Source: a virus
DNA length: 34,992 bases
Reading direction: 5' to 3' (one strand)
Virus record (IMG/VR): IMGVR_UViG_3300048554_000673
Span: 1-34,992 of that record
The first letter of the stretch is position 1. The number at the start of each line of letters is the position of its first letter. Of the stretch, positions 1 through 34,992 are shown one piece after another. The notes under the pieces were generated by a model that was given only the letters and a program-made list of their open reading frames with translations, was not told where the DNA came from and made no database searches. The translations under genes and the position numbers were made by a program.

Positions 1-3000
1 ATGCCTTTGTGTGCTGTCTTTAGGAATTGTTCAGCTGTCTTAAAGACACTTTGTTTCCTTGGGTCACGGGGGTCAAAGATAGGTTTGCCATTCTCATCTT
101 GGGTTTCAAACATATCACCCATCTCACGGCTGGAGTCAGCCCTAGCGGAGTGCCTAGAGAAGTTAGTGATGTAGCCAAGTAGCACGTCATCAAGTCCCTC
201 TGTCTGATATCCATGGATCACCCCAGTCTCTGCATCAATCGTTGTGCCCTCTGGTGCATCAGGTGTGACATCACCTCGCCCTTCCTTGTCTTTCATTTTC
301 ATACGATGGATGTAGTGCTTACCAAATCCCTGAGCGTAGAAAACATTCTTCAAGAGATCAGGCAGACCTTCTGGAAGCTTGCCATCTTTGTCTAGCATCA
401 GAGAGGAGATAAGGTTAGTGACCTGTGATGGATCAACCTTATCCATGGAGTCATATGGGTTTACTTTGTGTTCCTCTAGGCTCACATCGGTAGCACCCTC
501 CGCTTCTACCTCAGCCTTGCGTCTGCGTAACTGAACGTCTGCTCTGGCTCCCTTGCCATCAATAGGCTCAACGTGCTTGCGTCCGTTCTTGTCGATGTAA
601 CTAATAGATAGCTCAGCGTTAGGTCTTACGCGAGGGAAGTACCCTTTCACTTCTTGCAATGCTTTAGCAGAGTTCTTTAGGTCTCTGATCCTTGCATCCA
701 TCAAAGCTTTTGGTCCTTCCTCAGTGATAGCCTGCGCTGATTGCTCAAGCTTAGTGATCGCCATGTTAGCATCCACTACCATCTGATCACGGATACCATC
801 TAGTGTTTTCCTCACATCCTGATAGATGGTGAATTGCTGTGGGTTCATGCCAGCTTCTTGAGCTGTCTTATAGCTGATGCCATCCTTGTCGCCTTGGATC
901 AGTGCTTTCTCTACTGCTGTCTTATCAATCTGATTTGCATTAAAGAAAGACCCAGACTGGTTAATGTATCTGCCATTCAACTCTGATGTTCTGTCAGAGA
1001 TCTGTGTCATCTTCTGGAACATCTTGTATAAGAGTTGTTGTGCTGCTGGTGCGCTCTTGAGTGAGCCTTGCTCAGCCAACCACTGGGGCATGAACAAGAA
1101 TCTTTTAATCAAACCAATGTCATCTTTCTTCCTTGGGCTGTAACCAAAGTCAGCAAGGAAGCTGTTGTTCATGAACTTAGGTAATGTGATACCCAGCACT
1201 CGTACTGAGTCAGCTAGGTCTCGCTCTTGGATCTTATTCTTTGCAGCCATGTCAGGCTTGGAGTATTGCGGCTCGGATCTAGGTTGGGCTGAAACATCTT
1301 CATTAAGTTCAAGTGAGTTCATCCTAGCCTTACGAACTAGCTTGGCTGCTTGAGCATTCACATCATTGGCGTTAGTCTCAAGACCCAGTGCCTTACGAAC
1401 CATGGCCCTGATTGCATCATACACACGCATGAACACACTTGACCTGTCATTCAGCTTACCTTCAGTATGAGCCTCAATGTAAGCAGCCCAGACTTCTTCA
1501 GTGATGTCAGAGTTCCAGCTACCATCTTCGTTCTTTAGGTTCTTGTATCTACCAATGACATCGCTGAGATACTGATCACCTATCTTAACATCCTTTCCGC
1601 TGGAGTTAAGGGCTGTGATTTGACGCATGATGGTGTTCATCATCTGTGCATACTGGGCCGGACCCAAAGCTTTCTTAGCCATGGCGTGACCAAGTGACTC
1701 ATGGAATAAGACCTTCTCGATGTTGGAGTCAGTCAGAGTGTCAGCATTCAGGTAGATCTTACTGTCGTGATAGGCACCATCCCACACGTCGGTGGATTGA
1801 GAGCCAGTCTCTTTAGAGAAGCTGGCTGTGTCTGTTACCACGATGTCAGTACCCGATAAGAACCCCGGCTTCTGGGCATCAAGCCAACCTAAGATGTTCT
1901 CCATACCCATACGCCCACCGTTATCTGGGTTAGGCTTAGAGTATTGAGGTCCACCTTTGGACATGATCTTATTAACCAGAGCTGTGCCGATGACAGCCTC
2001 AGCACGAGTCCTGTCTGTGTTGATAGCGTGTGCTATGGCAGCTGACCTGATGGTTCTGATCCCCTCAATGCTAGATGAATCTCTTGTTCCTTTGTCAGCC
2101 TGTACCTGCGCCATGGCCCCAGTGATACCAAGTGACTTGGCATAAATATCAAGCAGAGATGTGTACTCATCCCTAAGATCCAAGAGTCTTTCGTGCTCTT
2201 GGGTTCCGATCACCGCATCGCCATCTTTTTGAATGGCTTGCTCTAACTCTTGGCGCTTAGCTAGTACGGTATCAACCGCTGCTGTCCTTGAACCCTCCGG
2301 TAGTTTCTCACCTAGCTTCTCTGGGATTGTGTTGCCCTCGTAGTTGACGAAGCCTTCTGGTGCTGGGGTAGTGGTATCAAACTTCTCACCCGGCTCCTTG
2401 TACTTCTTAGCTACAAGATCTTCAGCCTTTAGATTCTCAGCTTCAGTGAGCGGGGTATCCTGCTTGGACTTAGCCACCGATGAACCACGAGCTTTCCCTT
2501 TAACCTGAAGGGTTCCAGCTAAACGATCTGCCTTGGCTTGTATCTCTGCGTCATCACCTACTTGATTGAGGATAGCCTCTATTGGATTGCGTCCTATCTT
2601 TACGGCACCACTGAATAGCTCACCTTCAAAATAATTGTCGTCATAATCTTTAAGTGATTGTTTCTGCTCAGTTGTGAGCTTCTGTCCTGACTCCCGTATC
2701 GCAGCTAGGCCGAATAGATCTCTGGCCTTTTCATGCCTTTCCGTTTCTTGTACGATTGGCTTCAGCCCCCCATGTTCATCGATAGCTGCAAACTCTTGAG
2801 CTAGTTCTTGCTCAAGTGATTGAGTTGCATCCTGCTCCAGATTATCTTGGACCTCTTGGGGTGCAGGTGTGCCTACCTCTTGTGTTGTTTCTTCGACAGT
2901 GTTTTGTCCCTGAGCAACCTGATCGTCTACTTCTTGCTCATCAACGAACTCATCAACCTTCTCGGCTGTCTCTTGTCCGGGGAGCGGAGTTTCCATGTTG

Positions 3001-5036
3001 ATGTCTACGTTGTCGGGTTCCTCTGAGACTGGTTGATCCTGTGTCTTTTGTTGTGTTGGTTCAGCTACTGGTGTAGACAGTGGCCTTTCCCCAACTGCAC
3101 TAATCTGTGTTCCGTCTGGGTTAAACCCCATGGATCGTAGCTTCTCAACGATGGGCTTGAGCTTAGCTAATTTTACTGCTTTATTATTGGTCTTCATAGC
3201 ATTGGCTTTCTTGACTTGGGCCACCAATGAATCCACAGGCTGCTCATCGAACACTGCCTTTCGTCGGACACGAATATCTTCATACCCTGCCTCTGCTTCC
3301 TCTTTGGTTAGTTCACCTGAAGCTACGAGGTCATTGATCTCTTTAAGCTCTACATCCAAGGCTTTAAACTTAGCCTCAGTGTTTTCATTCTCAGTAAGAA
3401 TAGGCTCCGTCCTGTTAGCTTTCTCTCTGGCTGCGGTAGGAGATAAGAACTCTTTCTGCTCCATCTGTGTGGTCTGCCCTGCGGCAGGTAAAGAAAGCAT
3501 GGTTGCATCTAAGATCTCCATGTTCTTCTCAACCCAAGCCTGCTCCTTAGCTTTCTGCTCAGCACTAGACTTCGCATCTGATGTTGCTCCTTTAGCTGCA
3601 TCAATCTCAGCCTGAGCTTTGCCCTCTCGACTAGATTCAAATGCGCCACCGACGCCACCAAAGACACCACCAACTACGGCACCACCTAAGAACTCTTGAC
3701 CGTAGCGTTCCCACGCCTCTGGCCTGAATAAGTATTGACCGACTGACATCTTCTGATCTTCAGTCATGCTAGGCCACTTGTCGATGAAGACTTTCTTGGT
3801 AGCTTCTGACACCATGGCTTGCATAGCTTCAGTCGTACCCTCCGTGGCTGAGCCCTTGGCTATCTCTTTAGTGATCTTCTTGAGCATACCTGAGTTAGCA
3901 CCGTCACCGATGACCTTGGAGATGATGCCACCTCCCTCACCTAAGAACCCAAACTTCTTAGCGAAGCTGGCTGCTGGTATCATATCAAACGCTGAGGCAG
4001 CTAAGCCCCCCACGGCTACGTCACCAAAGGTTGGGCCTTCGACTCCTAGCTTCTCTGCTTCTTGTTGCAGGTCTCTGATAATATCACCAGTGGTCATGCC
4101 ATAGGAAGCTGCTGTCATGCCTACCATAGGGGCGATAGTCTCTGCTAGGAGCCTACGCTTGAGCCCACTATTCACAGCATCCTTGGCTGCATCTTCAGAG
4201 ATCTCGATACCTAATCCTTTTAATTTCTTGAGGGCACCTGCTTCAAATGCCTGTCGTCCTTTATTGGTGAACGCATCTCGCAGTCCCACCTTGGCTACTG
4301 AATCTACTACGGAGTCAGTGATTGTTTTCTCTGCTAGTTCTTTACTCAAACCTTTCTTTATCGCTGCATCCATGAGCCCCTTCTTAACCGTGGCCTTGGC
4401 TGCATTACCAAAAGCCATCTTAGCTCCGGTCTTAATAGCCCACCCTGTTCCAAGAGTCAACACCATAGATGGTACTTGCTCAAGGATCAATTCACCTGCC
4501 CACCCAAGGGTAGACTCGGAGTGCTCGATGGCATCTGCTGATTCAAAGTTAGCTTGGGCTTTAGTCTTGAGCCATTCACCTAGCTGGTCTGCTCCTACTG
4601 CGTCGGCTACTAACCCACTCGTAGCTTGCATAAACCCAAGGTCGTTAGTGGCTCCACGTTCTAACGAGTTCCATATGTAGTTGCCATCATCCTCGGCCTT
4701 CAGCTCACCAAAGAATGGTTCAGCTGATTTGGACTTGAGAAGAGGACTGAGATCAAATCCCTGTGAGGTGGAAGCTTTGAGTGTGTCTATGGCACTGGAT
4801 GAATCCTGCGGTATGAGGTTCTTCATTGCCTCCTGTATGCCGGATACAAAGCTGACGCCACTAGACGGATCATAATTATTGCTCAGGTCAGATAGCGTAT
4901 CGAACGCATCGTCTTGAACATCGCCATTGCTGAGTGCTTCATCCAAAGAAAGCTTGGCATAAACATCATCAACTAGGTGCTCCTGTCCGGAAGAAGCGAG
5001 TCTGGCGTAAACCTCGGACATTGATATTTTTGGCAT
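1..5036 (-). CDS. Giant polyvalent internal-virion/ejection protein, N-terminal part (runs off the left edge)
   Basis: Reading the minus strand from the ATG at 5036 gives an open frame of 1678 codons with no stop before the window ends, so the C-terminus is missing. The N-terminal 460 residues contain several hydrophobic, Gly/Ala-rich segments (about 165-200, 300-320, 345-365 and 435-455), as in phage proteins ejected into the host envelope. Residues about 465-900 are charged and Gln/Glu-rich. HESLGH at 1112-1117, followed by a Glu pair at 1180-1181 and a helical RMVRKALGL-like stretch, resembles the zincin-like metallopeptidase module of large polyvalent phage proteins. QYSKP linkers flank this module (near 1031 and 1255), and such linkers are also usual in that family. 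It starts 3 nt after the stop of the preceding internal-virion gene. The ejection role is inferred from size, position and hydrophobic segments. Confidence 0.8.
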   Translation of the reverse strand, partial: MPKISMSEVYARLASSGQEHLVDDVYAKLSLDEALSNGDVQDDAFDTLSDLSNNYDPSSGVSFVSGIQEAMKNLIPQDSSSAIDTLKASTSQGFDLSPLLKSKSAEPFFGELKAEDDGNYIWNSLERGATNDLGFMQATSGLVADAVGADQLGEWLKTKAQANFESADAIEHSESTLGWAGELILEQVPSMVLTLGTGWAIKTGAKMAFGNAAKATVKKGLMDAAIKKGLSKELAEKTITDSVVDSVAKVGLRDAFTNKGRQAFEAGALKKLKGLGIEISEDAAKDAVNSGLKRRLLAETIAPMVGMTAASYGMTTGDIIRDLQQEAEKLGVEGPTFGDVAVGGLAASAFDMIPAASFAKKFGFLGEGGGIISKVIGDGANSGMLKKITKEIAKGSATEGTTEAMQAMVSEATKKVFIDKWPSMTEDQKMSVGQYLFRPEAWERYGQEFLGGAVVGGVFGGVGGAFESSREGKAQAEIDAAKGATSDAKSSAEQKAKEQAWVEKNMEILDATMLSLPAAGQTTQMEQKEFLSPTAAREKANRTEPILTENENTEAKFKALDVELKEINDLVASGELTKEEAEAGYEDIRVRRKAVFDEQPVDSLVAQVKKANAMKTNNKAVKLAKLKPIVEKLRSMGFNPDGTQISAVGERPLSTPVAEPTQQKTQDQPVSEEPDNVDINMETPLPGQETAEKVDEFVDEQEVDDQVAQGQNTVEETTQEVGTPAPQEVQDNLEQDATQSLEQELAQEFAAIDEHGGLKPIVQETERHEKARDLFGLAAIRESGQKLTTEQKQSLKDYDDNYFEGELFSGAVKIGRNPIEAILNQVGDDAEIQAKADRLAGTLQVKGKARGSSVAKSKQDTPLTEAENLKAEDLVAKKYKEPGEKFDTTTPAPEGFVNYEGNTIPEKLGEKLPEGSRTAAVDTVLAKRQELEQAIQKDGDAVIGTQEHERLLDLRDEYTSLLDIYAKSLGITGAMAQVQADKGTRDSSSIEGIRTIRSAAIAHAINTDRTRAEAVIGTALVNKIMSKGGPQYSKPNPDNGGRMGMENILGWLDAQKPGFLSGTDIVVTDTASFSKETGSQSTDVWDGAYHDSKIYLNADTLTDSNIEKVLFHESLGHAMAKKALGPAQYAQMMNTIMRQITALNSSGKDVKIGDQYLSDVIGRYKNLKNEDGSWNSDITEEVWAAYIEAHTEGKLNDRSSVFMRVYDAIRAMVRKALGLETNANDVNAQAAKLVRKARMNSLELNEDVSAQPRSEPQYSKPDMAAKNKIQERDLADSVRVLGITLPKFMNNSFLADFGYSPRKKDDIGLIKRFLFMPQWLAEQGSLKSAPAAQQLLYKMFQKMTQISDRTSELNGRYINQSGSFFNANQIDKTAVEKALIQGDKDGISYKTAQEAGMNPQQFTIYQDVRKTLDGIRDQMVVDANMAITKLEQSAQAITEEGPKALMDARIRDLKNSAKALQEVKGYFPRVRPNAELSISYIDKNGRKHVEPIDGKGARADVQLRRRKAEVEAEGATDVSLEEHKVNPYDSMDKVDPSQVTNLISSLMLDKDGKLPEGLPDLLKNVFYAQGFGKHYIHRMKMKDKEGRGDVTPDAPEGTTIDAETGVIHGYQTEGLDDVLLGYITNFSRHSARADSSREMGDMFETQDENGKPIFDPRDPRKQSVFKTAEQFLKTAHKG

Positions 5037-5039
5037 TCT

Positions 5040-6473
5040 TTATCTCACGGTTGCTTTTTTACTTTCCATTCTATTACTCTGTCTTCCTAGTGTGGCATAT
5101 CTGGCACTACTCTCTATGGCTGCATGGATGGCAGTATCCAACTCCCTTGCCATGGGCATATTAGGATCTATGCCCTGCTCAATTAAAAATTCTTTGGCTT
5201 TGGATCGCACTGTTTCCATACCAGATGCAGATATATCAACGCCCATGCTGCTGGATATGTCTTTGATGATGGCATTCACTGGAGCTCTTGGTGCACTCCG
5301 CGCATCCCCTCCCGGCCATGGATTTTCAACGATCTCTGATTCTTCACGGCCTTTTATTTCCTCATCTATCCCCGCTTGTTGCTCTGAGGCTGGTTGAGCT
5401 GGAAGATTAGCCCCGACACCTGCTGGGTCATCTGGATCAATCACTGCGTCAGGAGTAAGCCTGTCAGCTCTGATACCAACAGGGATTGACAGTGCTGCGA
5501 AGGCATCATCTATCTGAGCACCCTTAGAGATCTCACTGTTCAGTAAGTCTAGGTGATAAGTAAGACCAGTGCCCAGCACACCCATGGCGCTATTAACTTC
5601 ATCAGCACTGCCAGCGTTGATAAGATCTTGGTACTGCTCACCAAGCTGGGATAGCATGTCGCCTACTTTTGCCATATCTCTAGGATTGGGGAGGGCATCA
5701 TTTACAGCCAGCATCTTTTCCAGACCCGCCATAAACTTCCCAAGGTTATCAATGTTCCCTTTCCTAGCTGCTTGCGCCGAGGTAGAAGCTGCGTTGGCAG
5801 CCCCATTGCCTAATTGACTACCCCTAGTTGGTGTCTTTATATATGAGGAAAGAACTAAGCTTTGCTCTACTTTGTTGAGCATCTGTTCCATGTCCCATCC
5901 AACCGTTGCCCCCTTAGATTCCAGTTTTTCTTTGAGGCTCATCATAGATTCTTTTACTTTCTTGATGCTCGCCCTGTTGGTAACATCCTGTAGTTCCTGT
6001 AGCTGCTTAGCTACTTTAGGGTCAGCCCCTTTCATGTTGAGTATCAGTTTCTCAACATCAACTCTTTGCTGAGATAGTTCTTTGATATTCTCTGCTTCAG
6101 TGCCAAGCTTGATCTTGTCTATGTAGGCTTGAGAATCTTCAGCTGTAAGTTTATTAGAAATTATATCAGTGAGCATACTTTGACCATCTTCAGATTTAAA
6201 GACTTTGCTTTGAAGATCTAGTTTGTTCAGATCAATATCAGCTTGTGAGATGGCTACACTCCCTTGAGCTTCACCAACATTCACCTTAGTAGTAAGCTCA
6301 CGCTTCTTGAGTGGGTGCATCTCTGCGGTGCGAGCCTCTTGATTACCAAGTAACTCCTGCCGTTGGCGCTCACCGCTTAGCTTGAGCTGACGTTCCTCTT
6401 CTGCTTTCTGCTCGGCTCCAAACTCAGACAAGCCTTTGTTAAGGCCACCAACTAAATCAAGGAACATACTCAT
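5040..6473 (-). CDS. Probable internal virion protein, 477 aa
   Basis: No family was recognised with certainty. The N-terminus begins with a short amphipathic stretch (MSMFLDLVGGLNKGL), followed by a strongly charged Gln/Glu/Lys helical region to about residue 80. Predicted coiled-coil character continues to about residue 200, and an Ala-rich low-complexity section lies near 225-245. The start overlaps the stop of the 75-residue gene by 4 nt (ATGA), and the stop lies 3 nt before the giant ejection protein. In podoviruses, two or three large helical proteins downstream of the tail hub usually form the ejected internal core. The assignment rests on that context plus helical composition. Confidence 0.6.
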   Translation of the reverse strand: MSMFLDLVGGLNKGLSEFGAEQKAEEERQLKLSGERQRQELLGNQEARTAEMHPLKKRELTTKVNVGEAQGSVAISQADIDLNKLDLQSKVFKSEDGQSMLTDIISNKLTAEDSQAYIDKIKLGTEAENIKELSQQRVDVEKLILNMKGADPKVAKQLQELQDVTNRASIKKVKESMMSLKEKLESKGATVGWDMEQMLNKVEQSLVLSSYIKTPTRGSQLGNGAANAASTSAQAARKGNIDNLGKFMAGLEKMLAVNDALPNPRDMAKVGDMLSQLGEQYQDLINAGSADEVNSAMGVLGTGLTYHLDLLNSEISKGAQIDDAFAALSIPVGIRADRLTPDAVIDPDDPAGVGANLPAQPASEQQAGIDEEIKGREESEIVENPWPGGDARSAPRAPVNAIIKDISSSMGVDISASGMETVRSKAKEFLIEQGIDPNMPMARELDTAIHAAIESSARYATLGRQSNRMESKKATVR

Positions 6474-6697
6474 ATCATTACTCCTAGCATTTCCCTGCGT
6501 CGTTTACGTTTCTTCTCTTCCTCTTCGAGGAGAGGTGACTCCGATCCTAAGTGCTCACGGGTCTCGTCTAGTGCTATCTCATCTTGGACCACCATAGGAT
6601 CACTAAGATCTATGGGCTCCTCGACTGGTGCCTCTGTTCCATCCTCTTGCGTTAGCAAGGTGAGGATCTTTTCTAGTAGGTCAAGTGCTCTGCTCAT
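6470..6697 (-). CDS. Small acidic hypothetical protein, 75 aa
   Basis: A short acidic protein: helical N-terminus (about residues 1-16), an Asp/Glu-rich middle, and a basic KKRKRRR cluster near residues 62-68. It overlaps both neighbours by 4 nt (ATGA junctions), which supports it being translated as part of the internal-virion gene block. No known family was recognised. It could be a minor virion component or an assembly factor for the adjacent internal proteins. Confidence 0.6.
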   Translation of the reverse strand: MSRALDLLEKILTLLTQEDGTEAPVEEPIDLSDPMVVQDEIALDETREHLGSESPLLEEEEKKRKRRREMLGVMI

Positions 6698-8046
6698 TCG
6701 GCAAACATTTTGTTAAGGTCAGCATTTGCTGACGGTGCATTGACTTGGTTTCCGACTGGTTTATTTGAGCCTTGCATATTGATTCCGTATGCACCTTGCA
6801 TGAAACCTTGGCCGAAGCCCTGTGCCCCTCCACCGTTGCCCATGCCTATGGATCCACCCATCAACCCTTTGAAAGCTGAAGAGTAAGACTGTTGGGCTGC
6901 TGCTGAAGATTGCATAGCCATGTTGGAATAGTTCTGAGCTTGGACACCCATGATGTCAGCCATGGATCTAGCCTGACCTGCTTGCCCTGCTGCTCCTTGG
7001 AACTTCAAGTCTTGCTCTCGTTCTCTGAGTGCCTGAGTACCTGATGCCTGTGACTGAACCAAGCTCATACGGTCACGAGCAAACTGATCCTCTCGGGCCA
7101 AGCTTGCTTCACCCTCAGCGCCTGTTAGGTTTCTTGTGGCTACGTTAGCGTTGCCAATGGCTGCTAAACTCTGTGCGCCTTCTTGCTGCTGATTCTGGAT
7201 CTGCATCTGATCATATGGTGATCGTGCCGCAAGTTCATCACGCCCTCTGGTAGTCTGGGTGTTAGCTAAGACCTCCCCACTGGCTGCTAAGAACTGACTC
7301 TGTGCGTTGCCAGCGTTCTGAAGCTGTTGCTGTGCATCCTGCTGTAGCTCAGCTGTGGTCTCACCAATCATCTTCAGCCCTTCTAGTTCCGTGGCTGAGA
7401 TACGGGAAGCTGCACCACCTTTACCAACCTTGGATTCAAGAGCCGCTGTCTTTCGTGTGAGGTCTGCTACCCCCTGTTGCATCTTGGATATAACTGCGGC
7501 TGCTTCCGGTGCGAGTCCAGTCTTGAGAATGGACTCCATTCTCTGGCCTGAAGCCTCAGCCATCTTGCGTAGATTCCCTACCGCAACGTCAGCTTCTTTC
7601 TTGTATTCAGCTTTGAGGCCATCATTGAATTCTGCGTCCTCTCGAACCAGAGTGACTGCGCTCTCCGTCATCTCATCAAGGAGCCCCGTCATCTCATCAG
7701 CATTCATGCCGATAGTGGTAAGCTCAGCATTAAGATGTTGCTTAACCAGAGCACGTTGCTGCTCAAACAGAACGATGCTTTGGTTGTCTCCATTGCGTTT
7801 GGCCTCAGCCAGTAAGACACCAACCTCTGCATAGGACTTGTTCATGTCCTCGATCATCTTCTGTGTTTCTTTTGGAATGGCGCTGGTCAACTTTTTAAAG
7901 TTAGCCATTTGCTGCTCCATCAACCTAAGCTGGCGCTCTTGTAGCTCCCTAGCTTTAGCTGCTTGCTTTTTCCCTTTCCTGCTGGACAAGAGCCCAGATC
8001 CAAGAGAGACAACTGCGGTTCCTGCTGCTACCCAGACTGAAGACAT
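6694..8046 (-). CDS. Probable internal virion protein, 450 aa (N-terminal hydrophobic segment, long coiled coil)
   Basis: Residues 4-20 (VWVAAGTAVVSLGSGLL) form one hydrophobic segment, followed at once by a basic SSRKGKKQAAK patch. The rest to about residue 330 is Gln/Ala/Glu-rich and predicted to be helical or coiled coil. The C-terminal about 80 residues are Gly/Met/Gln/Ser-rich and low complexity. This architecture, a membrane-compatible N-terminus on a helical Gln-rich body, is typical of podovirus internal core proteins placed after the tail hub. The gene starts 19 nt inside the end of the cupin-like gene and ends in a 4-nt overlap with the next one. Ejection or core function is inferred. 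Confidence 0.65.
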   Translation of the reverse strand: MSSVWVAAGTAVVSLGSGLLSSRKGKKQAAKARELQERQLRLMEQQMANFKKLTSAIPKETQKMIEDMNKSYAEVGVLLAEAKRNGDNQSIVLFEQQRALVKQHLNAELTTIGMNADEMTGLLDEMTESAVTLVREDAEFNDGLKAEYKKEADVAVGNLRKMAEASGQRMESILKTGLAPEAAAVISKMQQGVADLTRKTAALESKVGKGGAASRISATELEGLKMIGETTAELQQDAQQQLQNAGNAQSQFLAASGEVLANTQTTRGRDELAARSPYDQMQIQNQQQEGAQSLAAIGNANVATRNLTGAEGEASLAREDQFARDRMSLVQSQASGTQALREREQDLKFQGAAGQAGQARSMADIMGVQAQNYSNMAMQSSAAAQQSYSSAFKGLMGGSIGMGNGGGAQGFGQGFMQGAYGINMQGSNKPVGNQVNAPSANADLNKMFAE

Positions 8047-8540
8047 TTCATCACCTCATTAAAGTCATTGAGGCTGGGAGTGCTCATATCATCCTCTGCC
8101 TTTGTTACATCTTCTACTTCAACCGGATCTATGGTAAGCCAGATGGTTTCTTCGTGTGCAAAGAGCACACGCTTGCGTCCGGGTTTCCCATTGAGGAACT
8201 CGAAGCTATTGAGTCTTGTTGTACTTTCAATCTCACCGTCATGGCAGAAGCTTTTAACTGTCACGTCACCTGAGATAAAAATATCTAGGTATGGTTTCTT
8301 GTGTACTCTGCCAGTGAGGAACACTCCTTTAGGAATGATGAGCCTTCTGCAATATAATTTCCCGACTAGCTTTTCTTCAAGGCAATGCTCATTGATTTCA
8401 TCACGTTGATTGAGACCATTATCAATCATGAATGTCTCAAAGTTCTCGACATCATCAATGCAGCAGCCAGCGACAGTACGCATTCCTTGAAGGTCATCCA
8501 TAAAATGCCCCTTCTCGTTGGCTATCTTAATCAGTTTCAT
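8028..8540 (-). CDS. Cupin-like phage protein, 170 aa
   Basis: Residues about 68-100 read IPKGVFLTGRVHKKPYLDIFISGD, a pattern familiar from a widespread but functionally undefined phage family with a cupin-like beta-barrel. The later pGRKRVLF...IWLTIDP segment (about 117-140) is the other conserved block of that group. The His of RVHKKPYLD sits where cupins carry a metal ligand, but the full metal-binding set cannot be confirmed by eye. It overlaps the tail-hub gene by 4 nt (ATGA) and the next internal-virion gene by 19 nt. A virion or assembly role is inferred from context only. Confidence 0.65.
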   Translation of the reverse strand: MKLIKIANEKGHFMDDLQGMRTVAGCCIDDVENFETFMIDNGLNQRDEINEHCLEEKLVGKLYCRRLIIPKGVFLTGRVHKKPYLDIFISGDVTVKSFCHDGEIESTTRLNSFEFLNGKPGRKRVLFAHEETIWLTIDPVEVEDVTKAEDDMSTPSLNDFNEVMKCLQSG

Positions 8541-10441
8541 GTCTCAGTATTGGCCTGCTCTACTGTGAACATGATACTCCTAACCGTAGCTTTGCCAGCT
8601 ATTTTATAGGAGACAGCCTCCGTACTGAGCCAAGCTGGAGGATAAGAGATTCGATCTGGCTCATACCCAGTATTCATATCTACCTCACCCACGGTGTCAT
8701 CAGTATCTGGATCTTCAGAAGATGAGATGGTAACTAGGCATTGCCCAGTCCCATGAAACCTCAGAGCCTCTACCCTTTTGGTGTCAGCCTCATTGAAGGA
8801 TGTCACACCTTTGTAGACCATGGTGGCATCCTCATCCCCGCCGAACAGCTTAACGATGGAGCCATCTCTCAGGCCAAAGACGTTGCCGCCTATCTCATGC
8901 ACAGCTGTGAATGAATGATCTCGTGCTGCTAGGGTTGACCACTGCTGGCTAACGAAGTCATAGACCAACGCACCTTGGTCGTGGAACAGAAAGAGTTTCT
9001 CCTTCTCGATGATCATGAACGAATCCTCTGTGTTCATGGGGTCGAAGTAATCCTTGTCGAAGTTGGTAGACACCAATGTGGCTCCACCTTCACTGATCTG
9101 ATAGATCCCGTTGTAGCCAAGGTAGTAGTTCTGATCTGAGTTTCCTCGGCCAATACCACCGGAGCCAAAGACAGACTGACTCAAGCTGAAAGCATCAGGG
9201 CTCACACCATAGCCGAACTGAACTCCGCCTTTGGTTATCACAGCGATGTTGCCACCCACCTGTGAGATGGAGCTGATGTCGAAGTTCGCTTCAACAACGT
9301 AAGCACCCGGCCACCAGCTGGGGTTTCCGGGTTCTGATAAGTATAAGTCTCGTCCGATCCACCCAACGTAGAACCCGTTGAATGGCCCAGCCATGCCGTC
9401 GAACTGTTGCGCTGGGATTCCAGCTGAAACCAATGCACCATTGTCTGCCCTGTAACTTGTGGCTAGGGCTGCGCCTAGCTCGATGTTGTCCTTAACGTCT
9501 GTGTAGTTCTGAGTAGCAATCGGAAGTTCCTCTACCAACTGAAAGGTGGTGGTTGCTTCTGTGCCCAGTGAGATTCTATACAGTCTCCAGTGTGTTACCA
9601 GCTCTGGTACAGTCACGCCCTCAATAGAGAATGTCACGCCCTCTGAGCTTTGGCTCACTGAATAGATTTCTGATGGTGTGCTTTCGGTTATCCAGCCCTC
9701 GACGTTCCTAACCCACACCGCAACATAGCGATAATCATAGGCATTGGTATCCCTACTCTCAGGTATAATGGTGTCACCAAGGTCTGACCCATCGCTGTTG
9801 TCAGTGATAGCGGTATTGTAAATCCCTGCGCTCCCTATCCGGGAGGCCAATGTGTTTCCTTTGACCCTACGATAGACGTTCCATTCCATATATGGTGATG
9901 GTACTCCTCGCAGTGGAGGTCTTGATATTCTAATCTGAGACTCCTCTTCAACCAATAGCTCTACCGCAGCACAGCTATCAGACTCACGGAGGACTGCACC
10001 ATTGGCATCCTTCTCCGTGAATGTAACAAAGTATTCGTATGTCCCTGCCAAAATAGAACCACTGCCAAGGCTCGTCAACCTTGGCGTGGCAGGAGGTAGG
10101 AGTTCTGCACCTTGAACTGATAGGTTCTCCGGTGCATCAATCCATAGGTTGGTAGCCGCAGCTCCGTTAATCCTTAGCTTCCATATCTCTGCATCATTCT
10201 TGTAGATGGCGACAGGAAGACCACGGACATCGGAGATCAGGTAGTTCTTCCCACCTGAGATCCATGTGTCCATGTAATTAGCAATCTCTCCATAGTGCCC
10301 CGACTCAACGAAGCTCGGAGATTTAATAGGCTTGAGGCCACCACCCGACAGATCCACGTTCTCAGCGATGAGAGCCTGACCTGTGAACGCAGTCCTGTTG
10401 GGTGCGATCCCAAGGAATCTATTAAGTGTTACTGCTGGCAC
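8537..10441 (-). CDS. Tail hub / DNA-stabilisation-like beta-propeller protein, 634 aa
   Basis: A beta-rich protein with repeated short blades, including an RDLYLSEPGNPSWWPG block, a GVQFGYGVSPDAFSLSQ block and a YNGIYQISEGG block. These are characteristic of podovirus tail-hub or head-DNA-stabilisation proteins of the P22 gp10 type. I start it at the GTG at 10441. It follows AAGGAG with a 9-nt gap and gives MPAVTLNRFLGIAPNRTAF, which begins directly with the conserved part. An upstream ATG at 10540 would add 33 unlikely residues and overlap the previous gene by 119 nt instead of 20 nt. The protein most likely closes the portal and forms the tail tip platform. Confidence 0.75.
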   Translation of the reverse strand: MPAVTLNRFLGIAPNRTAFTGQALIAENVDLSGGGLKPIKSPSFVESGHYGEIANYMDTWISGGKNYLISDVRGLPVAIYKNDAEIWKLRINGAAATNLWIDAPENLSVQGAELLPPATPRLTSLGSGSILAGTYEYFVTFTEKDANGAVLRESDSCAAVELLVEEESQIRISRPPLRGVPSPYMEWNVYRRVKGNTLASRIGSAGIYNTAITDNSDGSDLGDTIIPESRDTNAYDYRYVAVWVRNVEGWITESTPSEIYSVSQSSEGVTFSIEGVTVPELVTHWRLYRISLGTEATTTFQLVEELPIATQNYTDVKDNIELGAALATSYRADNGALVSAGIPAQQFDGMAGPFNGFYVGWIGRDLYLSEPGNPSWWPGAYVVEANFDISSISQVGGNIAVITKGGVQFGYGVSPDAFSLSQSVFGSGGIGRGNSDQNYYLGYNGIYQISEGGATLVSTNFDKDYFDPMNTEDSFMIIEKEKLFLFHDQGALVYDFVSQQWSTLAARDHSFTAVHEIGGNVFGLRDGSIVKLFGGDEDATMVYKGVTSFNEADTKRVEALRFHGTGQCLVTISSSEDPDTDDTVGEVDMNTGYEPDRISYPPAWLSTEAVSYKIAGKATVRSIMFTVEQANTET

Positions 10442-10955
10442 CTTTGGATGCTCCTTTCTTAGGTTGACTTGCTTCACCCCACTCGTAGTTGAGTCGGTTA
10501 AAGCTGGCCTGGCCCAAGCGGAGATTGCCCTTAAACTCACTGAGTTCGACAGGACACTCCTCAGAGTTCACCAGCTGAACGAAGTCCATGATGTTATCTG
10601 GGGTCTGGTACTTGGCGTCGATCTCTAGGATCTCTGCTTGGTATTTAAGTTCTACCATTCGAGCGTCGTCTTCGCTACGCACTTGGCCATTGCCACCATC
10701 GCCCTTGCTGGGTGCCTTCTCGTACTTAGGGAGTACACAGCTATCAATGGTGTCGAGGTAGTAGGCTGGTGCCACCACAGGTTCATCACGATCAAACGCA
10801 ATGCGCTGTGTGTTTACTGTGACAGGTAATGGGAATTGAGACTCATTGGCTCCATTGTTTCGCAAGGTAATAATAACCCAGCGTCTGGAATCAAGATCCC
10901 CTTTCGGTCCTTGGGACTTAGGGATCGGTCTTCGGTGTTTTACTTTGGCATTCAT
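10422..10955 (-). CDS. Hypothetical virion-associated protein, 177 aa
   Basis: First gene after the intrinsic terminator, with a good ribosome-binding site (AAGGAAA, 6 nt before ATG). Residues about 25-80 form a small domain of the kind seen in short phage structural proteins (LPVTVNTQRIAFDRDEPVVAP then YLDTI). The middle is charged, and the C-terminal tail is Lys/Ser/Gly-rich. It overlaps the tail-hub start by 20 nt. Because the capsid block ends just upstream and tail genes follow, a connector or tail-completion role is possible, but I do not recognise a defined family. A weak promoter (TTGATT, 17 nt, TCTAAA) may lie between the terminator and the start. Confidence 0.6.
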   Translation of the reverse strand: MNAKVKHRRPIPKSQGPKGDLDSRRWVIITLRNNGANESQFPLPVTVNTQRIAFDRDEPVVAPAYYLDTIDSCVLPKYEKAPSKGDGGNGQVRSEDDARMVELKYQAEILEIDAKYQTPDNIMDFVQLVNSEECPVELSEFKGNLRLGQASFNRLNYEWGEASQPKKGASKGASSNT

Positions 10956-11011
10956 ATAGCTTTCCTTAATAGAGCTGAGATTAGTTTAGAATAGATGGGA
11001 AGAGTTCAATC

Positions 11012-11044
11012 AAAAAAGGGCTCCGGTTTAACCCAGAGCCCTTT
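11012..11044 (-). terminator. Intrinsic terminator after the capsid genes
   Basis: On the minus strand AAAGGGCTC pairs with GAGCCCTTT around a 12-nt loop, followed by a run of T residues (six As at 11012-11017 on the plus strand, shared with the stem base). It lies 22 nt beyond the stop of the decoration-like gene at 11066 and before the 177-residue gene. It should reduce transcription after the highly expressed major capsid and decoration genes, giving polar control over the tail genes. Confidence 0.85.
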
Positions 11045-11065
11045 GATTGTGGTTAGACCACTGTG

Positions 11066-11386
11066 TTAGATGTCGTCGCGGATAGCTTCGATGTCTAAGA
11101 TTTCAGCTGCGTCATTGAAATCAGCGAGCACAGGCAAGATCACACCAAAGCTTGATGTGATGTTGTTGGTCTTGTCGGAACCATCAAGAAGCGTTGGGCC
11201 TCCAGATGTTACCAAGGTGCGCGTTCCAGCAGCAGCGATCTTGTAGAAGTTACCAGCTGGTAGGTTGGAATTCCATTCAAGAGTAGCTAGGCTAGTGCGA
11301 TTGGTGATGATCAACTTGCTAGGGATAAACCCTAGCTCGATAACCATTTCAGCGTTTGTTGCTGTGACTTGTTTTTGAACTTGCAT
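11066..11386 (-). CDS. Head decoration-like protein, 106 aa
   Basis: A small beta-rich protein directly downstream of the major capsid gene (24-nt gap) and followed by a terminator, so it is probably made in large amounts with the capsid. The pattern FIPSKLIITNRTSLATLEW, then an AAAGTRTLVTSGG block and an acidic C-terminus, matches small phage proteins usually found next to capsid genes. No binding motif is visible. Decoration is the most likely role; it could also be another small virion protein. Confidence 0.55.
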   Translation of the reverse strand: MQVQKQVTATNAEMVIELGFIPSKLIITNRTSLATLEWNSNLPAGNFYKIAAAGTRTLVTSGGPTLLDGSDKTNNITSSFGVILPVLADFNDAAEILDIEAIRDDI

Positions 11387-11410
11387 GTTTTAATCTCCTA
11401 GTTCAGTTAC

Positions 11411-12472
11411 TTAAAATGCTGGGCCAGCTGCATTTTCAGATGCAGTAGTGAACGCAGGAACGCCAGTCTCAATACGGATGAGGTTGTCGTTGTTCAAGAT
11501 GTTACAAGCATAGTAAGTCTTGTAACCGATGTGACCATTCAAGCCAAGCTTGTCATAGCTGTCGCCATTCTCGCTAGGTTTGTGGACCATGACTTTCATA
11601 GAGTTCTCACCTGCAAGCTTAGAGCAAGCGAATGAGTTCTTAGAGAAGATCAAGAATGGGTAAACGTGAGCTGCACCACCTAGACCACGGATGTTGTTAG
11701 TAGCTGGGTTGCCACCAACGCCTTCCCAAGGCAAAGCGATGTTGCTTGTGACGACACGGATCTTACCCATGACGTTACCAATCTCACCGGGAAGAACAGC
11801 AGTCTGACCAGCATAGTGCTCAACACTGATGAAGCTGGCCATGCGACGAATCACAGGAGCTACGTTGGTGTGGCAGTAAGCAATGTAAGAAGGCTGGATA
11901 GGCAAGGTCTCGTAGCTAGGCGAGCTAGTTACTAAGTCTTGGATCTCTTCAGCGTTGTTCTCTTCAAGTGTAGAGATGGCAGCTTCGAGGTCAGATTCAG
12001 TCATGACATTCACGACACCAGCTCGGTTAGCGGCACCAGCAGCGAAGATGGCGTTTGATCCACCCTTGACTACGTTGTATGTCAAAGTCTCGATCTTGCG
12101 GGAGAGGTCGTAAGACATCATATCCACAGCGATCTTGAGGAGATCATCCTCATGAAGCTTCATCATGTTTTCAGGAATGTCTACAACACCACCATAACGG
12201 TAGAGAGTGGTAGAGAAGTCAGACCATGACATCTTAACAGCACTAGGATTAGTGGTGCCAAAGATAGGATTGAGTCCGGTGTCGATGTTGTGGTATCGAC
12301 GGAACTGAATCGTCTGCCCACTGTTCATCGGTAAGTCTTCTTGAACACCCCACTTAGGAAGCATCAAGCGTTTCTGAGAATCGAAAATCAAGCGAGCTGA
12401 GGCTTTGATACCTAGTGCGCCTGAGTTAGAGGTGCGGAATGTAACTGCACCTGCGTTATCTTGTGCTGGCAT
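11411..12472 (-). CDS. Major capsid protein, N4-gp56 type, 353 aa
   Basis: The N-terminal half carries the usual features of N4-gp56-family major capsid proteins: a TIQFRRYHNI stretch (about 49-58), a target region with WSDFSTTLYRYGGVVDIPE (about 86-104), and a long helix with KIETLTYNVVKGG. A PSYIAYCHTNVAPVIRRM segment near 190-207 and a conserved VLPGEIGNVMGKIRVV loop follow. Length is in the normal range for this family. It follows the scaffold gene after 26 nt and has a strong AAAGGAG ribosome-binding site. It builds the icosahedral head shell on the scaffold. Confidence 0.88.
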   Translation of the reverse strand: MPAQDNAGAVTFRTSNSGALGIKASARLIFDSQKRLMLPKWGVQEDLPMNSGQTIQFRRYHNIDTGLNPIFGTTNPSAVKMSWSDFSTTLYRYGGVVDIPENMMKLHEDDLLKIAVDMMSYDLSRKIETLTYNVVKGGSNAIFAAGAANRAGVVNVMTESDLEAAISTLEENNAEEIQDLVTSSPSYETLPIQPSYIAYCHTNVAPVIRRMASFISVEHYAGQTAVLPGEIGNVMGKIRVVTSNIALPWEGVGGNPATNNIRGLGGAAHVYPFLIFSKNSFACSKLAGENSMKVMVHKPSENGDSYDKLGLNGHIGYKTYYACNILNNDNLIRIETGVPAFTTASENAAGPAF

Positions 12473-12498
12473 TTGATATTACTCCTTTGTAATTTTGC

Positions 12499-13500
12499 CT
12501 AAATGTATCTTTTTGCGTTTGGCGCTGAGGTTAATTTCCTGACCTCATCCTGCCAGAGATCTCTGTCTCCAGTAGCTGGAGCTGATGTTCTCTTCCCCGC
12601 ACTTGGACTCCTAGCTGCCGCCATTCGTCGGTGGTTGGGTTCTTCTTTTTCTTCTTCTCTAGGCTGTGCAATGTCATTCTCTCGAATGTACCTATCGAAA
12701 ACTTTCTGCGCTCCTGATACATCATAGCGATCAACGCCATTCAACTGGGTGTCAACCCAGCTCTTTCGGTACTCAAGCCAGTCGTTGAAGTCCGGCGAGT
12801 TTCTTATCTCGGATAGGGTCAGCTCAGGGTACTGACCAGTGATCCAGCTTTCCATGCTGGACCAATACTGAGAATCTTGTTCCGCGCTGGCTTTGCTTTG
12901 CTCTGCCTGCTGGGACTTCTCAGCTCTATCTGTTTCAACTTTTTCAAGGATCGCTTTGACCTGCTCAGCGGCCAAAGACTTGATCATTGTATCCAGTCCC
13001 GGAGTATATTCAAGCAGGTCTTTTACCTCTTGGCTTAACTGAGACTCGTCTAGGCTAGGGATGTCTGGGATTTCAACCTCTGGTTTCGCCTTCGGTTTCT
13101 CCTGTGGCTCGTCCCTTGCTGACAACTTGGCTTCTATAGCAGCAAGTTTTTCCTCCATACTCTTTAGTGCAGTCTGGGATTCAATAGCCTCTTTCTTCCA
13201 GTCTTTGCGCTGCTTCTTGCCCTCCTCTACAGGGCTCTCTTCCTCTTCAGTTGCCTCTGCTTGGTCTTCGAGAGTGGCTTCGTCAATGGTTTCTTCGGTG
13301 CTGGCTGGCTCTTGGGTTCTTCCGTCTTCGTCTGGGATACGGTTGAACTCTGTGGCTTTGGCTCTGTCGCCTTCGCCTTCGGTAAGGGCTTTGACTTCAG
13401 CGTCCCAGATTTCTTTGGAGCTGACTTCTTGGGTTCCGGCATTGGAATCTCCTTCTAGTGTTGCTGTGTTTGTTTCTTCGCTAATAGCTGCGTCGCTCAT
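12499..13500 (-). CDS. Probable capsid scaffolding protein, 333 aa
   Basis: A highly charged, Glu/Lys/Gln/Ser-rich protein with predicted coiled coil at about residues 95-130 and 160-215 and a basic C-terminal tail (RRMAAARSPSAGKR onward). These are usual properties of phage scaffolds, and it sits between portal and major capsid genes where scaffolds normally lie. Its start overlaps the stop of the 71-residue gene by 4 nt. There is no sequence motif that proves the role, so the call rests on composition, size and position. Confidence 0.72.
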   Translation of the reverse strand: MSDAAISEETNTATLEGDSNAGTQEVSSKEIWDAEVKALTEGEGDRAKATEFNRIPDEDGRTQEPASTEETIDEATLEDQAEATEEEESPVEEGKKQRKDWKKEAIESQTALKSMEEKLAAIEAKLSARDEPQEKPKAKPEVEIPDIPSLDESQLSQEVKDLLEYTPGLDTMIKSLAAEQVKAILEKVETDRAEKSQQAEQSKASAEQDSQYWSSMESWITGQYPELTLSEIRNSPDFNDWLEYRKSWVDTQLNGVDRYDVSGAQKVFDRYIRENDIAQPREEEKEEPNHRRMAAARSPSAGKRTSAPATGDRDLWQDEVRKLTSAPNAKRYI

Positions 13501-13712
13501 ATGACATCCTCGAATAGATTGATGAAACTTTTAAGGGTAGCTATCCTACCCTGTAAGAATAGAAGTCCATCTGGCTTAACCCCGTCAGCTTCGACTCTGG
13601 CCCTAGCCAGCTCCTGCTTTAGATTAGTTAGAACCTTTCCGAACTCCGTACACCCAGCTAAAAAACGGGTGTCATCAGCGGTTAGAATTTCTTGGGCGTC
13701 TAGGTCGTCCAT
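13497..13712 (-). CDS. Small hypothetical protein between portal and scaffold, 71 aa
   Basis: A short helical protein with Leu/Phe-rich helices (VLTNLKQELARAR near 28-40 and a C-terminal RIATLKSFINLFEDVI). It starts 38 nt inside the end of the portal gene after a very strong GGAGGAGG ribosome-binding site and ends in an ATGA overlap with the scaffold. This arrangement supports real translation. No family was recognised; a portal- or scaffold-associated role is only suggested by position. Confidence 0.6.
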   Translation of the reverse strand: MDDLDAQEILTADDTRFLAGCTEFGKVLTNLKQELARARVEADGVKPDGLLFLQGRIATLKSFINLFEDVI

Positions 13713-15837
13713 TGTTTCCTCCTCCTGATTCCTGCTGCTTGGCTTCTATGTCAGCCAACTTCATTAGCTTCTTGGTATCATCACCAGCCGTCTTGACTTG
13801 GGCTTGGATCTGTGCCAATGCCAGTCTGGTCTCAGCACTGAGCTGACCTTTGACCTTCTCCATCTCAATGTCGAACTGATGCTCCATGAATTGTTTCTGT
13901 TGCTCCATCTGCATTCCAGCAGCTTGTTGCTCCATCTGCTGTTGCTGTTGCTGTTGCATCTTAACTGCAACCTCATCCACAGTAAGCATATAACGTTCGG
14001 GGTCGATGTTACCAGCGATGGCCCAGTCTTCCACGATAGGATCCGACTTGATCTTAACCTGAAGTGCAGGCAGCTGCTGACTCATCAAGAGCAATCTCTC
14101 AAGATCTAGCTTGCGGAGATGCTTGTTCTCAAAGGTAGCGAACCCAGTAGCCTGAATAGAGAAGTCACCTTTGACGTTGTTATCTTTAAGGAACTCCATG
14201 TTCCAATCGTAGAATGATTCAACGATGGGTATCCAAGCGTGCATGTCGTAGTTCTTTAACACAAGACCAAGTTGCTTACTAGCACTGGCGATCTTCTGGT
14301 TCTCGGCATAGGCAGTAGATGATTCACCACCCCCACCACCTTCAAGAATCCTTGGTACGCCAGAGCTTTGATCAGCCCACTGCACCATGGTGCCAATGGC
14401 TTCAAGCACACCAGCTGTCACATCAGGAAAGAAGATCGGTTGGATCAACTTACGAACGTCACCATCTTGGAATGCTCCATCGAACTCCCAGTTTCTACCC
14501 GGATAGAGTTCAAGGCTTTCACCACGCTTGAGCTTACTCTTATCAATGGCAGTCATGAGATTACCGCTGAGTCTCTTGTTGTCGATGTACATTCTCATCA
14601 AACGGTTGACGTTCTTCTGAGCGTCAAAGATCTTCTGAGCTACACCGCGACCGAAAGCAGATCCGGGAACCTTAGTCCATGGCACCATGTGATATGGTCT
14701 ACGTCCACCGGGGAATGGATTAACCACACACTTGATCACTCTCTGGTTACAGAAAATAACTATGGCTTCTGTGAAATGTGAATCCCTTCCTTCAAGATCG
14801 TCGATATAATCTTTCAAGTATTTATTCTGGACTGATCCAGAGAATGTGAACACGTCGTAGTTTAAATTTGAGTGGCCACTCTCTACTGCTTCTGATGGCC
14901 CCTCGGAGGTATTGAATCCATGCTGCGGCTCATTCTTCTCTTCGATGTCGAGAAGCAAACGATCAAACTCATCCTTGATATATTCGTATTCGTACTCCTC
15001 GGCATCGGCATCTTTGCTGATGATGGAGTCACTTGGGAACACAAGAGAGTATAGGTCTTGAAGTCCGGGAGCTGAGATCTTTTCACGGTGGAAGAATCCA
15101 ATCCCATTCTGAACCATGCCACCACACTCAGGATCTGGCCAGCAATCCCATGGACTGAGGTTTGATACCGTTGGCACGTCCTCATACACTTCTTTCTTAG
15201 TGAAGCCTTGCTTTCCTTTAACCCATCGGTAGCGTTTCTTTCTTATGACTCGTGGGCTTTCTAAGAAAGCTGTGCCATATAGGGCTCCGTCATAGATGGA
15301 GATCAAACCAACACTGGCTGCATCTGATTCAGCGAACTGATCATCTAATCTTTTCTTCATGTTCTTGATGCGAGCTTCCAGCGTCTTCTTATCCATAGCC
15401 ATCTGAGCGACTTGTTGCTGACCCTCTGGCCCGATAGGTGTTTCACCATCTGCCATTTGTTCCATAGCAGCCATCATAGCTGGGTCATCAGGGATAGGAG
15501 TTGTCTTCACATCATAAGGAAACTTGCCTCCTTTGAAAAGAATATCCTGTAGCTGAGCCTGAGCTGCTGTTACCTTCTGTTCAGTGAGGGGATAGAAAGC
15601 TTTCGACCTCCACGATTTGGATGCTCGTGTCGATGTCTCACTCTCGGAGTCATCAAACTTCCCATTGAAGTTATCATGGGCTCTTGTCCAGTCAGCTTCA
15701 ATCGCTACCTTGCGGTGATCCTTCCAGCCTTCGAGGAGACCACTGAGGTGTTGAAATAACTTGGGTGCTCTAGTCTCATCAGCCTCCTTGGAATCCATGG
15801 GTCTAACCGACATAGGTAATATAGGTTTATCTTGCAT
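13675..15837 (-). CDS. Portal protein, 720 aa
   Basis: The large protein immediately downstream of the terminase large subunit (1-nt TGATG overlap), of a length typical for N4-like or P22-like podovirus portals. Visible features include an N-terminal charged helical region, a wing/stem section with FGRGVAQKIFDAQKNVNRL (about 408-426), and the later helical QLPALQVKIKSDPIVEDW segment. Near residues 621-645 there is a Gln-rich tract (seven Gln in a row) followed by more Gln/Met repeats, and the C-terminus is Gly/Asn/Arg-rich. It forms the dodecameric DNA entry ring that docks the terminase and later the tail hub. Confidence 0.87.
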   Translation of the reverse strand: MQDKPILPMSVRPMDSKEADETRAPKLFQHLSGLLEGWKDHRKVAIEADWTRAHDNFNGKFDDSESETSTRASKSWRSKAFYPLTEQKVTAAQAQLQDILFKGGKFPYDVKTTPIPDDPAMMAAMEQMADGETPIGPEGQQQVAQMAMDKKTLEARIKNMKKRLDDQFAESDAASVGLISIYDGALYGTAFLESPRVIRKKRYRWVKGKQGFTKKEVYEDVPTVSNLSPWDCWPDPECGGMVQNGIGFFHREKISAPGLQDLYSLVFPSDSIISKDADAEEYEYEYIKDEFDRLLLDIEEKNEPQHGFNTSEGPSEAVESGHSNLNYDVFTFSGSVQNKYLKDYIDDLEGRDSHFTEAIVIFCNQRVIKCVVNPFPGGRRPYHMVPWTKVPGSAFGRGVAQKIFDAQKNVNRLMRMYIDNKRLSGNLMTAIDKSKLKRGESLELYPGRNWEFDGAFQDGDVRKLIQPIFFPDVTAGVLEAIGTMVQWADQSSGVPRILEGGGGGESSTAYAENQKIASASKQLGLVLKNYDMHAWIPIVESFYDWNMEFLKDNNVKGDFSIQATGFATFENKHLRKLDLERLLLMSQQLPALQVKIKSDPIVEDWAIAGNIDPERYMLTVDEVAVKMQQQQQQQMEQQAAGMQMEQQKQFMEHQFDIEMEKVKGQLSAETRLALAQIQAQVKTAGDDTKKLMKLADIEAKQQESGGGNNGRPRRPRNSNR

Positions 15838-17297
15838 CAGTTATCCTCTTCAAACAGGTCATCCATGAATCTTTCTCTTGAGTTTTTATCTCGCCGTATA
15901 TCATCTATTGTATCTGGATGCCTGCTGGAATTAAGAGATAGGCACAGGTATTTAATGACATCATAGCTGTGATTCTCTTGATAATCAGCAAGGCGCTCAG
16001 AGTGTATCTTATGTCGGGACAGCGTAGGTAAAGTTCTTATTGTGTGGACGCAGTCCCTAGTGAAGTACATTTGTGGTCTGTCATCGTATCCTATAAGCCT
16101 AGTTCTTATAAGCTCAGTTCCAGTTATCTCTGAACCCGGGCTCTTAATGGCTGGCACAAAGGTGATGCCCAGTTTATAGAAGGCATCGTAGATAGGGGTG
16201 CCATTGAGAACTTGGAAGATCTGTGTGTCAGCTGGCCCCGGCTTGATGAACAGATTATCTCCATCACCCATCTCTCGTCTGCGGATCTCATTAGCCACTT
16301 CATGGGCTGACATCTTCACACCCTCATTGATCTTATTACCGGGCTTCCATCCATAAAACTCGTTGTAGAAAACGATGGACCCAGCGGGGAAACACCCACG
16401 CTTATTGTAAAGCTCCTCTCCAGTAGAGATAAAAGCCCTGAGATAGCAGAAAGGTGTGGAGCTACCCCAATCAAAACACCTGAACCTATCGAAGTGCTCT
16501 GGTATATCCTGTGGTGTGATTGAATGATTGATGACATGCTTGCTTGGATACCAAACATCAGAGAACATAGCACCTAGAGCCACAGACCAATCACCATGAC
16601 GCCAAGCCTTACGGACAACTGGGTCTTTGATACGCTCTAACTGGCGCATGTATGTGGGGTCGCTGGCTAGATGGGGGTTATCATCTACTGTAGACTGGAA
16701 GAAAGCCCTAGTCTGATCGAACTCATTCTTAATGATCCTGTTGCCTGCTGGCCACGGGTCAATGAAGTAGTTCTTAACTGCTGTGTGGTTAAACCCACCG
16801 GGGTTTCCAGTATAAATGATCTGGCCTTTGATGCCATGGGGGTTACGAAGACAAGCCATGAATGTGTCATTGATTGTCTCGAAGGGTAGCTTGAAGTCAC
16901 AGATCTCATCGAATCCAATCATGGTGTACTCGTGACCCTTGTACTTTTTCAAGTCGTCGATGTGTTCAATCTGCCTCATCTTGAGCCAAGCTCCCTCGAA
17001 GGGGCCTTTGAATCTGAACTCTCTTGTCTGACCTGAGATGTAGGTAGCTATGCCGTTGACCTCTAGTATGTCCTTGCCTTTATCAACAAGGTCAGAGAGA
17101 TCATCGAAGTTCTCACGGAAGAATATGATCTTACTCTTGCCTCTATTCTTCTCGATGTGCTGTAGAACTTTGCCGAATAGGAACGAACTTTTCCCGCTCC
17201 CCCTCCCTCCGCCAAACATAACCTCATCGCAATCACAGATGAAAGCGTTGGTCTGTGGGCCGGGGTTCGGCTTCCAGATAATATTCTGGTTGCTCAT
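15837..17297 (-). CDS. terL: Terminase large subunit, 486 aa
   Basis: The packaging motor ATPase/nuclease. Walker A is GGRGSGKS at residues 30-37. Walker B ends in FDE with Asp130 and catalytic Glu131. A coupling-type motif YTGNPGG is at about 162-168. The RNase-H-like nuclease domain has acidic residues in the expected places: Asp276 (CFDWGSS), Asp357 (GPADTQ) and Asp446 (YDVIKY). Length is normal. The start overlaps the collagen-like gene by 4 nt, and the stop overlaps the portal start by 1 nt. The small-subunit candidate is far away, at 33268, at the head of the operon. Confidence 0.95.
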   Translation of the reverse strand: MSNQNIIWKPNPGPQTNAFICDCDEVMFGGGRGSGKSSFLFGKVLQHIEKNRGKSKIIFFRENFDDLSDLVDKGKDILEVNGIATYISGQTREFRFKGPFEGAWLKMRQIEHIDDLKKYKGHEYTMIGFDEICDFKLPFETINDTFMACLRNPHGIKGQIIYTGNPGGFNHTAVKNYFIDPWPAGNRIIKNEFDQTRAFFQSTVDDNPHLASDPTYMRQLERIKDPVVRKAWRHGDWSVALGAMFSDVWYPSKHVINHSITPQDIPEHFDRFRCFDWGSSTPFCYLRAFISTGEELYNKRGCFPAGSIVFYNEFYGWKPGNKINEGVKMSAHEVANEIRRREMGDGDNLFIKPGPADTQIFQVLNGTPIYDAFYKLGITFVPAIKSPGSEITGTELIRTRLIGYDDRPQMYFTRDCVHTIRTLPTLSRHKIHSERLADYQENHSYDVIKYLCLSLNSSRHPDTIDDIRRDKNSRERFMDDLFEEDN

Positions 17298-17884
17298 ATT
17301 GTAATAGGTTTCGCGCTAATAAGCCCAGATAAGACTCCACCCACAAAGGTCGTGTAGAACGCATCGTCTTCGGAACCAGAAGGGACAAGTCTGTAATATG
17401 TTACCGTCCCTGTGTCTGTTGTAAAGGTATATGTCCAGACTTCTCCATCTGTAATAGTGGTATTAAGGAATGGTTCTGCGCTCCATCCTGTTACCAAACT
17501 CATCCACGTTGTCTCTATTCTAGAGTCTATTTCATCTGTACTTAGATACTTATTGGTGTCCCCTTCTGTTAATTGATCCGTGGTCTTAGTACCGAACCAA
17601 GTGTTGAGCCCGTTGAGATCATAGAACTCAGGGTGTTCATGAGCCTCGAAGCTACCATCTGCACCAGATGGCCCCTGTAAACCTTGAGGGCCTTGTGGGC
17701 CAGCTGGGCCTTGAAGAGTAGCATCCGTTGAGATTGAAGATGAACTAGACTGAGCGATAACCGTATCGGCTTTAGTCTTGATAGTTTTAATCTGGTCTTC
17801 AAGGGCGTTAATCTCCCTGACCAAGAGTCCAACTACTAGCTGGACCTCGGCTGGGTTTGAGGATCTAACGACAGGGGGTCTCAT
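17294..17884 (-). CDS. Collagen-like virion protein, 196 aa
   Basis: The N-terminal about 45 residues are helical and possibly trimer-forming (LVREINALEDQIKTIKTKAD). A Ser-rich spacer follows, then six Gly-X-Y triplets at residues 59-76, beginning GPAGPQGPQG. The rest (about 80-196) is a compact domain rich in Thr and aromatic residues. Short collagen repeats in phage proteins usually hold trimeric fibres together. It begins 3 nt after the end of the 1185-residue fibre and overlaps the terminase start by 4 nt, so it may be a small fibre or fibre-tip subunit. It is not part of the packaging machinery by sequence. Confidence 0.7.
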   Translation of the reverse strand: MRPPVVRSSNPAEVQLVVGLLVREINALEDQIKTIKTKADTVIAQSSSSSISTDATLQGPAGPQGPQGLQGPSGADGSFEAHEHPEFYDLNGLNTWFGTKTTDQLTEGDTNKYLSTDEIDSRIETTWMSLVTGWSAEPFLNTTITDGEVWTYTFTTDTGTVTYYRLVPSGSEDDAFYTTFVGGVLSGLISAKPITI

Positions 17885-17887
17885 TCA

Positions 17888-20800
17888 CTAGAACACTGTG
17901 CCGTTACTTGAGGTGATGTCTGTGCCGTTGTAGGATTTTGGGCCTGTAAGAGAGATTTGATAAGTCACACTGGTAAGTGACTGGCCAAAATCGTAGTTTA
18001 ACCTAAAGCACAATTCATTTGAAGACTCAACCCTTTCTATTTCTATATAGCTAGTGCCGAAACCTGCGTCAGCTCTTACTGTCGAGCCACCAGATGCGAG
18101 AGTCCCATTTCCAATATAACTTAATACAGAGTCCGCTGCTGCTGCATCACCTTGACCATGAATAATAACAAAGGGATCTCCACCAGAAAGCTTCTTAATA
18201 AAACCATCGAATTTTATTGATAGGTCATTGGATGGATAAGCACCTAAGACTCCTTTGATTGCTAGGTTGAATGAGCTATTCGCATAATCTCCATCAGTGA
18301 TATCAAGTCGTGTTCCTAGCAATGTAGATGATCCAGTCTGACCATCAGCAGGTGAGCCTGTTGCATATACCCCATACTCCTCAGTGGCAGATGGTGATCC
18401 TGCTGCCATGCCGACGATGTAGGCTTTTGTGTTAGCATTAGCCCCTTTATCTCCCTTTAGCTGAACGAGAATATTGTTATCAGTCACAGATGGCACCCCC
18501 TCCACAACAGAAGTCCCAGAAGAAGAATCCTGACCACCCTCCAAGTCTATTGCTGGAGAAGAGAAAACAAAGTTAGAGGTATTATCAACAGAAGCAATGT
18601 CAATAGCATTAACAAGCTCTATTGAAGGAGTATCACCATCAAAATTTGTCCACACATTATAAACAACCCTTACCCACTTCCATGTCTTGCCAGCAGGGAG
18701 TGCCAATGTGCCCTCGGCAACAATAGCACCAGTCCCCGTATTCGCAGTCTCAGCATCCCCAACCGTCACCCACTCAAGATCAACAGAGCCACCGCCACCA
18801 CCACCTCCACCCCAGTTGGTGTCACCGTAGTTACGGATAGCAGCAGCAGTCGCCACGGCATTTGGATCAACGGTCAATGTGGAAAGAACACCGTTCAGTT
18901 TGGAGAAAGGAACAGTGTCATCCACCAACTGAGAACCGTCGATGGTCTTGTTGGTTAGGGTTTGAGTAAGGTCAGTACCGACTACTGAGCCAGCTCCTAC
19001 ACCGTGAACTCCGGTTGCTAGGTTGTTGTGATCAGTGATGGCTTGATCCCTAGCTACTACCTCAGCTGCAATAGCATTAGTTCTAGCTAATGCCTCAGCG
19101 TCGATGTTAGCTTGAAGTGCTACTTGTGCGTCACTGATAGCTGTAGTTCTAGTGCTCTGCTCTGTGAACAACTGGCCTCCATTGACAGCATCTTTGCCAG
19201 CGGTAACAATAGTGCCATTGGCTACATTGGTGATCTTGAAGTTCGCTAGATTAAAAGCACCGGAAGCTGGAATAGATCCATCATGCCTGAATGCGTTAGC
19301 TGAAGTCGAGATGTTGTTAGCCACCTGAGTCGTCTGAATCGCTGTGAGCAAAGCCTGAAGCTTAGTCTCAAAGTCAAACCAGTTAAGATCCCAGTTGTTC
19401 TGCTCAGTGGTTGTTAGGTTAGTAGAAGCAGACATGTCGTTGAAGATCCCTGCCCCGCTATCCAGAGAGTTCAGATAAGACTCAAGTGTGGTGTAAGCAG
19501 TGGTCATGGAGTCACGTTCGGTCACGATGCTCAAAGCGTTTGCCTGAGTCACAGCATTGTTACGCTCTACTGTGTACTTGTCCCAGATACGCTTGAGTGT
19601 CGTCTTCTCGATGGCAGTGATCACACCGTCGTTGTTCATATCGGCTACAGCCTGTACTGATTCCCGTACAGTTGCAAGCATAGCCTTCGTGATGTTCTCT
19701 GTTGTCGTGGCTTTCGCAGACTGGTAGTTTCTGAACGCTTGATAGAACGCAGCTGAGCCCACTGCACTGTCTTGAGTGGTGATTGTAAAGTTAGGCGTGG
19801 ACCCAGTAGGAGAAGTCAGGGCACCTAAGTAATCATCCAGCTCTGTGTAGTACAGGGCGAGGTTGGAGGTGCTGACTCCTGCTTCAACTGCTTGAGCGAC
19901 GAAGGTATTGTGAGTGGCTTGAATGTCAGCCCACAAAGCATTCATTCTTTGCTTCTCTGCACCTGAGCTGATGATGCCATCACTCACGATGTTGTCTACG
20001 GTGGTGGTGTATTGGCTGTAAGTAGCAGGCTCTGATTCCCCGATGCTAGTTGCTTGGGCTGTGGCTACAGACTGAGACAGCAAACTGTACTGAGTACGGT
20101 GGTTGGTGAACTGGGCTTCCATGACTGCACGATCCACAGGTGTGTCAGTTTCCATGGCGCTAAACACACCCAGTGTGGTGTTTAAGTACGTGTCCAGTCC
20201 ATTATAGGCAGTGGTATAAGCTGAAGGCACCGTTACACCGAAGGTTCCAGCGTGTGCTGTGATGATTGTGTTCTGCGTAACGATGTCTTCCCAAGCCTGC
20301 TTGAGCAATCGTTTCTCAGATCCACCATTGATGATGCCGTCAGCTGCAATGTCGCTGACTGAGTTAGATATAGTGGTGAGTGAGCTATTGAAACCATCTA
20401 TCGTGGCCTGAAAGTTGGTGTCAACATAATTGTCTAACGCCTTCATGTCCAAGTAATAATTGTTCCATGCTAGGTTCCAAGCTGACACGTCTGAGACTGT
20501 GGTAGTCGTGGCCATGTTAGCAAAGACAGTGAGAGTCGTGTCGATCAGAGTCAGCCAAGTGGAATATGTTGCAACGTAGATCGTGTATTCACTAGACCCT
20601 GTGTGTCCAAGGCTTGTAGCCCTAGCTGTCAACCGAGTGTACTCTCCTTTGATTCTATCATACTCTCGTTTGAGATTGATCTTCTCTTGGGGGGTGATCT
20701 TGTTGTCAGCTGCGATCTCATCCACTGTGTTCTGAATAGCTGTAACATCACCATTAAGTGTCTGGAGCAAGGTCTGACTAGCTGAACGAATCGACGCCAG

Positions 20801-21445
20801 TATGGTAGCCTCTTTGTCCAAGAGATCATTCCAAACCGTAGCGAAGTTCACTGGCAGTGGGTTAGCTGGAATAGGAGGCAGGCCGAGCCATGTGCTGTAA
20901 GCCGTGATGTAATTGGTGTATGCTCCACTGCCGTCAATACCATATGATGTGGCAGAAGAGATGATCTCTGTGTTTCTGGCTGTGAGTTCAGCTTGAAGAG
21001 TCTGAAGAACCTCAGTCTCGTCTGTAGTAAGAGAACTGTCGGATGCCATGGTTGTGATCTGAGTCTTCAGCTCACTCAAGTGGCCGGAGTCTGGGCTCTG
21101 TGCATTGGCCAAAGTCTTAGCAATCGTCCTAGCCCCGATGTCAGTAAGAGCTTCCCATGATGAGGCCATCCCATTGCCTGATGTGTAGGCAACGACATTG
21201 ATCTTCTCTTGGTTAGCAGAGCTTGTGTCTATCCAGCGATCCAGTAAGTTAGCTGAGTCGGGCATGGTGCCACTACGGGTCGTGACCGGGATGGCTGCGA
21301 GTGCAGTCTCCAAAGCCTCAACCAAAACCTCAATGCTGGTGAAGTTCGACCAAGCTGGGTTAGTGATGTACTCTCTCAGCTGTGCGCTGGTTAAGGCATT
21401 ACGCTGGGGTGGAACAACAGGAAAGGAGTTTAATTCTATTGGCAT
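17888..21445 (-). CDS. Large repeat-containing tail fibre/appendage protein, 1185 aa
   Basis: The N-terminal 700 residues contain five helical repeats of about 115-122 residues. Each centres on a (D/N)G.I...EK..LK..W pattern, near residues 133, 245, 367, 487 and 603. This repeat type is common in the distal parts of phage tail fibre and host-specificity proteins. A trimerisation-like helical region (about 770-800, AEALARTNAIAAEVVARDQA) follows, then an octaglycine linker (about 878-886) and a beta-rich C-terminal domain of about 300 residues. Host binding by the C-terminal domain is inferred from this modular layout. It lies between the 1748-residue fibre (52-nt gap) and the collagen-like gene. 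Confidence 0.72.
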   Translation of the reverse strand: MPIELNSFPVVPPQRNALTSAQLREYITNPAWSNFTSIEVLVEALETALAAIPVTTRSGTMPDSANLLDRWIDTSSANQEKINVVAYTSGNGMASSWEALTDIGARTIAKTLANAQSPDSGHLSELKTQITTMASDSSLTTDETEVLQTLQAELTARNTEIISSATSYGIDGSGAYTNYITAYSTWLGLPPIPANPLPVNFATVWNDLLDKEATILASIRSASQTLLQTLNGDVTAIQNTVDEIAADNKITPQEKINLKREYDRIKGEYTRLTARATSLGHTGSSEYTIYVATYSTWLTLIDTTLTVFANMATTTTVSDVSAWNLAWNNYYLDMKALDNYVDTNFQATIDGFNSSLTTISNSVSDIAADGIINGGSEKRLLKQAWEDIVTQNTIITAHAGTFGVTVPSAYTTAYNGLDTYLNTTLGVFSAMETDTPVDRAVMEAQFTNHRTQYSLLSQSVATAQATSIGESEPATYSQYTTTVDNIVSDGIISSGAEKQRMNALWADIQATHNTFVAQAVEAGVSTSNLALYYTELDDYLGALTSPTGSTPNFTITTQDSAVGSAAFYQAFRNYQSAKATTTENITKAMLATVRESVQAVADMNNDGVITAIEKTTLKRIWDKYTVERNNAVTQANALSIVTERDSMTTAYTTLESYLNSLDSGAGIFNDMSASTNLTTTEQNNWDLNWFDFETKLQALLTAIQTTQVANNISTSANAFRHDGSIPASGAFNLANFKITNVANGTIVTAGKDAVNGGQLFTEQSTRTTAISDAQVALQANIDAEALARTNAIAAEVVARDQAITDHNNLATGVHGVGAGSVVGTDLTQTLTNKTIDGSQLVDDTVPFSKLNGVLSTLTVDPNAVATAAAIRNYGDTNWGGGGGGGGSVDLEWVTVGDAETANTGTGAIVAEGTLALPAGKTWKWVRVVYNVWTNFDGDTPSIELVNAIDIASVDNTSNFVFSSPAIDLEGGQDSSSGTSVVEGVPSVTDNNILVQLKGDKGANANTKAYIVGMAAGSPSATEEYGVYATGSPADGQTGSSTLLGTRLDITDGDYANSSFNLAIKGVLGAYPSNDLSIKFDGFIKKLSGGDPFVIIHGQGDAAAADSVLSYIGNGTLASGGSTVRADAGFGTSYIEIERVESSNELCFRLNYDFGQSLTSVTYQISLTGPKSYNGTDITSSNGTVF

Positions 21446-21497
21446 GTCTGGACCTTTGGGCTGCTGTATGTTATTCTAAATGGGTGGCTGTCCACGT

Positions 21498-24400
21498 TTA
21501 TGTCAGGTCTGTACTATGCGGTATCAGCTTTGATGACTTCTGGACACCTTGATTTATGATGGTGAGGTCTGCTTTCTTGGCTAAGATAGCCGTGGCCTCA
21601 ATATCGGCGAGGCTTATATTATTAAGGCTGGAAGTAGCCAACCCATTGGCTGTGATCCCAGCATTATCTGGTTCACTTACCATATCAGTGTTTGTGGTGG
21701 TAGTGTCAACTAAGGTCACATTGGCCACCGCATCCACAGCAGGGTTAAAATCGTTCAATGCTGTGATCTGTGCTTGGGTGACATCATGTTCTGCTAAAAG
21801 TAACGCCTGTCTTGCGTCTGCTTGGGTTTTGGTTTCTAGCGCGTCAATCTTCCCTTCGTTAGCATTGACTTCAGCGATGATCGAAGCTTGTGCATCAGTG
21901 ACGTTCGTGGGGGTTGAGAATCCAGTTGCGGTGATCCAGTTTCCTTGGTTGGTTTGGAGTTCGCTGGTATCTGCAAGTATTCCCGCAATGCTCGCGTTGT
22001 CAGGCGCTGTCGTGTTGGCTCCATCGGTTCCTCGCATAACCTCATTCTCAAAGCTTGCGTCCAAATCAATAGTTGCGCCCGCTGAATTGTCAGTGATGGC
22101 AGTCTTGGGAATTCCACGAACAGAGATAACTCCACCAGTGTTTGAAACGTCAAGATTCGCCTTGCCCGCGTTGTACTCTAGCGTTGTGTTGCACCCTGCC
22201 GTTGAGCCAGAGAGCAGTAATCCACCGTTGTAGCTCCTCACGCTCAATTGAGTGTTTGTACCGTGGGTGATTTGTGGTGCTGTTAATCCCGCGATGTTAC
22301 TCACGCAGCGAGACAAGAGAACACTCGCACCATCCTCAAGAGTCATCGCGCCCGCAAAACCACAAGTGACATAAGAACCGTTCAAGCCCGTTGTGCCGTC
22401 GAGGAGGTTAACAGTCTCACAAGCATGAATCCCTGTTGAAGCGCCACCCATGTTCATTTCGCTAAAGGTTGAGCCCGTGAGGTCATAGCCTGCTGTCAGC
22501 AAAGTGTCCGTAATGTTACCACCCTTCACGATAAAGCCTTGGAGGTCGGCGTCTAGAGTGACTGTGCCACGGATACGAATATCGCGGAAACCATAATTGT
22601 CTGCTAGAATCTTGGCGTTTGACCAAGAGTTCACGGGGTTGCTTTGAGTTCCGTATGGGTAAACGCTCGCATTTGTTCCGTTAACGGGATCAATCCAGAT
22701 TTGATATTGGTACTCACTCAAGACCTGAGCAGCGGAAACGGTGAAGTATTTGACATCACCGTTGGAGTTATCCAAGGGCGTACCGTCTGTTGATTGAACG
22801 AAGGCCGCAATCGTCGCCCCATCGTCCCCCGCGTTGTCACGAATATGACGAACAGCAGTCTCATAAAACAGATAAGCACCAGTCGGTAGCGTCACATAAG
22901 ACACCTCTCCACCACCGTTCATCAAGTAGCTCATGCCGTCCTGAGTTTGCAGAGCATCCTCGACCTCATCAAAGCAAGAACGAACTGGCGCTTCACCGTC
23001 CCCGATTCTTAGATTCATCCGTGAGCCATCAGCTTGAGGCACAACGGAAAGGAAAGCAGATGTTGATGCTGTGTATGCCGCGGAGCCGTCAGGCAAAAGC
23101 TTTTGACTTTGAGTAGCATCAACGGTAACATCTGAACCTGTGGCGCTGAATGTCCCGATTATTGGAGCATATCCCGCTCGGTTGATGCAGTATGACCATG
23201 TGCCCGTTGAACCGTTAGGCACGTTATAAATTACGGTTCCCGTTTGGCTTGTCTGTCTGCCTTGAACGGTTGTGTTGTCATTCTCTAGGAACTGAACGTT
23301 TGCAGAGGTGAGGTTGTTGATCGTGACCGTAACCCCTGCAATTACAAAGTTTACCGTATCTCCCGTGGTTAGTGGCTGCTGTTGCCCCGCGTCTAAGACA
23401 ACATCAATACTTCCTCCGCTTGAGTTATTAAGCGTTGAAGCTGCGTCGAAAGTGAACCCAGTTGCGTCATACGTCCCGCCATTGGCAACGTCGATAGTTG
23501 TTGTGGCGTCTGCGCTTCCCGTCCATGTCGCTTGTTCTGCGTTCCATGTCATGTTTTGGAGGACGAGGTCGTTAAATATGGTATTCCCTGTGCCGTTGCT
23601 TAGTGTGCCATCTTTGAAACCACCTGTGAAAGTGGATGCCGTGATGGTTAGCGTGGTCCCTGTGAGGTCATAAACCGTGGCCCCTGAGAAGTTCACAGCA
23701 ATGTCTAGTGTTTTGCAGTCTATGATGTTGCCTTCTCTGCCTACTGTCGGTTCAGATTCTCCCAAATAAGCAGCAACTAGTTCAGACTTTGCTCTGTCAT
23801 ATAGCTTTTGAGGAGTCTCCAATTCAGTGTAAGCATCTACAGTTGCTTTATTTGTCTCTATAATGGATAAATCAGGAGTCATTGGCAATGATTCTGTCAG
23901 TGTCCCTAATCCGTATAGAGCTGTATTCCATTGAGTGATTGACCTATCATACGCAATAATGTTTAAAGGTATAGTCTCAGAATTGGTTCTATCGTCTAGT
24001 ACTATATTACCTGTACCTCCCTCTATTAAGATAGCAAGCATAAGAAGCAAGTTATCGTTAATAGGCGTTGATTGATTAATACCAGTATATTCTTTATCTA
24101 ATGTATCATCTTGTGAACTATCAGTTGCGTTCATAGGACCAACTTGTCGCAATCCGTTATTTATGTCTTTTCCATAATAAGAAAATTCTGATAACGATAC
24201 ACCATTCAAGTCTTCTGGAGTTATGTCAATTTGTCTTAGAACATGTGCATATAAATTTCGACTTGATTCTGCTGAAAAAGATACTTGTTTAAATGCATTT
24301 TGAATATATATATCTTCTGATCTATGAGAGTCATTTTGAGCACTTGTTACATCGGACGTATTGGTATTCTCTGAGTTATCTAAGTCTATTAATGTTTGCT

Positions 24401-26744
24401 CTGGATGAACCCCATTATATGTTTGAAATTCTCCTTTCTTAAAAATAAAAGCAGCATTATTAAATCCATATGTAGTAAAGAAACGAGACTGCAAAACAAG
24501 TCCGTCAAAAACCATATTATTAATATTTAGATTTGAACCACCACCTACACTAGTAGGAGTAAGTCTTAATTGAACTTCTTGTGTACTCGATAGACTCAAT
24601 AATGTTCCATCATTGATAGTTAATGTAGAACCTCCTTCTATTCTTAATGTTCCGAAAGTTCTTATGGTTCCACCATTCCAAATAAATGTTCCTCCTGATG
24701 ACACATACATCATGAAGTAAGAGAAGAAGTCATTAGAACTTCCTATGAATTCTATACCAGAACCTTGGGAGTACGTGTCTACTCCGTTTACATTTTGGAA
24801 TACTCCTAGTCTTAAAATACCACCACTTGCAACTCTTAATGGAGTTAAAGTTGTGTTGTTCTTTGCAATAGCACTTAATACAATTTTTTCTTTAGAGGGG
24901 TCTATCTGCAAGTCCCCGTCTATTTTAAGTCTGACATCTTCAGCAAAGGTATAGGTTTTGAAATCCCCTGTTTCAATGTAGTCTACAAACTCTAAACCTC
25001 TTAATCCTAATAAATCAGTTTCGGTTGTTGAAGTTGTTAAAGTAACTACTTTATCAGTTGTTCCACTTTCCACCCAATTAGTTGATGGATTAAGACCATC
25101 TCCTTTAACAATGGTTCCACCTGTTGCCGTTATTGTTGTATTGTTCAGTTTGGCATTATTAACACCTAATACAGTAGAAGTCCCACTTCCGATGTGCTCA
25201 ACCTCGGTGGGTTCAAATCCTGAGATAGTGAAGCTAGTCACGGTGTCGGTGTCCACAACAAACTTATCGGCCGCATCCTCCGTATACGTTGCCCCATCAG
25301 TCACCGTGACTATTCCAGCTTGCAGCACTGTTATTGTGCCTCCGTCAGTGGTGGTGGATATGACTGTGCCCTGTGCAACTGTGATAGTTATGTTGTTTAC
25401 AGAATCATTATGAACTTTAATAGTCCCACTAGATGAAAGCCCTGACAAATCATAAGACCCCGCACCACCACTGCCTAGCGTTATGTCATTCCCCGAATTA
25501 TTAGAGAATATAGCATTAATGGCTGAGTAATCCCCTGCACCAGAGGTGATGACTAAACCATCGGCATCACTCTCATTATTACGAATGATAGCCCCTGTGA
25601 TCGTCGTGTCTGACGTTATCTCTACCCGCCAAGCCCTGTCAAATACACAGTCTGTCGCCGTGGCGTGAGCAAGCTTAACACTGTTGGCATTGTAAAATTG
25701 GTTCGTATCGAAAAGGCATGTGCCACTGGTTGACCCCGTGACCTCAATATCGTATTCACCTCCACTTGAGCGACTAACACCTGAGAAGATAAATCCCGAT
25801 TGAAACCGCACATAGTCAGATGCACTCTGATTAATGGTCACTAAACGACCGTGCCCCGCTGTGCCATCACCAACAAAGGCCGCCATATATCCCTCTATGC
25901 CTACCTCATCAATAAGTTGAGCGGCGCGACTGGGATAGAAAGCAATTTGAGAAACCGATTGATCCCACCTTGTTAAAGTGGACCCATCGCCGATTGTGAA
26001 CCCATATTGAACAGCATAGGTTCTGCCCAAACCACCTGCTTGGTCAATACGATTATAAGCAAACCATCGCCCCGAATCACCATTATCTGGCAATGAACCT
26101 CGTTTATCCGAAATAAAATCAAGGTCGATAGGAGTAGAGACATCACCATCTGTAACAATCGGAGGGTCGCAAGTTTTCAGCCTACCCATGTAAACATCGA
26201 CTTGATCACTAGAGGCAACATCAGCATGCAATTCTACATCATTAATATCGGTCCAGTCGATTGTTCCACTTGATGCGTCTGGTGTTGCGTTTCTGTCGAT
26301 AACAAAAGCTTGACCATTTAAAGCGTTTGCGCCTCCAATGGGTTCATACGTTTTATATCCACCGAAAGAACTTAACGTGATGGAAAATAAATCAGAACCG
26401 CCGATATTATATCGAACCCAATTCCCCGAACCATCAACTACGAGGAATCGCAACCCCCCATTTGCAAGAGTATTGATATTCCCAAAGACATTGTACTGTT
26501 GTGAGGCGAGTTGAAAATAAATATATTGCCTTGTGGAAAAATCACTGGATGAAGTTGCTAGGGGCAACCTGCCGCCGTAAAGACCAGTGACGGCAGAATT
26601 GGTATCAAAACCCTCCCCTCCCTGCAGACCAATAAAGTTGCTGGCCGCTGTTGCAGATTCACGCAATGGAGCGACCATCGTTGAACTACCTGTTTGCAGC
26701 TCCTCGATGTTGGTCATCGCATAATCAATACTTGGTGATGCCAT
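21498..26744 (-). CDS. Giant beta-helical tail fibre/tailspike-like protein, 1748 aa
   Basis: A very long Thr/Gly/Asn/Ser-rich protein with repeated short beta strands (TITVAQGTV, GGSTLTINDGTLL, GTVTLDADLQ), as in right-handed beta-helix spikes. An IWIDPVNGTNASVYPYGTQ block (about 1347 onward), followed by many short beta repeats, resembles receptor-binding shafts of marine phages. The C-terminal about 160 residues are helical with coiled-coil character. DNA composition changes sharply within it: roughly 23.73-25.19 kb (residues about 520-1005) is much more AT-rich than the two flanks, which suggests a transferred middle section. I see no enzymatic active site, so depolymerase activity is unproven. 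Confidence 0.7.
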   Translation of the reverse strand: MASPSIDYAMTNIEELQTGSSTMVAPLRESATAASNFIGLQGGEGFDTNSAVTGLYGGRLPLATSSSDFSTRQYIYFQLASQQYNVFGNINTLANGGLRFLVVDGSGNWVRYNIGGSDLFSITLSSFGGYKTYEPIGGANALNGQAFVIDRNATPDASSGTIDWTDINDVELHADVASSDQVDVYMGRLKTCDPPIVTDGDVSTPIDLDFISDKRGSLPDNGDSGRWFAYNRIDQAGGLGRTYAVQYGFTIGDGSTLTRWDQSVSQIAFYPSRAAQLIDEVGIEGYMAAFVGDGTAGHGRLVTINQSASDYVRFQSGFIFSGVSRSSGGEYDIEVTGSTSGTCLFDTNQFYNANSVKLAHATATDCVFDRAWRVEITSDTTITGAIIRNNESDADGLVITSGAGDYSAINAIFSNNSGNDITLGSGGAGSYDLSGLSSSGTIKVHNDSVNNITITVAQGTVISTTTDGGTITVLQAGIVTVTDGATYTEDAADKFVVDTDTVTSFTISGFEPTEVEHIGSGTSTVLGVNNAKLNNTTITATGGTIVKGDGLNPSTNWVESGTTDKVVTLTTSTTETDLLGLRGLEFVDYIETGDFKTYTFAEDVRLKIDGDLQIDPSKEKIVLSAIAKNNTTLTPLRVASGGILRLGVFQNVNGVDTYSQGSGIEFIGSSNDFFSYFMMYVSSGGTFIWNGGTIRTFGTLRIEGGSTLTINDGTLLSLSSTQEVQLRLTPTSVGGGSNLNINNMVFDGLVLQSRFFTTYGFNNAAFIFKKGEFQTYNGVHPEQTLIDLDNSENTNTSDVTSAQNDSHRSEDIYIQNAFKQVSFSAESSRNLYAHVLRQIDITPEDLNGVSLSEFSYYGKDINNGLRQVGPMNATDSSQDDTLDKEYTGINQSTPINDNLLLMLAILIEGGTGNIVLDDRTNSETIPLNIIAYDRSITQWNTALYGLGTLTESLPMTPDLSIIETNKATVDAYTELETPQKLYDRAKSELVAAYLGESEPTVGREGNIIDCKTLDIAVNFSGATVYDLTGTTLTITASTFTGGFKDGTLSNGTGNTIFNDLVLQNMTWNAEQATWTGSADATTTIDVANGGTYDATGFTFDAASTLNNSSGGSIDVVLDAGQQQPLTTGDTVNFVIAGVTVTINNLTSANVQFLENDNTTVQGRQTSQTGTVIYNVPNGSTGTWSYCINRAGYAPIIGTFSATGSDVTVDATQSQKLLPDGSAAYTASTSAFLSVVPQADGSRMNLRIGDGEAPVRSCFDEVEDALQTQDGMSYLMNGGGEVSYVTLPTGAYLFYETAVRHIRDNAGDDGATIAAFVQSTDGTPLDNSNGDVKYFTVSAAQVLSEYQYQIWIDPVNGTNASVYPYGTQSNPVNSWSNAKILADNYGFRDIRIRGTVTLDADLQGFIVKGGNITDTLLTAGYDLTGSTFSEMNMGGASTGIHACETVNLLDGTTGLNGSYVTCGFAGAMTLEDGASVLLSRCVSNIAGLTAPQITHGTNTQLSVRSYNGGLLLSGSTAGCNTTLEYNAGKANLDVSNTGGVISVRGIPKTAITDNSAGATIDLDASFENEVMRGTDGANTTAPDNASIAGILADTSELQTNQGNWITATGFSTPTNVTDAQASIIAEVNANEGKIDALETKTQADARQALLLAEHDVTQAQITALNDFNPAVDAVANVTLVDTTTTNTDMVSEPDNAGITANGLATSSLNNISLADIEATAILAKKADLTIINQGVQKSSKLIPHSTDLT

Positions 26745-26747
26745 TTC

Positions 26748-27092
26748 TTACGCCCCCTGTGGTGCAACAAAGACCGCATTGAGATTAGGATGTTCAACCC
26801 CCAGAATATCAGCTATCCCCGCTTCAGTTGCGTAGTAAGCAGCTCCGACACTAGCCAGAGCGTGGGTGGTGATGTAGCTCTCAACGTGAGGAATCACAAC
26901 CTTGTAAACTTTCTCAATATCATAGATGCGGCTCCCGTCATCCATATAAGCGAATGGGACCAATTCAATTGTGAGGCTTTGCTGACTATTCGCGTGAGTC
27001 GGAAACCCAAAATCAAAGCGCTTAACGTGCAACCCTTCAAGCTTAAAATCGCCAGAGGCCTTTACATATTCGAGGTTTGTTATTTTAATCAT
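26748..27092 (-). CDS. Hypothetical protein before the giant fibre, 114 aa
   Basis: A small mixed alpha/beta protein with no recognised family. The N-terminus is beta-rich (MIKITNLEYVKASGDFKLEGL), and the C-terminal part is Ala-rich and helical (THALASVGAAYYATEAG). It ends 3 nt before the start of the giant fibre and starts 9 nt after the zinc-ribbon gene. Tight spacing suggests a fibre assembly factor or attachment adaptor, but this is inference from position only. Confidence 0.6.
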   Translation of the reverse strand: MIKITNLEYVKASGDFKLEGLHVKRFDFGFPTHANSQQSLTIELVPFAYMDDGSRIYDIEKVYKVVIPHVESYITTHALASVGAAYYATEAGIADILGVEHPNLNAVFVAPQGA

Positions 27093-27101
27093 GCCCTTAT
27101 T

Positions 27102-27335
27102 TCACAATAAATGTCTATCACAACGAATGCAAGAACCGTCCGTGAGATGGTTCCTAGTTTCACACTTAGGGCATACCATTACCGTGGACTTGGTTACCAG
27201 ATCCGTATTGATGGTTTCCAGTTCTGGTGTGTAGATTTCCGTTGGCACATCCCAGTCGTGAGTTTCCTCCTGACGAGCTTTCAACTTCTCTTTCGCTCTC
27301 CCGACTAGCCTTGCCATGATCGTCTTGCCACCCAT
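27102..27335 (-). CDS. Zinc-ribbon protein, 77 aa
   Basis: The C-terminus has four cysteines in a CPKC...CIRC arrangement (Cys55, Cys58, Cys69, Cys72), a clear treble-clef or zinc-ribbon metal site. The N-terminal about 25 residues are basic and helical. The start is the ATG at 27335, with GGAG placed 7 nt upstream and a 1-nt TAATG overlap with the membrane-protein gene. A second Met at residue 7 is less well placed. Possible roles are nucleic-acid or protein binding; a role in transcription or host takeover is not shown. Confidence 0.65.
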   Translation of the reverse strand: MGGKTIMARLVGRAKEKLKARQEETHDWDVPTEIYTPELETINTDLVTKSTVMVCPKCETRNHLTDGSCIRCDRHLL

Positions 27336-27754
27336 TAACGAACTCCAGAAACAACTCGACCCACTTGGAGAGCCATCGCGTGTAGAAGCGCATAAGCAAT
27401 CCCTCCTGTGGTGATCTCGTAGACGGAGTTGCCAGAGGCTTTCCAGTGGATGAAGAGGAAGTCAAACTGCGTGGGCGACGAATCGGGGTTGAACGTCCAG
27501 AGAACTTCTGAAGGTTCGTTGATGCAGAGAAGGGCACACGCGCAAACTGTTGCGACGAGCATGAGGGTAGAAGCACTGTAAAAAGGCTTGTCTTGAACAG
27601 TAGCAAGATGATCAACCAGAGCTTTCGAGTCATTAGATTTTGATACCTGCTTGAGTTGAAGTAACTTGTACTTATTGGCCTGACCTTTCTCGTAGACACC
27701 GATCATGGTCCCTAAAGCACTCGACCCTGCTACACCTAAAAGTTCTGCTATCAT
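27335..27754 (-). CDS. Small membrane protein, 139 aa (lysis-cassette or membrane candidate)
   Basis: Hydrophobic segments are visible at about residues 59-78 (YSASTLMLVATVCACALLCI) and 116-134 (TGGIAYALLHAMALQVGRV), with a weaker one at 2-20. A charged linker of about 35 residues follows the first. Size and topology would fit a phage holin, but no holin family could be assigned. Its neighbours are two other small membrane/coiled-coil proteins upstream and a zinc-ribbon protein downstream. It overlaps both adjacent genes (ATGA and TAATG), so the cassette is probably co-translated. Confidence 0.62.
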   Translation of the reverse strand: MIAELLGVAGSSALGTMIGVYEKGQANKYKLLQLKQVSKSNDSKALVDHLATVQDKPFYSASTLMLVATVCACALLCINEPSEVLWTFNPDSSPTQFDFLFIHWKASGNSVYEITTGGIAYALLHAMALQVGRVVSGVR

Positions 27755-28005
27755 TTCTTTCCCTCGATGTAGGGCAGTCTAGCTTCGATGGATTTAATAC
27801 TACCGTTTAGGTCCGAGCATTGTCTATAGAGCTCGCGGTCATTGTTGCGATACCGTTCATCCATCTGTTTTAGCTCGCCCTCCAACCGTCTGTCCTGTTC
27901 ATCACTTTTCACTTCGTTCTTTGTGATAAGTCCGAACACCACCTTAAACACGAAAGCAACAACGCCTCCGATAATAAACTGTGCCCAATCCGATAAGAAG
28001 TTCAC
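27751..28005 (-). CDS. Single-pass membrane coiled-coil protein, 84 aa
   Basis: One N-terminal hydrophobic helix at about residues 9-27 (QFIIGGVVAFVFKVVFGLI), then a highly charged predicted coiled coil (about 32-78). This membrane-anchor plus coiled-coil layout is common among small phage lysis proteins, including inner-membrane spanin-like and holin-like proteins, but the sequence does not decide which. It overlaps the 113-residue gene and the 139-residue gene by 4 nt each. Confidence 0.6.
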   Translation of the reverse strand: MNFLSDWAQFIIGGVVAFVFKVVFGLITKNEVKSDEQDRRLEGELKQMDERYRNNDRELYRQCSDLNGSIKSIEARLPYIEGKK

Positions 28006-28343
28006 TTATCTAACTTCCCTTCGAGTCTCATCAGGATGTCGTTGTTCTTCTGCATCACAACTTTGAACTCACCGAACTCTTGTTTGGTGTCCTCAATCTC
28101 ATCAGCGTTAGCTTGGATGCGTTCAGCATTAGTGTTTACATGGAGCTTTACTGGGGCAACGGCATCATCAGCAGCTTGCTGTGAAAGCCACCAAGCACCT
28201 GCACACGCGAGTCCTAACATCGTGCCCACTGCCGTCATCGTAGCGTTGCGCTGCTGAATCTCAGCCTGCTTAATAGCAATCCAAGCATCTGACTGTCGGC
28301 GTTGCATGTCTTCTCGACTCTGTTCTGTGGGGGATAAATTCAT
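28002..28343 (-). CDS. Membrane/coiled-coil protein, 113 aa
   Basis: A charged, helical N-terminal 33 residues precede one membrane segment at about 35-54 (ending in AGAWWLS), and then a coiled-coil C-terminus (about 69-113). It overlaps the receiver-domain gene start region and the following gene by 4 nt (ATGA). The layout suggests an inner-membrane protein whose coiled coil projects to one side, as in small lysis or membrane-remodelling proteins. No endolysin is visible in this cassette, so a lysis role is only a possibility. Confidence 0.6.
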   Translation of the reverse strand: MNLSPTEQSREDMQRRQSDAWIAIKQAEIQQRNATMTAVGTMLGLACAGAWWLSQQAADDAVAPVKLHVNTNAERIQANADEIEDTKQEFGEFKVVMQKNNDILMRLEGKLDK

Positions 28344-28711
28344 TTCGTCGTGGGAAAACCTAGAAGGTCATAAAGTTCGTCTGGGTCTAAAGGTTTCTGG
28401 AACTCAGCGACGATGTTGACCCCCTGTTCCCTTAACTCATCCCCAATCCCATGTAAGAAATCAGCGCACGATAAGAGCACAATACCGATTCCTGTAAGTC
28501 TGTCTTTATTGTCACCGAGTATCTCAGCACCACTCTTCGGCTCCATGTGCAGATCAGAGATGATGAGATCAACTCGATGCTTATCGAGAGCGTAGAGGAA
28601 CTTACGTTCGGTGTCCACTGTGATCACCTTATCGACATCAGGGATAACCGACACCACCGCTTGATAGTAGCGATGGAGGTCAGTGTCGTCGTCGATAAAG
28701 AGGATGTTCAT
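28340..28711 (-). CDS. Stand-alone CheY-like receiver-domain protein, 123 aa
   Basis: A complete response-regulator receiver domain and nothing else. Acidic pocket residues are in ILFIDDD (Asp7-Asp8). The phosphoacceptor is Asp53 in DLIISDLHM. The switch Ser81 lies in IVLLSCADF, and the conserved Lys106-Pro107 in FQKPLDP. All the key positions of CheY (Asp12/13, Asp57, Thr87, Lys109) thus have counterparts, so phosphorylation is expected to be possible. There is no DNA-binding or enzymatic output domain. It overlaps the fibre stop by 1 nt (TAATG) and the next gene by 4 nt, so it is built into the late operon. No histidine kinase is visible in the window; a host kinase would be the likely partner. 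Confidence 0.88.
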   Translation of the reverse strand: MNILFIDDDTDLHRYYQAVVSVIPDVDKVITVDTERKFLYALDKHRVDLIISDLHMEPKSGAEILGDNKDRLTGIGIVLLSCADFLHGIGDELREQGVNIVAEFQKPLDPDELYDLLGFPTTK

Positions 28712-31700
28712 TATGAGCTAGTCACAGCTTCCCAAGCAGAGCCGTTGTAGAAGTTCAGCTTGTTGGTGGTTTCGTTGAACAGTAGCAACCCATCGGCTGG
28801 AGACACCACAGCGTCACGTTCCGCTGTCGTAAGACTAGGAGGCTGAATACCGTTAGGCCCGATCTGAGCGAAGGGTGCTCCTGATTCTTTGAAGATCACC
28901 TTGCCGTCACTCTGGATTTCCATTGTGTTATCAGGAGTGGCGAGCGTTGCTTTGCTGAATCGCTGTGATCCAACGAGCTGAAGCTGAAGGTCGAATTGGG
29001 TTGTGTACGCTACGTCACCAAGAGCCTTGAAGGTTTCTTGATCTACGAAGGCGTTTGCACTGTGAGCGGCAGTCGGTGGTGTGAAATCCGTAGTCCACTC
29101 AGCCACTCCGATCATCAATCGCCACTCATCGAGATGTCCTATCTCACCACCAACACCGATACGGATGTCATTTGTGTTCTCAAACAGAGAGAATCCCCCA
29201 GCGAGAGTGACGTTTCCGACAGAGACACCGTCAACATAAATATCAACCTCAAGACCATTTCTAACGACTGCGACATGTTGCCACACCCCTGCTGTGATCT
29301 CTGTCCCTGTGGTTAAAACCGTTCCAGCACTTGCCCCATCGTCACTCATTCTGAGTCTAATGGTCCCTGCAATGATCTGGATATCCATAGAGAAAGACCC
29401 AGAGGTATTGCTGTAAAGTGCCTTTGTAGATATGAGATCTACAGGTCTGACCCAACAATCGAAAGTGAAATCCTGAGTAGTCAGGTCAAGGTCAGTGCTG
29501 TGCGTGATGTAAGCGCCATCGGCTGAAGCATCCAACTCAAGGGATGCCCCACCAAACTTGCTTTGTGCGGTATCAATTTCTGCCGCTCCAGCAGGAGTAA
29601 CAGTGAAGCCTCCTACTGAGTCTGTCAATGTTGTGCTCCCATCTACACCATCAAGATGTAGTAGAATCATGGTTGTGTCACCAATGAAGCCTTCACCATC
29701 CACAGCGTAAGCCACATTCACTTTACCAGTTCCACTGATTAAAGCGGAAAGCTCATCATAAGCCTTGAAGCTTGATGGGCTGAATGTTCCTGACTCTCCA
29801 GTTGCTAGGTTGGTGTCGAAGGTGTTGTTCATTGATACGTGATTTAGAGTGACAAGGGCGAAAGACCCGAAGTGGTTTAGTCCATTGGATGAGTCTACCC
29901 TCCAATACCTACCAGATGTCACTGTTGGTAGTACCGTCAGCGCCACCTCTCCATTGGTGCTACCGTCAAACCCGCTAAACGCAGAGAGTACGTCAGTCCA
30001 AGGTCCAGATATAGAGGGTCCAACCTGTAACTTCGTATCCGCTGGGAAGAAGTTACTCTGTCCTCCCGTGACAGGGTCGTCACCTAAATACGCTCCATAT
30101 ATATCATGGGACGCCCCTAGATCAAAAATGAAGTCTCCACCGTATATAGCATATCGAGCAGGCGCGTCTTGACTCATGAACCCATCCACCGTGTGGAAAG
30201 ATGTGATTGCGACACCTCCGTTGTCAATGAAATTTACCCCCAAGGTGTAGTCCACCGACGAAGAAACGTCACCTAGCAATAGCTCATTCCCGTACTCATC
30301 AGCTACAGTCACATCGACATTAGCACCAACGTTAGTGTAATCTGAGTCAGCTACGCTTTGATCACTCACCGCACCAGCTAGGCCGAATGTTCCCGATGTG
30401 GCGATCACATCACCATTCGTGTTCACTTGCATCGTGTTCCCTGCTGGTGTGCTCAATGCAAGCTTCGAGAAGCGTTGAGAGCCAACTAGCTGAGTTCTCA
30501 AGTTGAACTGAGAGGAGTACGCTATTGTGTCTAGGGCTTTGAAGGACTCTTGATCGTAAGCTTGCTGGTATTTCACTCCGAAATTGTAGGTGAAATTTGC
30601 TCCAGCCATAGCCTGATTGGTTTGATTCCCCGTTAATGATCCTGCTACAAACTGAATGTCGTAACCACCATTGGCGTATTTAAAGTCAACACTGTTACCT
30701 ACTAGAGATGCTCCGATATAGTCAGTATCAGCATTCAGAACGGTGTCAGAGATAGCGAATGCGTGAGGCGTGTCCTCAACAAAAGCTACAGAAGATTCAG
30801 TGCCGACACTTGTCAGATCAAAGTTGGAAGCGTTGGGCGTTGCCGTGTAATACTCTACACTCTCTGTTCCTGTGGAGCACTCGATTGAGATTTCACTGAT
30901 AGTGACGTTCCCACTCAGCCCTAAGTCAGATAGCTTCACGAGAACAGTATTCACTGCGGTCGTTAAGTCCGTCGTAGGTCGAACCGTAGGGGCATCGACA
31001 ATCTCACCTTGAAAAGCACCACCATCCACAGAGTAAGCAAGCTGAATCTTCCCCGCACCGTTGATTGGTAAATCGTTCTCGTCAGTCGCTACGAAAGAAC
31101 TAGGGTCGAATGATCCAGCTCCTAACGCTAAGAGGGAATCGAAGGTGTTGAGGGTTGTTGCGGGAATGCTCTCAAAGTACCTCATTTCCGCGATACTTAC
31201 GGATGCTCCACCGTTGACCGATGTCACGTTTACCCTGTAATATCGGTAACTAGCTGGAGAGTCCATATTGATCACACCTGAGATATTTGGCGCTTGAATG
31301 TGGTCTTGATCAGTGACGGTATGTACGACATCCCAATCCGAATCGTTGTTACTGCCCTCAATAGTGTAGTCTCTAGGTCCACGGTTTACCTCTGCACCTC
31401 CCATCTGATAGGACACAAATGTCCTTGGCGAAACCAAATCAATCTTGAGCCATCCTGTAGTACCTGCGCCAGAGAGCCACCCATGAGAACTCCCAGTGCC
31501 CGACGTGAGTAGACCGTCAAAAGCTTTGTATGGAGAATACGCTCCAGATACCGAACTAGCAGAGGTGACATATGGGGTTGAATCATCTGTATTAAGATTC
31601 CCATCATTAAACTGGGTTCCAGAAGTGATAAGAGAATTGCTGTACTCGTCTGCCACACCTACATTAACATTAAAACCCAAGTTAGTGAAGTCGCCAGCAG

Positions 31701-32244
31701 TCACAGTACGTTCTGTGTCAGAAGCGGATTGGCCGAACTCACCACTCTTGGCGGTGATCTTACCAGTGTTGTCTATCTGAGCTACGATTTCATCAGTAGC
31801 GTTAAGAATCTCAAGTCCATCACCACCAGCGGGAGTCTTGAATTTGTTAGCGATTAGCGTGTCAGGCTCAAGGGCCGTGACCTCATTCGTTGCCGCGTTT
31901 CTTGTGATGATCTCACGTACTGCGTCAATCTGAACCCAGACTGAGCCATCCCAGCGCCATTCCATAGCACCGTTGTCGGTCTGAATGGTTCCACAACCTG
32001 TGATGGTGGCGATGAGAGTACCACAGTTGCCGCCTTTATCATATACTCTGAGCCTGTCACCCAGAACGGGTGAAGCGTTAGGCGTGATCGTGATCGCGTT
32101 AGAAGTAGTATCAACGGGGACCATGACGGACCCTTCATCAATTACTGTGTAAGTAGTACCTGTCTGTACTGCTATCTCTTCGTAGGTGTCTTTGGCATCT
32201 GAGACACCCCCGGCTCCTGATGCGCTCTGTGGATTAATAGGCAT
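28711..32244 (-). CDS. Modular tail fibre with discoidin-like and laminin-G-like domains, 1177 aa
   Basis: The N-terminal about 165 residues form a fibre attachment/shaft region (GTLIATITGCGTI, WRWDGSVWVQ). Two copies of a module of roughly 450-500 residues follow. Each contains a VADEY stretch (about 178-205 and 628-655), a GSF.PSSF.A.DE block (about 367-413 and 808-856) and a QLVGSQRFSK block (about 563-595 and 1067-1100). A clear F5/8-type discoidin-like domain sits at about 225-358. The second copy holds a weaker discoidin-like segment and then a laminin-G/concanavalin-like domain (about 856-1056). The C-terminus ends in LLLFNETTNKLNFYNGSAW, a familiar fibre-tip motif. These domains suggest sugar binding on the host surface. 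It overlaps the receiver gene by 1 nt. Confidence 0.78.
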   Translation of the reverse strand: MPINPQSASGAGGVSDAKDTYEEIAVQTGTTYTVIDEGSVMVPVDTTSNAITITPNASPVLGDRLRVYDKGGNCGTLIATITGCGTIQTDNGAMEWRWDGSVWVQIDAVREIITRNAATNEVTALEPDTLIANKFKTPAGGDGLEILNATDEIVAQIDNTGKITAKSGEFGQSASDTERTVTAGDFTNLGFNVNVGVADEYSNSLITSGTQFNDGNLNTDDSTPYVTSASSVSGAYSPYKAFDGLLTSGTGSSHGWLSGAGTTGWLKIDLVSPRTFVSYQMGGAEVNRGPRDYTIEGSNNDSDWDVVHTVTDQDHIQAPNISGVINMDSPASYRYYRVNVTSVNGGASVSIAEMRYFESIPATTLNTFDSLLALGAGSFDPSSFVATDENDLPINGAGKIQLAYSVDGGAFQGEIVDAPTVRPTTDLTTAVNTVLVKLSDLGLSGNVTISEISIECSTGTESVEYYTATPNASNFDLTSVGTESSVAFVEDTPHAFAISDTVLNADTDYIGASLVGNSVDFKYANGGYDIQFVAGSLTGNQTNQAMAGANFTYNFGVKYQQAYDQESFKALDTIAYSSQFNLRTQLVGSQRFSKLALSTPAGNTMQVNTNGDVIATSGTFGLAGAVSDQSVADSDYTNVGANVDVTVADEYGNELLLGDVSSSVDYTLGVNFIDNGGVAITSFHTVDGFMSQDAPARYAIYGGDFIFDLGASHDIYGAYLGDDPVTGGQSNFFPADTKLQVGPSISGPWTDVLSAFSGFDGSTNGEVALTVLPTVTSGRYWRVDSSNGLNHFGSFALVTLNHVSMNNTFDTNLATGESGTFSPSSFKAYDELSALISGTGKVNVAYAVDGEGFIGDTTMILLHLDGVDGSTTLTDSVGGFTVTPAGAAEIDTAQSKFGGASLELDASADGAYITHSTDLDLTTQDFTFDCWVRPVDLISTKALYSNTSGSFSMDIQIIAGTIRLRMSDDGASAGTVLTTGTEITAGVWQHVAVVRNGLEVDIYVDGVSVGNVTLAGGFSLFENTNDIRIGVGGEIGHLDEWRLMIGVAEWTTDFTPPTAAHSANAFVDQETFKALGDVAYTTQFDLQLQLVGSQRFSKATLATPDNTMEIQSDGKVIFKESGAPFAQIGPNGIQPPSLTTAERDAVVSPADGLLLFNETTNKLNFYNGSAWEAVTSS

Positions 32245-32609
32245 TAGAAACTCTCCACGATTTCAAGTTGGCAAGTCCCACCACCTAACACAGTCCTAGC
32301 GTAGACAGCGAGCCTAGCTCCGAAGGTAGGCTCGATAGCTGCTCCTGCTGCTACGGTCATTCCAGCTGTGGCTTGAGTTGGGTCGTTACTAAAGTCTGTG
32401 TCGTTCGGAGCCAAGATCACGTCGTCGGTTCCGTTGTTCTTTATATAGATAGCACTTCTGGCTTCACCGTCACCTAAGAGAGTCCATGACCCTACTATAG
32501 AGTCTTGACGTTGTGGTCTCCAGTTCTCAACTGAAACGGACTCCACTATCTTACCGCTGGCGTCCCTTGCTAATTGGCTGGGTTGTTGTTGTGGTATAAT
32601 CGTTGCCAT
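32244..32609 (-). CDS. Small beta-rich virion-type protein, 121 aa
   Basis: A beta-rich protein with a Gln/Pro-rich N-terminus, a WTLLGDGEARSAIYIKNNGTDDVIL block and an Ala/Gly-rich C-terminal half (VAAGAAIEPTFGARLAVYARTVLGGG). Similar small proteins occur next to phage fibre genes, but no defined family was recognised. It overlaps the 1177-residue fibre by 1 nt (TAATG) and lies just downstream of a candidate promoter at 32636-32663. A fibre-base or fibre-assembly role is inferred from context. Confidence 0.6.
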   Translation of the reverse strand: MATIIPQQQPSQLARDASGKIVESVSVENWRPQRQDSIVGSWTLLGDGEARSAIYIKNNGTDDVILAPNDTDFSNDPTQATAGMTVAAGAAIEPTFGARLAVYARTVLGGGTCQLEIVESF

Positions 32610-32635
32610 GCGTATTGCCCTTGTCAGAGGACAAT

Positions 32636-32663
32636 AGTTTATTCAAACGTGCTATGGTGTCAA
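32636..32663 (-). promoter_or_regulatory. Candidate sigma70-type promoter for the late minus-strand operon
   Basis: On the minus strand a perfect TTGACA (32663-32658) is followed, 16 nt later, by TAAACT (32641-32636, 4 of 6 matches to the -10 consensus). It lies in the 80-nt gap between the small-terminase candidate and the 121-residue gene. A short dyad TTGTC-AGAG-GACAA lies just downstream (32621-32634). It could drive the fibre, receiver and membrane genes separately from the terminase gene. Transcript mapping would be needed to confirm it. Confidence 0.5.
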
Positions 32664-32689
32664 GTTTTACTAGGGCTCAGTCCCATCTT

Positions 32690-33268
32690 TCAAGGGAATA
32701 ACTCCTCCTTAGTGGGGTCGTCACCATCCTGTAGCCTGTTCTCAGGGCTGGGTAAGGCCACAGTTCTGGCTGAATCACCGTCAATTGCACCAATATCTAT
32801 GACCTCAAGGGGCTCTAAATGCCCTTGAAATACCTCTCCGATGATAGGTAATACGTTAACTTTGTGATCAACGTGGACCTCTTGCACTACTGGGGCCTCG
32901 TAGCCAGTCATCTTATTGAGTAGCTCTACGGCTTTGAGGACCGTTAAAGCACTGAGTCCGGGTCGCCTCCTTCCCTTTTCATAGTCCAATATCATCCCTT
33001 TCAGGATTGCAGCTTGAGTGTCACGAGAAACGAAAGGAGAGTTTCTGTTCTCACTGAGAGCACGATGAGCTTTCTGTTTAGTGGTGTCTTCATTAAGGAA
33101 GTCAGTTAGATCTTTCTCAGCTTGCGCCTTTTCGTTCTGGGCATTGGCAATGTCCTGACTCCTGACACGCATCAACTCATCAACCATGGCCTCCTTCTGG
33201 TAGCCATGACTTTCAAAGACTGCATTGAGATGCTGCTGTGCTTGTGTTTGTTGTGCGGTTAAAACCAT
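32690..33268 (-). CDS. terS: Probable terminase small subunit, 192 aa
   Basis: A helical protein whose central part (about 100-140: SALTVLKAVELLNKMTGYEAP, followed by a VHVDHKVNV beta segment) resembles the oligomerisation and C-terminal portal-contact regions of phage small terminases. The N-terminal about 80 residues are helical, charged and Gln-rich, suitable for a DNA-recognition helix bundle. It is the first gene of the minus-strand operon. The large subunit lies about 15 kb downstream, which is unusual but seen in some podoviruses. The ribosome-binding site before the ATG is weak. Call based on pattern recognition, not on an exact motif. Confidence 0.55.
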   Translation of the reverse strand: MVLTAQQTQAQQHLNAVFESHGYQKEAMVDELMRVRSQDIANAQNEKAQAEKDLTDFLNEDTTKQKAHRALSENRNSPFVSRDTQAAILKGMILDYEKGRRRPGLSALTVLKAVELLNKMTGYEAPVVQEVHVDHKVNVLPIIGEVFQGHLEPLEVIDIGAIDGDSARTVALPSPENRLQDGDDPTKEELFP

Positions 33269-33594
33269 ATTATTAATATCTGGCTCGCTGTGTAACCAAG
33301 CAAGTATAGGAGGTGGTGTTCTTTATACAAGCTTTAGATACAGTAGCAGAGGGCTTATGTAATTTCCAAAAAATATTTTTAGCAGTGCTCGTAAGACTAC
33401 TGCGTATGGGGCAGGAAGTGGATCTTATATTTTACCGATGATTTTTATGGGGCAGGAAGTGAAACAATAAAAGTGCCCTCACTATAATACATGGGGTATA
33501 TGATATAGAGAGAATTTTCCCTTGGACCATACCCACCTTTTTCTTAGTGTGCTCAGGGGCCCCCTAGGATTTTTAGAAGGGTATCGTTATAATG
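33269..33594. promoter_or_regulatory. Divergent intergenic region with candidate promoters
   Basis: No convincing gene in this stretch. It separates the minus-strand operon from the plus-strand 174-residue gene. On the plus strand, perfect TATAAT boxes occur at 33483-33488 (with a GTGAAA-like -35 at 33459-33464, 18-nt spacer) and at 33588-33593. The second predicts a start near 33600, just before the leader hairpins. On the minus strand TATAAA lies at 33327-33322, with no clear -35. Near 33555-33565 is an AGGGG-C-CCCCT palindrome. GGGTAT (33494-33499) can pair with ATACCC (33529-33534), followed by a T-run. A 16-nt direct repeat is listed separately. Confidence 0.5.
33405..33461 (+). repeat. 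Pair of 16-nt direct repeats in the promoter region
   Basis: TATGGGGCAGGAAGTG occurs exactly at 33405-33420 and again at 33446-33461. The start-to-start distance is 41 nt, close to four DNA turns. The second copy overlaps the -35 region of the candidate plus-strand promoter at 33459-33488. No third copy was noticed elsewhere in the window. They look like binding sites for a regulator acting on one or both divergent transcripts. Confidence 0.7.
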
Positions 33595-33600
33595 TAGTCA

Positions 33601-33754
33601 GGAGCAATAAGCTCCGACCGCCCAACCTGCAAAGGTTAGCGCCTGCAAAGGTGCAATAGGGCAAGCTCTTTTACACAGTCTAAATTTCACGATCATCCGC
33701 ATGTCGCGGTCTGATCAAGCGCCCTTTCCTTATTACATACCATAGGAGGTATCT
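33601..33754 (+). ncRNA. Structured 5' leader RNA of the 174-residue gene
   Basis: Reading downstream of the TATAAT at 33588, the leader starts with GGAGC-AATAA-GCTCC (33601-33615). A predicted three-way junction follows: an outer stem GCCC/GGGC (33620-33623 with 33659-33662) encloses AACCT-GCAA-AGGTT (33624-33637) and GCGCCT-GCAA-AGGTGC (33639-33654), both capped by GNRA-type GCAA loops. Later GATCA/TGATC and CCGC/GCGG form an extended hairpin (33691-33716). ATACC/GGTAT (33737-33752) can enclose part of the AGGAGG ribosome-binding site (33744-33749). This suggests a regulatory leader or a stable small RNA. No known riboswitch consensus was recognised. Confidence 0.55.
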
Positions 33755-34279
33755 ATGTCTGCGCTAGACAAAATCAATACTGCACTCAGCAAATCCGTAG
33801 AAGCACTAACGCGAAAGCGTGATGGCATTAGAGAAGAGCTGGAGTTCTTTAAAGGCTTACAAAGTCCAGCCTGTCAAGAACGCATCATAAAACTTGAGAA
33901 TAAATTGACTGAAGCTGAGGATCAATTGGAAGCTGAAACAATTAAATGCGCCGAGTTGTTTTCGAATGAGCGTGTTGCTAAAACCAACAAGCGCCTGTTT
34001 AGCGCTCAACAAAAACACAAAGTAGCGCACGACGAGCACAAGGAAGCCTTTGGGTTCTCAGAAGCTTATGAGTCCCTTAACAGGGATCAGAAGCGGTCCA
34101 TGGACCACGCCATGGTCGAGGGGCTTATATCCTCTCTTATCGTGGAAACAACCGATGAGAAAGGTGTGTTTCTCTCCAAGGGGATTGACTGTCATCCAGA
34201 TCAAACTTTCAAGTTTGTTACTGTCAAGAACAAGGCAGGAAAGAAAAAAGTCACTTTTGAAGTGATCGACGTAAAATAA
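33755..34279 (+). CDS. Plus-strand coiled-coil protein of unknown function, 174 aa
   Basis: The only plus-strand gene of the window, with a strong AGGAGG ribosome-binding site 5 nt before ATG. Residues about 5-110 are highly charged and predicted to form long helices or coiled coils (LTRKRDGIREELEFFKGL, IIKLENKLTEAEDQLEAE). A short mixed alpha/beta C-terminal part (about 125-174) ends in KKVTFEVIDVK. No family was recognised. It is flanked on both sides by hairpin-rich non-coding sequence, and it is divergent from the late operon. An early phage regulatory or host-interaction role is possible but not shown. Confidence 0.8.
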   Translation: MSALDKINTALSKSVEALTRKRDGIREELEFFKGLQSPACQERIIKLENKLTEAEDQLEAETIKCAELFSNERVAKTNKRLFSAQQKHKVAHDEHKEAFGFSEAYESLNRDQKRSMDHAMVEGLISSLIVETTDEKGVFLSKGIDCHPDQTFKFVTVKNKAGKKKVTFEVIDVK

Positions 34280-34285
34280 TCTCAT

Positions 34286-34315
34286 GAACCCATGGCGGTG
34301 GTACGCCATGGGTTC
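34286..34315 (+). terminator. Perfect 12-bp hairpin directly after the 174-residue gene
   Basis: GAACCCATGGCG (34286-34297) is the exact reverse complement of CGCCATGGGTTC (34304-34315), with a 6-nt loop, starting 6 nt after the stop codon. There is no T-run behind it, so it may be an RNA-stabilising or processing hairpin, or a rho-type signal, rather than a classic intrinsic terminator. As a symmetric site it could also be protein-bound. Confidence 0.6.
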
Positions 34316-34809
34316 TCTAAACGGTGGACCCCTTAACGAGTCCACAAGTCCTGCCTGAAAAGGCTATCGGTTGAAGAACCGATTTACTGGGGCGTGCACA
34401 TTGACAATCTGGACGAAAGGGAGGCCCTAAGAAGCTGAACGAGTAGTCAAAATGCCTCGCCATCGTTAGTAGTCGATGGATCCAGTAGCACGGAATAGGC
34501 GAGCGACTTGCACCAAAGCCAAAGACAAGGTGACTTGATCGCGTACAAAAAATATTAAAACCAAACTGATTAAAAGGTTTGGGTTCTTAGCCAAAGCCAA
34601 TATCTAATAAGACCGAAGCTTTGCACCACTCAACACCATGCCGAGCCCATCTAGTGGACTAGACACTTGACAATCTCAAGAACCACGTAATGATGACGAC
34701 AGGACGGCCCCTAGTTTGAGTGTAAGGATTAAATAAGGCGCGGGCTAGTTAAGAGTTTACTTAAATCCCCCATAGGAAAAACGTACTCCCAACACCAGTC
34801 CCGCGCCTT
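34316..34809 (+). ncRNA. Hairpin-rich non-coding region, candidate structured RNA
   Basis: No gene was found. Several local stems are visible on the plus strand: GTGGAC/GTCCAC (34324-34345), GCCT-GAAA-AGGC (34353-34364, GNRA loop), ATCGGTT-GAAG-AACCGAT (34366-34383), CTCGCC/GGCGAG (34456-34503) enclosing ATCG/CGAT, and CCAAAC/GTTTGG near 34561-34582. A 10-bp stem AAGGCGCGGG (34735-34744) with CCCGCGCCTT (34800-34809) closes the 3' end and is followed by a T-rich stretch. TTGACAATCT occurs twice (34401 and 34667), and TTGCACCA occurs near 34509 and 34620. It could be one long structured RNA or several short ones. Strand is assumed from the adjacent gene. Confidence 0.45.
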
Positions 34810-34992
34810 TTCCTTTACTTAGATTCCCATATGTGGATTTTCAGTTCTTTATGTCATATATGTGACACAACATTAAGATTAAAGCTTATGTTTACTTTAA
34901 TCTACCATAGTTTTTATGTGAGATTAAAGTAAACATAAGTTATTAACTTGTATTGTATATATATAAGAAAGAAATAATATATATATATAGGG
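34810..34992. promoter_or_regulatory. AT-rich right-end region with operator-like dyads
   Basis: No gene is visible. The stretch is AT-rich and ends in a (TA)n tract. It contains the 16-bp dyad TGTCATATATGTGACA at 34852-34867 (7 of 8 half-site positions symmetric), then the motif AGATTAAAG in three positions and alternating orientation. These features fit operator sites, an early promoter region, or part of a replication origin, but the sequence cannot decide which. Confidence 0.45.
34876..34939. repeat. 19-bp inverted repeat with a third half-site
   Basis: CTTATGTTTACTTTAATCT (34885-34903) is the exact reverse complement of 34921-34939, with a 17-nt spacer. The 9-nt core AGATTAAAG also occurs at 34876-34884, so the core appears forward, reverse, forward. 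Two alternative hairpins could form (34876/34895 or 34885/34921). This suggests a multi-site protein-binding array or a switchable RNA hairpin. Confidence 0.75.

What the first reader, a model, noticed from the sequence alone, without database searches (positions are those of the whole stretch)
28340..28711. Phage-encoded stand-alone CheY-like receiver domain in the late operon
A complete receiver domain (Asp7/Asp8, phosphoacceptor Asp53, Ser81, Lys106) sits between a fibre gene and three membrane/coiled-coil genes, coupled to both neighbours by 1-nt and 4-nt overlaps. Receiver domains without output domains are common in bacteria but unusual inside a phage structural/lysis block. All catalytic positions are intact, so it could be phosphorylated by a host kinase and act as a phosphate sink, a decoy, or a timing signal for the membrane proteins next to it. 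The direct neighbour relation hints that its output may be protein-protein contact at the membrane.
Basis: partly seen in the sequence, partly recalled or inferred. Interest (0 to 1): 0.82.

Follow-up and report, generated by a model that had tools for sequence, protein, structure and literature searches.

The report
Phage receiver domain in lysis block
A marine phage carries a complete bacterial-type phospho-switch protein wedged between its tail-fibre gene and small membrane genes, and unrelated Alteromonas phages carry the same kind of protein inside their cell-lysis gene cluster beside a membrane coiled-coil partner, which suggests some phages use a bacterial signalling part to control when they burst the host.

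Summary
Window 28340-28711(-) encodes a 123-aa stand-alone receiver (Pfam Response_reg 5e-8, above cut-off) with Asp7/Asp8, Asp53, Ser81 and Lys106. It overlaps the fibre gene by 1 nt and a membrane gene by 4 nt. Its codon usage is native. The record is an HMO-2011-related short-tailed phage. One relative (49 kb) has a probable, sub-threshold receiver in the same slot. Another lacks it.

A position-blind search found genuine stand-alone receivers almost only in Alteromonas phages: V22, A5, PB15/XX1924, R8W/H4, R9Y, V19/R22Y. All lie within the lysis block, touching a small membrane-anchored coiled-coil gene. Neighbours are Rz spanin, endolysin or holin genes. The coil-receiver pair is shared by an autographivirus and a siphovirus. 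Control phage contigs: 0 of 35.

CheY-like proteins in V22/A5 are published, but as auxiliary genes of a "host-recognition module". I found no paper making the lysis link. Best reading: a phospho-gated cytoplasmic regulator of lysis acting through its membrane coiled-coil neighbour (about 0.45). Shown: domain, residues, position, selection. Inferred: phosphorylation, partner, effect on lysis. V19/R22Y keep the pair without the phosphoacceptor, so partner contact may be the core function. Window neighbours match no lysis family significantly.

The parts
28340..28711 (-). Stand-alone CheY-like receiver domain (123 aa; D7, D8, D53, S81, K106)
   Evidence: Pfam PF00072 5.1e-8 above cut-off; PDB and NCBIfam receiver matches; invariant catalytic columns; typical codon usage z -0.39
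28711..32244 (-). Upstream fibre/adhesin-like gene (1177 aa) with F5/8-C and laminin-G domains; TAATG 1-nt coupling to the receiver
   Evidence: Pfam and PHROG tail/baseplate matches; junction
28002..28343 (-). Small protein with a weak hydrophobic segment (34-50) then coiled coil, spanin-like layout; ATGA 4-nt overlap with the receiver
   Evidence: Hydropathy 1.40, charge before the segment; Rz-like spanin PHROG at E=0.028 only, not significant
27751..28005 (-). Single N-terminal transmembrane helix plus coiled coil, predicted cytoplasmic coil (positive charges after the helix); candidate partner
   Evidence: TM 11-27, hydropathy 2.55, K/R 0 before and 4 after
27335..27754 (-). Clade-conserved membrane protein of unknown role (homologues in G001 and G004)
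   Evidence: blastp 2e-9 and 2e-8 to the relatives; no family match; not demonstrably a 3TM holin
32690..33268 (-). Probable terminase small subunit, start of the late block (context)
   Evidence: 40% to G004; local match to a gene directly upstream of TerL in another phage
15837..17297 (-). Terminase large subunit, end of the fibre/lysis block (context)
   Evidence: PHROG 1.2e-31; 67-74% to relatives

Best explanation
The gene encodes a phage receiver domain that works as a cytoplasmic regulator of lysis. It is made late, in the same operon as the fibre and the small membrane proteins, and is translationally coupled to them. Its phosphorylation at Asp53, by a host kinase or a small phosphodonor, changes how it binds a neighbouring membrane-anchored coiled-coil protein (27751-28005 and/or 28002-28343), which in turn holds back or releases the holin/spanin machinery, so that lysis timing follows the state of the host cell. 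Shown here: receiver identity, intact residues, overlapping genes, and the recurrent position beside coiled-coil membrane genes and identified lysis genes in unrelated phages. Inferred: late expression, that it is phosphorylated, which protein it binds, and the effect on lysis.
For: A receiver search blind to position in 50,697 phage records, after setting aside evident bacterial contamination, left stand-alone receivers almost only in Alteromonas phages of unrelated types. Every one examined lies in the lysis block: V22 and A5 between a coiled-coil gene and an Rz-like spanin (phrog_4297, 7e-6 and 2.9e-8), with an annotated endolysin nearby in A5; PB15 between an XhlA-type coil+TM gene (phrog_937, 1.8e-16) and an endolysin (phrog_894, 1.6e-31), then a 3TM holin (PF11351, 3e-16); R8W and H4/4 after an annotated class II holin and a TM-coil gene; R9Y between a TM-coil gene and a GH108 endolysin (phrog_315, 1.1e-38). 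A coil gene adjoins the receiver each time, by 4-11 nt overlap or a 1-2 nt gap. R8W (Autographiviridae) and R9Y (siphovirus) share both members, receiver 47% and coil protein 26% at 1.7e-9, as if inherited as a two-gene unit. Charge bias puts most of these coils in the cytoplasm, where a receiver would be. Receiver dN/dS is 0.06-0.20. Control: 0 of 35 TerL-related phage contigs carry PF00072. In the window's own clade, G001 has a coil+TM gene similar to the XX1924 XhlA-type protein (40% over 45 aa, E=0.001) at the same site.
Against: No gene in the window next to the receiver matches a lysis family significantly, and no endolysin was identified in this record, so the lysis label here rests on layout and analogy. 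In the window and G004 the coil gene follows the receiver, whereas in the isolates it precedes it. G001 lacks a receiver, so it is dispensable. V19 and R22Y keep the coil-receiver pair without the phosphoacceptor Asp, so phosphorylation cannot be the general switch. There are no expression, binding or lysis data. Small late genes are placed next to lysis genes in many phages, so position alone is weak evidence for function.
Confidence: 0.45

Rival explanations
1. Auxiliary host-signalling gene: a CheY/response-regulator mimic that changes host chemotaxis, motility or a two-component pathway during infection (the published reading for V22 and A5).
For: Annotated as a CheY-like class II auxiliary gene in V22 and A5 (PMC7289586, PMC10579305). 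All catalytic residues are intact in most members.
Against: It does not explain the repeated position in the lysis block, or the fixed coil partner that moves with it. The switch aromatic of CheY (three before the Lys) is Glu in the window protein. Late expression, inferred from the operon, leaves little time for behavioural effects.
Confidence: 0.2
2. Lysis-block regulator acting by protein contact without phosphorylation; the receiver fold is used as a binding module and the residues are mostly inherited.
For: V19 and R22Y keep coil plus receiver next to holin-like and DUF5675 genes, with the phosphoacceptor Asp, the Ser/Thr and the Lys lost.
Against: Asp, Asp, Asp, Ser and Lys are all kept in every other stand-alone phage receiver read here, at divergences down to about 23% identity.
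Confidence: 0.15
3. Phosphate sink or decoy that blunts a host envelope-stress response to phage membrane and fibre proteins.
For: A receiver with no output domain and all residues, in an operon with membrane proteins.
Against: A sink needs no neighbour and would not need to be co-inherited with a coil gene. No kinase-binding specificity is testable here.
Confidence: 0.12
4. Fibre-assembly or virion accessory protein, belonging to the host-recognition module upstream.
For: It directly follows the fibre gene in the window, nearly so in G004 (one 73-aa gene between), and follows fibre or chaperone with one or two small genes between in R9Y1, V22 and A5.
Against: Downstream neighbours are lysis genes; in PB15, XX1924 and R8W membrane or holin genes lie between fibre and receiver.
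Confidence: 0.06

Closest known systems
CheY-like protein gp30 of Alteromonas myovirus V22 and gp11 of Alteromonas schitovirus A5 (PMC7289586, PMC10579305)
   Same: Stand-alone receiver, all catalytic residues, after fibre genes and next to small membrane/coiled-coil genes, late region
   Different: Only about 24% identical (V22); carries a C-terminal extension; the coil gene lies before the receiver and an Rz-like spanin after it; described by its authors as an auxiliary gene of the host-recognition module
'Putative DNA-binding response regulator' of Alteromonas phages R8W and H4/4 (annotated PhoB, PMC8228385)
   Same: Receiver without output domain (153 aa), ATGA overlaps on both sides, between membrane genes
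   Different: Closer to canonical receivers (Pfam 1.5e-21); follows an annotated class II holin; named for transcription although no DNA-binding domain was found
CheY / Spo0F / DivK type single-domain response regulators of bacteria
   Same: Sequence family, catalytic residues, absence of an output domain
   Different: Encoded by a phage late operon; no partner kinase seen in the record; the CheY switch aromatic is replaced by Glu
Cytoplasmic lysis regulators: T4 RIII, N4 gp62 (PMC8385771, PMC12642591)
   Same: Proposed working principle: a protein on the cytoplasmic side sets the timing of holin action
   Different: No sequence relation known; the 'Receiver domain' named in the N4 paper is a pinholin region, not a response-regulator receiver

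Membership tests
Response-regulator receiver domain (PF00072) | Profile match above the curated cut-off | tested here: met
   33.5 bits against 30.2, E=5.1e-8, residues 3-115
Response-regulator receiver domain (PF00072) | Acidic pair, phosphoacceptor Asp, Ser/Thr and Lys | tested here: met
   D7 D8 D53 S81 K106, invariant columns
Response-regulator receiver domain (PF00072) | Phosphorylation at the Asp | not testable with these tools
   needs a phosphotransfer assay
Response-regulator receiver domain (PF00072) | (beta/alpha)5 fold | tested here: inconclusive
   Single-sequence model pLDDT 60; receivers rank first but Z about 5 to 6
CheY proper (flagellar-motor switch protein) | Tyr/Phe switch aromatic three residues before the Lys | tested here: not met
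   Glu103 in the window protein (sequence)
Lysis-block receiver group (this report) | Stand-alone receiver touching a membrane-anchored coiled-coil gene | tested here: met
   ATGA overlap with 28002-28343, then 27751-28005; gene order is reversed relative to the isolates
Lysis-block receiver group (this report) | Adjacent gene matches a holin, endolysin or spanin family | tested here: inconclusive
   Met in V22, A5, PB15 and R9Y and by annotation in R8W/H4; in the window only sub-threshold (spanin PHROG 0.028)
Transcriptional response regulator (PhoB/OmpR type) | C-terminal DNA-binding domain | tested here: not met
   The protein ends with the receiver domain (123 aa)

The most novel reading that the evidence does not exclude
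Phages of several unrelated lineages have recruited a bacterial receiver domain as a phospho-gated timer or veto on lysis, working with a co-inherited membrane coiled-coil partner: a lysis-control system that would let a lytic phage read host two-component or acetyl-phosphate state before bursting the cell.
Probability: 0.35. Interest if true: 0.88.

Novelty: new variant of a known kind. Interest (0 to 1): 0.62.

Why it matters
How lytic phages set lysis time according to host physiology is largely open outside a few models such as T4. A two-gene unit (membrane coiled coil plus receiver) that recurs in lysis blocks of cultured Alteromonas phages makes a direct, simple test possible, and would reinterpret genes now filed as auxiliary or DNA-binding regulators. 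The window extends the arrangement to an uncultured HMO-2011-related clade.

Tried and rejected
Close homologues of the window receiver in IMG/VR and INPHARED: none useful. In GTDB genomes, only two hits to receivers of longer response regulators at 27-28%, so the cellular source is not traced. Structure prediction for the G004 protein failed (pLDDT 32). G004 membership is left as probable only: PF00072 is its best Pfam match at E 0.009 but below the cut-off; it does not beat shuffles against a small phage-receiver profile and profile-profile support is weak (control). The window membrane protein 27335-27754 as a GTA-type 3TM holin: no support. Most receiver hits in 'phage' records (Listeria, Staphylococcus, Acinetobacter MD-2021a, faecal contigs, Y1/Y11) look like bacterial contamination and were set aside by record type, not checked one by one. 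Bhz63 phoP is a longer regulator (239 aa) beside a possible kinase-like gene, outside a lysis block. Komp_PAO1_1 is on the strand opposite the annotated gene, likely spurious. The N4 'Receiver domain' is only a name for a pinholin region. No Rfam family or tRNA in the window.

Full report
OBSERVATION. The window is a whole IMG/VR virus record of 34,992 bases with one long leftward late block: TerS-like (32690-33268), a small gene, fibre (28711-32244), receiver (28340-28711), three small membrane genes, two small genes, two giant fibre-like genes, a collagen-like gene, TerL, portal, capsid and internal virion proteins. Portal relatives in INPHARED are Roseobacter CRP, Pelagibacter and Puniceispirillum HMO-2011 phages at 25-27%. 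The receiver is real: Pfam PF00072 5.1e-8, above cut-off; PDB best match a Colwellia response regulator at 4e-4; D7, D8, D53, S81 and K106 in place. It overlaps the fibre gene by TAATG and the next gene by ATGA. Its codon usage is that of the phage (z -0.39) and gives no sign of a recent import.

THE WINDOW'S CLADE. Portal and capsid searches gave relatives, most of 43-75% identity over the portal. Three records were read in full. G004 (49 kb) runs TerS-like - small genes - fibre - 73-aa gene - ORF 4437-4907 - coil plus C-terminal TM (4861-5301). That ORF reads as a diverged receiver (DD, LDID, SSS, GK) and PF00072 is its best Pfam match, but below the cut-off (E 0.009), and other tests are weak, so I call it probable. 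In G001 the fibre-like gene is followed directly by a coil plus C-terminal TM gene, with no receiver; that gene resembles the XhlA-type protein of Alteromonas phage XX1924 (40% over 45 aa, E=0.001). G003 does not reach this region. The receiver is therefore patchy in the clade, at a site that carries coiled-coil membrane genes.

SURVEY OF PHAGE RECEIVERS. Six tblastn searches with receivers (a generic consensus and five phage receivers: V22, A5, XX1924, R8W, V19) were run against 50,697 phage records. After setting aside records that are evidently bacterial, the stand-alone receivers in annotated phages are in Alteromonas phages of different types: V22 (myovirus), A5 (schitovirus), PB15 and XX1924, R8W and H4/4 (Autographiviridae), R9Y1-3, V19 and R22Y. 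IMG/VR added a V22-like and an A5-like contig (L080, L081). The tables are long, only part of each is printed, and not every row was inspected. As a control, PF00072 was absent from 35 phage contigs chosen only for a TerL relative or TerS-like match.

POSITION. Each receiver whose surroundings I read lies in the lysis block and touches a small coil gene. V22: fibre - chaperone - C92 amidase-like - coil gp29 - receiver - Rz-like spanin - 2TM protein. A5: fibre - chaperone - coil gp10 - receiver - Rz-like spanin - 2TM protein - endolysin. PB15/XX1924: fibre - 3TM protein - XhlA-type coil - receiver - endolysin (M15) or DUF5675 - 3TM holin. R8W and H4/4: fibre - class II holin - TM coil - receiver - TM protein - TerS - TerL. 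R9Y: (fibre) - TM coil - receiver - GH108 endolysin. V19 and R22Y: TM coil - receiver-like protein, convergent with holin-like and DUF5675 genes. Because the searches ignored position, a rough chance figure can be given: taking about 10 slots near lysis genes and record feature counts of 156, 61, 50 and 93 for four receiver groups, the product is about 2e-4. This is an order-of-magnitude inference; module exchange between phages makes the lineages less than independent.

PARTNER. R8W and R9Y share the receiver at 47% and the coil protein at 26% (E 1.7e-9) in otherwise different settings, and V22/A5 likewise share both. So the coil-receiver pair behaves as a unit. Charge bias places most coils on the cytoplasmic side, where a receiver could bind. 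In the window, 27751-28005 has that topology; 28002-28343 looks more like a spanin-type protein with an outward coil, but its hydrophobic segment is weak.

SELECTION AND RESIDUES. Receiver dN/dS is 0.06, 0.10, 0.16 and 0.20 in four pairs (the last, V22-L080, is near saturation at synonymous sites, and the PB15/XX1924 pair was saturated and gives no value). Catalytic residues are kept in every above-threshold receiver. V19 and R22Y have lost the Asp, Ser and Lys yet keep the gene pair, with the receiver-like proteins 54% identical, which argues that partner contact is basic and phosphorylation an added switch.

MECHANISM. The most likely reading is a cytoplasmic regulator of lysis acting on the coil partner, gated by phosphorylation. 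Precedents for cytoplasmic control of lysis exist in T4 (RIII; PMC8385771) and N4 (gp62 and the pinholin cytoplasmic region; PMC12642591), without sequence relation. What is not shown: any phosphorylation, any contact, any effect on lysis, or that the window's own membrane genes are lysis genes.

NOVELTY. CheY-like proteins in V22 and A5 are published as auxiliary genes of a host-recognition module, with neighbours of unknown function (PMC7289586, PMC10579305); R8W's is called PhoB (PMC8228385). Searches of the open paper library for a receiver in a lysis cassette found no such report, but subscription papers are not covered. I therefore rate the finding a new variant of a known kind: a further, deeply diverged member in a new phage clade, plus a pattern across members that points to lysis control.

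Noticed in passing
L088:4498-4950 (phage V19) and L092:2501-2965 (phage R22Y): Receiver-like proteins that have lost the phosphoacceptor Asp, Ser/Thr and Lys but keep the membrane coiled-coil partner; a natural phosphorylation-dead version.
   Followed up: partly
L018:9301-11142 and L020:2415-4286: TerL of relatives G001 and G003 is about 130 aa longer than the window's and reads GGRGCVHPDTLLDTP after the Walker A start, which looks like an intein; the window's TerL lacks it.
   Followed up: no
window 27166-27699 (-): Out-of-frame ORF overlapping 27335-27754 with a lipoprotein-like signal (LLLFKTSLFTVLLPSC), a conceivable embedded outer-membrane spanin; could be chance.
   Followed up: no
L018:5255-5524: Phospholipase-A2-like small protein (PHROG phrog_6098 1.8e-16; Pfam PLA2G12 sub-threshold) next to the clade's conserved membrane protein in G001.
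   Followed up: no
V22 ORF35, L076:2438-2836, L088:5527-5922, L092:3545-3940: DUF5675 proteins recur in the same lysis blocks as the receivers (Pfam for V22 and V19, PHROG or sequence likeness for the others); possibly a cell-wall enzyme.
   Followed up: no
window 21498-26744 (-): 1748-aa fibre-like gene with markedly different codon usage (z -7.57) and lower GC3, unlike the rest of the late block.
   Followed up: no
window 3-5036 (-): ORF of at least 1678 aa running off the record end with no Pfam match; probably an internal virion protein.
   Followed up: no
L075:5992-6390: The PB15 response regulator is annotated with a start that is too late; a start at 5992 gives the usual N-terminus and an ATGA overlap with the coil gene.
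   Followed up: yes
INPHARED records such as OR846742, CAKLQH020000003, MW462191: Many records labelled as phage that hold response regulators look like bacterial contamination.
   Followed up: partly
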